Source: Photorhabdus laumondii subsp. laumondii (GTDB lineage: Bacteria > Pseudomonadota > Gammaproteobacteria > Enterobacterales > Enterobacteriaceae). From it: 64,000 bases of DNA. The notes under the pieces were generated by a model that was not told the DNA's origin, ran no database searches, and saw only the letters and a program-made list of their open reading frames with translations. Numbering within the stretch: the first letter of the stretch is position 1; each line of letters starts with the position of its first letter. The position numbers and the translations under genes were made by a program. The stretch is from assembly GCF_003343245.1 (NCBI RefSeq), contig NZ_CP024901.1, positions 2,170,001 through 2,234,000 of the forward strand, given 5' to 3'. This document shows, piece after piece, positions 1 through 64,000 of this stretch.

Positions 1-273
1 GAATCAACCAGACTGTTTATTGTTAAAGCATTTGAAGGTTATGAGCTTTATATCAATAATATGCAGGAATACATGGGGAGCCGATTCTTTAAAAATATTG
101 CGGACATGAAATATATGGATGATGTTTTTGATAAAGTAATAGAAAACAGTAAGGAGGGATTTAGTCAGTTCCTGAAAAAAAACAAAAGCGCAGGATCTCT
201 AAAAGAGGTGTTTTTCGATGAGGTCAAAGTCAATCTGAGGTTTATGCATAATGTGATGTTAAACTCAGACTAA
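1..273 (+). CDS. C-terminal part of a small orphan protein (5' end outside window)
   Basis: The frame is open from base 1, so the first ATG at 61 is internal and the gene begins upstream of the window. The visible 90 residues are charged and helical, with no signal peptide, membrane segment or motif I recognise. A segment around DMKYMDDVFDKVIENSK resembles by eye the pattern DxxFMxxxxxxxI in the next two orphan genes (361-672 and 1837-2105), so the three may be diverged paralogues. A strong hairpin follows the stop codon. Function unknown. Confidence 0.55.
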   Translation, partial: ESTRLFIVKAFEGYELYINNMQEYMGSRFFKNIADMKYMDDVFDKVIENSKEGFSQFLKKNKSAGSLKEVFFDEVKVNLRFMHNVMLNSD

Positions 274-283
274 TAGTTCTGTT

Positions 284-311
284 ATCTCTATTTGGCCCCG
301 CAAGGGGCTAA
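284..311 (+). terminator. intergenic hairpin between orphan genes
   Basis: A GC-rich stem (ggcccc/ggggct, GCAA tetraloop) flanked by complementary ctatt/aatag forms a long hairpin just after the stop at 273. It has no clear U-tract, so it may be an mRNA-processing or attenuating hairpin rather than a full terminator. Confidence 0.4.
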
Positions 312-360
312 TAGCAACGAAAGAGAATATAAATCTGTATCTAACCATGAGGATATAAAT

Positions 361-672
361 ATGAATAAAGAACTTAAGACCGAATCGAATAGATGTTTTT
401 TCCATTTGATGACGATATTTTATGATCTAAGAATGCGCACTGCCATGAACGAGCGTCCTGATGAGATTGAAGCACTATGTAATGATGAAGCTTTCATGGG
501 AGTTGTTTTTAAAGAATGTATCAAAAAAGCTAAATCACATTTACCATTGGTCGAGCGGCATCACCCCGGCGCTGAAGGTGTATCAGTAAAACTGGTTGAT
601 CTTGCTTATGTGATGGAAAGGCTGAAAGCATATCATCAGGATAAAGGTTTTATGAAAGAGTCTCAAAAGTAG
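361..672 (+). CDS. small orphan protein (103 aa), island gene
   Basis: The ATG at 361 is chosen because a GAGGA Shine-Dalgarno lies 7 nt upstream; the longer frame opening at 292 starts inside the upstream hairpin. The protein is helical and mixed-charge, without membrane segments. The segment NDEAFMGVVFKECIKKAKSHL matches the spacing of a similar segment in the protein at 1837, suggesting tandem paralogues. An IS30 element lies about 50 bp downstream and now separates the two. No known family recognised; function unknown. Confidence 0.55.
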   Translation: MNKELKTESNRCFFHLMTIFYDLRMRTAMNERPDEIEALCNDEAFMGVVFKECIKKAKSHLPLVERHHPGAEGVSVKLVDLAYVMERLKAYHQDKGFMKESQK

Positions 673-681
673 TCTGGTTTA

Positions 682-712
682 TTTAGGCCCTGTCATTGGG
701 CCGAATAAAAAT
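682..712 (+). terminator. hairpin after orphan gene
   Basis: GGCCC/GGGCC stem with a 7-nt loop, extended by ttatt/aataa on either side, then an A/T-rich tail. It lies 10 nt after the stop codon at 672. Probably a bidirectional intrinsic terminator. Confidence 0.5.
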
Positions 713-720
713 AAAGTCTT

Positions 721-1797
721 GGATTCACATAATAAGTGCAACATCGTTAATCTGGAAGTAAACATGTTCGTATTCCTTTAAATAATTCATTCGGTGTTTT
801 CCCACCCCGTGTTTTTCGAGGACGATTATTTAATCGGTTTACCACAAAATTTATTTCCTGATCAGAGATTTCATTAAAATTGGTTCCCTTTGGAAAGTAT
901 TGTCTGATTAACCCATTGATATTCTCATTGATCCCTCTTTCCCAAGGCGAATAAGGGTGAGCAAAGTAAATTTGGGTTTCTAATTCTTCACCGATGATTT
1001 CATGATCTGCGAACTCCAAACCGTTATCGAACGTGATGGTCTTAACCTTTTGTTTTAACGGGTATAATACTTTCACTGCTGCTTTCGCGACTTCTGATGC
1101 CTGCTTGCTATCAAGTTTAACGATAATTGTATACAGCGTCTTGCGGTCAACCAATGTTAATAAGACACTTTTTTTATCTTTCCCTATTATCGTATCTCCT
1201 TCCCAGTCCCCAATACGTTCTTTTTTATCAACAATTTCCGGGCGTTCATCAATACTGACCCGATTTTTAATTTTACCTCTTCTTTCATAGCGACCATAGC
1301 GTTTGCGATAGGGTTTTCTGGCTATTCGCAGATGTTGCCATAAATCACCCCCCTCTCTTTTATCTTGATAAATCAGTCTATAAATCGTCTCATGATGCAA
1401 AGATATCCCTTTATGTTGCTTCAAATAATCAGCCACCTGTTCAGGGCTTAAATCTTTCCAAATTAACCGTTTTATCCATCTTTTTACTTCCGGCGTTATT
1501 TTCACGGCCTTTTTAGCAAAATGACGACGCGCCAATACCTTCAAATGAGCCTGTTCAGGGCAGTATGTCTGGACTTCTTGATTTCTCTTCAATTCTCTGC
1601 TGATGGTCGATGGGCTTCGCTTAAGTGACTTCGCAATAAAAAGCTGTGAAAAACCCGCTTCTCTTAAACTGGAAATCTGGTATCTTTCTGTTTCGGTCAG
1701 TTGTGTATAGGCCATAGTGCATTTTCCTTTGGCGAGAAAGATGCCTACTATAGCAACTGACCGCCCTTCTGAAAAATTGCACTTATTAGTCGAATCC
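721..1797 (-). mobile_element. IS30-family insertion sequence
   Basis: The ends are imperfect 21-bp inverted repeats: ggattcacataataagtgca at 721 onward against the complement of 1777-1797, 18 of 21 positions identical. One intact transposase gene lies between them on the minus strand. I see no matching target duplication, so the flanks may have diverged or the ends may be one or two bases off. It interrupts the run of small orphan genes. Confidence 0.85.
747..1715 (-). CDS. IS30-family transposase
   Basis: A DDE transposase of 322 aa, the usual length for the family. The N-terminus has a helix-turn-helix (ETERYQISSLREAGFSQ, then KRSPSTISRELKRN). The catalytic rve-type core is visible: GDWEGDTIIG (first Asp), TFDNGLEFADH (second Asp) and a Glu in the SPWERGINENINGLIRQYFP block. 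The frame is intact, so the element is probably still mobile. Start: ATG at 1715, inside the left inverted repeat side of the element. Confidence 0.93.
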   Translation of the reverse strand: MAYTQLTETERYQISSLREAGFSQLFIAKSLKRSPSTISRELKRNQEVQTYCPEQAHLKVLARRHFAKKAVKITPEVKRWIKRLIWKDLSPEQVADYLKQHKGISLHHETIYRLIYQDKREGGDLWQHLRIARKPYRKRYGRYERRGKIKNRVSIDERPEIVDKKERIGDWEGDTIIGKDKKSVLLTLVDRKTLYTIIVKLDSKQASEVAKAAVKVLYPLKQKVKTITFDNGLEFADHEIIGEELETQIYFAHPYSPWERGINENINGLIRQYFPKGTNFNEISDQEINFVVNRLNNRPRKTRGGKTPNELFKGIRTCLLPD

Positions 1798-1836
1798 GCC
1801 AGTTAAATATATATCATTTTAATATGAGGAGTTGTC

Positions 1837-2105
1837 ATGTCAAAAAACATTGAAATTGAAAATACATCTACAGAGTTATTTTATGATCTTGCTAAACGTT
1901 CATTTGAAGCAAGCTGGGAAGTTATGCAGGATATGTGTAGTGATAGCATTTCGCATCTTGTCGATGATGCTGATTTTATGAGTGCATTTATACGGCTCAT
2001 GATTAATCATATTTGTCATAACTTTGACAAGTTTACTACGCAGGAAGGTAATCAAGGAAATATTGATGAGGTTAACTACGAGGAAATAGCAGAACGACTT
2101 GTACG
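1837..2105 (+). pseudogene. small orphan gene, 3' end replaced by IS50-type remnant
   Basis: The ATG at 1837 has a good Shine-Dalgarno (gagga, 6 nt upstream). About 88 residues look native, up to the segment NYEEIAERLVRND. After that, the coding signal passes to another frame that encodes a transposase C-terminus, and the orphan frame runs out at 2199 in unrelated low-quality sequence. It therefore appears truncated by the transposon remnant. DDADFMSAFIRLMINHI parallels the segment in the gene at 361. Function unknown. Confidence 0.5.
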
Positions 2106-2448
2106 TAATGATAGTGCTGCTGGCCTTTATTGCGGTACGAATACACCAGCTGCGTTTTATGGGTCTGAACAAAGAAGAGGCAGAGAAAGAGAGCTGTGAG
2201 ACAGTATTAAGCCCCCTGGCGTGGAAATTACTGTGGTCAAAACAAGAAAAACGCCGTGTGCCGAAAAAAGCCCCGAGTTTGCATTGGGCCTTCATCAATC
2301 TGGGAAAACTGGCCGGCTGGTACGATTCCAAACGCACGGGTCGAGTCGGATGGGAACGACTTTGGGAAGGCTGGTTTCGGCTGCAAACCCTGATAGACGG
2401 CTATTTGCTGGCTAAATCAATTGATTTGGAGATCTGATCAAGAGACAG
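2105..2448 (+). mobile_element. remnant of an IS50/Tn5-type element with its inside end
   Basis: The frame ending at 2437 encodes a Tn5/IS4-type transposase C-terminus: IAVRIHQLRFMGLNKEEAE, then SPLAWKLLWSKQEK, then YDSKRTGRVGWERLWEGW and LIDGYLLAKS. The stop codon lies inside agatctgatcaagagacag (2430-2448), which is the reverse complement of the Tn5 inside end as I know it (CTGTCTCTTGATCAGATCT). The 5' three quarters of the transposase and the outside end are missing. The left breakpoint is near 2105. Only the inside-end half of the element survives. Confidence 0.8.
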
Positions 2449-2769
2449 CTCGTAGAACAGGGCTTAATGGCCTTTGTTAAAGGCTGGGATAACAATACGC
2501 TTGGGATAACAGATGAAGGTAAACTAGCCAAAATCTGGGATGCCAAAGAAGGTGTTTGTATTGGTCGCCGGGTTGTTGATGAAGTGAAGGAATGGACTGA
2601 GCCGGGTAATGGTAATCAGAAAGTTGTCCGCGTCACCTATACATGGAAATTAACTGATGTTCCATCATGGGTGGACAAAAGCGCGTTCTCTGGTGTGAAA
2701 GGGATGAATGAACCTGCTGATGGTGCCATGAATCTTGTTAAAACCAGCAATGGTTGGAAAGCGAACTAA
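2449..2769 (+). pseudogene. 5'-truncated orphan gene beside the transposon end
   Basis: The reading frame is open upstream of the first ATG (2467) and runs back through the transposon inside end, and no Shine-Dalgarno precedes 2467. The gene has therefore probably lost its start to the insertion. The remaining ~106 residues are soluble-looking, with repeated Trp-containing segments (KGWDNN, EWTEP, YTWKL, SNGWKAN). No family recognised. It could still be expressed from ATG 2467, but that is less likely. Confidence 0.45.
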
Positions 2770-2778
2770 GGGGCTATC

Positions 2779-3054
2779 ATGGAAAACAATACCATCAAGT
2801 GTCCTTTCTGCCTGCGAGAAAGCCAGCGAGGTGTGCATGTTTGTACCGGTTGTATGGCGACTGTTTTATATGGAGCCTTCCCCGGCTGGTATGCTGCCGT
2901 AGCTATCTTACTGTCCTTTGGCCTGTCTATACTGATTGGAATGTCTACAGGTACGGCGGGGGCTACTATCAGCCTGCCAATAATTTTTATTGTAGCTTTT
3001 ATAGAAGGTAAGGCGATCTTCTCTGATAATGTTGTGTTCAGGCGAAGAATGTAA
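2779..3054 (+). CDS. zinc-ribbon plus two-helix membrane protein (91 aa)
   Basis: It has a good Shine-Dalgarno (aaggggc) and starts 10 nt after the preceding frame. The N-terminus holds two CxxC knuckles, CPFC (residues 8-11) and CTGC (22-25), that would bind Zn. Two hydrophobic segments follow (YAAVAILLSFGLSILIG and ATISLPIIFIVAFI), ending in a basic tail RRRM. The layout is that of a small inner-membrane protein with a cytosolic zinc ribbon. Function unknown. Confidence 0.6.
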   Translation: MENNTIKCPFCLRESQRGVHVCTGCMATVLYGAFPGWYAAVAILLSFGLSILIGMSTGTAGATISLPIIFIVAFIEGKAIFSDNVVFRRRM

Positions 3055-3094
3055 TTTTTAGGGGCTGGTCAATAATATGTCCTGCCCCAGAATC

Positions 3095-4969
3095 TTACAC
3101 ATTTGGCACTGAAGATAGGATTGTTATTATCTCCTTAATGGTTGTATCAAGCTGTTCCATGAAATGTTTTTTTAGGGGCGGCATTCGAGGTATTTCTTTC
3201 GAGATTTTATTTTGTAACTCAATCCAAAACCCCTCTTCAACTTTCAGATAGTTACATGCTTTTAGACCGTTAAGTGTATCTCCTGATGTATAACGTTCTT
3301 TTATGATATAAGTGAAGTAAGATGTTATATGATTGCTTGATTGTAATAAGCATTTTACTAAGTCTTTAGCATTTAATTTATTGAAAAATGGCTTAAACTG
3401 ATTTTCAGTATATAAAATATTGATCAGCTCATCCTTGTTTCCTTGCGCAAGGTATGTAAATATTTCATTTGCTCTGATGATTTCTGCTTGGTATTTTAAT
3501 TTGTCAGAGATAGATTTACGTTCAGACTTGAGTAAATTAAATAGTTTTCTAAAGTCTTCATCTGAATCATTGTAGTAGCTATAGCCAGTATTGTTTCCAA
3601 ATACTATATCTTCAATAGAGTGATTGTCCAAAATAGCCCAGTGATCTTTATAGGTTTTAATGTATTTATAAACTGTATCATTTATTTCATCGATTTCCTT
3701 ACTAATTAGAGCGTTTTTTGAGAAGTAAATAATTAAGGCTAATTTATGTAAGTAAACCTGATGCTCTTCCTCCTGAAGAGAGTCGAACTCCAAAAGAAGC
3801 TGATTGGTAAGAGAGATAAACTGCTCCTCATTAAGTGTGTTAAAATTCCATAATTTGAACCAGAGGGGATGCTCATTGTTTTTTGGTTGTTTAAAATATA
3901 CAAGTTCATCAGTGGCTGACTTTAAATTACTTGCATCACCTTTGAACAAAATATCAGCCCATAAATCACCGGTATACAAGTTTCTATAACTAATGTCATA
4001 TTTATGAAATACATTCTTAGAACCATCGCTATTGGCTTTTTCACATTGGAATGGCTCATTATGTCTTAATTTTTCCTCGCTTAGCTCACCACTTTTCATT
4101 TCTAATGATAAAGCAAAGAAAACACGAATCAACAGCGATGAATACTCTTCATTTTTGAGTTGTTCTTCATCGATATAATTTGCAATGTATCCAAAATCTA
4201 AAATACTTTGCTTGAGTTTTCTGAGATTTGTATCCTCTGAGCGTATATAAATATTTTTAATGACATCTCTATGTCTTTTTAATGACTCACATTTTGATTG
4301 ATCAAGGAAACCTTTCAAAACCCTATCAATATTATGCTTGATTTGAAATGTCTTACCGATAACTTTTTCTTTAAATTTTGAATAAACATCCTTAGTTTTA
4401 TCCTCGTGTGATTTATCCTTTTCATATAGAATTTTTTCGTTAGCTATGAGAATGACTTTAACCTTTGAAATTTCGACAAGGTAATTAACATATCCCAGAA
4501 TTTCCTTTAACGGGATATCAGTACGCTCAAGATCATCTAAAGCTATGATGATCTCTCCGCTATCCGTATTAGTAGAGAATATGTCGCTGAATTTTATTTT
4601 ATCTAAACTTGCATTAATATCTATATCTGGTTTGCTATCGCCGTTTATATCTATCTTACAACCGAGTTTTAATGCTCCCTTTAGAATATTACCAGCTAAC
4701 TTAGTATATCTGTGGCCTAATAGTGGGTGTAATGATTGAAAAATCATTTCATCAATACTGGATGTGGTTTTAAATCCGAATAAACTTATTTTTATTATTT
4801 TATTTCCAGACTGATTATCAACGGCGTTTTCATTATATTCCTTTATAAAACTTTCTATAAAATGGGTTTTTCCCGCTCCCCACCCGCCAGTAATCATGAA
4901 AGCATACTCTGGAGCACTTGTATTTAAATAATAATTTAGATTGTCAATTATATGTTTATTAAGTTCCAT
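3095..4969 (-). CDS. KAP-family P-loop NTPase
   Basis: 624 aa. The Walker A is at residues ~28-35 (GGWGAGKT), preceded by FMITG. The Walker B is near residue 141 (IIIALDDLERTD), followed by a sensor-like stretch (KVILIANEKILYEK). This arrangement, with a long variable C-terminal region, is typical of KAP NTPases, a family that includes phage-exclusion proteins such as PifA of plasmid F. I see no transmembrane pair between the Walker motifs, so this is a soluble version. It lies about 60 bp downstream of the relaxase gene on the same strand and may be transcribed with it. A defence role is an inference from family and context. Confidence 0.75.
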   Translation of the reverse strand: MELNKHIIDNLNYYLNTSAPEYAFMITGGWGAGKTHFIESFIKEYNENAVDNQSGNKIIKISLFGFKTTSSIDEMIFQSLHPLLGHRYTKLAGNILKGALKLGCKIDINGDSKPDIDINASLDKIKFSDIFSTNTDSGEIIIALDDLERTDIPLKEILGYVNYLVEISKVKVILIANEKILYEKDKSHEDKTKDVYSKFKEKVIGKTFQIKHNIDRVLKGFLDQSKCESLKRHRDVIKNIYIRSEDTNLRKLKQSILDFGYIANYIDEEQLKNEEYSSLLIRVFFALSLEMKSGELSEEKLRHNEPFQCEKANSDGSKNVFHKYDISYRNLYTGDLWADILFKGDASNLKSATDELVYFKQPKNNEHPLWFKLWNFNTLNEEQFISLTNQLLLEFDSLQEEEHQVYLHKLALIIYFSKNALISKEIDEINDTVYKYIKTYKDHWAILDNHSIEDIVFGNNTGYSYYNDSDEDFRKLFNLLKSERKSISDKLKYQAEIIRANEIFTYLAQGNKDELINILYTENQFKPFFNKLNAKDLVKCLLQSSNHITSYFTYIIKERYTSGDTLNGLKACNYLKVEEGFWIELQNKISKEIPRMPPLKKHFMEQLDTTIKEIITILSSVPNV

Positions 4970-5029
4970 TTTTTACAAACCATTCACTGTTGAGTAATTT
5001 TTATATTTTATATCAAAAATGTTTGATTG

Positions 5030-6544
5030 TCATTTGTTCTTAATGATATTAGAGCTTGATGGCTTGAGTTTAAGAAAGTTTACCCCCTTAATTAGTTCGA
5101 GTGGTAATGAAGGTGACGTCCCATTATCGTAATCACTAACGGATTTAACGCTATTAATACGACTTGGGAAACGGCTGATCTCATCCGGTGTTGGCTTATA
5201 GTCATCGTGGTTAAACTTAGCTTGTTTCTCATATTCACTACGTGAAACACGACGGCCTAATACCTCATCAAAGACATAGTTTTCAGCAATACGTTTATCA
5301 TGTTCTTCACTGATAATATCAACTTTAGTTTTGTTCGTTTTAGCCCATATAAATTTATCTCTGATAAAATCAACTAAAAGAGCAGTGAAGCGTTTAAAGA
5401 TATTATCCTGACGTGGAGTAGCCTGTATCCTTTTAACATGTTCAGGGGCGATTCTGGATGGCCTTTTTGGGGTTTTAGAAGAGGTTGTTTTCAGAAGAGT
5501 ATTTGTTCCAGAGTCAGAAATACTTACATATGGCTTCTTAGCAGCAACGACCTTACTGATTTTTGTTTTATCACGGTAAGATTTAACACCTCTGGCTCTT
5601 GTATGAGGAGCCGGAGCGACCAGAACAGGTTTCAGTTCTTCAGCGTTCAATGAACAGGTACGGGATTCAGGTAATACAATTTCTTCTGGTTCAGCAAGAA
5701 CAGCTACAGTAAAGCTTCTGACGTCAACGACGATTTCAAGATCAAGTTCACTGAATGTTTTGTAGACTTCAACGGCTTCTTGCTTGGCAGCATCACGAAC
5801 AGCCTGTTCTGCGGCTCTTTGTTCCTGAGCTGCTTTACTACGCCATTTAGCACTGTGGATACGCTTCATAGAAGGGCGGTTTGTTTCGGCGGATTTAGCA
5901 AGCCACAGCGCTTTTTCTTCATTATCTAAAGCTACTGCTGCTTTTTCCAATGCTTCCTCGTGCTGGGCCTGAAGGGAACGATGATCAATACGTTCTGATG
6001 AACCAGCAGCAGCAAGGAAGCTGTTCGCCATCGATGCCCATGATTCACGCCACAACACAGACATTTTTCTGTCGTTCCAGCTTCTTTCTTTTTTACCAAA
6101 ACCTTCCGGGCCAATGGTTTTTAATGTCAACATAACGTGAGCGTGGGGGTTATCACTATCAAGATCATGGAAAGCGATATCAGCAATCATGCTTTTATCA
6201 ACGAAATTTTTCTGACAATACTCAAGGACAAGTTTTTTCTTATCATCATTGTTTAACTCGGTAGGAATAGCAACATCGAAATAACGAGCTGTTTGTCCGT
6301 TATTTTGACGTTCAACTCTTTCAACTTCATTCCACAATGCCGTGGAGTCCTTTACGATATGTTGAGGAGCATTAACGGGGGCTAATATGAAATGCCCGCA
6401 TAAATCAGTACGGCGGCTATAATCATAGGTATCACCTGTTCTTTCATCTGTGATTCTGCAACGGGCATGATAGGCAGCTTTAGCAACGGAAGACTTGCCT
6501 TCAGAGCGTTTCACAATTTTAAAATCAAGATGAAAAATAGCCAT
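5030..6544 (-). CDS. MobA/MobL (MobQ) family relaxase
   Basis: 504 aa. The N-terminal ~200 residues are a relaxase domain. MAIFHLDFKIVKRSEGKSSV is followed by AAYHAR, whose Tyr is the likely nicking residue, and then by the metal-binding histidine motif HDLDSDNPHAHVML. The remainder is basic and coiled, with no primase or helicase domain visible. Proteins of this type nick oriT to start conjugal transfer of mobilizable plasmids and integrative elements. The divergent hairpin-rich region just upstream (6545-7344) is the natural place for oriT. No coupling protein or mating-pair genes are in the window, so transfer would need a helper. Confidence 0.85.
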   Translation of the reverse strand: MAIFHLDFKIVKRSEGKSSVAKAAYHARCRITDERTGDTYDYSRRTDLCGHFILAPVNAPQHIVKDSTALWNEVERVERQNNGQTARYFDVAIPTELNNDDKKKLVLEYCQKNFVDKSMIADIAFHDLDSDNPHAHVMLTLKTIGPEGFGKKERSWNDRKMSVLWRESWASMANSFLAAAGSSERIDHRSLQAQHEEALEKAAVALDNEEKALWLAKSAETNRPSMKRIHSAKWRSKAAQEQRAAEQAVRDAAKQEAVEVYKTFSELDLEIVVDVRSFTVAVLAEPEEIVLPESRTCSLNAEELKPVLVAPAPHTRARGVKSYRDKTKISKVVAAKKPYVSISDSGTNTLLKTTSSKTPKRPSRIAPEHVKRIQATPRQDNIFKRFTALLVDFIRDKFIWAKTNKTKVDIISEEHDKRIAENYVFDEVLGRRVSRSEYEKQAKFNHDDYKPTPDEISRFPSRINSVKSVSDYDNGTSPSLPLELIKGVNFLKLKPSSSNIIKNK

Positions 6545-7344
6545 GCAATATAAACAACCTCATATAAATTTAAATATCAAACCAAAATATAAATCTCCAA
6601 TGCGACTATGCAGGTTTTAGTTTTTCGTAAGAAAAACTCTGGTGTTGACGTTGACCTTGCTTTTAGCCTGCGGCAGGCAACCGTCGGTAGACCCCACACG
6701 CTCACGAAGTGAGTGTATAGGTGGGCATTGCTTTATTTTTATATCTCCTAAAGAAGCTAAAAATAACGACAATGTAAAAAGTTTTTCTATGCTTAAATAA
6801 TAACGCTAGTTTTAATGTCTGTGAAATTAATAGGGTAGGAATCGGACGAACGGCAGAGGTAGCGTAGTTATATTGGGTCTCTGAGAGCGCCCGCGAGGGC
6901 AAAAGTAGTGTTTTCTTTCCCGCCGTAAGGCGGGAAAGCGTAAATCAGATGAAATAGTGAAAATAACTGATACTTTTATGTGCTGCACAATTCACAGGTT
7001 AAAGTCAGAAAACAGAATATAAAAACAATAGATGAAATTGTTTTCATTAATTTGATAAAATAAGTAACGCGGAGAGTATCAGACATTCAATGTTAGTGGT
7101 TGCACTCGTTTGTGTTGCATAATTTTATTTTGAGCTTACTGATATCTCATTTTTAAAACCAAAACACCATTATTTCGGGATAAATCCCATCATTAACAGG
7201 GTAAGCCTGTCAGCAGGTGATTGTTTAAAACAATCTTACAGAGCTGCTTCATTATTTATAACACATCATTGTCATATTATTTGACCTTTTCATTTTTTAA
7301 TTGTATTGCAATGAGTAATCATTGAACAACAAAAGGAAAAATAA
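6545..7344. other. hairpin-rich intergenic region, candidate oriT
   Basis: No gene is seen in these 800 bp. There is a series of short perfect stems: 6619-6638 (agtttttc/gaaaaact, loop GTAA), 6666-6678 (gcctg/caggc), 6693-6725 (cccac..gtggg enclosing acgctcac/gtgagtgt), 6889-6900 (gccc/gggc), 6915-6938 (ctttcccgcc/ggcgggaaag, loop GTAA), 7177-7188 and 7196-7210. An AT-rich hairpin followed by ctggtg about 60 bp from a MobQ relaxase gene resembles the oriT layout of RSF1010-type plasmids. The nick site cannot be fixed by eye. Confidence 0.45.
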
Positions 7345-7734
7345 ATGACATATAAATACATTAACTTCATGGGGCTGGATTTCAATAAGATAGCGGAGAT
7401 GAAAAAATCGTTCACTGGATTTGAAAAACGAATACAAATCAACAATGATGACTTTGACGATGAGCTATTCTATTTTTGTTGCTTTATGGATTACTTTCTT
7501 GAACGCCATGACAGCGTATCTTTCCCTGCTTATTATAAATTTTGCGTGTCTCTGGATGCTTACCTGTATTCACTCATGTATCTCGGAGAAAACATCTCAA
7601 TGATGAACTTAATCGGTTTCTTTCCCGGCAAACTGTTCTGGCATACCGTTGATAATGGAAATGATGATGTTTTTTGTATACTTCTTTCATTTTACATGAA
7701 TGAATGGAAAAAAGGGAAGAATTCTGATGAGTAA
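7345..7734 (+). CDS. orphan protein of the mobilization region (129 aa)
   Basis: The ATG at 7345 follows aaaggaaaaataa (Shine-Dalgarno aagga). The protein is acidic and aromatic-rich with no signal peptide. Its end overlaps the next gene by 8 nt, so the two are translationally coupled. Position, divergent from the relaxase and immediately upstream of a TraD-like accessory gene, suggests a mobilization role, but no motif supports that. Function unknown. Confidence 0.55.
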   Translation: MTYKYINFMGLDFNKIAEMKKSFTGFEKRIQINNDDFDDELFYFCCFMDYFLERHDSVSFPAYYKFCVSLDAYLYSLMYLGENISMMNLIGFFPGKLFWHTVDNGNDDVFCILLSFYMNEWKKGKNSDE

Positions 7735-8044
7735 ACAGGGAGATATTAAAAGCAGAAAACCACGAATAGAAAAAACAATTAAACAAAAAATAGCTTCGGC
7801 ACAGATGCATCTGAATCGACTTAAGAGCAAAGAAAAATCTCTGACCAAGAGTGCTGAAACACGTCTGAAGATTATTTTAGGGGCAGAAGTGGCTAAAGCT
7901 GTTGGCTGTAAAGTAGAAGATGTCGATAAGGAGTTTGTATTGGGAATGTTATTACAGGCTTCGAATATTAATGTGGAGGCTAAAGCAAGAATTAAGTTAC
8001 GAGGAAAAAGATTTCCTGAGGATATGGTGGGAAGGCAGGAATAA
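7727..8044 (+). CDS. TraD-like mobilization accessory protein
   Basis: 105 aa. The ATG at 7727 is preferred over 7700 because it overlaps the previous stop (ATGAGTAA) and has a gggaag Shine-Dalgarno. The pattern is a basic coiled N-terminus (QKIASAQMHLNRLKSKEKSL), a segment RLKIILGAEVAKAVG and an acidic stretch leading to EFVLGMLLQAS. This matches the small TraD proteins that accompany MobA/MobL relaxases. Those proteins help the relaxase at oriT and are unrelated to the large TraD coupling ATPase. Assignment is by pattern, with moderate confidence. Confidence 0.6.
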   Translation: MSKQGDIKSRKPRIEKTIKQKIASAQMHLNRLKSKEKSLTKSAETRLKIILGAEVAKAVGCKVEDVDKEFVLGMLLQASNINVEAKARIKLRGKRFPEDMVGRQE

Positions 8045-8162
8045 TATACTCATAAAAGCGATGTGGGATAAATATTTTTTGATCCTCCAGATTTTTATGG
8101 GGGATTAAATTTATCCAGAGTAAGCGATTATGATAATCTTTTATTTAAATAGATAAATATAT

Positions 8163-8189
8163 TTGACAATTGATATTTAATGTTATAAT
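8163..8189 (+). promoter_or_regulatory. strong sigma-70 promoter for the hairpin array
   Basis: Consensus -35 TTGACA (8163-8168) and consensus -10 TATAAT (8184-8189) with an extended TG at 8181-8182. The spacer is 15 nt, shorter than ideal but compensated by the extended -10. Predicted transcription starts near 8196, exactly where the hairpin series begins. Confidence 0.65.
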
Positions 8190-8195
8190 TAGTAA

Positions 8196-8362
8196 GTGTT
8201 CCTTGAGAACATTCACTTCAACGAAGTGTCTGATTGCCCCATATATGGGGAGTGGTTTACAGCCCAATGGGCTGATTGAGTTGCCCCAAGTGTGGGGGTA
8301 TGTATTCTGCCCAATGGGTAGTTCCCTTAAAGGGAAAACAAAGGGCCGTATGGCCCTTTTGC
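8196..8362 (+). ncRNA. candidate structured RNA: eight consecutive hairpins
   Basis: The stems run head to tail. H1 8197-8211 (tgttc/gaaca), H2 8214-8228 (cacttc/gaagtg), H3 8237-8250 (cccca/tgggg), H4 8260-8274 (cagccc/gggctg), H5 8284-8297 (cccca/tgggg), H6 8307-8321 (ctgccc/gggtag), H7 8322-8336 (ttccct/agggaa) and H8 8340-8359 (aaagggcc/ggcccttt), which has a T-rich tail and looks like an intrinsic terminator. H3-H4 and H5-H6 are two copies of a 47-nt unit. In the second copy an A-T pair becomes T-A and a G-C pair becomes G-T, so pairing is kept although sequence changed. There is no open reading frame with a ribosome site. Function unknown. Confidence 0.6.
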
Positions 8363-8378
8363 TTGTGTATTTGTCTAA

Positions 8379-9359
8379 TTAATCACAACTTACTTCACTT
8401 AGTTCTTTGGCTATGAACATAAACTCTGCACGATGATTTTTATCTTTAGATATGTATATCTTTCCGTCTACATCAGCAATAATGAATAGTTTTATCTTGC
8501 TTTTGTCTTTCTGTATTATAACTAACCTTTCAGGTATGGAGTATTTCACCAGATCCTTTTCGTGATAACATTGATTAACATAACCTAACCCGATCATATT
8601 CGCTATTTTTTCTGATACACCTGTTGAAAATGCTGTTGCAATATAAAAAACAATAAGCAAGGAGAAAAAAACGTAACACCATATCCTATTCTTTTGATCT
8701 CGATTACGTTGATGTATGTCTGCTAATCCAATAATCGCCAATGTAACGATAATAACAAATATTGAAAGAGCTTGAATAATACTAATAAAAGAAAAATTTG
8801 TTTCTATATCAAAGTTCAGTGTAATGGAAAGAAACCCAAACATAGCAATGCTTATTGCTAATAATAATACCGTATATAAAAATAACTTTAATGTGACGGC
8901 TATTTTCTTATAATGAAAGGGTTTTGTTATCGCTAAAAAATGAAGAGTAAGTACAATTATAACAACTAATGAAACTCCGACATAAAAATGGTAAAATGCG
9001 AATGAAGAAGCTACTCCACATGATGTGAAGTATAATAAATATATTAATTTTCTTCTTTTTATCCCCTTTATCTTTTCTTTGACTAATATATCATAATAGA
9101 GGCATCGGGCAATTGCTGGAGATAAGTTGAATGATATTAAAAAACATCCAACAATAAAAAGTATTATAAAAAAAGATAATGCACCTGTACTGATGAGTAA
9201 ATTTGATTGTATCAGATCAATAAACTTCACACCGTGGGTGCGTGCATAGCTAAAGAGGAACCATGCTCCTGAAAACGTACACATAAAAATTATTAGAGTT
9301 ATGATTTTTTCTATGTTTTTTAATCCCAAGATGGATTGTTGTTTTATTTTGTTTAACAC
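8379..9359 (-). CDS. polytopic membrane protein, orphan (326 aa)
   Basis: Six to seven hydrophobic segments lie between residues ~18 and 245 (for example IITLIIFMCTFSGAWFLFSY, LSFFIILFIVGCFLI, YTVLLLAISIAMFGFLSI, SIFVIIVTLAIIGLA, YVFFSLLIVFYIATAF). A soluble C-terminal domain of ~80 residues follows (SIPERLVIIQKDKSKIKLFIIADVDGKIYISKD). No family recognised. It is transcribed in line with the CoiA-like gene upstream, 55 bp away, so the two may act together. The codon use is AT-rich like the rest of the island. Confidence 0.6.
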   Translation of the reverse strand: MLNKIKQQSILGLKNIEKIITLIIFMCTFSGAWFLFSYARTHGVKFIDLIQSNLLISTGALSFFIILFIVGCFLISFNLSPAIARCLYYDILVKEKIKGIKRRKLIYLLYFTSCGVASSFAFYHFYVGVSLVVIIVLTLHFLAITKPFHYKKIAVTLKLFLYTVLLLAISIAMFGFLSITLNFDIETNFSFISIIQALSIFVIIVTLAIIGLADIHQRNRDQKNRIWCYVFFSLLIVFYIATAFSTGVSEKIANMIGLGYVNQCYHEKDLVKYSIPERLVIIQKDKSKIKLFIIADVDGKIYISKDKNHRAEFMFIAKELSEVSCD

Positions 9360-9414
9360 TTTGTTATCCTTTTCATGGGTTTTATCTGGCAGAGATCTTT
9401 TCCCCGATTGACAG

Positions 9415-11010
9415 TTAAACTATGCTTTGAAGAAACAATTGTAGCAGTGGTGTTTCTTTAATGACAATATCACCTTTCACCGTCAAAATACTTCTTTCGA
9501 TTAATGGTCGTAGAACCTCAAGGATTATATGCCTTCTAAAAATAAGATGGCGATGAGGTAATTGAATGGTTTTCTTATTGGCAATTGCTTCTGCTTCTAA
9601 AGATATAAATTCAGGATCGAGAGGTAGGATGTCACTCATTTCATCAAATATGTTATAAACTGTAATGCTGCTTCCAGTTGATACATTATCTATTATATTA
9701 AGCATGATGCTTATTACTAAAATTGACCATCTCTGGAACATCCAAAGGCTGGGTGATTCTTTCATTTCTTTGAGCATTTTAGGTAATTTTGGCCACTTCC
9801 TCTGTATGCTTGGTGTAAATAGATCATTGCTTATAAGCCATTTACTCCATGTGTTATAGTCTCTATTGAAGAGTTCATCTGTCATGTCTAAATACTCATA
9901 TGAGCGATTTTTTAATCTATTGCTCATATAAATTGTTAGGGATTTTATATGTATATTTTCTTTACAGGTTTTAATAAATTGAGACCGTACTCGTGATTTT
10001 TCTTTTTCAATAGACGGATGTTTCAACCAGCGCCATTGCGGTTTGTTACTATCTTCAGGATAGAATCTAATAATTACACTTCCATCAAATTCATCCATTA
10101 GATTCAAATTAAAATAACTTAGTAAATATATTATCCATATATGAAATTCTTTCCCTTTATGCAAGATGTCTCCACGCACGATAAAACCACCATCGGTTTT
10201 TTGTATAAGCGATAGCTTATCAACGGTACGATTCCTCTTTGCGTACAGACAGAAGTTTTCAGTAAAAACCTCATTAGATTCTTCATAAGATATACTGTCG
10301 TGAATACTTGGCAGGAATACGGTTTTATTTTTCATGGTTTTATTTATTGAATTTATTGTGTTTTTTAATCTTCTTGAGCGCCTCTCATTTATTTCTTTTT
10401 CGACAGCTAACTCATGACATTCAATCGCTTTAATACTCTCAGAGTAATAAAACCATTCATTGGGGACTTGATTGTTTTTAATACGTTGATGCCATTCTTC
10501 TATCTCGATATCTTCAGAGTATTCGAACACTAACTCTACTGAATTTATTTTGTTATTTTTAAAGTAACGTACCTTTTCAGGTTCGCATTTATGTGTTACG
10601 CAGATCTCCACGATGTATAATCCAGTGTCTGTGTTAAGGCAGACATCTGATACATAGTTTCCAATTCGGTGTTCTAAAGTTGCGGATAAAATTTTGGTTT
10701 TTATTAGTGGTGTTTTTAGCGTGTGGTTCTTATACGCAAAAGTCAATTGAGGTATTGTTAATACATCTAAGCGAAGGAAAAAATGTTGCATTGCTAAATG
10801 CAGCTGTGTCATTCGGCAAGCACGATTCTCAATAAGGTTTCTATGAGCGAAATGATGTTTTTTTAATTTTCCTCCATTGCGAGCTATTAATTCATCATTG
10901 CATGACTTACATATGCAATTACACTTAGCCCCGTTAGGAACATCATCAATATGCATGATCTGTTTTGTTTCTTTTTCCACAGCATATTCAATGATCAACA
11001 CAAACTCCAT
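9415..11010 (-). CDS. CoiA-like protein with Cys knuckle and nuclease-like core
   Basis: 531 aa. The N-terminus has paired cysteines, C-C-C-C spaced CNCICKSC at residues ~30-37, then KLKKHHFAH, the pattern seen in CoiA competence-family proteins. Next comes a PD-(D/E)XK-like core: YVSDVCLN, then LYIVEICVTHK, where the E-x-C-V-T-x-K places acidic and lysine residues as in restriction-type nucleases. The C-terminal ~330 residues are unlike anything I recognise. In Gram-positives CoiA takes part in recombination during transformation. Here, on a mobile island beside a membrane protein, defence or DNA processing is possible but unproven. Confidence 0.6.
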   Translation of the reverse strand: MEFVLIIEYAVEKETKQIMHIDDVPNGAKCNCICKSCNDELIARNGGKLKKHHFAHRNLIENRACRMTQLHLAMQHFFLRLDVLTIPQLTFAYKNHTLKTPLIKTKILSATLEHRIGNYVSDVCLNTDTGLYIVEICVTHKCEPEKVRYFKNNKINSVELVFEYSEDIEIEEWHQRIKNNQVPNEWFYYSESIKAIECHELAVEKEINERRSRRLKNTINSINKTMKNKTVFLPSIHDSISYEESNEVFTENFCLYAKRNRTVDKLSLIQKTDGGFIVRGDILHKGKEFHIWIIYLLSYFNLNLMDEFDGSVIIRFYPEDSNKPQWRWLKHPSIEKEKSRVRSQFIKTCKENIHIKSLTIYMSNRLKNRSYEYLDMTDELFNRDYNTWSKWLISNDLFTPSIQRKWPKLPKMLKEMKESPSLWMFQRWSILVISIMLNIIDNVSTGSSITVYNIFDEMSDILPLDPEFISLEAEAIANKKTIQLPHRHLIFRRHIILEVLRPLIERSILTVKGDIVIKETPLLQLFLQSIV

Positions 11011-11726
11011 TTCTTTACTATGACTGACATGTCTAGATTAAATCCTTGTATTGTGTATGTCTACTGCATAAGGCAACGCGATCCTTAGCTTTCAGGTCGT
11101 TACTTGCTGCGAGCAAACTTAGATAGCCTGACCATGTCATTAATATTGGCACCTAAATAGCTGCGCGGGATAGCAATCCATTTAGAGCGTAAGGCATTGG
11201 TGCTGTTTTCTCTGTCTACCACGCTGTATCAGGTCTACGATGTATGCCTTTACGCAACATGTTACATGCCAGTCAGCGTAAGTGTAGCGGTATTAGATAC
11301 AGCTATTTAGATAACAAGTCCACCACTGCAACATCAGGAGGTGCTGATCAAGATGTTTGCCTAAGAGTGTAAGTAATGTGAACGCTGTTGTCTTACTTAT
11401 TGCATATCTGAATGATTTTTACTTTTCATATAACTATATTGCATAATGAATTACCTATTGACCTGTCAATGCAACCATATAACCATCAATATTGATCCCT
11501 GATAGTCATCATCATTGTCTTTATCACTCGATTACCGACACGAGCATGAGATGCTGGTAGCATATGTTGAAAAAAATGCTGGCTCTGTTTATCTGCAACG
11601 CTCTGTGCTGTGATAGCTCTACTTCAGAGCGGGCTAAGACCACGATTTTATAGACTTTTTGCCCTTCCTAAATTAGATTGGTTAGAAAAGTCAGTAGCGA
11701 TTCATTAAGTAAGGGTGGGGTTTTCA
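11011..11726. other. gene-free stretch between CoiA-like gene and nuclease gene
   Basis: About 715 bp with no convincing gene in any frame. Short open stretches without ribosome sites are scattered through it (for example on the minus strand at 11,100-11,220), and base composition is more balanced than in the neighbouring genes. This looks like remnants of former coding DNA. I see no repeats or IS ends. Confidence 0.4.
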
Positions 11727-12812
11727 ATGGAACGTAATGTTTTGGGTCATGCTCAAAGAGAAATTTCAGGAGCAACCACATTCGGAAAATATGATTTTCA
11801 ATATCATTGGGCCTTATGCAGAATAATTGAAAAGCATAAATCAAATTCTGACTATGCATTATTAATCGAATATCATGAGGATGTCGTTATCGCAGACTCA
11901 TTGTATGGAAGTTCGGCAAAATTTGAATTTTTTCAAGTAAAGAATACTGGAAAACCTTTCACTTCTGACGCCTTAACCAAACGAGAGCAAGGTGCTGAGG
12001 GAGCTAAGAGTTCCATTCTAGGTAAGCTATTAAGCTCATGTATTGGTACAGACTATGAAGCACGCATTACGGAAATCGGTCTTGTGTCCTCAAGTGGTTT
12101 CTCATTTGAACAAAGAGATAAGAAGTTAAAATTAGACATTATAACTTCAGGTGATCTTAGTGTAGATTGCTTATCGGGGTTAACTGAAAAATTAAAGGAT
12201 GAGCTTGGAATAGCTCTCTTGCCAGAAAATCTAAAATTCATTGTTCCAAAAATAAAATTAGAGAACCAAGAAGAGTTTGTCATTGGTAGATTTGCTGAAT
12301 TAGTAAATGAAATATTTCCAAATAGTCATTGTAATGCCGTTAATATTTATAGAGCAATAATCGATGAAATTCATCGCAAAGGACAGAATACTTACGATTT
12401 TACTGTTTGGGAGAAAATGGTAGAGGATAAATCTCTCACATCTCATAAGGTAAAGGATGTTATAGCTGTTAACACAACAAGCCCAAAATTTGAAGACTTT
12501 GAGAAAGACTTTGAGTACTTAGCTAAAAATGATATGAAATGGAACACCTTAACTTATCGGAAGATTAATAAAAAAATAAAACAACTTTTCTTGCGCCGAA
12601 TCGGACATTTGTCGGCTTTTGATATGAATATAATGAGAATAGTCCAGCAGGCGCTAAGTAGTGTCCCAGAAGAAGACTTTACAGAAACCCGTGATTACAT
12701 TGAGTCAGTTATTGTAAAAGCTCAAGAACTTAATATTGAAGATCAAGTACCAGAACATGACGATATATTATGCGAGATAGTTTATAGCTTTTTAAAGGTG
12801 ATGCATGAATAA
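11727..12812 (+). CDS. DUF4297/Cap4-like dsDNA nuclease of an ABC-three-component-type system
   Basis: 361 aa from ATG 11727; a GTG at 11715 is possible, but the ggtgggg ribosome site fits the ATG. The N-terminal ~120 residues show the DUF4297 nuclease pattern: GATTFGKYDFQYHWALCRI, then ALLIEYHEDVVIAD, then FEFFQVKNTGK. The D/E...E...QxK arrangement is that of a PD-(D/E)XK enzyme. The C-terminal half is probably the partner-binding or sensing region. A Rad50-like ATPase gene starts 59 bp downstream. Nuclease plus ABC ATPase gene pairs of this kind form ABC-three-component anti-phage systems. Family call is by motif. Confidence 0.7.
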   Translation: MERNVLGHAQREISGATTFGKYDFQYHWALCRIIEKHKSNSDYALLIEYHEDVVIADSLYGSSAKFEFFQVKNTGKPFTSDALTKREQGAEGAKSSILGKLLSSCIGTDYEARITEIGLVSSSGFSFEQRDKKLKLDIITSGDLSVDCLSGLTEKLKDELGIALLPENLKFIVPKIKLENQEEFVIGRFAELVNEIFPNSHCNAVNIYRAIIDEIHRKGQNTYDFTVWEKMVEDKSLTSHKVKDVIAVNTTSPKFEDFEKDFEYLAKNDMKWNTLTYRKINKKIKQLFLRRIGHLSAFDMNIMRIVQQALSSVPEEDFTETRDYIESVIVKAQELNIEDQVPEHDDILCEIVYSFLKVMHE

Positions 12813-12978
12813 TATTGGAAGTAATAAAGAAAACTATAAATTATTAATTCGGAATTTAAGGAACAAGAAAAATGAGAAGCTTGAAATTTCAACGATTAGT
12901 TCTGATATCAGATTCGAAAAGACTTGCGAATCAGTTCTCGTTCCAGAAAAGATTGAATTTAATTACCGGAAAAGATAA
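12805..12978 (+). CDS. possible middle-component remnant (57 aa), overlapping the ATPase start
   Basis: A short frame begins at ATG 12805, overlapping the nuclease stop (atgaataa), and runs 57 codons (MNNIGSNKENYKLLIRNLRN...). Its last 107 nt overlap the 5' end of the ATPase gene in another frame. ABC-three-component systems usually carry a small middle component between effector and ATPase, and this ORF sits exactly there but is much shorter than usual. It may be a degenerate or minimal version, or chance. Confidence 0.3.
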   Translation: MNNIGSNKENYKLLIRNLRNKKNEKLEISTISSDIRFEKTCESVLVPEKIEFNYRKR

Positions 12979-14605
12979 CAGTATTGGCAAGTCCACTCTA
13001 GCAAAAAGTTTACTGTGGTCTTTAGGATGCGATCCTGTTTTCGATGAAGAATGGAAATCAAATGACATTAAATCTATTTTATATTTTACTTTAAATAACA
13101 AAGAGTATTTTTCATGTCGAGGAAGTCACTCAATAATTTTGGGAGCTATCGGTGATGAAGCTCAAAGATATATAAATATAACTGGTGATTTTTCGAAAGG
13201 CTTCTCGGATCTCGTCAATTTCAAAATGAAGCTTCCTAATCGTGGTGATGGAAACTTGGAGACACCTCCTCCAGCATATTATTTTTTACCATTCTATATT
13301 GACCAGATAAAAAGCTGGAGTTCACCTTGGAATTCATTCGAGAACTTAGGGCAATATTCCAACTGGAAAGGTCCATTAATCAAATACTTTACTGGTTATC
13401 TTAAGCCTGAGCATTTTGATATTGAGGAAAACATTTATGAATATAGTGAAATCAAAAAAGAATCAGCACATAAAATAGAAAAATTTCAAAGCGCCGTTGA
13501 AGTTATAGTTGATAACACGGTTGATTCCCCTATAACTTTAGATAATAATGACTTCATTAAGATTCAGAATGAAATAAAAAATGAACTTTACGACTTGATT
13601 GATTACCAAACAAGACTTTATGATGCTCAGGCTACGATCACTTCAAATATTTATGATCTCGAAAGTCAGTATGCGTTAGCCATTACTTCTGCAAACGAAC
13701 TCGAGGCAGATTATAAATTTGCGGTAGAATCCATACCTACTGATTATTTAGAGTGTCCATTGTGTGGGACTCTTCACGATAACTCACTACCTAACAGAGC
13801 GTTGCTTCTTTCAGAAAAGGACTCATTGCTTAATGAGGCAAATTCAATAGCATCTAAAATAGTGGAACTCAAATCTTCATTGAACTCATTAAATGAGGAC
13901 GCTCAGTTTATTACTAACGAAATCGAAAGAATAAATAATAAATACATTACAGACGACGATGCGGTTAAAAAAGGTCTCATTGCTCAAGTAATCGATACTC
14001 TATCTACTGAAAACGTCTCAAAAAATATTCAAATTAAAATCGATAATGAAGACCTTAACATCAGCAAGGCCAACAGTTCCATCAAGGAATTAAAAAAGGA
14101 CCAGAAAAAACTTCTTTCTACCAAAGAAAAGGAAGAATTGAACTCGTCCTTTATGTCAAAACTGCTGGCAAATATTGAAGCACTGGGTTCGACAGGAATA
14201 AACCTTAGCAAAGTTAAATCACCCACTGATTACAAACAGTTGCTTGGTGGTGGTGCTGCTGAGGCTGCTAGAGGATTACTTGCTTATCAACTCTCTGTAC
14301 TGCAACAAATTCATGGTGCTAAAACTTGCGTAGTGCCTCCTTTCGTCATCGATACGCCCAACCAGCAGGAACAGGCGGGATACCGTTATGAAACTGTCAT
14401 TAAAGAATTAATGCGTAGCGTTCCTCAGGATTATCAGATAATACTGTGTGCAATGGAGAATGATGCATTAAATGAATTTAAACATGATGCTAATGTTATT
14501 GTGTTAAATTCAAATAGACTTCTAACTGCTTCACAATACGATTCTTTGAGGTCTGAATATAAATCTATTCAGGCAATAGTTACAGATCAAAGTGATAAGG
14601 AATAA
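12872..14605 (+). CDS. Rad50/SMC-like ABC ATPase with zinc hook (DUF3732-type)
   Basis: 577 aa. Walker A at residues ~33-42 (GKDNSIGKST) follows the typical opening KFQRLVLISDSKRLANQF...LNLITG. A coiled-coil middle carries a zinc-hook motif, CPLCG, near residue 295. The C-terminal lobe has a signature-like GGGAAEAARGLLAYQ, then Walker B and D-loop PPFVIDTPNQQEQ, and an ILCAMEN strand, which is the DUF3732 pattern. It would dimerise on ATP and control the nuclease encoded upstream. Start: ATG 12872 with aaggaac 8 nt before it. No lesion seen. Confidence 0.75.
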   Translation: MRSLKFQRLVLISDSKRLANQFSFQKRLNLITGKDNSIGKSTLAKSLLWSLGCDPVFDEEWKSNDIKSILYFTLNNKEYFSCRGSHSIILGAIGDEAQRYINITGDFSKGFSDLVNFKMKLPNRGDGNLETPPPAYYFLPFYIDQIKSWSSPWNSFENLGQYSNWKGPLIKYFTGYLKPEHFDIEENIYEYSEIKKESAHKIEKFQSAVEVIVDNTVDSPITLDNNDFIKIQNEIKNELYDLIDYQTRLYDAQATITSNIYDLESQYALAITSANELEADYKFAVESIPTDYLECPLCGTLHDNSLPNRALLLSEKDSLLNEANSIASKIVELKSSLNSLNEDAQFITNEIERINNKYITDDDAVKKGLIAQVIDTLSTENVSKNIQIKIDNEDLNISKANSSIKELKKDQKKLLSTKEKEELNSSFMSKLLANIEALGSTGINLSKVKSPTDYKQLLGGGAAEAARGLLAYQLSVLQQIHGAKTCVVPPFVIDTPNQQEQAGYRYETVIKELMRSVPQDYQIILCAMENDALNEFKHDANVIVLNSNRLLTASQYDSLRSEYKSIQAIVTDQSDKE

Positions 14606-14688
14606 ATAAGGTTAGCTACTCAATCTTCATTTTAGATAATACAAAATAGAGGTAAAGTATGATGGAAGGCCATCCTTGGCCTCTATTT

Positions 14689-15952
14689 CTATCTTCTTTG
14701 AGTAAACTCAAATGGCCTGACCATACCGTTATGGTTTGCATCAAGGAAATCAGCCCACCATTGGAGCATCAGGCGGCGCTGTTCGAGGTGTTTTGCCTTG
14801 TGGGTATAAGCAGCACGGACGCTGTTGCTTTCCTTATGGCTCATTTGAAGCTCCACAGCGTCTTCTGACCACAAACCTGACTCAATTAAGGCACTACAGG
14901 CCAGCGTGCGAAAACCGTGTCCACAGATGTCCTGCTTCGTGTCATAGCCCATATTGCGAAGGGCTTTGTTGATGGTGTTTTCGCTCATGGGCTTAAACGA
15001 GTCATAACAGCCAGTAAAGATTAATCCATCATCATGGCCTTCTTTATAAGTCAGTTGTCGGATCTCTTTCAGTATCCTCATGGCTTGCTTACACAAGGGA
15101 ACGAAATGCTTACGCTTCATTTTGGCCCCACGAGTGGAATGTTTGACGTTTTCAATCGCTTCCCGCTGTTCGGGGATCACCCACAACTTACTTTTGAAAT
15201 CAATTTCAGACCAACGGGCGAAACGAAGTTCACTGGAACGAATGAAAATCATCAGATTGAGCTGAATAGCCAGTATGGTTAACCTGCGACCTCTGTATTC
15301 GGCAATTTTTTTCAGTAGTTGAGGGATTTCTTCCAGCTCCAGTGCCGGGCGGTGTTCAGTCTGTGGTTTCTGAACAGCACCTTCCATATCATAGGCGGGG
15401 TTATGGAGTATCAGTTTTTGCTGTACGGCATGACGCAGGATCGCTGTAATGTATTGTTGAATGCGCATGGCAACTTCAAGATAACCAAGTGCCTCAACCT
15501 TTTTCACAGGAACCAGCAGATCGCCTGTATCCAGCTCGGCAACATCTTTGTCTCCAATCGCCGGGAAGACATAGGTTTCAAGGCGCTTCCATACGGAATC
15601 ACCATAATCTTTTGACCATTTTGTTTTTGTGGCAAACCAAGCCTTAGCCACCATAGCGAAGCAACGTGTCTTATCACGCTTGGCCTTTAGCTCTTTAACC
15701 TCTGCCTGTAGGGTCAATACCCTGAGCAAGAAGCCTTCTGGCCTCATCACGGCGTTGTCTTGCATCAGCAAGTGAAACAGCAGGGTAAACACCTATAGAG
15801 AGGATTTTTTGCTTCCCTTCGAAGCGGTAAGCCATTTGCCAGTATTTGGAACCCTTCGGGGTAACGCGAAGGAACATACCAAAGCCATCAGTTAACTTGT
15901 ATTCCTTCTCGAGGGGTTTTGCATTTTTTGCTTTAATATCAGTCAGTGACAT
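14689..15952 (-). pseudogene. int: P4-type tyrosine integrase, frameshifted
   Basis: The N-terminal domain is read from ATG 15952 (MSLTDIKAKNAKPLEKEYKL..., ending LLAQGIDP). About 15,705 the frame shifts by one base, and the rest continues in another frame (AEVKELKAKRDK onward) to 14689. The catalytic residues are present in the second part: Arg in RSSELRFARWSE, HGFRTLACSAL (HxxR) and Tyr in SVRAAYTHKAKHLEQR. Length without the shift would be ~420 aa, normal for the family. It lies 180 bp from the 3' end of a tRNA-Asn, the standard arrangement for an island integrase. Unless frameshifting rescues it, the island cannot excise by itself. Confidence 0.85.
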
Positions 15953-16096
15953 GAAAACACCCCTCGATTGTTGGTAAAAGGCAAATCGAACCAGCATTAC
16001 CAGCATTTTTACCATCAAAATGATATGGCTTCGAGAGGTTTTTAGTGAACGAGGGTGAACGACTGAAGGGGGATAACCAATTGATAGAAATGCAGA

Positions 16097-16122
16097 AAGC
16101 AGACGTCAGTGAACGTCTGCTT
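16097..16122 (-). terminator. hairpin downstream of tRNA-Asn copy 1
   Basis: Stem aagcagacgt/acgtctgctt with a 6-nt loop, directly after the tRNA 3' end on the minus strand. There is only a weak T-tract on that strand. Confidence 0.45.
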
Positions 16123-16131
16123 CCCTTAAAT

Positions 16132-16207
16132 TGGCTCCCCCAACTGGACTTGAACCAGTGACATACGGATTAACAGTCCGCTGTTCTACCGACTGAACTA
16201 TGGAGGA
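16132..16207 (-). tRNA. tRNA-Asn(GUU), copy 1, at the island junction
   Basis: 76 nt including the encoded CCA. The anticodon loop is CUGUUAA with anticodon GUU. The acceptor 5' strand UCCUCCA pairs with UGGGGGA, leaving one G-U pair; the other three copies have UGGAGGA and pair fully. It also differs by one base beside the D arm (AACAGCGG against AACGGCGG). The 3' half faces the integrase, so the variant acceptor strand may have been supplied by the integrated island. Otherwise it is a normal cloverleaf. Confidence 0.95.
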
Positions 16208-16227
16208 ACTCCTTCACAACGGGGCGT

Positions 16228-16256
16228 ATACTAGTGATATGCTTTGGCTTTGTCAA
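16228..16256 (-). promoter_or_regulatory. promoter of tRNA-Asn copy 1
   Basis: On the minus strand: TTGACA at 16256-16251, 17-nt spacer, TAGTAT at 16233-16228, followed by a GC-rich discriminator (CGCCCCG), typical of growth-rate-controlled stable RNA promoters. Confidence 0.7.
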
Positions 16257-16433
16257 AGTAGAAAACAATAAAAAAAGTTTGTTTGCGGGCAAAATGCACT
16301 TGTTGTTATATTTTTATGCTAATCACTTGAGATTTGATGGAATTTTATTCCACTAACGTAAGTTGAATAGAACTACCGTGCTTATGTTGTGAGTAAATAG
16401 TTGGGAGAATTAAGTAGAGAAGTCAGAATAGCA

Positions 16434-16458
16434 AAAATCCCGCATTAAGCGGGATTTT
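16434..16458 (-). terminator. terminator of tRNA-Asn copy 2
   Basis: Perfect 10-bp stem aaaatcccgc/gcgggatttt, followed on the minus strand by a T-run. It sits 8 nt past the tRNA 3' end. Confidence 0.75.
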
Positions 16459-16465
16459 CATAATT

Positions 16466-16541
16466 TGGCTCCTCCAACTGGACTTGAACCAGTGACATAC
16501 GGATTAACAGTCCGCCGTTCTACCGACTGAACTATGGAGGA
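16466..16541 (-). tRNA. tRNA-Asn(GUU), copy 2
   Basis: 76 nt with encoded CCA, anticodon GUU, fully paired acceptor stem. Its upstream ~100 bp resembles that of copy 1, so the two arose by tandem duplication of a unit that includes the promoter. Promoter on the minus strand: TTGACA at 16590-16585, 17-nt spacer, TAATAT at 16567-16562. Confidence 0.96.
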
Positions 16542-16561
16542 ACTCCTTCACAACGGGGTGC

Positions 16562-16590
16562 ATATTAACGATATGCTTTTGCTTTGTCAA
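16562..16590 (-). promoter_or_regulatory. promoter of tRNA-Asn copy 2
   Basis: Minus strand TTGACA, 17-nt spacer, TAATAT, then a GC-rich discriminator. Same layout as copy 1. Confidence 0.7.
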
Positions 16591-16686
16591 AGCAGAAAAT
16601 AACAAAAACGATCTGTTTGCTGTCAAACTGAACTTGTTGATCTATTTTTATGCCGAATAAGGCTTATTTGTTGGAGATGTATGCTA

Positions 16687-16812
16687 TATACCCGTCATCT
16701 TTCAAGTTGCCTCTTTGTTGGCGGCACTTGCTCACCTCGGTCACATCGTTACCTATGCTCCCGGGGATTCACTCCCTTGCCGTCGCGATCCATCTTGAAA
16801 TCCATAGGGTAT
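16687..16812. repeat. ERIC-type repeat 1
   Basis: About 126 bp bounded by tataccCGTCATCTTTCAAG and its rough complement at the far end (ATCTTGAAATCCATAGGGTAT), with the inner signature GCTCCCGGGGATTCACTC. The whole unit can fold into one long imperfect hairpin. It lies between tRNA-Asn copies 2 and 3. Confidence 0.85.
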
Positions 16813-16880
16813 GGAAGGAAACGGGTTGATTGGAATTGTTATATTATGTTGTAAGCAATTGGTGGAATTAGGAATGCAAA

Positions 16881-16905
16881 AAGCCCGCACTTGGCGGGCG
16901 GGCTT
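16881..16905 (-). terminator. terminator of tRNA-Asn copy 3
   Basis: Stem aagcccgc/gcgggctt followed on the minus strand by a T-run (the aaaaa at 16878-16882 on the plus strand). Confidence 0.7.
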
Positions 16906-16915
16906 CTTATGAATT

Positions 16916-16991
16916 TGGCTCCTCCAACTGGACTTGAACCAGTGACATACGGATTAACAGTCCGCCGTTCTACCGACTGAACTATGGAGGA
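16916..16991 (-). tRNA. tRNA-Asn(GUU), copy 3
   Basis: 76 nt with encoded CCA, same sequence as copy 2. Promoter on the minus strand: TTGACA at 17042-17037, 17-nt spacer, TATTAT at 17019-17014. Confidence 0.96.
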
Positions 16992-17013
16992 ATTGTCCTT
17001 GACAACGAGGCGA

Positions 17014-17042
17014 ATAATATCTGGGTATTTTGGGCTTGTCAA
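17014..17042 (-). promoter_or_regulatory. promoter of tRNA-Asn copy 3
   Basis: Minus strand TTGACA, 17-nt spacer, TATTAT. Confidence 0.65.
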
Positions 17043-17702
17043 AGGGGAAAATTAAAAATTGAGTTTGATTGGTTAACTGATGTTCAATAATGATATTTTT
17101 TACCATTTTTTGATCAATTAAATTTTCAGCTCAAGGAATGCGAGAGTTAACTGATATTTATCCATGATAATTAGATGGTGAAAATATCATCTATATTTTT
17201 ATTTAGGAAATAATTAATCATGAGCATTAAAAATATAATTAAATATATATTAGATAATTTTATTTTTGTGTTATTTATGATATTTTTATATTTCATGGTA
17301 ATTTTCCTATTTTATCTGTTTTAATAGATCACTTATTGTATTTTGATATTTATTAGCGGATTTACTCGTCTATAATTATTAACTGAAAAAGTAATTTGTT
17401 ATTTGATCTCTGATTTGGCAAACATGATGTTAATTCACGCCAAAACGAATGGTAAAGAGTTTGCCATTAATAATGAAATCTCATTTTCTGCTAGTATACT
17501 AAGATATTCTCGATCTAATAATATGTTTGTATAGGCATATAAAATGCAATAAAGTGAATAATAACTATTTCAGGAAGTATTTTAAATTAAATAATTGGTA
17601 AGGAGGTGAAAATAATTTTAAATATAAAATAAGTAAATAATATTTCCCCGAAAAGAGTGGCTAATTTTCTGGTGATTTTTATAGAATAGATGAGGAGAAG
17701 TC
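17043..17702. other. AT-rich gene-free stretch before orphan gene
   Basis: 660 bp of very AT-rich DNA without a credible open frame. It probably contains the promoter of the gene at 17703, but several AT-rich boxes compete and I cannot choose one. Such AT-richness is typical of H-NS-bound accessory DNA. Confidence 0.4.
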
Positions 17703-18779
17703 ATGAAGTTTTTAATTAATACTGATGTAACTAACTGGGTTTCACATAAAGACTGGTTTAACGTTCCATTACGATTGTTTGTAGTTCTACAAGATGATGA
17801 TGGTTCTGCATCATTAGAAAATTACAAAAGTAAAATCGTGGTGAATGGCTTGAATGAGGGCGAATATGAAATCGTAAATAACAATAACATATTTGATCCC
17901 ATTAGTAGAGCATCTGAAATATTAGTAAAAATCAAGACAGATCAGAGGGTTAATGCTACAATCGGTTTTGATGCTGAAGTAACGGATGCGAGTGGTGGTG
18001 TGGTAGCGAAAGCCGCTCTGAGTCGATTTAAACTAAAGTCAGTAGGATTGGCAGCACCTGTATATCCGGCACATTATGATAATGTTATTAGCGGTGATGA
18101 TATAAAAGCAGGAGTTAGAGTACTTTTTACTGATTCCAATATTTTAGATAAATATGAACTGAAATTTGTTTTTGATAATGATAATGTTGAAGTTGTTCCT
18201 GGTGTACAAAATAGCGGTGATATTCGTAGTTTGCCGGTGAAAAATGATCTTCTTACTGAAGGCAAGCATGATAGCCTTTATTATACTATTAGCGAAAGCG
18301 GTACTGCTAGATTTTCTGCTATTCAACGTGTACTTGTAGAGCTTGATAAAGATTCTGCAACAGTCCAGGTGCGTCGTGATTTAGAAGTGCCTTATATTGA
18401 AGAGTATGATGAAAATAGGGGTCGACCGATTGGTGAGAGTATTATTGATTATGATATCAATATTTTGGTCAACGATGTAAAACTTAAAGATAAGGAGTTG
18501 AAAAAAGGTACAGTACATATAAGAGGGTATTCTGCTGACAATCGAGATACAGGGGAATTAGTATTAAAGATAGATTCTTTACAAGGTAGTGAAGATAATA
18601 TCTTCCGGTTAGCTGTAATTAAGCCTGAAGAAAATGCTGATGGTCAACCGGGTGGAGTTGATTTCTTTAATTATATAGGTAATGGTCAGGTAAAAATTCA
18701 CTACGAAATATCATTTGTTGGTGAAGTGAATGTATTGCATAAATCTAAAGAGAAGGTTTATAAGGTAGTTCTGGACTGA
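17703..18779 (+). CDS. orphan 358-aa protein between tRNA-Asn genes
   Basis: The ATG at 17703 follows gatgaggagaagtc (Shine-Dalgarno gaggag). There is no signal peptide or membrane segment. The composition is rich in Asp, Val, Ile and Asn with alternating patterns that suggest beta structure, and it may hold two or three similar beta domains (VVNGLNEGEYEIVNN; GIRS/VPVKND; HIRGYSADNRDTGELVLKI). No family recognised. It is the only protein gene in the tRNA-Asn array, is preceded by AT-rich DNA and ends at a bidirectional terminator, so it stands alone. Likely horizontally acquired. Confidence 0.65.
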   Translation: MKFLINTDVTNWVSHKDWFNVPLRLFVVLQDDDGSASLENYKSKIVVNGLNEGEYEIVNNNNIFDPISRASEILVKIKTDQRVNATIGFDAEVTDASGGVVAKAALSRFKLKSVGLAAPVYPAHYDNVISGDDIKAGVRVLFTDSNILDKYELKFVFDNDNVEVVPGVQNSGDIRSLPVKNDLLTEGKHDSLYYTISESGTARFSAIQRVLVELDKDSATVQVRRDLEVPYIEEYDENRGRPIGESIIDYDINILVNDVKLKDKELKKGTVHIRGYSADNRDTGELVLKIDSLQGSEDNIFRLAVIKPEENADGQPGGVDFFNYIGNGQVKIHYEISFVGEVNVLHKSKEKVYKVVLD

Positions 18780-18821
18780 TTATTTTGGTGCTGGCAAATG
18801 TGCTGTTGCTTACATAGAAAA

Positions 18822-18845
18822 AAGCCCAATAAGAATTGGGCTTTT
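18822..18845. terminator. bidirectional terminator after the orphan gene and tRNA-Asn copy 4
   Basis: Stem aagcccaat/attgggctt with A-run before and T-run after, so it can stop transcription from both the plus-strand gene and the minus-strand tRNA. Confidence 0.8.
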
Positions 18846-18924
18846 CTGCATGCTAGCCATATTTTTGTATACTGGTTATTTCATGCGTCCTAGAGATTCT
18901 CTTTAGCATCTCCAGGCTTGAATT

Positions 18925-19000
18925 TGGCTCCTCCAACTGGACTTGAACCAGTGACATACGGATTAACAGTCCGCCGTTCTACCGACTGAACTATGGAGGA
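18925..19000 (-). tRNA. tRNA-Asn(GUU), copy 4
   Basis: 76 nt with encoded CCA, identical in sequence to copies 2 and 3. Promoter on the minus strand: TTGACA at 19051-19046, 17-nt spacer, TAATAT at 19028-19023. Confidence 0.96.
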
Positions 19001-19022
19001 ATCGTTCTTGAGAACGGGGCGA

Positions 19023-19051
19023 ATATTAGCGATCAATTGAAAAGCTGTCAA
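19023..19051 (-). promoter_or_regulatory. promoter of tRNA-Asn copy 4
   Basis: Minus strand TTGACA, 17-nt spacer, TAATAT, then a GC-rich discriminator. Confidence 0.7.
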
Positions 19052-19144
19052 CGCAAAAAAGCTTACTAGTTTGTTATTTGCTTGCCATATGAGCGCATTG
19101 TCTTATAACTATGCTATTTTACTGAAATTGAGTACTTTTGTTCA

Positions 19145-19651
19145 TTATCGGCTATGCATCATCGGTAACGATGTTGCTATATGTGATTGTTCAGGAAATG
19201 CCATGATATAAACATCATAAAAATGAATTTCACCTTTCATTTGTATAATGCGCTTGATTTCATCTTTTATTGTCAATGGAACATGAGGGTGGGAACAAAG
19301 CTCTTTGATTGCACAGTCTGAGATTTTTTCGCTGACGAACCATTCGCCGTTGTAACATACCCGTAGATCAAGTACGCCGATATCATCAAACCGATACACA
19401 GGTTTGATTTCGAGTAATAAAACCGCCGACATAATAATGAAGAGTACTGTAAAAGCTAGCAGTGAAAGTAAACTAAAATAGGGGGCGTACCAGATAAGTG
19501 CAGCGAGAAACAGATAGGATACAAGCATAGCCAGGCAGAGATAAGGATGGTTACTGATGAATTGGCTGTTAAAACGGGGTTTACCATCACGTTGTTCTTC
19601 GATGTTGATTCGTTCAAGATCCTGAATCAGTATCTGTTTAATGATATTCAT
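19145..19651 (-). CDS. ylaC: YlaC-family inner membrane protein
   Basis: 168 aa, close to E. coli YlaC in length and layout. A charged N-terminus (QDLERINIEEQRDGKPRFN) is followed by two membrane helices (residues ~38-58 and ~62-82), then a cytosolic domain with the family block FDDIGVLDLRVCYNGEWF and MKGEIHFYDVYIMA. The E. coli homologue is an uncharacterised inner membrane protein. It stands alone between the tRNA-Asn array and the cold-shock gene. Confidence 0.8.
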   Translation of the reverse strand: MNIIKQILIQDLERINIEEQRDGKPRFNSQFISNHPYLCLAMLVSYLFLAALIWYAPYFSLLSLLAFTVLFIIMSAVLLLEIKPVYRFDDIGVLDLRVCYNGEWFVSEKISDCAIKELCSHPHVPLTIKDEIKRIIQMKGEIHFYDVYIMAFPEQSHIATSLPMMHSR

Positions 19652-20134
19652 ATATTGACCTGATTAAGCAAAGGAAAAGTGAAATATTTTCATAAATATA
19701 TTGTTCTTAAGGTTAGCATGGGGGAGGTAATCTTACGTAGATCAGTTGTTTTATTTTAATCAGCCAATTGTTATTGACTAAGATTAACTCTAATGCTTTC
19801 ATTAAGATAAAGGTTGAATAAATCAAAAAAATTTATAACTAATGGCATTGTTTGTTAATTATTGCTTTAATAATGAGCATAAATATTTTTTTTAAAACAC
19901 CTATGCATAAAAAGGTTGCTATTCCTTTTCTATCATGAGTTAATGCAGCCGGCCTGATAAACAGACCTACTTTATGTACGACATCTTGAGTTAATGAGTT
20001 ATGTGTAAGTGTTATCCCCAGATAGCCTTTGTTGACGCGTTTCCTTCTTAGTGCCTCCATAAGTAATAGCTGATATAACTGGCCAATACATGCCCAATGG
20101 TGGCAAAATTTTTTTGATATATAGGAAAGTCACA
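19652..20134. other. intergenic region ylaC-cspC, no gene seen
   Basis: 483 bp. Short frames on the minus strand lack ribosome sites and recognisable sequence. The right part is presumably the promoter and long 5' leader of the cold-shock gene, as is usual in this family. Confidence 0.4.
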
Positions 20135-20347
20135 ATGTCTGACAAAATGAAAGGTCAAGTGAAGTGGTTCAACGAGTCTAAAGGCTTCGGTTTCATCACC
20201 CCAGCTGACGGTAGCAAAGACGTATTCGTTCACTTCTCTGCCATTCAGGGTAACGGTTTCAAAACTTTGGCAGAAGGCCAGAACGTAGAATTCACCATTG
20301 AAAATGGTGCGAAAGGTCCAGCTGCAGCAAACGTAATGGCTATCTGA
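20135..20347 (+). CDS. cspC: CspA-family cold-shock protein (CspC/CspE type)
   Basis: 70 aa from the ATG at 20135, preceded by aggaaag; an upstream in-frame ATG at 20090 would add residues foreign to the family. Both RNA-binding motifs are present: KGFGFI (RNP1) and VFVHFSAI (RNP2). The middle ([15 protein letters not shown]) matches enterobacterial CspC, and the end ([12 protein letters not shown]) is nearer CspE, so the letter is uncertain. These proteins are constitutively made RNA chaperones and antiterminators. A strong terminator follows. Confidence 0.9.
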
Positions 20348-20364
20348 TTGCTTGGATGATTTTG

Positions 20365-20400
20365 AAGCCCGTCACTATTTTCTATAATGACGGGCTTTTT
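20365..20400 (+). terminator. intrinsic terminator of the cold-shock gene
   Basis: Perfect 10-bp stem aagcccgtca/tgacgggctt with a 13-nt loop, then a T-run. Confidence 0.9.
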
Positions 20401-20810
20401 CTTTGCTAAAGCCATATCTTTCTTTACTTATTAGTTACTCCTGATTATACTTCGTACAAATTTTATTGGAGAGATAGTCATTGGATAGTCAAAGTTTTCA
20501 GTTAAATAGACAATAAAACGGCAAGCTATTTATTTCCTTCCGATCTGCTGCTTGCCAAATAAAGCGGGCAGTACCACTCAAAATATCTGAGCTGTACTTA
20601 CTCAAAGAATGGTGTTATCCGATACTTAGAGCCTATTGAGATAGGCAGTTAGTCAAGTAGTCGGGATAGTATATTGGGTTTTTATTATGCTGTTATATAT
20701 TTACGCTTTGTTACCTCCTGGTATAGACAGAAAATAGGGCTGAATTAAACATTCAGCATACGTTTCTGTGTGCAAAATAAATGCACATGATTATTTATCC
20801 ATTTGGTTGT
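20401..20810. other. leader region before mgtC
   Basis: About 410 bp with no gene of size. In Salmonella the mgtC leader carries short Mg2+/ATP-responsive reading frames and alternative stems. I cannot identify equivalents here with confidence. Confidence 0.3.
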
Positions 20811-21521
20811 ATGGAGAATGTCATGTTAATAACTCCTTTTGTCTTTCATTTATTATCGGCTATGTGCTTTGGTGCATTAATTGGTGCTGAGCGCCAATGG
20901 CGTCAACGTATGGCAGGTTTAAGAACCAATGCATTAGTTGCGACTGGTGCAGCAGTTTTTATCCTTAGTTCAATAACAACTTCACCCGATAGTGCGGGTC
21001 GTATTGCTGCACAAGTTGTTTCAGGCATTGGTTTCCTTGGTGCGGGTGTCATTATGCGGGAAGGTATGAACATTCGTGGATTAAATACCGCAGCAACCTT
21101 ATGGTGTTCTGCTGGAATTGGTGTGCTGTGTGGCCTTGGCCAATATTGGCTAGCTGCGATAGCAACTGCCATTATTCTTTGCGCAAATATATTGTTACGT
21201 GAAGCAGCTCAACGTATTAATTTACAACCCAGGCAGCAGGCCATTGATCAAGTACAGTGTTATAAAATTCACGTAGTGTGTGACAGTGATGACGAAATTC
21301 TGGTGAGAACGTTAGTATTACAGGCGCTCAATGGAGTAGCAGTGAGGTTAAAATCATTGAGTTTCGCTGATAAAGTTCAACCTGGAAAATTTGAAGTGTG
21401 CGTTGAAGTGTTAGCAACACTGGATGAGCAAAAAGAGATAGAAGCAATTGTTTGTCGTATAAGTCTGGAAAAGAGCGTTAGCTCAATAAACTGGAAAATG
21501 GCTTCTGAACTACCGATCTGA
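20811..21521 (+). CDS. mgtC: MgtC-family virulence / Mg2+-starvation protein
   Basis: 236 aa. The ATG at 20811 gives MENVMLITPF, which lines up with the known N-terminus of MgtC; upstream ATGs at 20781 and 20787 are less likely. The first ~150 residues contain the conserved membrane domain (GALIGAERQWRQRMAGLRTN, VATGAAVFILSS, SGIGFLGAGVIMREG, GLNTAATLWCSAGIG), with about five helices. A soluble ACT-like C-terminal domain follows. MgtC inhibits F1Fo ATP synthase and is needed for survival in low Mg2+ and inside phagocytes. It is not followed by mgtB here. Confidence 0.9.
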   Translation: MENVMLITPFVFHLLSAMCFGALIGAERQWRQRMAGLRTNALVATGAAVFILSSITTSPDSAGRIAAQVVSGIGFLGAGVIMREGMNIRGLNTAATLWCSAGIGVLCGLGQYWLAAIATAIILCANILLREAAQRINLQPRQQAIDQVQCYKIHVVCDSDDEILVRTLVLQALNGVAVRLKSLSFADKVQPGKFEVCVEVLATLDEQKEIEAIVCRISLEKSVSSINWKMASELPI

Positions 21522-21872
21522 AAATCTTTTGTGTAAAACAGCAATCACTAGTTTGATAAGGAATCACCATTGACGAATGGTGTTTCGTCATAAGAAACAA
21601 ACAAAACGTTGCCTATGGTGTGTTTCCTCGGTTAGGCAACGTTAATTAAGCAGTTATTTAGCACTATTTTTCCGAATAATTAAGGTGAATATTTCGCCTG
21701 TAACGCTTTTATTGATATGTTGGTGATTCTGGCAAGGGGATAAATTATAAACAAAGCGGTGAAGCTTGTGATTAGAACGGTGGTAACAGTACTGTGTTGT
21801 AGTTTTGCAGATCTTGGTACTAAGAATGACTGATCGAATATCTTGTACCAAGAGAGAGGATGTTCTTGCTGC

Positions 21873-21986
21873 TATACCTGTTATCTTTCAAGTTGCCTCT
21901 TTGTTGGCTGTACTCACTCACCCCTGGTCACATAGTTCGCTATGCTCCCTTGCCGTCGCGATGCATCTTTGAAATCCATAGGTATA
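21873..21986. repeat. ERIC-type repeat 2 (shortened)
   Basis: About 114 bp with the same termini as the other copies (tatacctgttatctttcaag ... gaaatccataggtata). The central CGGGGATTCACTC block is deleted, so it is an internally shortened copy. Confidence 0.8.
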
Positions 21987-24980
21987 TTTGAGGCAGATAT
22001 GCGAAATGGTACTGGTCAAATAGTTACTGTTGTTACAATTAAATCTATAGTTGATGTAGATTTCATCTGACATTTAGTCGTAAACCAAGTTGATTACAAA
22101 TTTGCTTTATGCTAGCAATAGTTTCGGATGGTATTGTTGATTAATAGCTTCTCTAGGTAAAAGTCGTTCAATGCGGTATTTTTAGCCTTGGTTTTGTCAC
22201 TGGATTGACTGTTGAACATTGCTATTCTCATATCAGAATTTAGTCGTGGTAAACCTGATATCGGTATCATACGCGGGTACAGAAAAATTGATGAGTTGAT
22301 ATTTAATTTGGTTCTCCATCAGCCGCTCATTATTGCTCAGAATTTTCAGTGAAAATATCAATTATTTTCAAAGGGTAAGTAGAAGAAGTGATCTAAGTTT
22401 GTTCTTATATAAGAGTAAAATAGATAATAATTCTGCTTGATGGAGAATGTCGTGAAAAAATAATGGAAGTAGCTGATGGTTACCATCAGACAAGATCTTA
22501 GAGTATTAATTTAACAGTTCGATATTTATCCGATGATAAAGTAAAAACGTTTGTCATCTTTATGGTGATGAAAGCGTGATGATATTACAGGAGTTGCTAA
22601 CTTTCCTTGATCCCGTGGAGGGGAGTGTGGTCCCTGTTATTTCTGTATTAAGAAAGAGTAACACAGCAGCAGGAGTTCTTACCGAGGATAATTCTGCTAT
22701 TACTGTCAGGATTTGCCATGATGTAGGGTTAGAATTCAAAGTTATTTTAGCATTCTAACAAACAGAGTTGATGGTGACTGAAATCTTGAGAAATGAAATC
22801 AGATTGGTATTTAGCAAACTGTGCATCGTAAAAATCTTGTATTGCAAAAGAATGGGCATACAGTTGGTTTCTTGATGATAACATTAATGGTGCTGTGGTA
22901 TTGAGATACGCTAGTGTAGGCGTTTTTGCTAGTAAAGGTACAGATAGTGCAAAAAAAGCGATAGATATTACTAGGCTTGATAAGAATTTAGGGGTGTCAA
23001 ATGAAGGGCCGTTAAGAGAAGAGAGGCGAGTGGAAGTATTATCAAGTGCTTGAATATAACGGCAAGTTTGAACTTTGCAATGTTTTTTCAATGTTGATTA
23101 CCAGAGCCTTTATTCCATTCTTTTTGGCGCAAAATATTCATTTACTAGTACAAGATCTGATGTGTGATATTTCTTGGTTTTTTACATTGAGATAAAATGG
23201 ATTAAACAGTTCCTGAGAAGATCATTATAAATGAGGTATCAAAAATGTTGAATATTCTGTGGTACTGGCAGAGCTAGTTTACTTCATTTTGATTTTATAG
23301 ATATATATGTTGATATTGATAATTTTTTAGTGAAAAATTTCGTTCGTCAGGTTTTATTTTAGCCAGATTAGTGTATTGAATTGTTATTTTTTCAGATATC
23401 TTTTGCTTATATATTGTGCTTATATATTGTGCATATAAAGGATGTGTTTTATCCAAAAAACAGATACATTTCCAGTGTTATTGATTACATAATTGATAAT
23501 GATTCTCGATAGCCATATTCTCTTCTTGTTTGATGAACTATTGGGTTTAGTGTCTTCGTTCTGAGAGTGTTTCTGTGATTAGGTTAGGTTGTAATCGGTT
23601 GTTGCATTAACTGTCATGTTTGATGAAGAGTTATAATTACTTGGAAAATTATCACTATTATTTATATGGGAAAGTAAATTTCTTATCAAAACCCTATTTT
23701 TTTCATCTTTTTTATGGATATCAGGATATTTATATCACCAATGATTATTAATTTCATTATTCTGGTGGGAAATGATATTGATTTTTATCTCTATTTCTAT
23801 TAATTATTTATACGGTAAATCTCAATTAATTATTTTGTTCCTGTAGAGTTAATTATTTTATCTATTCTTATCATTTAAGAAAATGACGTTAATGATATAT
23901 ATTAATGACATCATTAGCTATGTTTTTTATACGTATAAATAATGTTTTTGGGATGATAATCGTAAATATCACATGAAATAATGAAAAATGGAAAAAATGA
24001 CTTTTAATATTTCACTTGATTTGTATCATAAGAATATGAATTCGGAAATATCGTGTATTTTTTATTTAAATATTAATGTGTGTATTATTCATTTTTTATA
24101 TTATATAAAGGGTGGTAATTTAATTTATGATAGATATTTAATAGGGTTATATATTTATGTAGTTTGGGAATTTTATTTCTGGAATTGTATCTCTTATAGA
24201 ACTTTAAATGTAGATTGTGAGGATAATAAATCATATTTAATTAGTTTAAAATTATTAATGTATTTGAAATATATATATTGAACATGTGTGAATTTAATTA
24301 ATGATTAATTTGAAGTATGAAGACTAAAGATGAAAAAGATAAAGTAGTTGATAGAGGGGTTTTGCGTATTATTATATCATGAGATACAATTTTTGATAAG
24401 TTTTTCTAATTAATTTTGCTGCGGTTTGGGTTGTCAGGAGTCGAAATAGACCGATTTTTCTGGCTATCTCTAGGCTGGATATTGATTGTTATGCAATCAA
24501 TAAAATGTTGTTATAGTTGTTTTTTTATTCATTATCTTACTGTATTTTATGCTATTTTTGTATGGTTAGTGTTATCTTTGCATGGTGGTATGCATTTTTA
24601 GTTAAGCCTTTTGCTTAAAAAAAGCACAAATCTAAACGAAAAGTGATCATACCAGTATCTTTTTTGCAACTAAATTTTACATAAACTCAATCTGTTTTAT
24701 CGTACAAGTGGAGATGCCGGATCTCAGAATAAGATTATTGTTTACACTTATTACTCAGGGATAAAACTGTCTTTTTTAGTGCTAGTTTGACTCAAGATAG
24801 GATTTTTTATCGTTATTTTAAATTTATAAGTTTAATAGATCGTATAAAATCAAAAAATATATCTAATATTTTTATTTAGATAATTTAACTTATTAAAATT
24901 GAGAATTCGGATTTTATTTAATTGTTTGAATAGTTAATGAGCAATTCATCGATTAAATGCATATTAAAAGCCCTTGTTTT

Positions 24981-24996
24981 TGTGAGTTATGTCACA
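24981..24996. promoter_or_regulatory. CRP-binding site upstream of flhDC
   Basis: TGTGAGTTATGTCACA fits the CRP consensus TGTGA-N6-TCACA exactly. Its centre is about 330 bp before the flhD start. E. coli flhDC is activated by CRP bound about 70 bp before transcription start and has a long leader, so the same arrangement with a ~260-nt leader would fit here. Confidence 0.75.
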
Positions 24997-25317
24997 TAGT
25001 ATTTAAAATTGCGCCCTCTTTCCGTTGTATAAGTTGATGATTCAGGAGTAAAGTTGTTCTGCATTAAGAATATTCTTAATCGCCAATGAAAAATGTTATA
25101 TCAGGTAACGCAATAATACTTTTGCATCTCACTACCGTAATATTTTTGAAGTTGGATGAATCAAAAGTAATACAAAGGATGGTTACTGCTCTGACTAAGC
25201 CTGTATATTTTAGTTATGTAAGAGATTATTAATCCCTAAGCTATTTTAGGAATTTTGTCACGAGTGGTTTTTCGAACACTTAACTGATTTTTTAATGTAA
25301 TCGGACGGGATAGAGAA

Positions 25318-25671
25318 ATGAGTACGGTTGAATTGCTCAAACATATTTATGACATAAATTTATCGTATTTGCTTTTAGCTCAGCGATTAATTAACCATGA
25401 AAAAGCGTCAGCGATGTTCCGTTTAGGTATTAGCGATTCTATGGCTGATACGTTGTCTGAATTGACATTACCTCAGTTGGTCAAGCTCGCTGAGACTAAT
25501 CAATTAGTCTGTAATTTCCGGTTCGAAGAGAGTGAAACTATTCAGCAGCTTACTAGGGAATCTCGAGTGGATGATTTACAACAAATACATACAGGCATTT
25601 TGTTATCGACTCATTTGTTTCAGAAGTTATTTTCGAAAAAAGACGATACGTCAGTGAAAAAAAGAGCATAA
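25318..25671 (+). CDS. flhD: FlhD, flagellar master regulator subunit
   Basis: 117 aa, family length. The whole chain matches FlhD ([58 protein letters not shown]). With FlhC it forms the FlhD4C2 complex that activates class II flagellar promoters through sigma-70. flhC begins 3 nt downstream. A consensus CRP site lies ~330 bp upstream. Confidence 0.97.
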
Positions 25672-25674
25672 GAG

Positions 25675-26256
25675 ATGGCCGAGAAAAGTATAGTTCAAGA
25701 AGCTAAGGATATACAATTGGCGATGGAACTCATCACTTTGGGGGCACGGTTACAAATGCTTGAAAGTGAAACACAATTGAGCAGAGGGCGACTAATTAAG
25801 CTTTATAAAGAATTGAGAGGGAGTCCTCCGCCCAAGGGGATGCTGCCTTTTTCAACAGATTGGTTTATGACGTGGGAACAGAATATTCATTCATCGATGT
25901 TCTATAATGCCTATCGTTTTTTACTCAAGAGTGGTTATTGTGAAGGTGTAGAGGCTGTTGTTAAAGCGTATCGACTCTATCTTGAACAATGTCCTCCTGC
26001 TGAAGGGGATGCACCGGTTTTGGCGTTGACTCGTGCCTGGACGTTGGTACGTTTTGTGGACAGTGGCATGTTGCAACCTTCACAATGTCGGACTTGTGGT
26101 GGAACTTTTATTACTCATGCTCATCAACCTGTGAATAGCTTTGTTTGTAGCCTTTGCCAACCGCCATCACGTGCAGTAAAAAAACGTAAACTTTCCTCAG
26201 AGTCTGCCGATACTAATTCACAACTGCTGGATGGACTTGCTCAGCACGCAGTGTGA
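25675..26256 (+). CDS. flhC: FlhC, flagellar master regulator subunit
   Basis: 193 aa. It contains the FlhC zinc-binding cysteines, CRTCGG and CSLCQ (residues ~138-160), and the family block [21 protein letters not shown]-binding and zinc-binding partner of FlhD. Transcribed with flhD and followed by a strong hairpin terminator. Confidence 0.97.
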
Positions 26257-26279
26257 ATTTAAATGGGAAAATTATTCCT

Positions 26280-26317
26280 ACAGGTTACAGATTTTACTTT
26301 TTCCTCCTGTAACCTGT
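26280..26317 (+). terminator. hairpin after flhC
   Basis: Perfect 11-bp stem acaggttacag/ctgtaacctgt with a T-rich loop. It separates the flhDC unit from motA and probably acts as terminator or attenuator. Confidence 0.6.
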
Positions 26318-26392
26318 ATTGAAATCACAACCATTCTGGATTCAAACTGCTCAACTTCCCATCCGCTCACCAGCTTAGCTAAAGGATATCGC

Positions 26393-27280
26393 GTGTTAGT
26401 ACTTTTAGGATATATCGTAGTTTTTGGTGCGGTAATCGGTGGTTACCTGATTGTAGGTGGTCATTTAGGCGCACTTTATCAACCCGCTGAATTTTTAATT
26501 ATCACTGGTGCTGGTATCGGTGCTTTCATTGTTGGTAACAACGGAAAAGCGATTAAGGCAACATTACGTGTTTTGCCAAAGGTCATGCGTAGATCTAAAT
26601 ATAACAAGGTGATGTATATGGATCTGATGGCGTTGCTTTTTCGGTTGTTAGCAAAATCCCGCATGCATGGTGTCTTAGCATTAGAGCGAGATATCGAACA
26701 TCCTCAGCAGAGTGATATTTTCACCCAGTATCCGCGTTTGCTTAAGGATAAGCATTTGATGGATTTTATCACTGACTACATGCGATTGATTGTGAGTGGC
26801 AATATGAATCCCCATGAAATTGAAGCTTTGATGGATGAAGAAATCGAAACTTATGAGCAGGAGAGCGAGATTCCGGCAACCAGCTTGATGATGGTTGGAG
26901 ATTCTCTTCCTGCTTTTGGTATTGTCGCTGCTGTTATGGGGGTTGTTAATGCTTTGGGGTCGGCAGATCGCCCGGCAGGAGAACTTGGCGTGCTGATTGC
27001 TCATGCAATGGTTGGGACATTCCTCGGTATTTTGCTGGCATATGGTTTTATCTCGCCATTGGCAACATTGCTACGTCAGCGCAGCGGTGAACATCTTAAA
27101 ATGATGCAATGCATTAAAGTGACATTATTGTCCAGCCTGAATGGTTATGCTCCACAAATTGCGGTTGAATTCGGTCGTAAAACACTCTACCTCACAGATC
27201 GCCCTTCTTTCACTGAATTGGAAGAACATGTTCGCCGGGTAAAAGCACCTGTTCAGCAAGAAACTGAAGAACAGGTATGA
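26393..27280 (+). CDS. motA: MotA, flagellar stator proton-channel subunit
   Basis: The GTG start at 26393 gives 295 aa, the E. coli length, with AAAGGA 6 nt upstream. The in-frame extension to 26231 runs through the flhC terminator and is not native. Four membrane helices (residues ~1-24, 32-52, ~170-190, ~203-223), with the Pro-rich functional segment [15 protein letters not shown] and the cytoplasmic charged loop. It overlaps motB by 4 nt (ATGA). Confidence 0.95.
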
Positions 27281-28278
27281 AAACGCGTAACGTCTCAGTC
27301 ATTAGGGTAAAAAGACGTAAAAGGAATGGCATCAAACATCATGGTGGTTCATGGAAAATTGCTTATGCTGATTTTATGACTGCCATGATGGCATTTTTTC
27401 TGGTTATGTGGCTGTTGGCAATTTCCAGCCCACAAGAATTGACCCGAATTGCAGAATATTTCCGTACCCCGTTACAAGTTGCAATTAATAAAGGGGAGCG
27501 TAGCAGTGATAGCTCGAATCCTATTCCAGGAGGAGGGGAAGATGTGCTTCATCAGGAAGGCGATATTCTGCGTCAGGTTGAAGTCGTTGAAGCTAATGAT
27601 GAGGCTCGCAAGTTAAATAGGCTGCGTGAGCAACTTGATCAATTGATCATTACGGATCCTCGCCTTAAAGCATTACGTCCACATCTGTTGATTGACATGA
27701 TGGATGAAGGGTTACGTATCCAGATTATTGACCGGGAAAACCGGCCAATGTTTATGGTTGGCAGTGCAAAAGTTGAAAGTTACATGAGTGACATTTTGCG
27801 GGCTATTGCACCCATCTTGAACGATATTCCCAATAAAATTAGCCTATCCGGTCATACTGATGACTTGAAATATGCTAATGGTGAGCGTGGTTACAGTAAC
27901 TGGGAACTCTCCGCAGATCGGGCGAATGCATCAAGGAGAGAGCTGTTGATAGGTGGGCTGGATGAAGTAAAGATATTGCGGGTAGTTGGCATGGCTTCAA
28001 CGGTTCGTTTGAAACAGGAAGATGCCAGTGCACCGGTTAACCGTCGTATCAGTATCTTAGTGCTCAATAAACAAGCGGAAGAGCGGATTGAACAGCAAAA
28101 CACCGGCAGCGACTCCTTGATTATTAATGATAGTAAGGAAATTCACGAGGTGATTGGAAAGGATTCGGCTGAAAGTAGGCCAACACAGCAGTCCAATGAA
28201 ATCACAGTATTGGCCCAGCCAGCACCAGCGTCGCAGAGTGCTGAGCCTAATCGTGTACCGACCAAGGTGACAAAGTAA
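27277..28278 (+). CDS. motB: MotB, flagellar stator anchor
   Basis: 333 aa. The single N-terminal membrane helix carries the proton-binding Asp ([21 protein letters not shown]). The C-terminal OmpA-like peptidoglycan-binding domain is at ~150-265 ([41 protein letters not shown]). The tail after 270 is poorly conserved. It is translated from an ATGA overlap with motA and is followed 3 nt later by cheA. Confidence 0.96.
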
Positions 28279-28280
28279 CG

Positions 28281-30332
28281 ATGGATATTACCGCGTTTTA
28301 TCAGACCTTTTTTGATGAAGCAGACGAATTGCTGGAGGATATGGAGCAGCATCTATTGCAGCTCGATCCTGATGCGCCAGATCAGGAGCAATTGAATGCT
28401 ATTTTTCGTAGTGCTCACTCAATAAAAGGTGGCGCTGCGACTTTTGGTTTTATCAAACTACAGCAAACCACACATGTTCTAGAAAATTTGCTGGACAGTG
28501 CCAGACGAGATGAAATGAGTCTGACGACTGATATTATCAACCTGTTTTTAGAAGCGAAAGATATTATGCAGCAACAGTTGGATGCCTATAAAAGTTCTCA
28601 GGAGCCGGATGAAAGTGCGTTTACCTACATCTGTGAGACTTTGCGCCAGCTTGCATTGGAAGTACAGAGAGAGAATGAAGGCGGGGTTGAGTCTGCCACA
28701 GATGCGGTGATGCCAGAGGTGCCTGAATCTGAGCCAGAATTAAAATCGGAGCCTGTTGCGACTGAAAATCAGCAAGGTAGAGTTCGGGTTCATCTTTCTG
28801 GTCTGAAAGAGCGTGAAGTTTCTCTGATGCTTGATGAGCTGAGTAATCTGGGGGAGGTTTATGATGCTGAACAGACTCGGGATAGTGTTGAAGCATCATT
28901 GGTAACATCAGCCACAGAGGATGATATCACGGCAGTTCTCTGTTTTGTTATTGAACCGGAACAGATCACTTTCTTGCCGGTAGCTGAACCCAAAGACAAA
29001 GTTAAAAATAAAGATACAGATACAGCTAAAGCCGTTAAAACAACTGCACCGGAAAAAGGTTCCACACCGCCTGCCGGGCGTCCTGCGCCGATACCACCGG
29101 CGGGATCGCCACGTCAACGGGCAGAATCTTCCAGTATTCGGGTTGCGGTTGAGAAGGTTGATCAACTGATAAACCTGGTTGGTGAATTGGTTATTACCCA
29201 ATCTATGTTGGCTCAGCACTGTAACGCTCTTGAGCCGACTTTGCATGGCGATTTGCTAAATTGCATGGTTCAGTTACAGAGAAATTCCAGAGATTTGCAA
29301 GAATCTGTGATGTCTATCCGTATGATGCCAATGGAATATGTGTTCAGCCGTTACCCGCGTTTAGTCAGGGATCTTGCTAGCAAGCTGAATAAAAAAGTGG
29401 ATCTAACTTTGGTTGGCAGTTCCACTGAATTGGATAAGAGTTTAATCGAGCGCATTATTGATCCGCTAACTCATCTAGTCCGTAACAGTCTGGATCATGG
29501 TATTGAAGAGCCAGAAGCTCGGCTTGCTGTGGGCAAACCTGAAATGGGCAACTTGACACTTTCTGCTGAACATCAGGGCGGGAATATCTGTATTGAAGTT
29601 GTGGATGATGGTGCCGGGTTGAACCGTGAAAAGATTCTGGCCAAAGCGATATCACAAGGGTTATCAGTCAGTGAAAACATGAGTAACGAAGAGGTTGCGA
29701 TGTTGATTTTCGCACCGGGTTTTTCCACGGCTGAAGTTGTAACAGATGTATCTGGCCGCGGTGTAGGAATGGACGTGGTTAAGCGAAATATTCAGGAAAT
29801 GGGAGGGCAAATCCAGATTAACTTCCAGGCAGGTAAAGGGACAGTGACGCGGATTTTGTTACCTCTGACACTGGCAATCCTTGATGGGATGTCAGTGAAA
29901 GTGAATGACGAAGTGTTTATTTTGCCGTTGAGTGCAGTAGTAAGTTCTCTTCAACCGCAGGAAGAAGATATTTATCCCTTGGCGGGAGATGAAAAATTAT
30001 TGCATGTCAGAGGAGAATACTTGCCACTCATTAAGTTATATCGAGTTTTTGATATTCCTGATGCAAAAACAGATCCGACGAAAGGGATTATTGTGATTGT
30101 ACAAAGTGCGGGTCGTCGTTATGCCTTGCTGGTTGATCAATTAGTTGGGCAGCATCAGGTGGTTGTGAAAAATATCGAAAGTAACTATCGCAAGGTACCC
30201 GGGATCTCCGCTGCCACAATTATGGGAGATGGCAGTGTGGCGTTGATTATTGATATTTCTGCCTTGCAGCAACTCAATCATGACCAATTGGCACTCAACA
30301 AAGCTGAGTTATTAGCAAAAAATAAGCACTGA
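28281..30332 (+). CDS. cheA: CheA, chemotaxis histidine kinase
   Basis: 683 aa. Domains in order: HPt with phosphorylated His in [12 protein letters not shown] (~48); CheY/CheB-binding P2 (~165-235); Pro/Ala linker; dimerisation P3 ([18 protein letters not shown]); HATPase with [20 protein letters not shown] and [13 protein letters not shown]; and a CheW-like P5 at the C-terminus. It phosphorylates CheY and CheB in response to receptor state. Intact. Confidence 0.97.
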
Positions 30333-30385
30333 ATGGGGAGGAATCCCCATGGAAAATCGTCAATCTCATAGTAAAAGGTAAGATC

Positions 30386-30883
30386 ATGTCGGCCATAGAA
30401 GCGTTTAATAAATTGTCAGGAGAAACTGCCGGGGAAGGATATTTAGTTTTTACCCTAGGTGATGAAGAGTATGGTATCGAAATACTGAAAGTACAGGAGA
30501 TTCGGGGCTATGATCAGGTTACCCGTATTGCAAATACGCCAGCATTCATTAAAGGGATAACCAATCTGCGTGGCGTTATTGTGCCTATTATTGACCTGAG
30601 AATTAAATTTGCTCAGGAAACGGTTACCTATAATGATAATACCGTTGTTATTGTTTTGAATCTGTTAAACCGGGTGGTGGGTATTGTCGTTGATGGTGTT
30701 TCGGATGTTTTATCGCTCAAAGCTGAGCAAATCTGTCCGGCACCTGAATTTGCAGTAACATTATCTACCGAATATCTAACAGGATTGGGTTCACTTGATG
30801 ATCGCATGCTGATTTTGGTGGATATTGAGAAGCTGCTTAACAGTGAAGAGATGGCTCTGGTAGATTCAGTAGCCAAAAGTTAA
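30386..30883 (+). CDS. cheW: CheW, receptor-kinase coupling protein
   Basis: 165 aa, the length of E. coli CheW. It contains the SH3-like fold motifs [32 protein letters not shown] and [14 protein letters not shown]. It links CheA to the receptors. Last gene of the motA-motB-cheA-cheW unit; a terminator follows. Confidence 0.97.
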
Positions 30884-30896
30884 TCATTAAATATCA

Positions 30897-30940
30897 CTGC
30901 CATCATCGACATCGACATCGACAGATGGCAGCTACTTTTT
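30897..30940 (+). terminator. terminator after cheW with (ATCGAC)3 in the loop
   Basis: Stem ctgccatc/gatggcag followed by a T-run. The loop consists of three exact copies of ATCGAC (30905-30922), which looks like recent slippage. Confidence 0.75.
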
Positions 30941-30997
30941 GTCTATCCCTCGTTAATTTCATCAGAAAAAATATTCAAATTTCTTTTATACGACCAG

Positions 30998-31024
30998 TAA
31001 AGTTTCCTTTGATGATGCCGATAA
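30998..31024 (+). promoter_or_regulatory. sigma-28 (FliA) promoter of the receptor-cheRBYZ unit
   Basis: TAAAGTTT, 11-nt spacer, GCCGATAA: an exact match to the flagellar class III consensus, 36 bp before the first receptor gene. It makes receptor and downstream che expression dependent on completed hook assembly. Confidence 0.92.
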
Positions 31025-31059
31025 CAGAGCCATGCTGATCTATTGTAAAAAGGGAAAAC

Positions 31060-32754
31060 ATGTTTAACCGAATGAAAATAGTGACCGGACTGATGGCGGT
31101 CATCATATTATTTGGTGCTCTGCAATTTATATCCGGAGGACTTTTCTTCCATGAGTTGAAAAGTAACAAGGAAAATCTAGAAATACTGGATAAAATGCGG
31201 GAACAGCAGACATTTTTGAATGACACTTGGGTTAATTTGTTACAGGCCCGTAACAACTTGAACCGTGCGGGCATTCGTTACATGATGAAAAAAGATGAGG
31301 GAGTCGATAATTACTACACACTGGAGCAGTTACTGACAGATGCCAGAAGTAACCTCTCTATCGCAGAGCAGCGTTTTGAACAATACGAACAGACCGCTAA
31401 ATTGCCTATTCATGAATCAGAAAGTCTTAATCGCCTTAAAAAAGCCTATGATGTTTATATTTCAGCGCTTCATGAACTTATTGTTCTGCTTGAACATGAT
31501 CGGGCGGTAGAGTTTTTCAACCAACCAACGGGCAAATATCAGAGCGCTTTTGAGGAAGAATATAACTTCTATTTGACCCAAAACGATCATCTCTATTCTG
31601 ATGTGGTATTTGATGCCAGTATCTCTTACAGAAATGCGGTGATTATGTTGGGTATTATCATGCTGATTCTGGTTTCAGCCATGATTTTTAGTTGGGTTAG
31701 CATTAAGCATAGTTTGCTGAATCCGTTAAACAAATTATTGGAGAATATTAAGGCACTTTCTACCGGTGATTTGACACAAAATGTAACTGTTTCAGGCAGA
31801 AATGAGATGAGTACGTTGGCTGTTGGCCTGAAGCATATGCAAAAAGAATTTATCACTACTGTCAGTAGTGTTCGTCAAAGCAGTGAAAGTATTTATAACG
31901 GAACCAGTGAAATTGCTGCTGGAAATAATGATCTTTCTTCTCGCACTGAGGAACAGGTTGCTTCTTTGGAAGAAACCGCCGCCAGTATGGAGCAATTGAC
32001 AGCAACTGTACGCCAAAATGCGGAAAATGCTCGTCAGGCAAGTAACTTAGCTGATAGTGCTTCTGAAGTTGCACGCCAGGGTGGGAAAGTCGTGGCGAAT
32101 GTTGTACAGACAATGCGTGAAATTGCCGGTAGTTCTCAGAAGATTTCCGATATTACTAGTGTTATTGATGCTATTGCGTTCCAGACTAACATTTTGGCAC
32201 TGAATGCCGCAGTGGAAGCAGCACGTGCTGGTGAACATGGGCGAGGTTTTGCTGTTGTGGCAGGAGAAGTACGTAACCTTGCACAGCGTAGTGCTGAGGC
32301 AGCAAAAGAGATCAAAGCATTAATAGAAGATTCAGTAAGCCGCGCAGATACCGGTTCTGTCTTGGTTGAGAGCGCCGGTGAAACAATGAATAACATTGTT
32401 AGTTCAGTCACCCGTGTCACTGACATTATGGGTGAAATTGCATCTGCATCTGATGAACAAAGTAGAGGGATAACTCAGGTTGGCCTGGCTATCTCCGAAA
32501 TGGATCGTGTAACACAACAAAATGCTGCTTTAGTTGAGCAATCCGCGGCTGCGGCGGCTGCACTGGAAGATCAAGCTGCTGGATTGAAGAAACTAGTTTC
32601 TTTGTTCCAATTACCGAATCTTGACGATAAATCTCAATCCGAAATGAAAATTGAGCATTTGCCTGTGGCTAAGACTCCTCCTGCAAAATCGAATCCACTG
32701 GTGTTGAAGAAAGCCAACAATGTGGAAGAACAAGCTAATTGGGAAACATTTTAA
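31060..32754 (+). CDS. methyl-accepting chemotaxis protein with NWETF tail
   Basis: 564 aa. Membrane helix 1 at ~9-30, a periplasmic four-helix ligand domain of the Tar/Tsr type (~35-190), helix 2 at ~192-213, HAMP (~215-267), methylation helices and the highly conserved signalling tip ([21 protein letters not shown]). It ends in NWETF, the pentapeptide that docks CheR and CheB, so this is the major receptor type (Tsr-like). Ligand unknown. Confidence 0.93.
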
Positions 32755-32771
32755 AACACTAAGCGATAACT

Positions 32772-32791
32772 ACGGCTGCACATGCAGCCGT
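32772..32791 (+). terminator. hairpin between the two receptor genes
   Basis: 8-bp stem acggctgc/gcagccgt with ACAT loop and no T-run. Likely an mRNA-stabilising or attenuating hairpin within the operon. Confidence 0.45.
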
Positions 32792-32807
32792 TAACAGAGG
32801 TGATTAC

Positions 32808-34442
32808 ATGTTAGGCAGGCTTCGTATATCAACCAGTTTATATCTGTTACTGATGATGTTTTGTGTAATGCAGATAATCTCAAGTGGTTTATCACTTGGA
32901 ATCATTCACGCAGATCAATCTTATATTGAGCAGATTGATCTGGGAACACAGAAGAGGGATACCTTAGGGTTGAGCTGGGCAGCTCTGCTGCAATCGCGTA
33001 ATACACTTAATCGAATCGCTGTAGGGAAAACGTTACAACAATCTGAGGATCATATTGGCAGTATGGTTGCTAATGTTAAGGAAACCTTAGATAGGGCTGA
33101 GATGCATTTTGCTGAGTTTATTGCGCTGCCTAAATTGAATGACGAGGATGGTAGTAGTGTATTGCTGGCCTCGGTAGAAACCAGTTATAAGGAATATATC
33201 AACGCGCTTAGAGAACTCTCGGCTTTTTTAGAAAGTGGTAATTATGATGCATTCTTAGATCAGCCGACAGAAAAGTATCAGCAGCAACTTGAATCTGATT
33301 TCAATCATTATATGCAATATATCGGTGAGGTGATTACAACCGCCGTTCAAGATGGTCGTCTTTATTACCAAATTTCAGTTGCCATGTTTGTAGGTGCGAT
33401 CTTAATGGTACTGGTTGTTGCTTGGGCGGCTCATTGGTGGTTGAAAAAGAATCTTCTCAGACCTTTTGCCAATATGCGTAGTCACTTCCAGAATGTTGCG
33501 GAAGGAAAACTCAATAAAGAAGTTTCTGTTTTCACTCAAGATGAAATTGGTGAAGTGTTCCTCAAATTACGTGAAATGCAACGTTCACTGGTTAATTCCA
33601 TTACGTTGGTAAAAGAGAATACTAACTTGATGTATAACGGTATTCAGGAAATTACTCAGGGTAATACCGATCTCTCTTCCCGCACTGAAGAGCAAGCTGC
33701 ATCACTGGAAGAAACGGCAGCCAGTATGGAACAACTGACTGCAACTGTGCGTCAGAATGCGGAAAATGCTCGCCAGGCCAGTGAATTGGCGGTATCTGCA
33801 TCGAAAACAGCCTCTAAAGGAGGCGAACTGACCGTTGATGTTGTGGAAACAATGGATGCAATTGCCAATAGCTCACAGAAAATCAGTGCCATTATCAGCG
33901 TCATTGATGGTATTGCATTTCAGACCAACATTTTGGCACTGAATGCGGCAGTAGAAGCTGCACGGGCAGGTGAACAAGGCCGAGGTTTCTCCGTTGTTGC
34001 TGGTGAAGTGAGGGATCTTGCTCAGCGAAGTGCCGAAGCAGCGAAAGAGATTAAGACATTAATTAGTGAATCTGTTCAGCGGGTAAGCCAAGGTTCCGAG
34101 TTGGTTAGTCATGCAGGGAAGACCATGAATGAATTGGTCGTTTCTGTAAACCAAGTCACGGATCTGATGGCTGAAATTGCTGCGGCATCTGATGAACAAA
34201 GTCGGGGAATTCATCAAGTAGCACAAGCGGTTACACAGATGGATCAGGTTACTCAGCAGAATGCGGCATTGGTTGAACAGTCAGCGGCGGCGGCGGCGGC
34301 ACTTGAAGATCAGGCCGATATTTTGGTGCAAATAGTGGCACAATTTGAGTTACCCAATAATTCAGAAAATAAGCTTGAAAATGAACTTTCACTGACGCTG
34401 AGGTCTGCGGATAGCGAAGGGGCAGTCAATCAGACTCACTGA
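32808..34442 (+). CDS. methyl-accepting chemotaxis protein lacking the CheR-docking tail
   Basis: 544 aa with the same architecture as the preceding receptor and a nearly identical signalling tip, but a divergent periplasmic domain. The C-terminus ends SEGAVNQTH with no NWETF motif, like the low-abundance receptors Tap and Trg of E. coli. It should depend on the neighbouring receptor for efficient methylation. cheR starts 6 nt downstream. Confidence 0.93.
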
Positions 34443-34448
34443 GGCCAG

Positions 34449-35336
34449 ATGAAATCAAATTTAATTGCTTCAGTGACAAGTTTGCCATCTTCGCCACTGC
34501 ATCACATGATTCAGCGTTATACCATGTCAGATGCGCATTTTGAGCGCATCTGCCAGCTCATATATCAACGTGCGGGTATTGTGCTAGCTGCACATAAACG
34601 GGAGATGGTTTACAACCGTTTAATTCGGCGTTTGCGTACCCTCGAAATACGTGATTTTGGGCAATACCTGTTCATTCTTGAAAATGATCTGAATAGTGAG
34701 GAGTGGCAGGAATTTATCAATGCATTGACAACTAACCTGACGGCGTTTTTCAGGGAAGCGCATCATTTTCCTCTGTTAGCTAAACATGCAAGTAAGAAGA
34801 ATGGATCGTACCGGGTATGGAGTGCAGCAGCATCGACAGGAGAAGAGTCCTATTCGATTGCAATGACACTAAGTGATGTCTTAGGGGAGCGTTTTCACCG
34901 GGCAAAAATTATTGCCAGTGATATTGATACCCATGTATTGGAAAAAGCACGCAAAGGGGTTTATCGACTGGATGAATTGCGTCACCTGACCGATCAACAG
35001 AGAAAACGTTACTTTTTTAAAGGGATTGGATCTTATGAGGGTTATGCTCGTGTCCGGCCGCAACTTGCTGACATGGTGACATTCCAGCATCTAAACCTGT
35101 TAGATCCCAATTGGCCGTTTGAAGAGAAGTTTGATGCCATCTTTTGCCGTAATGTTATGATTTATTTTGATAAAAAGACGCAGGAACGGATACTGCGCCA
35201 TTTTGTTGCTTTGTTAAAACCTGATGGATTGCTCTTTGCAGGGCATTCTGAAAATGTCACTCAAATAAGCCGGGAATTCTACTTGCTAGGACAGACCGTT
35301 TACGGTGTAGGCCGGGCAAGGAGAGGTCATGAATAA
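34449..35336 (+). CDS. cheR: CheR, chemotaxis receptor methyltransferase
   Basis: 295 aa. N-terminal helical domain (~30-90), then a SAM-binding domain with [12 protein letters not shown], the acidic [19 protein letters not shown] and [14 protein letters not shown]. It transfers methyl groups from SAM to receptor glutamates. It overlaps cheB by 8 nt. Confidence 0.96.
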
Positions 35337-36381
35337 AATAACTGTTCTTTGTGTCGATGATTCAGCGCTTATGCGTCAAATCATGCGAGAGATCATCAAT
35401 AGTCACTCGGATATGGAGGTAGTGGCTTGTGCGCCAGATCCACTGGTAGCACGTGATCTCATTAAAAAGCATAATCCACAAGTGCTCACACTGGATGTTG
35501 AAATGCCACGCATGGATGGTATTGATTTTCTGGAAAAATTAATGCGCTTACGGCCAATGCCGGTGGTTATGATCTCTTCTCTGACAGCCAAAGGCTCTGA
35601 AATCACATTAAGGGCATTGGAACTTGGTGCTGTTGATTTTATAACCAAACCTCAATTGGGTATTCGTGAAGGCATGCTGGCTTACAGTGAACTTATTGCG
35701 GAGAAAATACGGACAGCAGCACAGGCTAAATTATCTGTGCCAATAATCACACCGGTAAGTTCTGCTCCTTTAAGTTTTAAGCCTTTGTTATCCAGTGAAA
35801 AACTGATAGCAGTAGGCGCTTCTACTGGAGGAACGGAAGCAATAAAGAATTTATTGCAACCGTTACCTGTCACTAGCCCGGCACTCCTTATTACTCAACA
35901 TATGCCACCTGGTTTTACCCGTTCTTTTGCTGAACGACTGAATAAACTTAGCCAAATTACCGTGAAAGAGGCTGAAAATGGTGAACGGATTTTGCCGGGG
36001 CATGCTTACATTGCTCCGGGTGATCGCCATATGGAACTATGTCGCAATGGTGCTGATTATCAGGTTCTGATCACCGATGCACCGGCTGTTAATCGTCATC
36101 GTCCATCTGTAGATGTGTTGTTTCGATCAGTGGCTAAATTTGCCGGGAAGAATGCTGTTGGAGTGTTACTAACCGGCATGGGCAGTGATGGCGCAGCGGG
36201 TTTACTGGAGATGAAGCAAGCGGGAGCGTACACGTTGGCTCAGGATGAAGCAAGTTGTGTGGTATTTGGTATGCCAAGAGCGGCAATACAAATGGGGGCG
36301 GTGGACGAGGTCATGGATATACTCAAAATGAGCAAGAGAATGCTGGCAAAAATAAGCTCGGGGCAAGCTGTCCGTATTTAA
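35329..36381 (+). CDS. cheB: CheB, receptor methylesterase/deamidase
   Basis: 350 aa. The receiver domain has its phospho-acceptor Asp in [12 protein letters not shown]. The C-terminal methylesterase carries the Ser-His-Asp triad: GASTGGTEA (Ser), TQHMPPGFT (His) and GMGSDGAAG (Asp). Removes receptor methyl groups when phosphorylated by CheA. Two ERIC-type repeats follow before cheY. Confidence 0.96.
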
Positions 36382-36392
36382 CGGCTGTCGGA

Positions 36393-36515
36393 TATACACT
36401 AAAGATTTCAAGATGCATCGCGACGGCAAGGGAGTGAATCCCCGGGAGCATAGCAAACTATGTGACTGGGGTGAGCGAGTGCAGCCAACAAAGAGGCAAC
36501 TTGAAAGATAACGGG
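36393..36515. repeat. ERIC-type repeat 3a (first of a tandem pair)
   Basis: 123-bp unit starting tatacactaaag, containing GAATCCCCGGGAGC and ending before tatacactaaag of the second copy. Near-identical to the next unit. Confidence 0.88.
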
Positions 36516-36642
36516 TATACACTAAAGATTTCAAGATGCATCGCGACGGCAAGGGAGTGAATCCCCGGGAGCATAGCAAACTATGTGACCGGGGTGAGCG
36601 AGTGCAGCCAACAAAGAGGCAATTTGAAAGATAACGGGTATA
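36516..36642. repeat. ERIC-type repeat 3b (second of a tandem pair)
   Basis: Same unit repeated with a period of exactly 123 bp. I see only a few differences (ctgggg/ccgggg, caactt/caattt). The tandem pair lies between cheB and cheY inside what is normally one operon. Confidence 0.88.
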
Positions 36643-36700
36643 AATTTAATATTTTTTAAGCGGCTCTGTGCTGACTGGTAACTAATTTCAAGGAGTTTTT

Positions 36701-37090
36701 ATGGCGAATAAGGATCTGAGATTTTTGGTGGTTGATGATTTTTCAACCATGCGTCGCATTGTTCGTAACCTTTTAAAAGAATTAGGCTTTAATAATGTAG
36801 AAGAAGCTCAGGATGGGGCAGAAGCTTTGGCTAAGATTCGTGCATCTCAATTTGATTTTATTATCTCTGATTGGAATATGCCCAATATGGATGGTTTAGA
36901 GTTACTAAAAATCATTCGTGAAGATGCCCAATTGGCCAAGATACCGGTTTTGATGGTGACCGCAGAAGCGAAGAAAGAAAATATCATTGCTGCTGCGCAA
37001 GCCGGGGCCAGTGGTTATGTCGTTAAACCTTTTACCGCAGCTACTCTGGAAGAAAAGCTCAACAAAATATTTGAAAAACTGGGCCTCTAA
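36701..37090 (+). CDS. cheY: CheY, chemotaxis response regulator
   Basis: 129 aa single receiver domain. Phospho-acceptor Asp in [13 protein letters not shown], acidic pair DDFSTMRR near the start, Thr in VTAEAK and the invariant Lys in GYVVKPFT. Phospho-CheY binds the motor switch and causes tumbling. ATG at 36701 with aaggag upstream. Confidence 0.97.
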
Positions 37091-37099
37091 GGAGACATA

Positions 37100-37750
37100 A
37101 TGAGTGTAAATCCAGTCATGCCAAGGGATGAGACCATTAGCGCCAGTGAAATTATCAGCCGTATCGGCCAGCTTACGCGCATGTTGCGTGATAGTTTACG
37201 TGAGTTGGGATTGGATAAAACTATTGCTCAGGCGGCTGAGGCAATACCTGATGCAAGGGAACGTTTGGACTATGTTGTGCAGATGACAGCGCAGGCGGCG
37301 GAAAGGGCGCTTAATTGCGTTGAAGCGGCGCAACCTCGTCAGAATGAGTTAGAGTCATCGGCAATATCACTGAAAAAGCGTTGGGATGAGTGGTTTGAAA
37401 ACCCAGTTGAGATGCCTGTGGCTCGCTCGTTGGTTATAGATACCCGGAATTACCTCAATACGGTACCTGAACATACTGCTTTCACTAACGCTCAATTGCT
37501 GGAGATCATGATGGCGCAAGACTTTCAGGATCTTACCGGTCAGGTTATCAAGCGGATGATGGATGTTATTCAGGAAATAGAAAAACAGTTGGTGATGGTA
37601 TTAATGGAAAACATGCCGGCTGATCAGGTGATAAAAACCAAGAAAGAAGCTGACAGTTTGCTAAATGGTCCGCAGGTGAATCAAAATGGCGTGGGTGTTA
37701 TTGCTAATCAGGCTCAGGTTGATGATCTACTGGATAGCTTAGGTTTCTGA
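37100..37750 (+). CDS. cheZ: CheZ, CheY-P phosphatase
   Basis: 216 aa. The active-site helix has the catalytic Gln in [15 protein letters not shown]. The C-terminal CheY-binding peptide is DDLLDSLGF. It starts 9 nt after cheY. Last che gene here; an IS200 element follows directly. Confidence 0.97.
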
Positions 37751-37756
37751 ATAAAC

Positions 37757-38320
37757 AACCACCTACTAAAGTAGGTGGGTTAGTGATTAATGGACTGAAA
37801 GTCCGGATACGCGTCGGCTAAACGACGCGTCAATTATCCATCCTGAAATTATCATTCGGATTGGGTTCAAAATGATGTTCTAAATAGCTTTTGATCATTT
37901 CCTCCGTTAACTGCCCCACCGTTGCACAAAAATAGCCTCGCCCCCAAAAATGTTGGCCCCAGTACCGCTTTTTCAAATGCGAAAATTCTTCAAACAGCTT
38001 ACTGGCCGTTCTTCCCTTCAGCCTTCTCATGATTTCATTTGGCGCTAATGTTGGGGGACTGCTGACGAGTATATGCACGTGATCTTGACTCACAACTCCC
38101 TTTAATATTCTGATTTCAAAGGAGCTGAATGTCTGACGGATTAATTCTCGCACTCGACTTGCCACTTCTCCTGTCAGCACTTTGTATCTGTATTTCGTTA
38201 CCCACACAAAATGGTATTCAATCTGAAATACCGTGTGGCTGCCATATCTGTAATCCATGTTGCACCTCCGGTACAACACAGTATCGCAGCTAAAGCTGAC
38301 CGGCTAAAGCCGGTAGTTAA
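37757..38320 (-). mobile_element. IS200/IS605-type element (tnpA only)
   Basis: Bounded by subterminal hairpins whose loops all contain TAAA or GAAA: ccacctac/gtaggtgg (37759-37778), gact/agtc (about 37793-37803), acgcgtcg..cgacgcgt (37810-37830) on one side, and cagc/gctg and accggc/gccggt (38288-38314) on the other. There are no inverted repeats at the tips, as expected for this HUH-type family. The first hairpin may double as the cheZ terminator. Confidence 0.8.
37830..38258 (-). CDS. tnpA: IS200-type HUH transposase TnpA
   Basis: 142 aa from ATG 38258 (MDYRYGSHTVFQIEYHFVWV); a longer frame to 38279 is not native. The HUH motif is in SQDHVHILVS, and the catalytic Tyr lies in the helix MIKSYLEHHF. 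Single-strand transposase. Intact frame. Confidence 0.92.
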   Translation of the reverse strand: MDYRYGSHTVFQIEYHFVWVTKYRYKVLTGEVASRVRELIRQTFSSFEIRILKGVVSQDHVHILVSSPPTLAPNEIMRRLKGRTASKLFEEFSHLKKRYWGQHFWGRGYFCATVGQLTEEMIKSYLEHHFEPNPNDNFRMDN

Positions 38321-38329
38321 TGAGATGGT

Positions 38330-39231
38330 CACCCTCACCTAAGCCATCATCGCGTTTTTGACAACAGCGCATCACCGCACGGGCACCATGAATGATTAAC
38401 GTTCGCAGGTGACGGTTACCCTGTTTGGTCATGCCTGACAGGCGGCTTTTCCCCCCAGAACTGTATTGGCGTGGAACCAGACCACACTAGGCCGAGAGCT
38501 GTCGGCCATGCGAGAATTGTTCTGCATTAACTTCACTGATAAAAGCCGCGGCAATCAATGGCACCACACCGGGAATGGTTAGTAAGTGGGAGTAACTTGA
38601 TTGCTGGTTTGATACCGTCTGAATTTCTTTATCTATTTCGTGAATACGGGCATCAAATCGCCGCATATCTTCCTGTAGCGAATGGAGCAGACGGCGGAGG
38701 ACAAAGGATAATGAATGGTTTCCCTCTTCCAAAATATCAGGTAAAGCCTGCCGGAGTTGCTGGATGCTCGCAGGGATAACGATCCCTTGCTCGGCGGGCA
38801 ACGCCCGGATTTGATTAACCAGTGCGGTACGTTGTTCCACCTTAAGTTGTCGGGCACTGCATAGTGCTTTGATATCCTGTTGTTCAAGGGTTTTGACCAG
38901 CACAAAGTGGATACCGGGACGACAGGCGGTTTCACAGATAGCCAGCGCATCATTGGCATCATTTTTCTGATTTTTACAGAGTGCCTTGACATGCTGCGTC
39001 GGGATAAGCCTGATTTCATAGCCCATGGCTTGTAGCGTTCTTCCCCAGTAATGAGCACTCTGACAGGCCCTCCATCGCAATAAGTGTATCGGGAGGAAAC
39101 GCCCAGAGTGTATCCAGCAATTTTTGCCGTGAGACTTTTTTGTTCCAGGCGACGGAGTTATCCGTTAACCAGACACAGACCTGGAAAACATTTTTAGCGA
39201 GATCAATGCCCACCACTTTGGTTGTGTTCAT
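38330..39231 (-). pseudogene. IS110-family transposase, decayed
   Basis: The N-terminus is read from 39231 (TTKVVGIDLAKNVFQV, the RuvC-like Asp). A frameshift near 39,050 moves the sequence to a second frame (AMGYEIRLIPTQHVKALCKNQKNDANDA...). An in-frame TAG at 38487 replaces the Trp of the usual LGLVPRQYSSGGK block, which follows at 38,460-38,360 with KQGNRHLRTLIIHGARA. The 3' end is cut off. At least three lesions, so inactive. Confidence 0.85.
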
Positions 39232-40011
39232 AAGAACCTCCCGAAATGCAATATATTCAGTATCAAGTCAAAGATGACACGATCAGCAACTGAAAAAGGG
39301 AGCGTCCATCATATCACTACATAAAGAAACCGGATAACTTTCATCGTCAGACGGTGGGTGATGTGTCCAACGATATCTGCTTCCAAAAGTGCGCAGATGT
39401 ACCACAATTTTGTTCTCCCGAGTTTTCGTTCGCCACCTGATGGATAATCCTTTCAGGCAATGGAGCACGAGTAATAGTTATTATCGATTGGATTAAGCGG
39501 GGCAAATTTTTGTTTGATTATGAGAATAGCTTCACCTCTATTCATAACATTGGCAGCTTACAATATTTCTTAATCTATATGGTGGACGTTTCCGATTGTA
39601 CAAGCATTGGAGTAACCTCTCATCTTTTTCTCACAAGCGTTACACTTATTTAAACTGGCGGCAGTTTATATTTGTGTTTATGTGGCTGAAAACCGCATAA
39701 ACTCTGGGTTTGTAACGATGTAGATCACCTCCAGGTTAATATTATCTGAACTCCTGTTTTATTTTGTGATGATTATCACGGATAAATCGCATTTATATGT
39801 TAATTTATGGTTAACTAAAAGTAGGTATTTTACATAAATTTAACTATTGTTTTTTCATTTTTCAATTCATTGTATAAGTCCTCAGGGCGAGAGCATGGGC
39901 ACCTAAATTTCATTTAGATAGAGTTATAATCAAGCAGTGTTGGCAGTAATACTCATTGAACTATTTGAAATAGCATCTTGATCTGATTGGCTTTTAAACT
40001 GAGGTTGTTTT
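39232..40011. other. intergenic region upstream of the phosphonate cluster
   Basis: 780 bp without a gene. Contains a near-consensus CRP site (39765-39780). A possible -10 (tataag near 39,871) lies about 140 bp before the pepM start. Confidence 0.4.
39765..39780. promoter_or_regulatory. near-consensus CRP-type site before the phosphonate cluster
   Basis: TGTGATGATTATCACG matches 9 of 10 CRP half-site bases (TGTGA-N6-TCACA). It lies about 240 bp before the pepM start. Regulation by CRP is inferred, not shown. Confidence 0.45.
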
Positions 40012-40997
40012 ATGTTGAAGAAGTTACTCAAAGAGAAGAAATCGCTTACTTTTATTGAAGCACATAACCCGCTTTCGGCACTCATTATCAAAAATACAAA
40101 TTATACAGATGATAATGGCTGTACCCATAAATTTGATGGTATCTGGTCAAGTTCTTTAACTGTCATTCCGCAGCTATATCTGTAATGTACTGATTTAAAA
40201 TCGTTTGTATAAAATTTATTCATTTATTAATTCTTAATTAAAACAACAAATTACGAATGCGGTGCGGAATGTCGGCTTTAACTGACTCAGCTGTTAAAGG
40301 TATTCCTGATAACGAAACATTGGATATTAATAGTCGTTTACAAAATATTCATGAGATAAAATTACTCACTAAAATGCCGGTTATTATGGATGCTGACACA
40401 GGTGGACGGGTTGAGCATTTTGTCCATTATGTCAGAAAAATGGAGCAGGTAGGTATTGATGCAGTCATTATTGAAGATAAAACGGGCAATAAAAGGAATT
40501 CCCTGTTTGGCACCAGTGTTAAACAAGAATTGGCTGATATTAAAGAATTCAGTAACAAAATAGCTAAAGGTAAAGCTGCACAACAAAAGAGCCGATTAAT
40601 GATTTTTGCACGACTGGAAAGTTTAATTGCTGGTTACGGAATGGAAGATGCATTGGAGAGAGCCAATGCCTATGTTAAAGCAGGTGCTAATGGCATTATG
40701 ATCCATAGCTGCCAGAATACGTCTGATGAAGTTATTGATTTTAGTCAGTCATTCAGAAAGAAATATCCAAAATTACCACTGATATGTGTACCAACGACTT
40801 ATTCAGCAACTTATCATCATGATCTGAGCGAAGCAGGTTTTAATATTATTATTTATGCCAACCATATGCTCAGAGCGGCTTATAAAGCAATGGAACATGT
40901 ATCTCACGAAATATTAAAGTATGGACGTTCCGCAGAAGTAGAGAAAGATTGCATAAGTATAAAAAAAGTCATCAATCTTATTCCTTATGCATCTTGA
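40012..40997 (+). pseudogene. pepM: PEP mutase (PepM), split by a MITE-like insertion
   Basis: The enzyme would convert phosphoenolpyruvate to phosphonopyruvate, the entry step to phosphonates. The N-terminus is read from ATG 40012 (LTFIEAHNPLSALI ... KFDGIWSSSLT). A 122-bp insertion, made of a 113-bp element plus a 9-bp duplication, brings a stop at 40183. Coding resumes exactly in register of homology at DSAVKGIPDNE. The rest contains DADTGGRVEHF and the mutase signature EDKTGNKRNS. The insertion length is not a multiple of three. Translation from internal ATGs (40257 or 40269) would lack ~50 N-terminal residues, including the substrate-binding strand, so activity is unlikely. Confidence 0.9.
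40163..40275. mobile_element. 113-bp MITE-like insertion in pepM
   Basis: Flanked by a perfect 9-bp direct repeat ctttaactg (40154-40162 and 40276-40284). Near the tips are inverted copies of cattccgca, offset by about 1 and 4 bases, and the core is AT-rich with no coding capacity. Removing the insert and one repeat restores an uninterrupted PEP mutase reading frame. Confidence 0.85.
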
Positions 40998-41046
40998 TGC
41001 TTGAGTTTTAATATTTTTCTATCAAGAAAATATATTCTCATATATA

Positions 41047-41175
41047 TAACCTATGGATTTCGAGTTGCATCGTGGTGGCAAAAGAGCGAATTCTCGGGAG
41101 CATAGATAATCGTGTGTTTATAAAAACGGCGAAGGCTGCCAGAAAAGAGGCAATTTGAAAGATGACAGGTATAGT
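41047..41175. repeat. degenerate ERIC-type repeat 4
   Basis: About 129 bp between pepM and the monooxygenase gene. Termini tataacctatggatttcgag and gaaagatgacaggtata and the inner agcgaattctcgggagcata are recognisable, but the unit has many differences. Its right end touches the ribosome-site region of the next gene. Confidence 0.7.
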
Positions 41176-41178
41176 ATA

Positions 41179-42510
41179 ATGGAAAGTGATCAGAAACAAC
41201 TCGTGCTTGGTGCTTATCTTACTTATGGTACTGGGCATCACCCGGCTGCATGGCGTCACCCTGATGTTAATCCGCAAGCTGCACAAGATATCGGGCATTA
41301 TCTGAATATGGCTCGTATAGCGGAAAAAGGTTTATTCGATTTAATTTTTCTTTCTGATACACCTTCGGTTTTTCAGGATGATCAGCGGGGTTATGGTAGC
41401 CGGGTAGTCATATTCGAACCCATGACTCTTTTATCAGCATTGGCAATGGTGACTGAACATATCGGTTTGGTTGCTACCGCATCCACCACCTATAAACATC
41501 CATTTAATATTGCCCGTGAATTTGCTTCGTTGGATCATATTAGCCGTGGGCGCGCTGGCTGGAATCTGGTGACCTCGTCTAAATCTCATGCAGCGAAAAA
41601 CTTCGGCTTTGCTCAACATCCTGAGCATGATGAACGATACCATCAGGCGGCTGAATCCTGGGACATTGTGACTGGATTATGGGATAGCTGGGATGATGAT
41701 GCTCTGCCACGTGATAAGCAGAGTGGTATTTTTTATGATCCATCAAAATGCCATGAATTAAATTTTCAGGGACAATATTTCTCCGTAAAAGGGCCATTGA
41801 ATATTTCCCATCCTCCTCAGGGGCACCCCATTATTGTACAGGCTGGTTCTTCAGAACCAGGAAAAGAATTGGCAGCTAGAACGGCTGAATTAGTTTTCAC
41901 TGCACAACCTGATATGAATTTAGCAAAAGCATTTTACAGCGATTTAAAATCCCGACTCAGTCAATATGAAAGGCACTATAACAATATTTTAATTATGCCG
42001 GGGCTGTGCTTTTTTATTGGCTCTGATGAAGAGAGTGCCAAAAAGAAATTTAACGACTTGCAGGCGCTTATTCACCCTGAATTTGGTCTCAGCATGTTAT
42101 CTGATTTGCTCGGTGGTATTGATTTATCAGGCTACGATATTAATCAACCTCTGCCAGATCTTCCTGTTTCTAATGGGAATCAAAGCCGTCGGGCGATTAT
42201 TGAAAAAATGGCCAGATCAGAGTCTTTAACGATTAAACAGTTATACGAAAAAATCATTATTGCCAGAGGCCATTTAATTTGTATTGGCTCTTACCAACAA
42301 GTTGCTGAACAAATGGTGCAGTGGCTACAGGAAAAAGCCTGTGACGGATTTAATCTTATGCCTCCTTATATGCCCGGATGTCTGGAGGAGTTTGTGACTC
42401 ATGTTGTACCTGAATTACAAAAACGAGGAGTGTTCAAAATGGGTTATAAATCAGGGACATTAAGGGAGAAGCTGAATATTCCCAAACCGCCCAGTAAATT
42501 TCACGTTTAA
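41179..42510 (+). CDS. hvrB: flavin-dependent monooxygenase (NtaA/SnaA/DszA family), HvrB-like
   Basis: 443 aa from ATG 41179; an upstream TTG is inside the ERIC repeat. Luciferase-like TIM barrel with the family blocks LGAYLTYGTGHHPAAWRHP, FLSDTPSVFQDD, STTYKHPFNIAREFASLDHISRGRAGWNLVTS and FDLIFLSD. It needs FMNH2 from a separate reductase, which I do not find in the window. In the pantaphos pathway as I know it, such an enzyme hydroxylates the phosphonate next to phosphorus. Symbol by position and family. Confidence 0.75.
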   Translation: MESDQKQLVLGAYLTYGTGHHPAAWRHPDVNPQAAQDIGHYLNMARIAEKGLFDLIFLSDTPSVFQDDQRGYGSRVVIFEPMTLLSALAMVTEHIGLVATASTTYKHPFNIAREFASLDHISRGRAGWNLVTSSKSHAAKNFGFAQHPEHDERYHQAAESWDIVTGLWDSWDDDALPRDKQSGIFYDPSKCHELNFQGQYFSVKGPLNISHPPQGHPIIVQAGSSEPGKELAARTAELVFTAQPDMNLAKAFYSDLKSRLSQYERHYNNILIMPGLCFFIGSDEESAKKKFNDLQALIHPEFGLSMLSDLLGGIDLSGYDINQPLPDLPVSNGNQSRRAIIEKMARSESLTIKQLYEKIIIARGHLICIGSYQQVAEQMVQWLQEKACDGFNLMPPYMPGCLEEFVTHVVPELQKRGVFKMGYKSGTLREKLNIPKPPSKFHV

Positions 42511-42546
42511 ATAATACTCATTAATAAAAAATAAGGTTTTGACGCT

Positions 42547-43683
42547 ATGACTATTCAACAAAATATTATTCTGGAAGATACAACGTTACGCGATGGTGAG
42601 CAGGCTCCTGGTGTTGCATTTTCAAAAGAAACAAAAGTGAGTATTTTTAATTCGTTGGTAGACGCCGGTGTTAAGTGGATAGAAGCCGGGATACCCGCCA
42701 TGAAAGGGGATGAAGTTCTGGCATTAGAAGAGATGCTGGAACGCAAGAATGAAGTGAATATTATCGGCTGGAATCGGGGGGTACTGGAAGATATTAAATA
42801 TACTTTCTCTCTGGGATTTAAGGCGATACATATCGGCCTTCCGACTTCCAATATTCACCTTAAACACAGTGTGAGCAAAGACAGATATTGGTTATTAATG
42901 ACCGCCAGCGATATGATCAAATTTGCTAAAGATAAAGGTGCTTTTGTCTCAATCAGTGCCGAAGATGTTGGCCGGACAGAAATCAGTTTCTTGCAAGAAT
43001 ATGCGGCTACCGTCGAGCAGGCCGGTGCCGACCGTCTACGTCTTTCAGACACGATAGGCATTCTGAATAGCCAGCAATATGCACAGCGGGTTTCTGCTGT
43101 TCGTCAGGCATCAGCCATTGATTTGCAGTGTCACTGCCATAATGACTTCGGGCTGGCTGTAGCCAATACGCTGGCGGGTCTTGAAGCAGGGGCTCGTTAT
43201 TTCCATGTCTGCGTTAATGCGATGGGGGAATGAGCCGGGATGCCAGATTTAGCCCAGATGGTAATGGCTCTGCAACATTTCCATCAGATAGATACCGGTG
43301 TTGATACTCGACAACTTACCCGCCTCTCTCAGAAAGTCGCTCAGGCCAGTAAATATACAATTTCTCCTTGGCAACCTATTGTTGGTGACAATGTTTTTGC
43401 CCATGAATCCGGTATTCATGTCAATGGAATGCTGAAAGATAGCAAAACATTTGAACCTTTTGAGCCTGAGCAGGTTGGCGGTCAGCGTCGTCTGGTTGTC
43501 GGCAAGCATTCCGGTCGGGCTATCTTACAAAATATGTTAGAAGAAGATAGCATAAAGACAGATCCACAGGCATTGGAATATTGTCTGGCGCTGGTACGAA
43601 AAGCTGCCGGAGAATATCCCGGCGGGATCCCAACACATGTATTACATGAACTCTATCAGCAGGCAGAAGGAACATCAGAATGA
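42547..43683 (+). pseudogene. hvrC: phosphonomethylmalate/homocitrate synthase-like gene with in-frame stop
   Basis: One continuous frame of 378 codons apart from TGA at 43231-43233. Conserved blocks on both sides belong to one enzyme: ILEDTTLRDGEQAPGVAF, EAGIPAMKGDE, LQCHCHNDFGLAVANTLAG, then VNAMGE-stop-AGMPDL, where the family has GERAG, and finally FAHESGIHVNGML and VGKHSGR. A CGA-to-TGA change explains it. The enzyme would condense acetyl-CoA with phosphonopyruvate, as isopropylmalate synthase does with its keto acid. A downstream ATG at 43255 could restart, but neither half alone should be active. Confidence 0.9.
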
Positions 43684-44921
43684 TGATTCATGAACAGCCT
43701 ATCGTTAATCAGATTATTGCTGAACACAGCCAGAAACCCCGGGTTATGGCTAAGGAGCTGATCACTGTTGATGTCGATAGAATTTATGTTCAGGATGGGA
43801 ATTCACCGACTATCGCTAAACTCTTTCGCCAGCATAATCTGAAACGGGTTCTGCGCCCGGAAAAAATTGGTTTTTTCTTCGACCATTCAGTGATTGTGCC
43901 TGATAGGTTAATGGCTGAACGTGTTAATGAAGCAATGGAATTTGCCAAATCGATTGGTGTCAATATTTTCGCTAGAGGTGAAGGTATCAGCCATTTAATT
44001 GCCTTGGAAGAGCAGTGGTTTCAACCTGGTAACATTGTAATTGGAGCTGATTCTCATACTTGTACAGGGGGTGCCGTACAGTCACTGGCCTTAGGCATGG
44101 GAGCTTCAGATGTATTGGCAGCAATGCTGACTGGGCAGACTTGGCTGAAAGTACCAGAAACAGTCAGTTTAAGTATTTCCGGTCAACCCCATCCGGCTAC
44201 ACGGACTAAAGATGTGATGCTCGCTTTATTGCGACATTTCGGGCAATCCCCCTTTTTATATCGTTCAGTGGAGCTATGTGGAGAATGGAGCCAGACACTT
44301 TCCTTAGATTCTGCTGCCAGTTTCGCCAGTATGGGTGTCGAACTTGGTGCCAAATGCGTCTTTATGCCGGATGGGCCCGGTAGGCCAGCCAATATGCGGC
44401 CTATCAATCCAGAGGTCGTTGATCATCATCTGACATTTTTGCTGTCAGAACTGACGCCTCATATCTCCCTGCCACATTCCCCTGCTCAGTCGGTACCGCT
44501 GGAAACGCTGTCAGGGCAGAAGATAGATTATGTCTTTATCGGCAGTTGTACCAACAGCCGATTAGAAGACATTGCGGAAGTAGCGGCAATCCTTGATAAG
44601 CACCGCGTACATCAGGATGTTCATTGTATCGTTACGCCTGGTTCAAAACGTGTATATCTGGAAGCTATGCGACGTGGCTATATTGAAAAAATTGTTTCTG
44701 CGGGTGCTCTGGTGACTCCTCCTGGGTGTGGGGCTTGTGTTGGCACACAAGGTACCATTCCCGCCAAAGGGGAAAGGGTTCTTTCAACGATGAACCGGAA
44801 TTTTCAAGGGCGTATGGGCAATGCTGAAGCGGAAATTTATCTCTCATCGCCTTTAGTTGCAGCAAATGTGGCATTACATGGCAGGGTGCCGCTGATTACG
44901 GAGCTTGAATGGCATGATTGA
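43680..44921 (+). CDS. hvrD: aconitase/LeuC-like isomerase large subunit (HvrD-like)
   Basis: 413 aa, a homoaconitase/LeuC-type large subunit. The [4Fe-4S] ligands are in GSCTNSRLEDI and PPGCGACVGTQG. Substrate and fold blocks: IGADSHTCTGGAVQSLALGMG, FFFDHSVIVPD. Start overlaps the end of hvrC by 4 nt. With the small subunit it would dehydrate and rehydrate phosphonomethylmalate, parallel to leucine biosynthesis. Intact. Confidence 0.85.
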   Translation: MMIHEQPIVNQIIAEHSQKPRVMAKELITVDVDRIYVQDGNSPTIAKLFRQHNLKRVLRPEKIGFFFDHSVIVPDRLMAERVNEAMEFAKSIGVNIFARGEGISHLIALEEQWFQPGNIVIGADSHTCTGGAVQSLALGMGASDVLAAMLTGQTWLKVPETVSLSISGQPHPATRTKDVMLALLRHFGQSPFLYRSVELCGEWSQTLSLDSAASFASMGVELGAKCVFMPDGPGRPANMRPINPEVVDHHLTFLLSELTPHISLPHSPAQSVPLETLSGQKIDYVFIGSCTNSRLEDIAEVAAILDKHRVHQDVHCIVTPGSKRVYLEAMRRGYIEKIVSAGALVTPPGCGACVGTQGTIPAKGERVLSTMNRNFQGRMGNAEAEIYLSSPLVAANVALHGRVPLITELEWHD

Positions 44922-45471
44922 TCAAAAAAACGATTTTGCAAAAAGGAATCCCATCAAAAATCAACGCGTCAGGATGATTACGGGAGATATTTCTACCGAC
45001 GATATTATTCCTGCACGTTATAAACACATGTACACCGAGCCAACTCAACTGGCTCCTCATCTGTTTGAAAACCGGTTTCCTGAGTTTGTCTCCACACTTC
45101 AACTCGGAGATATCATTGTCTGTAATGGTATTTTTGGTATTGGTAGTTCAAGGGAACAGGCGGTGAGCACTTTATTAGCAGTAGGTATACCTATGGTTGT
45201 TGCTCCCGCTTTCGGGCGGATTTTTTTCCGCAACTCATGGAATCTTGGCTTGTTAGCGATTGAAGCCGACATTAAAGGTTTTCGTGAAGGATTAGCTGTT
45301 GAATGCTTAATTAACGAAGGCCGTTTTATCGCTGAAACGTCATTAGCGGATTTTTATCCACCATCCGAACAAATGTTGGCGGTTGTCCACGCAGGTGGAC
45401 GACTCAATTACATTTTTAATCAATTGCCCAAAAACCCATCACCCAAAGAGAAGGAGCAGAGGATAATATGA
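44914..45471 (+). CDS. hvrE: aconitase/LeuD-like isomerase small subunit (HvrE-like)
   Basis: 185 aa from ATG 44914, overlapping the large-subunit gene by 8 nt; the frame opens at TTG 44905. The swivel-domain motifs are IVCNGIFGIGSSREQAVSTLLAVG and FGRIFFRNSWNLGLL, as in LeuD. ISTDDIIPARYKH near the N-terminus is also typical. Forms the heterodimer with the preceding product. Confidence 0.85.
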   Translation: MIDQKNDFAKRNPIKNQRVRMITGDISTDDIIPARYKHMYTEPTQLAPHLFENRFPEFVSTLQLGDIIVCNGIFGIGSSREQAVSTLLAVGIPMVVAPAFGRIFFRNSWNLGLLAIEADIKGFREGLAVECLINEGRFIAETSLADFYPPSEQMLAVVHAGGRLNYIFNQLPKNPSPKEKEQRII

Positions 45472-46253
45472 CACAGCATAAAGAGAAATTTGATGGTTTG
45501 GCTAAAGGTTATGATCGCTACCGCCCTCGTTACCCGCAAGCACTTTTCCGTGAAATTTGCCACTGGCTGCCTAAAGACAAGGCACTGTCTGTTGTCGATA
45601 TTGGTGCCGGAACTGGTATTGCTCTCGAAGGACTAGCAAATCTGCTTGGTCAGCAACACCACTACACTGCCATTGATATCTCGCAGGATATGATCGACAT
45701 CGGTAAACAGAAACTGCCATGGGTCAGTTGGTTACATGGCAGTGCTGAACAGCATCTCGCCAATGTGGGTAATCCTGACCTGATCATAGCAGCACAATCT
45801 TTTCAATGGATGGATCGGGCAACGGTATTAAATCTGGTCAGAAACAGTCTGGCAGATAATGGCATCATAGCGATCCTGCAAAATAACCGAGATTACCGGC
45901 ATAGTGAATTTCTGAATGAGTATGAAAATCTGCTGGAAGAATTAAGCCCTAACTATAGCCGTCACTATCGGGATTTTGATTATGCGCTGGAATTGAATAC
46001 GGCATTCCTGCATGAAAATGCCCTTCATATTACACTTAATACCCGCTGGAGTATGCTTATTCCCGGCGAAGCATTTATCGGGATGAGTCGTTCATCGACT
46101 CAAGTGCAACGTGCTTTAGCTGCCTACGGTGAGTTATTTATCGAAAGATTAAAAATGCTGGTGGATAAATATCAATTTGAGGGGAATTTGGCAATTTTAT
46201 ATGAAAGCCAACTGTTTATGGTTGTTAAGCAGGTTAATTCTGGAAATGAATAA
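45468..46253 (+). CDS. SAM-dependent methyltransferase (class I)
   Basis: 261 aa. Motif I VVDIGAGTGIALEGL near residue 40, acidic loop TAIDISQDMIDIGKQKL, and AAQSFQWMDRATVL, the pattern of the methyltransferase-11 / trans-aconitate-methyltransferase-like group. ATGA overlap with the preceding gene. The pantaphos cluster also has a methyltransferase in this position. It may modify a carboxylate or a late intermediate; the substrate is unknown. Confidence 0.8.
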   Translation: MTQHKEKFDGLAKGYDRYRPRYPQALFREICHWLPKDKALSVVDIGAGTGIALEGLANLLGQQHHYTAIDISQDMIDIGKQKLPWVSWLHGSAEQHLANVGNPDLIIAAQSFQWMDRATVLNLVRNSLADNGIIAILQNNRDYRHSEFLNEYENLLEELSPNYSRHYRDFDYALELNTAFLHENALHITLNTRWSMLIPGEAFIGMSRSSTQVQRALAAYGELFIERLKMLVDKYQFEGNLAILYESQLFMVVKQVNSGNE

Positions 46254-46714
46254 TGTCAGAAATAGCAATCAGCTTCTCTATACCAACTGAGGAAGATATC
46301 AAGGGAATATTGGTACTCTTGCAAGACGTTTATCTGCCATTTGTGGCTGATTTTATGCCGACAGCACTGAATGAAACGCCTGTCAGTATTATGGAGAAGT
46401 TAATTTATTGGAGAATTGCTAAATATGATAATCAGGTTGTTGCGGCTGTATTAATTGAGCAAGAGGACGATAATTTAACATTCAGTTATTTATCTGTATT
46501 ACCGGCATTCAGGTGCCGGGGAATTGCCAGCAAATTACTCAATATCATTTGCCAAGAAGCAGTCCAGCAGGCGCAATTACCTATTATTATTGCATTACGT
46601 CGTTCACTGGCGATGAATATTCATTTCTTTACTCAACGAGGATTTGAATATTTAGGCCCTTTTAATACCAACGAACACGATCTCTATATCTGGCGATCAG
46701 GAGAAAATGAATGA
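46253..46714 (+). CDS. GNAT-family N-acetyltransferase
   Basis: 153 aa. Acetyl-CoA binding motif A at YLSVLPAFRCRGIASKLLNII (RxxGIA), then a C-terminal FFTQRGFEYLG. Overlaps the previous gene by 1 nt and the next by 4. In phosphonate clusters such enzymes often acetylate the amino group of the toxic product for self-protection. That role is inferred. Confidence 0.82.
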   Translation: MSEIAISFSIPTEEDIKGILVLLQDVYLPFVADFMPTALNETPVSIMEKLIYWRIAKYDNQVVAAVLIEQEDDNLTFSYLSVLPAFRCRGIASKLLNIICQEAVQQAQLPIIIALRRSLAMNIHFFTQRGFEYLGPFNTNEHDLYIWRSGENE

Positions 46715-47874
46715 ACAACACGGTTATTGTATTAGGATATCGTGAAGGTATTGCGACAGCTCTAGCCCATCAGGGATATCAGATTATTCATATAGTGAAA
46801 AGAGTTAAGCCTGCCCTTAATGGCACGAGGTACTATATAGTTAAAAATCTAGAAGATGCACAAGAAGTTCTTCGGTGTGTATTAAACTTTTCCTTACATA
46901 CAGTTATAGGTATTGTTACAGGCAACGAAGACGGTGTATTTACGGCGGCGGTATTACGCGATATGTTGCAATTACCTGGCCCTAAAGATTATCGTAATAC
47001 TTTATATTTTCGGGATAAATTTTTACAAAAACAGAAGCTGGCACACCTTGTCCCTCATGCTTATTGCCGGTATGTAACCCGTGATGACGATTATTCACAA
47101 TTGGTTGTTGAGTTAGGTACCCCTTTCATCATAAAACCAGCTAATGGCATGGGTTCTTTTGCTACTACTGCTATCAACTCAGAATCAGAGTATGAAACTT
47201 ATTTCCAACAGTATGAAAAAAATCTAAGTAATGTGGCCTACGTTGCGGAAAATAAGATCACTGCTGATGAATTTTGTGTTGATGGGATTTGGTCTGAAGG
47301 TAAATTACATTGGTTCTCTATCAGCCAATATGCCACCCCGGTGATGCAATGTAATGAAGGAAAAACACTGGCTTTACAAATACTATCACGTCGAGATTTT
47401 CCAGATATTTACCAACAAATTGATCAGTTTTGTCCACGTATTTTGGAACGTTTAGATGCCGTTAATGGGGTATTCCATCTTGAATTTTTTAAAAATGGGG
47501 AAGGGGTATTTTTTAGTGAATGTGCTTTAAGACCTGCTGGTGCCTGGGTACCTGAAATGATAAAACTGAGCTATGGTGTCGATCTATATAGTGCTCATGC
47601 CACACTTTCTTTGGGGCTACCTTATGAACACCACCTGCTTGAATATCCTTCTCAGCTTTTTGCTGTTGTGCTATTACGTGCTTTTGACGGTGTTTCACTG
47701 ACAAAACAGTCTTTTTACCAGAATTTTGATTTGGTTGAACTGGATTGGACAGAAGATACACAGATGCAATCTCAAGGTATTTATGGTCGTGCTGGCTACG
47801 CGATTATCACGCATAAGGATCACTACACATTAGTAGAAAATGTCAATAAACTTATTGCGTTTACGGGGGAATGA
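46711..47874 (+). CDS. ATP-grasp ligase 1
   Basis: 387 aa. ATP-grasp core: Lys in TPFIIKPANGMGSFAT (~145), YVAENKITADEFCVDGIWSEG, and the metal-binding strand GVFHLEFFKNGEGVFFSECALRPAG (~250-275). An N-terminal Rossmann-like domain starts VIVLGYREGIATAL. These enzymes make amide bonds through acyl phosphates, so it may couple an amino acid to the phosphonate. Tightly coupled to its neighbours. Confidence 0.82.
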   Translation: MNNTVIVLGYREGIATALAHQGYQIIHIVKRVKPALNGTRYYIVKNLEDAQEVLRCVLNFSLHTVIGIVTGNEDGVFTAAVLRDMLQLPGPKDYRNTLYFRDKFLQKQKLAHLVPHAYCRYVTRDDDYSQLVVELGTPFIIKPANGMGSFATTAINSESEYETYFQQYEKNLSNVAYVAENKITADEFCVDGIWSEGKLHWFSISQYATPVMQCNEGKTLALQILSRRDFPDIYQQIDQFCPRILERLDAVNGVFHLEFFKNGEGVFFSECALRPAGAWVPEMIKLSYGVDLYSAHATLSLGLPYEHHLLEYPSQLFAVVLLRAFDGVSLTKQSFYQNFDLVELDWTEDTQMQSQGIYGRAGYAIITHKDHYTLVENVNKLIAFTGE

Positions 47875-49010
47875 TAATGTCTGAACGAGCCCTTATTCTG
47901 GATACTCACAAAATAATGTTAGAACAATCGATTAATCAACATCAGAATATTGATTATATTCGTGTTTCTGAACCGCAGGTGTACTTTGCTTCACAGGAGA
48001 AAACGCTGGCAAAAATAGATAACATAATGAATCAGACGCCTTTTCATTATGTGGTTGCAAGTTCAGAGAGTAACATGGCATTTGCTGGATTTCTCCGTAG
48101 TCGCTATGGATTGCCAGGCTTAAATTATGAACAGGCGTTATGTGTAACCAATAAATGGCGTATGCGTAAATGTCTTGAAGATGAATTACCTGCCCCAAGG
48201 TGTTGGCTTTCCGGTCATTTCTACAACAATTTTGCACAATGTACCCAAGGAGCAGCCACCCATTTTATTATTAAGCCGCTGTCTAGTTCTTCATGCCAGA
48301 ATGTTGAACGTCTAACCGTCGATCAGCTGTATCAAAAACTTACTCATCTGGATACATTAATGTTGATTGAGGAAGAAATAGATATAGAAGAAGAATTCCA
48401 TCTTGACGGTATCGTCAATTTGTCTGAGATCGCTGTAGCCTGCCTTTCTTGTTACAGCCTTCCTATCCTCAGTGCCAGAGGTCAAACAAGGGCAAGTATT
48501 CACCTACCTTCATCCCATCCAATGTTTTCAATAGCCTATTCTATGGCTCAACGAGCCATTACCAAATTAGCGTTAAAACAAGGTGTTTTTCATATGGAAG
48601 TTTACAGACGGGGTGAACGATTAATTTTTGGTGAAATTGGCCTACGGCCACCAGGAGTTGGCGTTGCTGAGTCACTACTGCGTTTTACTGGAGTAAATTT
48701 ATGGCAGGCTTTTGTTAACAGCCAGTTACTGCGCCCAATTAATAATATACCATCACAGGATTATCACGGTTATTCTGGGGTTATTGGTGTTTATCCCGAG
48801 AGGCTCAGAGCATCAGATTTATTACGTTTACCAAATGTTGTTGCTGTATCGGAATTAGAAAAAACACGCCATAAAATGACACGTACTGGTGCTCACGACT
48901 TTCGCTATTTGGCATTCGCCTCATGTCAAAGTCTGGCTGAATTTCATAATTTGATTAATCAATTGTCAGACTCTTCCCCATCAACGCATGTTAAGAGAGA
49001 AGTACAATGA
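47871..49010 (+). CDS. ATP-grasp ligase 2
   Basis: 379 aa, same domain plan as ligase 1: THFIIKPLSSSSCQNVERL, EEEIDIEEEFHLDGIVN, GVFHMEVYRRGERLIFGEIGLRPPG. The two are diverged paralogues in tandem. Starts in an ATGA overlap. Two successive ligases suggest two ligations, for example a phosphonate dipeptide or tripeptide. Confidence 0.82.
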   Translation: MIMSERALILDTHKIMLEQSINQHQNIDYIRVSEPQVYFASQEKTLAKIDNIMNQTPFHYVVASSESNMAFAGFLRSRYGLPGLNYEQALCVTNKWRMRKCLEDELPAPRCWLSGHFYNNFAQCTQGAATHFIIKPLSSSSCQNVERLTVDQLYQKLTHLDTLMLIEEEIDIEEEFHLDGIVNLSEIAVACLSCYSLPILSARGQTRASIHLPSSHPMFSIAYSMAQRAITKLALKQGVFHMEVYRRGERLIFGEIGLRPPGVGVAESLLRFTGVNLWQAFVNSQLLRPINNIPSQDYHGYSGVIGVYPERLRASDLLRLPNVVAVSELEKTRHKMTRTGAHDFRYLAFASCQSLAEFHNLINQLSDSSPSTHVKREVQ

Positions 49011-50245
49011 AGAATCAACAGTTATTGCGGAAAAAATTTATAGGGTTCCAAACTTATACGGCTTTTTCTGCCTTAGCTGAGGGGATGCAAAGTGTGATTA
49101 TTCTCTGGTTGGTTTTCCAAATCACACATAGTCCATTAGCTGTCAGTCTCACGATAATAGCAGGGTATCTTCCGTCCGCAATTATGGGGTTTTTTCTTCT
49201 TTCATTTGCTGATACTAAAAACCCTGTCCGGCAACTCACTGTCAGTAATGGCATCCTCACTCTGTCAGCACTCTGCCTGCCACTGTTTTTTTTATTTTCA
49301 TCAACACAACCTACACTACTCATGTTGGCAGTTGTAACTGTACAAAGCATTTTATCTCTAGTGAAGATGTTCAATAAAACGTCGGTTAACCGTATTGTCC
49401 GGGATAATTTTACGCCGGAGGATGGCAGTAAAATGTTGCAAATTTCGGCAGCAAATATTCAGATTTCGCAAACATCGGGTGCTGCATTGGGAGGAGTATT
49501 TCTCACATTGGATGCTGGTAATTCAGGCTTATTTATTGCTGGTTTTTTTTATGCCGCCAGTACAATAGCAACCGGCTTTTTTACTTCTTTTACTTTATCA
49601 GTGATACCAACAACAGTTCATACCGATAAAAAACAGAAACAACTACTGGATAAGGCGTATCTCGTTCATGTATTTAACCGACAGGAATTAAGAAAAGTAT
49701 TATTATTTTCGATTCCTGCCAGTGGTGCATTGCAATTTATTAATACCTCTTTACCACCACTGGCGGATATTCTTACTGAATCGGGGGCGAATTTTTACGC
49801 GTCACTCAATATTAGCTGTATGATAGCGGGGTTTATCTCTGGGTTACTTCTGTCGCGAAAAATAGTCGGAGAAAAATTTATTCTTAATCATGCGCTATTA
49901 ATCAGTGCAATCATAATTGTATTAATGGCTGGAGCAGAGAATAAATATCTGGTAGCTGCATTGTTATTTTGTGTAATACTGTTTACCACCTGTCACATTA
50001 TATGTATTCAGGTGAAATGTAACCAGGTGCCTGAAAAACAGGATGTCGGCAAATTTATTATGCTAAGAACATCCATTGCTTCATTGTCTAAGATAACGTT
50101 TTCATTAGGTGCTGGGGCATTATTATCACTCTTTTCCCTGAAAACTACTTATTACTTGGTGGTTGGTATCTTATTATTATTTTCTTTGCAATGGTATTTA
50201 TCTCAGCGAGATTTACCTTATAAAGGAATAAAAAAACATGAATAA
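49007..50245 (+). CDS. MFS transporter
   Basis: 412 aa with about 12 membrane helices (for example VIILWLVFQITHSPLAVSLTIIAGYLPSAI, LLMLAVVTVQSILSL, GLFIAGFFYAASTIATGFF). MFS_3/enterobactin-exporter-like plan with a mid-protein charged loop. Probably exports the phosphonate product. ATGA overlap with the ligase gene. Confidence 0.82.
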   Translation: MKNQQLLRKKFIGFQTYTAFSALAEGMQSVIILWLVFQITHSPLAVSLTIIAGYLPSAIMGFFLLSFADTKNPVRQLTVSNGILTLSALCLPLFFLFSSTQPTLLMLAVVTVQSILSLVKMFNKTSVNRIVRDNFTPEDGSKMLQISAANIQISQTSGAALGGVFLTLDAGNSGLFIAGFFYAASTIATGFFTSFTLSVIPTTVHTDKKQKQLLDKAYLVHVFNRQELRKVLLFSIPASGALQFINTSLPPLADILTESGANFYASLNISCMIAGFISGLLLSRKIVGEKFILNHALLISAIIIVLMAGAENKYLVAALLFCVILFTTCHIICIQVKCNQVPEKQDVGKFIMLRTSIASLSKITFSLGAGALLSLFSLKTTYYLVVGILLLFSLQWYLSQRDLPYKGIKKHE

Positions 50246-50309
50246 TATAATTTATCGTTAGTTAGTTATTTCACAGATAAATAATAAAAAATCTCTGCTT
50301 TTTCCAACC

Positions 50310-51230
50310 ATGCCGGATACATTATCACATCAAATATGGTCTTTATTAGGTTGGAATGAGGTAACATTGAAACGTTTTCTCTGTGCAAAAAAAATATTTG
50401 TCACTTTACCCCATGCCAGTCCTAATATCTTTTTTCCACGGGCTGGTGTCAGTAAATTCGTTACTGACAAACAGAAGGAAGACCATGAAATTTTTCATCT
50501 CCGGGTTGTGCTGACTCACACAAATTTTAGTGATCTTGGCTGGCGTCCTTATTCTTGGTGGTATCTCAATGAGGAAGGAGTATTAATAAAACAATCTATA
50601 TTCAGTCGTAATAAAAAGAAAAAACATTATATTATTTCCAGTCAACCTCCTTTATTATTAGATAAACAGTATTATCCCTCTGTTCTTGGGCATGGCATAC
50701 AATTAGCGCAATATGCCGATAATCTGGCTCTCTCATATATTATTTTGCAGGCATTTCAGGAACAGTTATCGGGGTTTTCTCTTGCCGCCAGAACCCTTTA
50801 TCTCCCACTGGATATATTGATCTTATTGATGCAGACACTTGCCAGACAGCAACCTGGTGTACACCCTTGGTTATTGAATTTATTAACTCATGCACAAAGC
50901 CGAAAACTTAATGAATATCAACTTGAAGATACACATCAGTGGGAAAATGCATATGTTTATGATAATTATACAAATATATCACTATTATTTCCGTTGGCTC
51001 CGACTGCAATCGTCGGGGGAATAAAGATGCAGCGGTATTGGCCGGATATTATTGATAGTGTCAGCATAATTAATGAAAAAACCACAACTCCTTGCCCGAT
51101 ACCGCAATGTCTTGCTTTTCCACAGTGTCAGGAATATCTGTTACCTTACCGGCCTAAACAGGAAACATTACGCCAAATTCAGATGGCAGATATTGAATAC
51201 AGTCTTGCAATGGCAATAACCGAATATTAG
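50310..51230 (+). CDS. orphan protein at the end of the phosphonate operon (306 aa)
   Basis: Soluble, aromatic-rich, with no motif I recognise. Segments such as GWRPYSWWYLNEEGVL and LGHGIQLAQYADNLALSYIILQAF suggest a mixed alpha/beta fold. It follows the transporter gene by 64 bp on the same strand, so it is probably in the same unit. The pantaphos cluster also ends with an uncharacterised gene, but I cannot confirm homology. Confidence 0.6.
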   Translation: MPDTLSHQIWSLLGWNEVTLKRFLCAKKIFVTLPHASPNIFFPRAGVSKFVTDKQKEDHEIFHLRVVLTHTNFSDLGWRPYSWWYLNEEGVLIKQSIFSRNKKKKHYIISSQPPLLLDKQYYPSVLGHGIQLAQYADNLALSYIILQAFQEQLSGFSLAARTLYLPLDILILLMQTLARQQPGVHPWLLNLLTHAQSRKLNEYQLEDTHQWENAYVYDNYTNISLLFPLAPTAIVGGIKMQRYWPDIIDSVSIINEKTTTPCPIPQCLAFPQCQEYLLPYRPKQETLRQIQMADIEYSLAMAITEY

Positions 51231-51433
51231 CTTTATGTAACTTCATAAATTTGTTACTACATACTTAGGGTGTGTAGTAAGCATGTAAAATTGGTCTACC
51301 ACATTGCATTACAGGTATACGGTAGTGGTTAACAATTTCCGGAAATATCATTGATAGTATTGAACGGTATTAATCTTATTCTCTCTGGCGGAATGAAATA
51401 GAACAGTTGTGGTTATCTTTGCATGAAACGGTT

Positions 51434-51562
51434 ATATACCCGTCATCTTTCAAGTTTCCTCTTTGTTGGCTGCACTTGCCCATACCCCGGTCACATAGTT
51501 TGCCATGCTCCCGGGGATTCGCTCCCTTGCCGCCGCGATGCATCTTGAAATCCATAGGGTAT
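51434..51562. repeat. ERIC-type repeat 5
   Basis: About 129 bp with standard termini (tatacccgtcatctttcaag ... catcttgaaatccatagggtata) and GCTCCCGGGGATTCGCTC inside. It lies between the convergent phosphonate and glidobactin-type clusters. The rest of 51,231-51,617 shows nothing else clear. Confidence 0.88.
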
Positions 51563-51617
51563 AAATTAAATACAATATCCAGAGAGCACCAAATCTTTTA
51601 TTACAGTGATATCCTGC

Positions 51618-51977
51618 TTAATGAGGTACTTCAAATTTAAAGTAATCGCTGAGGAGAACTATTTTGTCGTCCATAATTTCTATTAATGTCACGCCCATAT
51701 TGCTATAAGTATCACTATTTTTACGGCGTCCTTCATTTTCCCAAATAACGCAAGCCTGGTTATTACTAGCAATGAACCCCGTTTGCCTAAAATGTAAATA
51801 TTCAAAATTCGAAAAAAGTTTCTTGAGAAAAATAATCGACATCTTTTTACCTACCATTGGAGTAAGGCCCGGATAATAAAGTGAAATATCTTCAGAGAAA
51901 ATATTATCCAGCCGTTTAAGGTCATACTGATTCATTGAGCTAAGAAGTTCTGCGGTTAATTCATCTATTCGGTTCAT
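51618..51977 (-). CDS. SnoaL-like (NTF2-fold) small protein of the glb-type cluster
   Basis: 119 aa. The NTF2-like pattern is LTAELLSSMNQYDLKRLDNIFSEDISLYYPG ... TYSNMGVTLIEIMDDKIVLLSDYF. SnoaL-like proteins include polyketide cyclases and hydratases. It is the last gene on the minus strand, 52 bp after the NRPS gene, so likely in the same unit. Role in the pathway unknown. Confidence 0.65.
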   Translation of the reverse strand: MNRIDELTAELLSSMNQYDLKRLDNIFSEDISLYYPGLTPMVGKKMSIIFLKKLFSNFEYLHFRQTGFIASNNQACVIWENEGRRKNSDTYSNMGVTLIEIMDDKIVLLSDYFKFEVPH

Positions 51978-52028
51978 TATGTTTTTTCCTCTGTTTTATT
52001 TATTTGCCAGCATAATCACGTTAAAAAT

Positions 52029-55000
52029 TTAGGTCTGGCTAACGACTTCATTTTCCTGCTGCAAAGCGTTCAATCGTTGCACCAGTTGGCTGACCCTCGG
52101 TGCGTTAAATAGATCGCGCAACGTTATTTCAACGCCGAAGTCACTACGCACTCTTGCTATTACCCGCATTGCAACCAAAGATTCGCCGCCGAGCTCAAAG
52201 AAATTATCCTCTGGAGAGATATTTTCTAATCCCAGCAACTCGGCAAACAGACGACAAAGCGAGAGTTCTTGTGGGCTGGAGGAGCTACTTTCATTGATTA
52301 CTACACTGTTCCACATGGGTTTCGGTAACGCTTTACGATCTAACTTTCCGTTAATGGTCAACGGGAAGTGATCAAGCTGCACTATTGCTGCTGGAATCAT
52401 CGCTTCGGGCAAGCATGTGGTCAGACTGGACCGTATTAACTGTGATTCAAGCGTAATACCTTTATGGGCAATGACATAACCTACCAACCGCTTCTGTTGA
52501 CCTTCATCTTCACGCACAATGACCTCAGATTGCACGATATCAGGGTGTGCATTTAGCGCTGCCGCCACCTCGCCCAATTCAATACGGAAACCGCGGATTT
52601 TAACTTGATCGTCAGTACGGCCAAGGAAGTCCAGTACCCCATCCCGACGCAATCTTGCCAGATCACCCGTGCGATACATGTGTGCATCTGTGCCGATAAA
52701 GGGATCAGCCATGAAGCGTTCAGCAGTAAGTTCTGGACGATTCAGATAACCACGCGCTACCCCTGCGCCGCCTACATATATCTCTCCCACGAAACCTACC
52801 GGAACCGGGTGTTGAGCCTCATCAAGAATATAAATACCGAGATCATCAATAGGTTCACCAATAAGACTTGAAGCAGGCTGAGCAACGACTTCACGTGAAA
52901 GAGGGAAATAGGTTACATGTACAGTAGTTTCAGTAATGCCATACATGTTGACCAACTGAGGAGCGTTATCATCGTGTCTTTGATACCACTCTTCCAGAAT
53001 ATGCGCATTCAGTGCTTCTCCGCCAAAAATCACCGTGCGTAGTACCAAACTCTGCCCAAGTTCAGGGGCTTCGCGATCAGCATGGATCAGCGCCTGAAAC
53101 GCTGAAGGTGTCTGATTTAACACCGTCACTTTTTCGCTAACTAAAAGCTGCAAAAAATCTGTAGGTGAACGGCTGACTTCCCAGGGAACAATCACCAATC
53201 TTCCGCCATTCAATAATGCTCCCCAACACTCCCAGACCGCAAAATCAAAAGCATAAGAGTGAAACATTGTCCAACAATCAGTTTCAGAGAAGTTAAACCA
53301 GCGCTGAGTACTTTGTAGCAAACGCATCACATTATGATGAGTCACTACCACGCCCTTGGGCACACCGGTGGAGCCAGAGGTGTAAATGATATAAGCAGGA
53401 TGTGCTGAAATCAGCGGTTGCAAGCGCTCTTTGTCAGACAGATCAGCAACACTTTGCATTTCCAGATAGGTGAGCAATTCGGGATCATCTAGCAATATCA
53501 TGGGGATATTGGCTGTCAGGCGTTGCGCAATTTCACTGGTGGTGATCACACAAGCAGGTTCAGCATCGTCGATCATAAAATCAAGACGACTTTGCGGATA
53601 ATCCGCCTCCACCGGCACGTAAGCAGCACCAGCCTTGATGATAGCCAGCAGTGTCACCATCATCTCAATAGAACGTGGTAAACAGACCATAACACGCTGT
53701 TCTGGGCCTATTTGCCGTGATACCAGATAGTGTGCCAGTTGGTTAGCACGTTGGTTCAATACCGTATAACTAATATTCTCCTGTTGATAAGTCAGCGCCA
53801 CACTATCCGGCATGGCAATTGCTCGTTGTTCAAAGCGCGAGGTCAGTGTTTCCTCATTTAATACGGTGCGCCGTGCAGGCAATAGGCTGTCTCCTATGTG
53901 CCAATCTGGCAATGTCAGCTCACCAATGGGGCGTGATATATCCGCCAGCAATTCAGTGATGAAATGCTGAAAAAGAGATTTTTGCAGGTTAATATCGTGG
54001 GGAGTGTAGAGGTTATCATTGGTATCGAGCGTAAACTGCAAGCTGTCGCCTTCGCCATGATCATAAATGGTCACAGTGAGGTCTTCTACCGGCCCACTGG
54101 ACAAATTTTTGGTACGCCCAAAATTACCCGCAAAGCTCACATTGCTGTTAAACAGCATCACATTGATATTCTGCGCAAACAAGCGGGGAGCAGAACCATT
54201 TCGCTGTAAATCACGATAGATATCTTCAGAACGATACTGTTGATGTTTGAGTAACTGGCGGATTTCTTGGCTGACCAGCTTACTAATGTCACCGATGGAA
54301 TGAGCAGGATCTATTGTCAGGCGTAGAGGTAATACATTCGATATCATACCTGGAATACTACGTAACGCACGCCCTGAACGCGCAGTGACTGGCATACCTA
54401 AAGTAATATCCTGCTTATCGGTCATACGAGAAATCCAGGAAGCAACGATAGCAATAATAATTTGTGCCATACTACTTCCACTCTCTTCACTCAGAGTACG
54501 CAGGATATCCTTGACCTTGGCCGGGATTTCACACGGGGTGCAACTGAACGAACCCAAGTCGGCAAACTGACCGGGCTTCGCTCCCACGGCAAGGCTCTGT
54601 GGCTCACTTCGGCCTACCATATATTGTGACCACCACTGACGGTCATGTTGAAAATTTTCCGAGCGACGGTACTCTTCATCAAAAGCCAACAGATCGCTAA
54701 GAGGTCCGAAAGGATTTTCCAGCTCAGCAGCGCCAGTCAATTTCTGGGTATACAGTTCAGCAAGCCGCTGAATCAGCAACGTAGTGCCAAAAGCATCACT
54801 AGCCAGATGATGGACACGAATAAACAGAAAATAGTGTTCATCACTGATTTTTAGCAGCGCAAGACCAAACAACGGCCCTAGGGTTAACGCCATCGGCCGC
54901 ACCAATTCAGCATTCATCCAGGTTTCAGCTTCTATTAACGCATCTTCATGGTGAGATAAATCAATAAGTGGGCATTTCCATTGCAGGTTGGTAACAATCT

Positions 55001-55226
55001 GTTGTTGTGGTCCTTGTGGGTGTTGCACAACGACTACTCGTAAACATTCAGCTTCATCTATCAATTGGGACAACGCCGTGTTAAGTGTCTCAATATCGAT
55101 AGCACCTGAAATATCAATATAACAACCAGTGTTATAAATTCCTGTGCTTACATTTAATTGTTCAGCCAGCCAAATTTCCTGCTGTGCTGCGGTCAGGGGG
55201 TAATAGCTTCCTTGATGTTGTTTCAT
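52029..55226 (-). CDS. glbF: NRPS module C-A(Thr)-T, GlbF-like
   Basis: 1065 aa. Starter-type condensation domain (1-~430; active motif HHLASDA), adenylation domain (~455-960; YTSGSTGVPKGV, NMYGITETT, YRTGDLARL, ELGEV) and carrier domain with Ser in FFELGGESLVAM (~1015-1025). The specificity residues read by eye from A4-A5 (D-F-W-N-I-G-M-V-H) are the threonine code. In glidobactin assembly GlbF loads Thr and acylates it with a dienoic fatty acid, which fits. No thioesterase, so the chain passes to GlbC. Confidence 0.88.
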   Translation of the reverse strand: MKQHQGSYYPLTAAQQEIWLAEQLNVSTGIYNTGCYIDISGAIDIETLNTALSQLIDEAECLRVVVVQHPQGPQQQIVTNLQWKCPLIDLSHHEDALIEAETWMNAELVRPMALTLGPLFGLALLKISDEHYFLFIRVHHLASDAFGTTLLIQRLAELYTQKLTGAAELENPFGPLSDLLAFDEEYRRSENFQHDRQWWSQYMVGRSEPQSLAVGAKPGQFADLGSFSCTPCEIPAKVKDILRTLSEESGSSMAQIIIAIVASWISRMTDKQDITLGMPVTARSGRALRSIPGMISNVLPLRLTIDPAHSIGDISKLVSQEIRQLLKHQQYRSEDIYRDLQRNGSAPRLFAQNINVMLFNSNVSFAGNFGRTKNLSSGPVEDLTVTIYDHGEGDSLQFTLDTNDNLYTPHDINLQKSLFQHFITELLADISRPIGELTLPDWHIGDSLLPARRTVLNEETLTSRFEQRAIAMPDSVALTYQQENISYTVLNQRANQLAHYLVSRQIGPEQRVMVCLPRSIEMMVTLLAIIKAGAAYVPVEADYPQSRLDFMIDDAEPACVITTSEIAQRLTANIPMILLDDPELLTYLEMQSVADLSDKERLQPLISAHPAYIIYTSGSTGVPKGVVVTHHNVMRLLQSTQRWFNFSETDCWTMFHSYAFDFAVWECWGALLNGGRLVIVPWEVSRSPTDFLQLLVSEKVTVLNQTPSAFQALIHADREAPELGQSLVLRTVIFGGEALNAHILEEWYQRHDDNAPQLVNMYGITETTVHVTYFPLSREVVAQPASSLIGEPIDDLGIYILDEAQHPVPVGFVGEIYVGGAGVARGYLNRPELTAERFMADPFIGTDAHMYRTGDLARLRRDGVLDFLGRTDDQVKIRGFRIELGEVAAALNAHPDIVQSEVIVREDEGQQKRLVGYVIAHKGITLESQLIRSSLTTCLPEAMIPAAIVQLDHFPLTINGKLDRKALPKPMWNSVVINESSSSSPQELSLCRLFAELLGLENISPEDNFFELGGESLVAMRVIARVRSDFGVEITLRDLFNAPRVSQLVQRLNALQQENEVVSQT

Positions 55227-55254
55227 AATTAATCCTCACAGGCTGGTGATATTT

Positions 55255-56520
55255 TTATTTATATAAATTGCGTAATGTGATGTCTGCCTGAGAACCACGC
55301 AGCAAAATCAATATGGCGCAGAGGCAAACAACGACAGCAATAACAAAGGGAATTCCTTGAAAATAGAGAGATTGCTCCTGACGAGATGAAAAATGCAGTA
55401 ATAATGCACCTAACAGGGGTGAAGCAGTGATAGCCAGACCTAACATACAGTTCTGCGCTCCCAGATATTCCCCTTGTCGCTCATTGCCGGCACGCAATGA
55501 AATCAAAGCACGAAGCGTTGAATCGCTGATCAACGCCAGTGCATGCAGAGCAATTGCACCAGCAACAATCAGTGGTGATACCGCCAGGCTATAAGCGATA
55601 AATGCTAACGTATAGAGTCCGTAACCGATGATCGCTGTGCGGTATTCGTTACAACGCGCCACGAACATTTTTAGCAACCAAGTTTGCGTTATGATGATCC
55701 CGACGCCGAGTCCGGTGAGAGCCAGCCCGTTTTCACGTGGTCCCCAGCCCAAACGCATTTCATTGAGTAAGACAAAACAGGCCAGAAAAATGCCATAAGC
55801 CACCATGCCAAGAGCTGAAGCATAAACCAGTCGTCTTAATACCCCATCCGTCGCCAGTAGTTTCAGGCTGCCCAAAGGGTTGGCACGGTGCCAGTCGAAC
55901 GAACGCCGGTTCTCCTTGGTCAGACTTTCGTTCAGAACGAACATAGCGGCAATAGCGTTCACGGCGGCCAGTGAGCCAGCAATCACAAACGGAAGGCGCG
56001 GTGCAATCATGCCCAATAACCCTCCGAAGGCTGGCCCGGCAACCATGCCGAAGCCAAGAACACCGCTGACCAGACCGAAACGTGCGGCCCGCTGTGCTTC
56101 TGGTGTCACATCTGCTACGTAAGCCGATGCCGCGGAAGTACTGGCGGCGGTGGAGCCTGAAAGAAATATACCGGCTACCAGCCATCCTAGTGACGGTGCT
56201 GTCGCCACCAGCGCATAGCTCAGCGCTGTGCCAAACAGGGTTGCAAGCAATACCGGCCGCCTGCCCCAAGCGTCGCTAAGCGCCCCTAACAACGGGGCGA
56301 AAAGGAACTGTGCAAAAGCATATAGTGAGACAAATAACCCGATTAACGGCATACCCGCTTCCGGTGGTTGCGGGGCAACCTCCCGCAACAGATCGGGTAA
56401 AACCGGGAGTACAATCCCGATACCCAAAGCATCCACAGCCAATGTCATTAGGATCACGGCCAATCGGCGTTTATGTTGGCGGTTTTCAGGAAGGTGAACC
56501 GTTGGGGAAGAATCACTCAT
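55255..56520 (-). CDS. glbD: MFS exporter of TetA type, GlbD-like
   Basis: 421 aa, about 12 helices. TetA-type signature: ALGIGIVLPVLPDLLRE near the start and the loop 2-3 motif GALSDAWGRRPVLL. Start overlaps the glbC stop by 4 nt; glbF follows 28 bp after its end. Presumably exports the proteasome-inhibitor product. Confidence 0.85.
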   Translation of the reverse strand: MSDSSPTVHLPENRQHKRRLAVILMTLAVDALGIGIVLPVLPDLLREVAPQPPEAGMPLIGLFVSLYAFAQFLFAPLLGALSDAWGRRPVLLATLFGTALSYALVATAPSLGWLVAGIFLSGSTAASTSAASAYVADVTPEAQRAARFGLVSGVLGFGMVAGPAFGGLLGMIAPRLPFVIAGSLAAVNAIAAMFVLNESLTKENRRSFDWHRANPLGSLKLLATDGVLRRLVYASALGMVAYGIFLACFVLLNEMRLGWGPRENGLALTGLGVGIIITQTWLLKMFVARCNEYRTAIIGYGLYTLAFIAYSLAVSPLIVAGAIALHALALISDSTLRALISLRAGNERQGEYLGAQNCMLGLAITASPLLGALLLHFSSRQEQSLYFQGIPFVIAVVVCLCAILILLRGSQADITLRNLYK

Positions 56521-59500
56521 ATCTGTCCTCCTGTTATTATTGATGGAAAGTGATGGATTATCGCCCGCGATACATGTGCTACGTGCTCTTCCATCAGGCA
56601 GCTATAATGATTCCCCGGCACTTCTGCGATACGAATGGGAAGAGTGGAGAACTTTTCCCAACCCCAGCCATTGGTCTCCCGGATCTCCGGTACAACAACC
56701 CCTTTCGGTAGGGGGTCTACCGCTTTTACTAACAGCATAGGAATTGGCAACTGTACGGGTATTGGTCGATATTTCGGTGACATATCCGACGCAGCCCGAT
56801 AGACATTGAACAATCCGTTAATTGAGCCCATATCATTCTGTGCCTGAATCAACGAGAAACGTTTTAGCTGCTCTTTGATATAGCTCAGTAACGCCTCACG
56901 TGGTAATGCACGCATTTCGTTGTCATCCAAGCTGTCGATCATCTCCAGTCGGTTAGTGTAGTAGGCAAAAATACCAAGAATAACTTTGGCAATATCAGCA
57001 TCTTCCTGATATGGAACCGGTGCATAGGGTGGTGCGGCAGAGTCGAGTAGCACCAGAGAACCGATGCTTTCTCCCTCAGCATGAAGCTGCCGTGCCATTT
57101 CATAAGCTACTTTGCCCCCCAATGAATGACCGCCGATATGATATGGCCCCTGTTTTTGAGCCGAGCGCAAACAGGCAATATAATGTGTTGCTATCTCTTC
57201 CACCGATTGGTGCGGCGCAGTTTTTCCATCAAGCCCCAAATACTGCATACCGATAAATGGCAGTTCTGGTGGTAATGCCCCGGCTAGGGGCATAAATTGG
57301 GTAACATTGCCGCCCATACCCGGCACACAAAAGAAGGGTGAATAATTACCGTTACCGCCGTGATTAATTGGCACCAGGCAATAGCGGATATGGGCATTCT
57401 CAGGAACCGAGCTCTTTTTCTCGTCAGATAGTGAACGGACAACACGTGCCATTGTCGGTTGTTCGAGAAACTCCGCCAGCGTCAGGCAGTGCTGGAAATG
57501 ATCACGCAAACGGGAGATCATCTGCGTTGCCAACAGTGAATGACCGCCCAGTTCGAAGAAATCATCTTCCAAGTGAATCGTCTCTTCGCCCAGTAGCTCA
57601 TACCACAATTGACGAACCGCTTCCTCTGGGCTGGCGGAATCAGATATCACTGATAAATCCTGTAATTGTGTGCGCTGAACAGGGGGAAATTTATTGACAA
57701 CGATCTGTGCTTCCATTCCAGCGATCGCCAGATCGAAAATAGCGCAGCCCTCTTGATTACTGAGACCGATCACGCTTTCTTGACGGCGTGCAGCATAATC
57801 CACGGCCATCCCCACTTCTGCCCAGGTATCCCAGTTAACTGACGTTACCGGTATAGCCTGCTGTCGCCAATAGTGCGCCACGGCATCAAGATAACGGTTC
57901 GCCGCCGCGTAGTCTGCCTGACCCATTCCACCTACCAATGAGGCAAGTGAAGAGCACAACAGAACAAAGTCGAGAGGGTCCTGACTTATCGCCGTCATCA
58001 ATTGCTGTGTACCACTTACTTTTGCTGCCATCACATGCCGCCAGTCCTGCGACGTGCCATGCTCCAGCAATCCACTGGCTTCAATACCCGCTGAATGAAT
58101 CACACCGTTGATAGCACCAAATCTTGCCCGCATCTGTGCCAGTGCTTTAGTCAATGCCGCATCATCAGCAACATCAGCGCGTAACATCATGACTTCAGCA
58201 CCAGATTTCTGTAACACATCGAGTAAAGCTTCACTTACCGCATTAGTTCCTCGGCGGCTCAAAATACCGAGTTTAACCTTACTGCATTGATTGCTGATGT
58301 GACGTGCCAGTAACTGACCGATACCCCCCAATCCACCCGTAATCAGGTAAACACCGCCATCCCGCAGAATTTGCCGACGAGGTATCTCATCAAGCTCAGT
58401 AAATGTCTGTAATTCACGTTCACCCTGTTTAAGCGAAATGCTGGTAACCGGTATTCCTTCTGTCGTCTCTTCCGGTTGCATATCCGTATACAGTTCCGCA
58501 ATCAGCGATTGATATGTAGCAAAAGTGTCATCATTTAGATCGATATGACGTGCAGAACATCCCGGATACTCGGCCGCCAATATTCCGAGCAAACCAAGCG
58601 CGGGTGCGGCATTACAGGCTTCTAGCACTTTGGCTGCCTGTAGCCCGCGGGAAATCAGGGTAATATTAAAAACTCTGTGATGACCGGTAAGTGCTTTAAT
58701 TGCAGCCGCCAGTTGTTCAAATGCAGCCTCTGGTTGAGAAATCCCCGCCGCAGTCCAGCACCAGATGATACGTTCTGGTAGCACTTGTTGCTGTATCAGG
58801 CAATCTATCAGTCGTTGATAATCTTCGGGCTGGTCCTTACGCAAACTAAAGCGGTAGGTACTCTGTTGCAGAAATTCATCAGCATCTTCAACAACGATAC
58901 TACCGGGTGCCGCCGCTTGCGATAAATCACTTAGCTCAGCGGCTTGGGCACCAAAAATCAACCACGGCGCACGATTCTGTTTTGCTTCGCCTAGAGGCTT
59001 CGGTAACCATCGAGGGTAACGACACCACCGTGCTACATTCGACTCGCTGGCTGGCTGGAATGGTAAGGAATTGAACTGTCGTAAATTGTAACCGTGGATT
59101 TCAGCCAGCACCTGTTTGCAATTTTGACGCTCATCCCAACTAAATAGCGTTATGTCATAAGTCCGAGGTGCCGTTTCAACCGCCAGACTGTAAAATTCGG
59201 CGCATAATGGTTGGTGCAGCGTCAGCGAACCGTAATGGAACGGTATTGAAGCATCACCCGGCAACAGACAGGCATGTAAGAACACCGTGCCCAAGTCGAG
59301 CAAAGCCGGATGTAATGCAATATCCGGCAAATCATCGATAAATGCCTGATTGAGTCGCAACTGTGCCAGCGCACAGCGATCCCCCATCCATACACCTGCA
59401 ATGCATTGCCAGCGTGGTCCATAGTCAGCAAATGCTTGATTGAAACGCTCCGGTGCCTCTGCAACCTCTTCAAGCTGCAAATTCCGACGCAACTCATAAG

Positions 59501-62500
59501 GTGAAACAATTTCTGCTGGTGGAGAGCATACGGCAGTAACATTGCCGTTTGCATGGAGTTGCCACATGTCATTACCATCGTCGTGAGACTCCAGCGTAAA
59601 GGCCAGGCTGTTATCAATGGCAGTCAAACTGATGCGTATCTGACGTTCAACACCTGACGATAGTACCAACGGTGAGGGGAAGTAAACTTCACTGAAAGTA
59701 GCTGTGCCACCGGGTTGCAATTCGTTGAAAACACGACGCACTAATTCCAGGCAACCTGTACCCGGCAATACACCTTGCCCTTCGAAGATGCGATGTTCAT
59801 CGATAAACCAGACATTATCATCTAGCTTACAAGTAAACCGGGTGATTCCCTCTTTATCTGATGACCGTGTGAAAGTCGGTAGTTTTCTCCGCTGTGTACT
59901 GATGACGGTGGCTGATGTAGTGACAGGCTGTTCCAGCCAGAGATGTTGTCGTTGGAGAGGGTACACTGGCAGCATAACCCGATGTAATTTGTGTGAATGA
60001 CCAAATGCAGCCCAATCGATAGCAACTCCTTGCTGCCATAACTGCCCAACGGTATTGAGCAGCACCTCTTCATCCGGTTTTTGCTGGCGAGTATGGCGCA
60101 TCGTGGTTAGTATCTGGGCTTGGCCTGTTTGCTGTAGATCTTTCAGCATACTGGTCAGTGCACGCCCTGGACCGACTTCAAGCAGGATCGGATTGTCATA
60201 ATGGTTCAGTAACGTAAGAATACCGTCATAGAAGCGTACTGGCCGACGCAGATGATCTCCCCAATAACCAGAATTATCGCGATCTTGTTCACTGAACCAA
60301 CGGCCACTGATATTGGATATCATCGGAATGGTACTGGATTGTAGCGTGAAGCCTGCGCTGAATTCCCGCATCTGTTGTGCGGCAGCATCCATCAATGAAC
60401 TATGAAATGCATGTGATGTCGTTAGTCGCTGGCAAGAAATACCTGCCTTGTTGCATTGTTCTTCCAGTACCGCAATATTGTCATGGCTGCCAGTTATCAC
60501 GCACTGTGCGGGCCCGTTGAGTGCTGCAAATTCACACTCCGGTGCCAGCGCAACCATACGTTCAGATGATGCCTGTACCGCCAGCATTGCTCCTGTGGGC
60601 TGGCGCTGCATGATTGCCGCTCGATTTGCTACCAATGCCAGTGTATCTTCCAGTTCAAGCATACCCCCTACACAGGCCGCAACCAGTTCACCGAGGCTAT
60701 GACCAATCATTGCTTGCGGTGTAATACCCCAAGCTTGTAGCTGGCAGGCCAGCGCATACTCAACAGTGAACAGCGCAGGTTGGGTATAACGTGTAGCATT
60801 TAACCGGCTGATAGCATTGTCGCGCTCCGATTGCGGATAAATCAACTGCCTGATATCCAGTTTGATGTGTGGCTGTAGCAGTTCGGCACAGCGATCAAAT
60901 TGCTGGCGGAATACACCATCACGCAGATAGAGCGATTGCCCCATTTCAATAGACTGACTGCCTTGTCCCGGAAACATAAAAATCACCGCACGAGGCTGTT
61001 GTTTGCGATTAATCGTCTGCGGTGATAGTTGGCGTAGTTGATTGATTAATTGCTCCCGATCTTTTCCCACAACAAAAGCACGCTCACTGAAAGCGCTGCG
61101 TCCTTGTTGCAAAGTTCCGGCAATATCCGCTAATAGCTCATTACCGGTAGTCAATGCTACTGCCAAGCGTTCCCCTTGCTGAAGCAACGTTTGCGGCGTT
61201 TTCGCTGAAATTGGCAGCAGATGCCAGCGCTCGTCATCTAATATACGGGCATCTTGCTGGCGCGGAGCTTCTTCCAGAATAAGGTGCGCATTACTGCCGC
61301 CAATGCCGAAAGAACTTACACCGGCACGACGTGGCTGACTTGTCTGCGGCCACGGGCATGCTGTATTGATCACAGAAAACGGGGTCTGTTCGAAGGGGAT
61401 TGCAGGATTGGGTTGATGATAGTGAATACTTGGTGGCAAAGTCTGGTGACGCAGCGCCAACACGGTTTTGATTACCCCCGCTATACCGGCAGCAGCATCA
61501 ATATGTCCTATATTTCCTTTCACAGAACCTATTGCGCAGCTCCCTACAGGTAGCACTTCACCATCAGATTGTTCCAGGAAAGCCTGAGTCAGCGCACGTA
61601 TTTCTACTGGATCGCCTAAAGAAGTCGCCGTACCGTGTGCTTCGATATAACTGATGCTGGCAGGCGATACCCCGGCATTACGCAGCGCGTCTTTGATCAC
61701 TGAAGATTGGCCGTCAATACTTGGTGCTGTGTAACTCACCTTTTGTGCACCATCATTATTGATAGCAGAACCTTTAATTACCGCATGGATGGTATCGCCA
61801 TCTTGCAAAGCAGCGGACAGACGTTTCAGTAATATCATCCCACCGCCGCTGCCGCTGGCTGTACCGTTGGCCGCAGCGTCAAATGGCCGACAAAGGCCAT
61901 CTGGAGACATAATTCCACCACTGACATGGACAAAGCCAACCTGTTGCGGATCGAGTGCTACAGCGCCTGCCAATGCCATGTCACATTCACCACGTCGTAG
62001 GCTTTCGCAGGCAAAGTGAATAGCGGTGAGTGATGACGAACAGGCGGTGCCAATACTGACAGACGGTCCGCTAAGGTTCAGTTTGTAAGCGGCACGTGTA
62101 GCGATAAAATCCTTGTCATTACCTATTTGCCACTGACCGGGGTCGAGGTGCATCCGGTCTTTATTTGGCATGACGTTTTCCAGCAGGTAATAATTGAAGC
62201 CACTGCTACCAAAGACACCGACTGAACGCGGTGTACTATCATTGCCATAGCCAGAGAGTTCCAACGTTTCCCATGCCATTTCAAGAAATAACCGCTGTTG
62301 TGGGTCCATCACCTGCGCTTCACGTGATGAATAACCAAAGAAGCGTGCATCAAACTCCGCACAACCCTCCAGCAAACGTGCGCGTCTGACAAACTGTGGG
62401 TGACTTAACAGCGCTGGATTGACGCCCCGTTGTAACAATTCCTCGTCAGACAACTCCACACTGGCATCGTAACCCGCCAACAACCGCTGCCAAAAAGTGT

Positions 62501-64000
62501 CGAGATCTGGCGCTTGTGGGAAGCGGCCAGTCATACCAATAATCGCAATAGCATTGCTATCCTGAGTCGAAACATCCAACATTGGTATTGCTGTTGGTAT
62601 TGCTCTCTTTTCAGTGACTATCAGCGGTGTGACTGCGACTGTAACGGGTGTTTTTTGTTGCGACAGCGTGTCCAGTAGTTGCGCCTGTTGTCGAATGGTG
62701 GGATGGGCGAAAATATCGGTCACAGACAAGTTGACACCAAACGCTTCATTCAATTGCTGGAATAGCGCCATAACCCGTAGTGAGTGGCCGCCAGCATCGA
62801 AAAAGTTTTCGTCATAACCGATTTCATCCCTCTCTAGCAGTTCACGCCAGATAGCCTCAACGCGACTGAGTGATGACACAACTTTGGCTGGCAAAGGAGA
62901 AGATTGATGCTGACCGGCACGTGTCAGTTTCATTTCAGCTAATGCTTTCAGATCGACTTTTCCCGTAATGCCGGTAGGCAGTGCATCAAGAAAGAACAAC
63001 GCTGTTGGCACCATCACCTCACTAACCTGTTGGCGTAATGCGCTCAGGATCTCACTACGGCTGGTTTCGCCGACAATGTATCCCGCCAACTCTTTATTCC
63101 CTTGGCTATCGGTGATCGCCAGTGCTTCGGCCTGACGTACACCCGGTAGCGCACTTAGGGCAGCACGCACAGCATTCAGCTCAATTCGGTAACCACGGAT
63201 TTTTACCTGACGGTCAACCCGACCAATAAACTCCAGTGCGCCATCCATGCGTTGACGCACAATGTCGCCGGTACGGTACATGCGAGCCTTTAATTGTGGT
63301 GCAAAGCTATCGGGTAAAAACACCCCAGCGGTTTTTTCATCCATACCCAGATAGCCCTGTGCAACACAGGTTCCCGCTAAATAAAGTTCACCCATTTCCC
63401 CCGGTGCTACGGGCTTTCTCTGTTCATCAAGCAGATGGAAGCGAACATCGCCCATTGGACGCAGCACCAGATTTTGCCCTGCGGCATGATAATCGGTAAG
63501 GGATACCACAATTGCGCATTCAGTAGGGCCGTATCCATTCATCAGCCTGCGCCCTACAGACCAGCGCTGGGCGACTTCGGGCATACAAGGCTCACCGGTT
63601 ACGATAATCACCTGGAGACTTGGCAGCGGTACTAACGGCACTATCGCCAACGCAGAAGGGACAATCCACATATGCGTAATCTGTTTATGTGCCAGCCACT
63701 CTGTCAGATTACTGCCAGGCAACAGTTGCTGTTTATTAGCGAAGACCACGCAAGCACCCGCTACAAGTGCTGGAAAAATTTCTCCCAACATCACATCAAA
63801 TACGGGCGAGGAGTACTGCACTATGCGAGAAGAAGGTTCAAGCCTCAGCTCATCGCGGATTGCCAGAATGTTATGGCAGACACTGCGGTGGGTGACAGCA
63901 ACACCTTTTGGTTTACCCGTTGATCCAGAAGTGTAAATAACGTAAGCGCAATCATCCGGCTGACAGATCGCCGCCATAGTCATATAAGGTGCATTGGCTA
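56517..64000 (-). CDS. glbC: hybrid NRPS-PKS, GlbC-like (5' end outside window)
   Basis: The frame is open to the window edge, so the N-terminus is missing; ~2493 residues visible. Domains from ATG 63983: A (to ~360; YTSGSTGKPKGVAV, NGYGPTE), T (Ser in FFDAGGHSLRVM ~415), KS (from ~478; Cys in GTACSSSLTA ~647), AT (GQGSQ ~1006, GHSLGE ~1094), DH (DEHRIFEGQGVLPG ~1397), KR (GGLGGIG ~1886, Tyr in QADYAAANRY), ACP (DDFFELGGHSLLAT ~2146) and thioesterase (GGHSLGGK ~2286). KR plus DH without ER gives an alpha,beta-unsaturated unit, as in the 4-amino-2-pentenoate of glidobactins; the thioesterase would close the macrolactam. Confidence 0.92.
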   Translation of the reverse strand, partial: ANAPYMTMAAICQPDDCAYVIYTSGSTGKPKGVAVTHRSVCHNILAIRDELRLEPSSRIVQYSSPVFDVMLGEIFPALVAGACVVFANKQQLLPGSNLTEWLAHKQITHMWIVPSALAIVPLVPLPSLQVIIVTGEPCMPEVAQRWSVGRRLMNGYGPTECAIVVSLTDYHAAGQNLVLRPMGDVRFHLLDEQRKPVAPGEMGELYLAGTCVAQGYLGMDEKTAGVFLPDSFAPQLKARMYRTGDIVRQRMDGALEFIGRVDRQVKIRGYRIELNAVRAALSALPGVRQAEALAITDSQGNKELAGYIVGETSRSEILSALRQQVSEVMVPTALFFLDALPTGITGKVDLKALAEMKLTRAGQHQSSPLPAKVVSSLSRVEAIWRELLERDEIGYDENFFDAGGHSLRVMALFQQLNEAFGVNLSVTDIFAHPTIRQQAQLLDTLSQQKTPVTVAVTPLIVTEKRAIPTAIPMLDVSTQDSNAIAIIGMTGRFPQAPDLDTFWQRLLAGYDASVELSDEELLQRGVNPALLSHPQFVRRARLLEGCAEFDARFFGYSSREAQVMDPQQRLFLEMAWETLELSGYGNDSTPRSVGVFGSSGFNYYLLENVMPNKDRMHLDPGQWQIGNDKDFIATRAAYKLNLSGPSVSIGTACSSSLTAIHFACESLRRGECDMALAGAVALDPQQVGFVHVSGGIMSPDGLCRPFDAAANGTASGSGGGMILLKRLSAALQDGDTIHAVIKGSAINNDGAQKVSYTAPSIDGQSSVIKDALRNAGVSPASISYIEAHGTATSLGDPVEIRALTQAFLEQSDGEVLPVGSCAIGSVKGNIGHIDAAAGIAGVIKTVLALRHQTLPPSIHYHQPNPAIPFEQTPFSVINTACPWPQTSQPRRAGVSSFGIGGSNAHLILEEAPRQQDARILDDERWHLLPISAKTPQTLLQQGERLAVALTTGNELLADIAGTLQQGRSAFSERAFVVGKDREQLINQLRQLSPQTINRKQQPRAVIFMFPGQGSQSIEMGQSLYLRDGVFRQQFDRCAELLQPHIKLDIRQLIYPQSERDNAISRLNATRYTQPALFTVEYALACQLQAWGITPQAMIGHSLGELVAACVGGMLELEDTLALVANRAAIMQRQPTGAMLAVQASSERMVALAPECEFAALNGPAQCVITGSHDNIAVLEEQCNKAGISCQRLTTSHAFHSSLMDAAAQQMREFSAGFTLQSSTIPMISNISGRWFSEQDRDNSGYWGDHLRRPVRFYDGILTLLNHYDNPILLEVGPGRALTSMLKDLQQTGQAQILTTMRHTRQQKPDEEVLLNTVGQLWQQGVAIDWAAFGHSHKLHRVMLPVYPLQRQHLWLEQPVTTSATVISTQRRKLPTFTRSSDKEGITRFTCKLDDNVWFIDEHRIFEGQGVLPGTGCLELVRRVFNELQPGGTATFSEVYFPSPLVLSSGVERQIRISLTAIDNSLAFTLESHDDGNDMWQLHANGNVTAVCSPPAEIVSPYELRRNLQLEEVAEAPERFNQAFADYGPRWQCIAGVWMGDRCALAQLRLNQAFIDDLPDIALHPALLDLGTVFLHACLLPGDASIPFHYGSLTLHQPLCAEFYSLAVETAPRTYDITLFSWDERQNCKQVLAEIHGYNLRQFNSLPFQPASESNVARWCRYPRWLPKPLGEAKQNRAPWLIFGAQAAELSDLSQAAAPGSIVVEDADEFLQQSTYRFSLRKDQPEDYQRLIDCLIQQQVLPERIIWCWTAAGISQPEAAFEQLAAAIKALTGHHRVFNITLISRGLQAAKVLEACNAAPALGLLGILAAEYPGCSARHIDLNDDTFATYQSLIAELYTDMQPEETTEGIPVTSISLKQGERELQTFTELDEIPRRQILRDGGVYLITGGLGGIGQLLARHISNQCSKVKLGILSRRGTNAVSEALLDVLQKSGAEVMMLRADVADDAALTKALAQMRARFGAINGVIHSAGIEASGLLEHGTSQDWRHVMAAKVSGTQQLMTAISQDPLDFVLLCSSLASLVGGMGQADYAAANRYLDAVAHYWRQQAIPVTSVNWDTWAEVGMAVDYAARRQESVIGLSNQEGCAIFDLAIAGMEAQIVVNKFPPVQRTQLQDLSVISDSASPEEAVRQLWYELLGEETIHLEDDFFELGGHSLLATQMISRLRDHFQHCLTLAEFLEQPTMARVVRSLSDEKKSSVPENAHIRYCLVPINHGGNGNYSPFFCVPGMGGNVTQFMPLAGALPPELPFIGMQYLGLDGKTAPHQSVEEIATHYIACLRSAQKQGPYHIGGHSLGGKVAYEMARQLHAEGESIGSLVLLDSAAPPYAPVPYQEDADIAKVILGIFAYYTNRLEMIDSLDDNEMRALPREALLSYIKEQLKRFSLIQAQNDMGSINGLFNVYRAASDMSPKYRPIPVQLPIPMLLVKAVDPLPKGVVVPEIRETNGWGWEKFSTLPIRIAEVPGNHYSCLMEEHVAHVSRAIIHHFPSIITGGQI

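Follow-up and report, generated by a model that had tools for sequence, protein, structure and literature searches.

The window, that is, the whole analysed stretch of 64,000 nt from Photorhabdus laumondii subsp. laumondii (contig NZ_CP024901.1), contains an integrated island with genes for a MobQ relaxase, TraD and a tyrosine integrase. A non-coding stretch with eight successive hairpins lies between traD and a convergent cargo gene. The island genes and features around this array are:

5030..6544, minus strand: MobQ relaxase gene (PF03389, NF041496)
7700..8044, plus strand: TraD gene (PF06412), upstream of the RNA
8196..8361, plus strand: RNA gene as modelled, 166 nt, with a predicted start
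8379..9359, minus strand: convergent cargo gene for a 326-aa protein with no significant family match, ending 17 nt after the RNA
14689..15792, minus strand: tyrosine integrase gene, continued by a second frame at 15695-16018; its family is also seen downstream of the RNA elsewhere
16132-16207: tRNA-Asn gene

Four tRNA-Asn genes occupy 16132-19000, with the island at the first of them. The 15 kb preceding the window gave no attachment-site copy (at least 12 nt of the tRNA-Asn end), so the far end of the island may be lost. Beside mobQ, a KAP-family NTPase gene (3095-4969) matched the candidate defence family PDC-S49 over nearly its full length, and a Lamassu-type pair, LmuA with a Cap4-like nuclease domain and the ATPase LmuB, lies between the RNA and the integrase (11715-14605). 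The 326-aa cargo protein, which from its sequence is probably membrane-bound, forms a convergent pair (8379-11010) with a 531-aa protein that has a weak CoiA-like N-terminus; at the same place in another island (L032) a CoiA-family protein adjoins a TIR protein. The 326-aa and 531-aa proteins are a possible uncharacterised defence pair. The window also contains the cspA thermoregulator (Rfam RF01766) at 19968-20401.

Structure and conservation of the hairpin array

The promoter, stems and repeated units were mapped as follows, where both-sided changes are base-pair changes on both sides of a stem among the aligned copies described below:

8163..8189, plus strand: sigma-70-type promoter, by sequence
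8163-8168, plus strand: -35 box TTGACA, kept among aligned loci
8181-8189, plus strand: extended -10, TGTTATAAT
8184-8189, plus strand: -10 box TATAAT, with TGn at 8181-8183
8198-8201/8207-8210, plus strand: stem 1, 4 bp, weak; both-sided changes in three of four pairs
8214-8219/8223-8228, plus strand: stem 2, 6 bp; both-sided changes in three of six pairs
8234..8280, plus strand: 47-nt unit 1 (stem 3, conserved linker, stem 4), repeat D1; one-unit forms occur elsewhere
8237-8241/8246-8250, plus strand: stem 3, in unit 1; one both-sided pair
8260-8265/8269-8274, plus strand: stem 4, in unit 1; one both-sided pair
8281..8327, plus strand: 47-nt unit 2 (stem 5, conserved linker, stem 6), repeat D1
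8284-8288/8293-8297, plus strand: stem 5, in unit 2; no both-sided pair
8307-8312/8316-8321, plus strand: stem 6; both-sided changes in three of six pairs, in up to 10 of 34 copies
8322-8327/8331-8336, plus strand: stem 7, 6 bp; both-sided changes in four of six pairs
8340-8347/8352-8359 (feature 8340..8361), plus strand: stem 8, intrinsic-terminator-like; both-sided changes in four of nine pairs

An earlier note on this DNA had described a promoter with consensus -35, consensus -10 and an extended TG directly before eight stems. The promoter elements are present, and reading through 8198-8359 confirmed the count of eight. The note did not mention that the promoter spacer is short (15 nt); the promoter is missing from the promoter scan because the scan takes spacers of 16-18 nt. 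Among 28 aligned loci the -35 was conserved and the -10 poorly conserved, with an exact TATAAT at 15-nt spacing in the window copy only. The last stem, which the note had called an intrinsic terminator, is indeed a stem followed by a T run on the plus strand, but the run has just four T and the terminator scan listed stem 8 on the minus strand only. A plus-strand intrinsic terminator at stem 8 is plausible, and modest by sequence. The two units, spaced 47 nt apart, are 74% identical over 38 nt (repeat D1), and the last 6 nt of unit 2 are the start of stem 7. As had been observed, they differ in sequence yet keep their pairing: A8261-T8273 in the first unit against T8308-A8320 in the second is a true A-T to T-A swap.

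The claim that the array holds no ORF needs qualification, since a frame of 70 codons with a TTG start overlaps it (8170-8382). However, codon periodicity was absent in all frames, and internal stops occurred in 17, 13 and 21 of 21 relatives, one frame being open in 8 of the 21. Loss of a 47-nt unit is, moreover, not a change by a multiple of three. With no sign of coding in these comparisons, the RNA gene is classed as non-coding.

The stretch 8163-8361 had a predicted minimum free energy of -67.0 kcal/mol, against -49.1 +/- 4.0 in shuffled sequences (z -4.47, 0 of 200 as good). In this structure stem 3 pairs with stem 5 in a long-range helix of 13 bp that replaces both local hairpins, and the consensus fold likewise joins the two.

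Covariation was assessed in two alignments. The first (A1), made with MAFFT independently of the covariance model, held 21 copies out of 28 blast loci, leaving out four truncated or one-unit copies (L040, L041, L042, L044) and three near-identical ones (L043, L045, L046). In A1, 96.0% of the cells paired, compared with 27-58% for slid structures, and 12 of 47 pairs showed both-sided changes (2.6 in shuffles; 0 of 500). The second (A2) was fitted to the covariance model and drew on 37 chosen sources with 39 matches at E <= 1e-12, several of them one place under two locus ids, which gave 34 distinct rows; the copies of G061 (L105, L128) and G719 (L106, L129) and a degenerate third copy in G730 (L110) were left out. 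Here both-sided changes were found in 19 of 47 pairs and 55 cells, against 6.5 and 10.8 in shuffles (0 of 500), with kinship ignored in this comparison. The earlier note had staked its reading on whether homologous loci keep the stems; this test was run on A1 and A2, in which the stems are retained and covary. By this comparison of aligned sequences, the stems are under selection.

This support is uneven, being carried by stems 1, 2, 6, 7 and 8. Stems 3 and 5, with their C4/G4 pairing, hardly vary, and their joint covariation was not above shuffles in the alignments. The long-range helix between them is 96.6% paired, again with covariation not above shuffles (A1 was also examined), and as judged from these alignments it is as compatible with the covariation as local stems 3 and 5 are. 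One-unit forms can make the local hairpin only, the stem 3/stem 5 helix being impossible in them. Across the stems there were 20 G.U states and 10 A.C states, an excess that modestly favours an RNA read from the plus strand.

The limits of conservation were examined between loci with different neighbours. Upstream (148 pairs among 20 loci with different upstream genes), identity was 0.47-0.55 beyond 60 nt, 0.60 at -60 to -46 and 0.69 at -45 to -31, then 0.74-0.80 from -30 up to the RNA start and 0.79-0.97 within the RNA, so that the promoter region rises gradually to 0.69-0.80. Downstream (174 pairs with different downstream genes; shuffled level 0.47), it fell at once to 0.54, then 0.50, then 0.43-0.44 from 30 nt past the RNA. 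On these identity profiles the conserved block spans promoter to terminator, with chance level outside. Conservation averaged 1.64 bits in stems, 1.54 in linkers and 1.31 in loops; linkers nearly as conserved as stems are more than a mere terminator needs. Over 78 pairs from 13 loci, mean identity was 86% for the RNA, 78% for mobQ DNA and 63% for mobQ third positions, the RNA exceeding mobQ in 62 of the 78.

Distribution of the RNA and its place in mobile islands

A search of Rfam gave no match on the RNA at the gathering score and none at E <= 1 in 8050-8450. A covariance model built from 21 copies, whose E-values are rough, located the RNA in 20 of 392 genomes of the same family (E <= 1e-4), representing 18 of 154 genera; it was absent from four genomes of the same genus among the 392. 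Eighteen of these genomes are clear (E <= 3e-16). The copies in G061 (E 6.9e-8) and G719 (E 9.3e-5) are doubtful: they fold poorly as this array and could be degenerate or spurious. Both are counted in the 20 genomes and in the 17 islands and 32 entries discussed below. An earlier search had matched 41 of 295 genomes at E <= 0.001, mostly through the AT-rich upstream end, and 12 of those were taken as real. A pattern scan of one-per-species genomes matched nine contigs, all nine confirmed by the covariance model, from Pluralibacter (2), Buttiauxella (2), Xenorhabdus, Raoultella, Mangrovibacter, Cedecea and one further member of the Enterobacteriaceae. In Escherichia coli, blastn with the RNA alone (E <= 1e-5) found it in 74 of 5,426 complete genomes, at one place each and always on the chromosome; this is the figure used, a first, looser search having given 88 genomes.

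A search of 394 genomes from the order turned up nothing outside the family but weak matches (best E 0.0019), taken as chance. Among 50,697 phage and 72,556 plasmid records blastn returned short matches only, which, among the matches listed (20 of 29 plasmid rows), fell in the AT-rich upstream end or the terminator, and a diverged copy used as query matched no plasmid. IMG/VR held no match to the exact pattern, a search that would miss diverged copies. In the open-access main texts on these islands we recognised no report of the array RNA: a word search of PMC6035254 and PMC8844411 for non-coding or small RNA found no RNA of the island, and no open-access paper was found that brings ICEKp258.2 together with an sRNA. 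In that element about 460 nt separate the pilus-related gene from the helicase/restriction gene, going by the coordinates given in Table 1 of PMC10763509.

Most copies have two 47-nt units. One-unit copies occur at L130 (5063-5182), at L126 (6029-6148) and in the E. coli form L042, which is present at full length in seven E. coli genomes. Two islands hold two RNA copies each, about 0.9 kb apart in L130 (4021-5182; one two-unit and one one-unit copy) and about 1.8 kb apart in L086 (11109-13279), and a divergent copy (L013/L101) is without the C4/G4 stem. In the E. coli islands L040 and L044, which carry type III restriction genes, just the 3' part of the RNA is left, the first two hairpins having been replaced.

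EARL (ROD21-like) islands are characterised by a P4-like integrase, TraD, a MOBQ relaxase, pilus genes and varied cargo (PMC6035254, PMC10763509), and the RNA-bearing islands resemble them, with the same gene set as neighbours of the RNA loci. Islands of this type have the integrase at one end, beside a tRNA or ssrA gene, and a recombination directionality factor at the opposite end, with direct repeats flanking the whole. Cargo at the other loci includes type III restriction systems, TIR proteins and methylases, among others. The earlier note had predicted homologues beside MobQ relaxases in other islands, including Xenorhabdus, and such loci were found, one of them in Xenorhabdus. Relatives of MobQ (E <= 1e-50) were detected in 31 of the 392 genomes, including 16 of the 20 with the RNA; G093, G196, G201 and G700 have the RNA and no MobQ match at this threshold. 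RNA and MobQ share a contig in 17 islands (16 genomes), at distances of 1.2 to 33 kb. In every one of the 17 the RNA is encoded on the strand opposite to mobQ, lies beyond the 5' end of that gene and points away from it. Fifteen of the 31 MobQ-bearing genomes are without the RNA at E <= 1e-4. The flanks of 14 RNA-less genomes, four of them short because contigs end, gave one remnant (L113, E 0.002), which was not counted, and reading by eye the 560-620 nt that follow the TraD or pilus gene in five RNA-less islands revealed no RNA. Since some such islands do without it, the RNA is an accessory module with a fixed place.

The surroundings were compared in 32 chosen entries, which are non-independent, with 14 from E. 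coli and with L084 and L131 being one and the same place (31 distinct). An integrase of one family was present in 28 of the 32, always on the opposite strand (convergent); the other flanks were short. A tRNA or ssrA gene stands beside the integrase in 14 of 16 annotated E. coli loci, as read from tables, the exceptions being L042, where it is not within the flank, and L041, which has tRNA-Arg. In 30 of the 32 entries (29 of 31 distinct places) the nearest downstream ORF (at least 90 aa) runs towards the RNA; the gap between the two is 4-46 nt in 29 of these 30, and the ORFs belong to differing families. The nearest upstream ORF is co-directional in 29 of 31 (28 of 30 distinct).

Over 16 loci, RNA distances showed no clear co-divergence with those of MobQ (r 0.32, p 0.13) or the integrase (r -0.04, p 0.54), whereas MobQ and integrase distances follow each other (r 0.32, p 0.012); omitting the two doubtful copies, RNA and MobQ gave a weak but positive r of 0.33 (p 0.08). 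These distances would be compatible with transfer of the RNA between islands, or with divergence in step with some other partner. A separate non-coding stretch directly upstream of mobQ is 76% identical between L086 (14346-14590) and L087 (14094-14347), whose MobQ proteins are 84% and just 45% identical to that of the window, respectively; it is a candidate oriT.

Known RNAs compared and rival explanations

RNAs of the CsrB/RsmZ type sequester a protein through GGA or ANGGA motifs in many hairpin loops. The array RNA is similar in being a row of short hairpins with repeated units between one promoter and one terminator, but it has no GGA in the stem loops of the window copy and only 0-3 ANGGA per RNA in 34 copies, and so lacks the loop motifs that define a sponge of this type. 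Type III antitoxin RNAs (ToxI, CptI, TenpI), which lie on mobile DNA, consist of tandem repeats, each tens of nt long, with a terminator behind them, and form pseudoknots; a toxin endoribonuclease gene follows directly on the same strand. The mobile setting is shared, and the repeats and terminator-like end are comparable in outline, the units being 74% alike over 38 nt; in contrast, the array RNA has one or two units, hairpins instead of pseudoknots, and no co-directional toxin gene downstream. The antitoxin role floated in the earlier note is disfavoured, since the gene that follows the array points towards it in 30 of 32 entries and varies in family. A search of 20 genomes with PF13958 gave no match, and the controls also matched nowhere. 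Racr RNA anti-CRISPRs are likewise small non-coding RNAs on mobile DNA (PMC10651486), and the C4/G4 hairpins recall type I-E repeats. An RNA of this kind would closely match a CRISPR repeat of its host. The genome itself has four I-E-like places of the form GTTCCC..GGGG(A/G)TAAAC, while the units read GTTGCCCC..GGGGGTATGTATT; the loop and 3' side of the array RNA are unlike these repeats, and L013/L101 has lost the C4/G4 stem. A CRISPR-repeat mimic was rejected by eye against the I-E-like repeats of this genome only.

The constant tail-to-tail position makes a cis-acting barrier the main rival, with the hairpin stack stopping transcription at the junction of backbone and cargo and the promoter incidental. 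The convergent gene mostly 4-46 nt downstream, the co-directional gene upstream and the scan's listing of stem 8 as terminating transcription from the convergent side would all suit such an element, as would two RNA-less islands that by eye continue after TraD with genes in the TraD direction. It leaves unexplained why linkers are conserved in sequence, beyond the stems, and why a conserved -35 precedes the array, and in the RNA-less L123 one simple hairpin with a T run separates the pilus gene from the convergent integrase; we consider it somewhat unlikely. An sRNA whose 8-10-nt linkers pair with host, island or helper-element mRNAs would account for the fact that several single-stranded stretches vary little or not at all. 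It has a functional parallel in Salmonella Genomic Island 1, whose mobilization requires a self-encoded RNA, sgm-sRNA, that arises as the 3'-terminal part of a long transcript adjacent to oriT and mpsA (PMC9299015). This is the nearest precedent by function, and its mobilization module is unrelated. In a crude test that ignored accessibility, however, pairing with start regions was not consistently beyond shuffles for int (2 of 16 below zero), traD (3 of 15) or mobQ, where a slight lean was seen (8 of 13 below zero, three at -1.7 to -2.4). The array RNA also ends in just four U, and typical Hfq-dependent sRNAs have a longer 3' U tail. Base pairing as the main mode of action is an unlikely reading.

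That both flanks vary around a constant block, that the RNA's history is not clearly that of MobQ or the integrase, and that L130 and L086 hold two copies could also reflect a recombination anchor, a block persisting through homologous recombination that exchanges modules between islands. A DNA anchor needs no structure, and the compensatory stem changes and conserved -35 would be left unexplained, which makes this improbable. Least probable of all is a single-stranded DNA element of transfer (oriT or leading-region hairpins), which the earlier note had raised and to which short loops and near-palindromic stems near the MobQ module might point: it is opposed by the modest G.U excess, by block limits that coincide with promoter and terminator, by the other conserved stretch directly upstream of mobQ, and by a distance to mobQ that ranges from 1.2 to 33 kb.

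A putative modular RNA of enterobacterial islands

A conserved structured RNA gene at this locus is strongly supported by the comparative evidence, and the stretch from promoter to terminator very probably makes an eight-hairpin non-coding RNA. The suggestion that this is a regulatory RNA of the island gains from the covarying stems, the promoter-to-terminator block and the homologues beside MobQ in other islands, and holds only as far as sequence reaches. Our preferred reading, to which we give a probability of about 0.5, is a structured non-coding RNA of about 165 nt that forms an accessory module of EARL-type islands and acts in trans, its units binding a conserved factor. The RNA would be transcribed from its own promoter, with the predicted terminator directly between it and the convergent cargo gene. 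Two leader hairpins on one side and the 3' hairpin and terminator on the other would enclose one or two 47-nt units. In each unit the conserved linker would join a C4/G4 hairpin to an AAU-loop hairpin, and each unit would offer one putative binding site for a conserved, probably host-encoded protein. By sequestering or scaffolding this partner, the RNA could serve the island whatever cargo or relaxase is present.

We infer transcription, action in trans, one site per unit and a partner conserved across host genera from the comparisons above. A protein partner is preferred over base pairing because strong hairpins dominate and the number of units varies, and because pairing with the int, traD and mobQ start regions was not consistently above controls. 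RNA divergence that does not clearly follow MobQ or the integrase fits a partner outside the island backbone. A more far-reaching version is possible but doubtful: a new family of mobile-element RNAs, swapped between defence-carrying islands, in which a modular decoy or scaffold with one site per 47-nt unit manipulates a conserved factor of the enterobacterial host, such as a nuclease or an RNA-binding protein, for establishment or for tuning of cargo.

The array RNA is conserved, absent from the RNA catalogue searched (Rfam) and shared by related mobile islands of several enterobacterial genera. Its position where backbone meets cargo is fixed in a widespread island family, and in most locus pairs compared it has changed less than the relaxase gene. 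With the alignment and covariance model, searches for it and tests of it can begin immediately. Accounts of defence islands usually centre on proteins, and a conserved RNA gene in them points to an unexplored RNA layer of island life.
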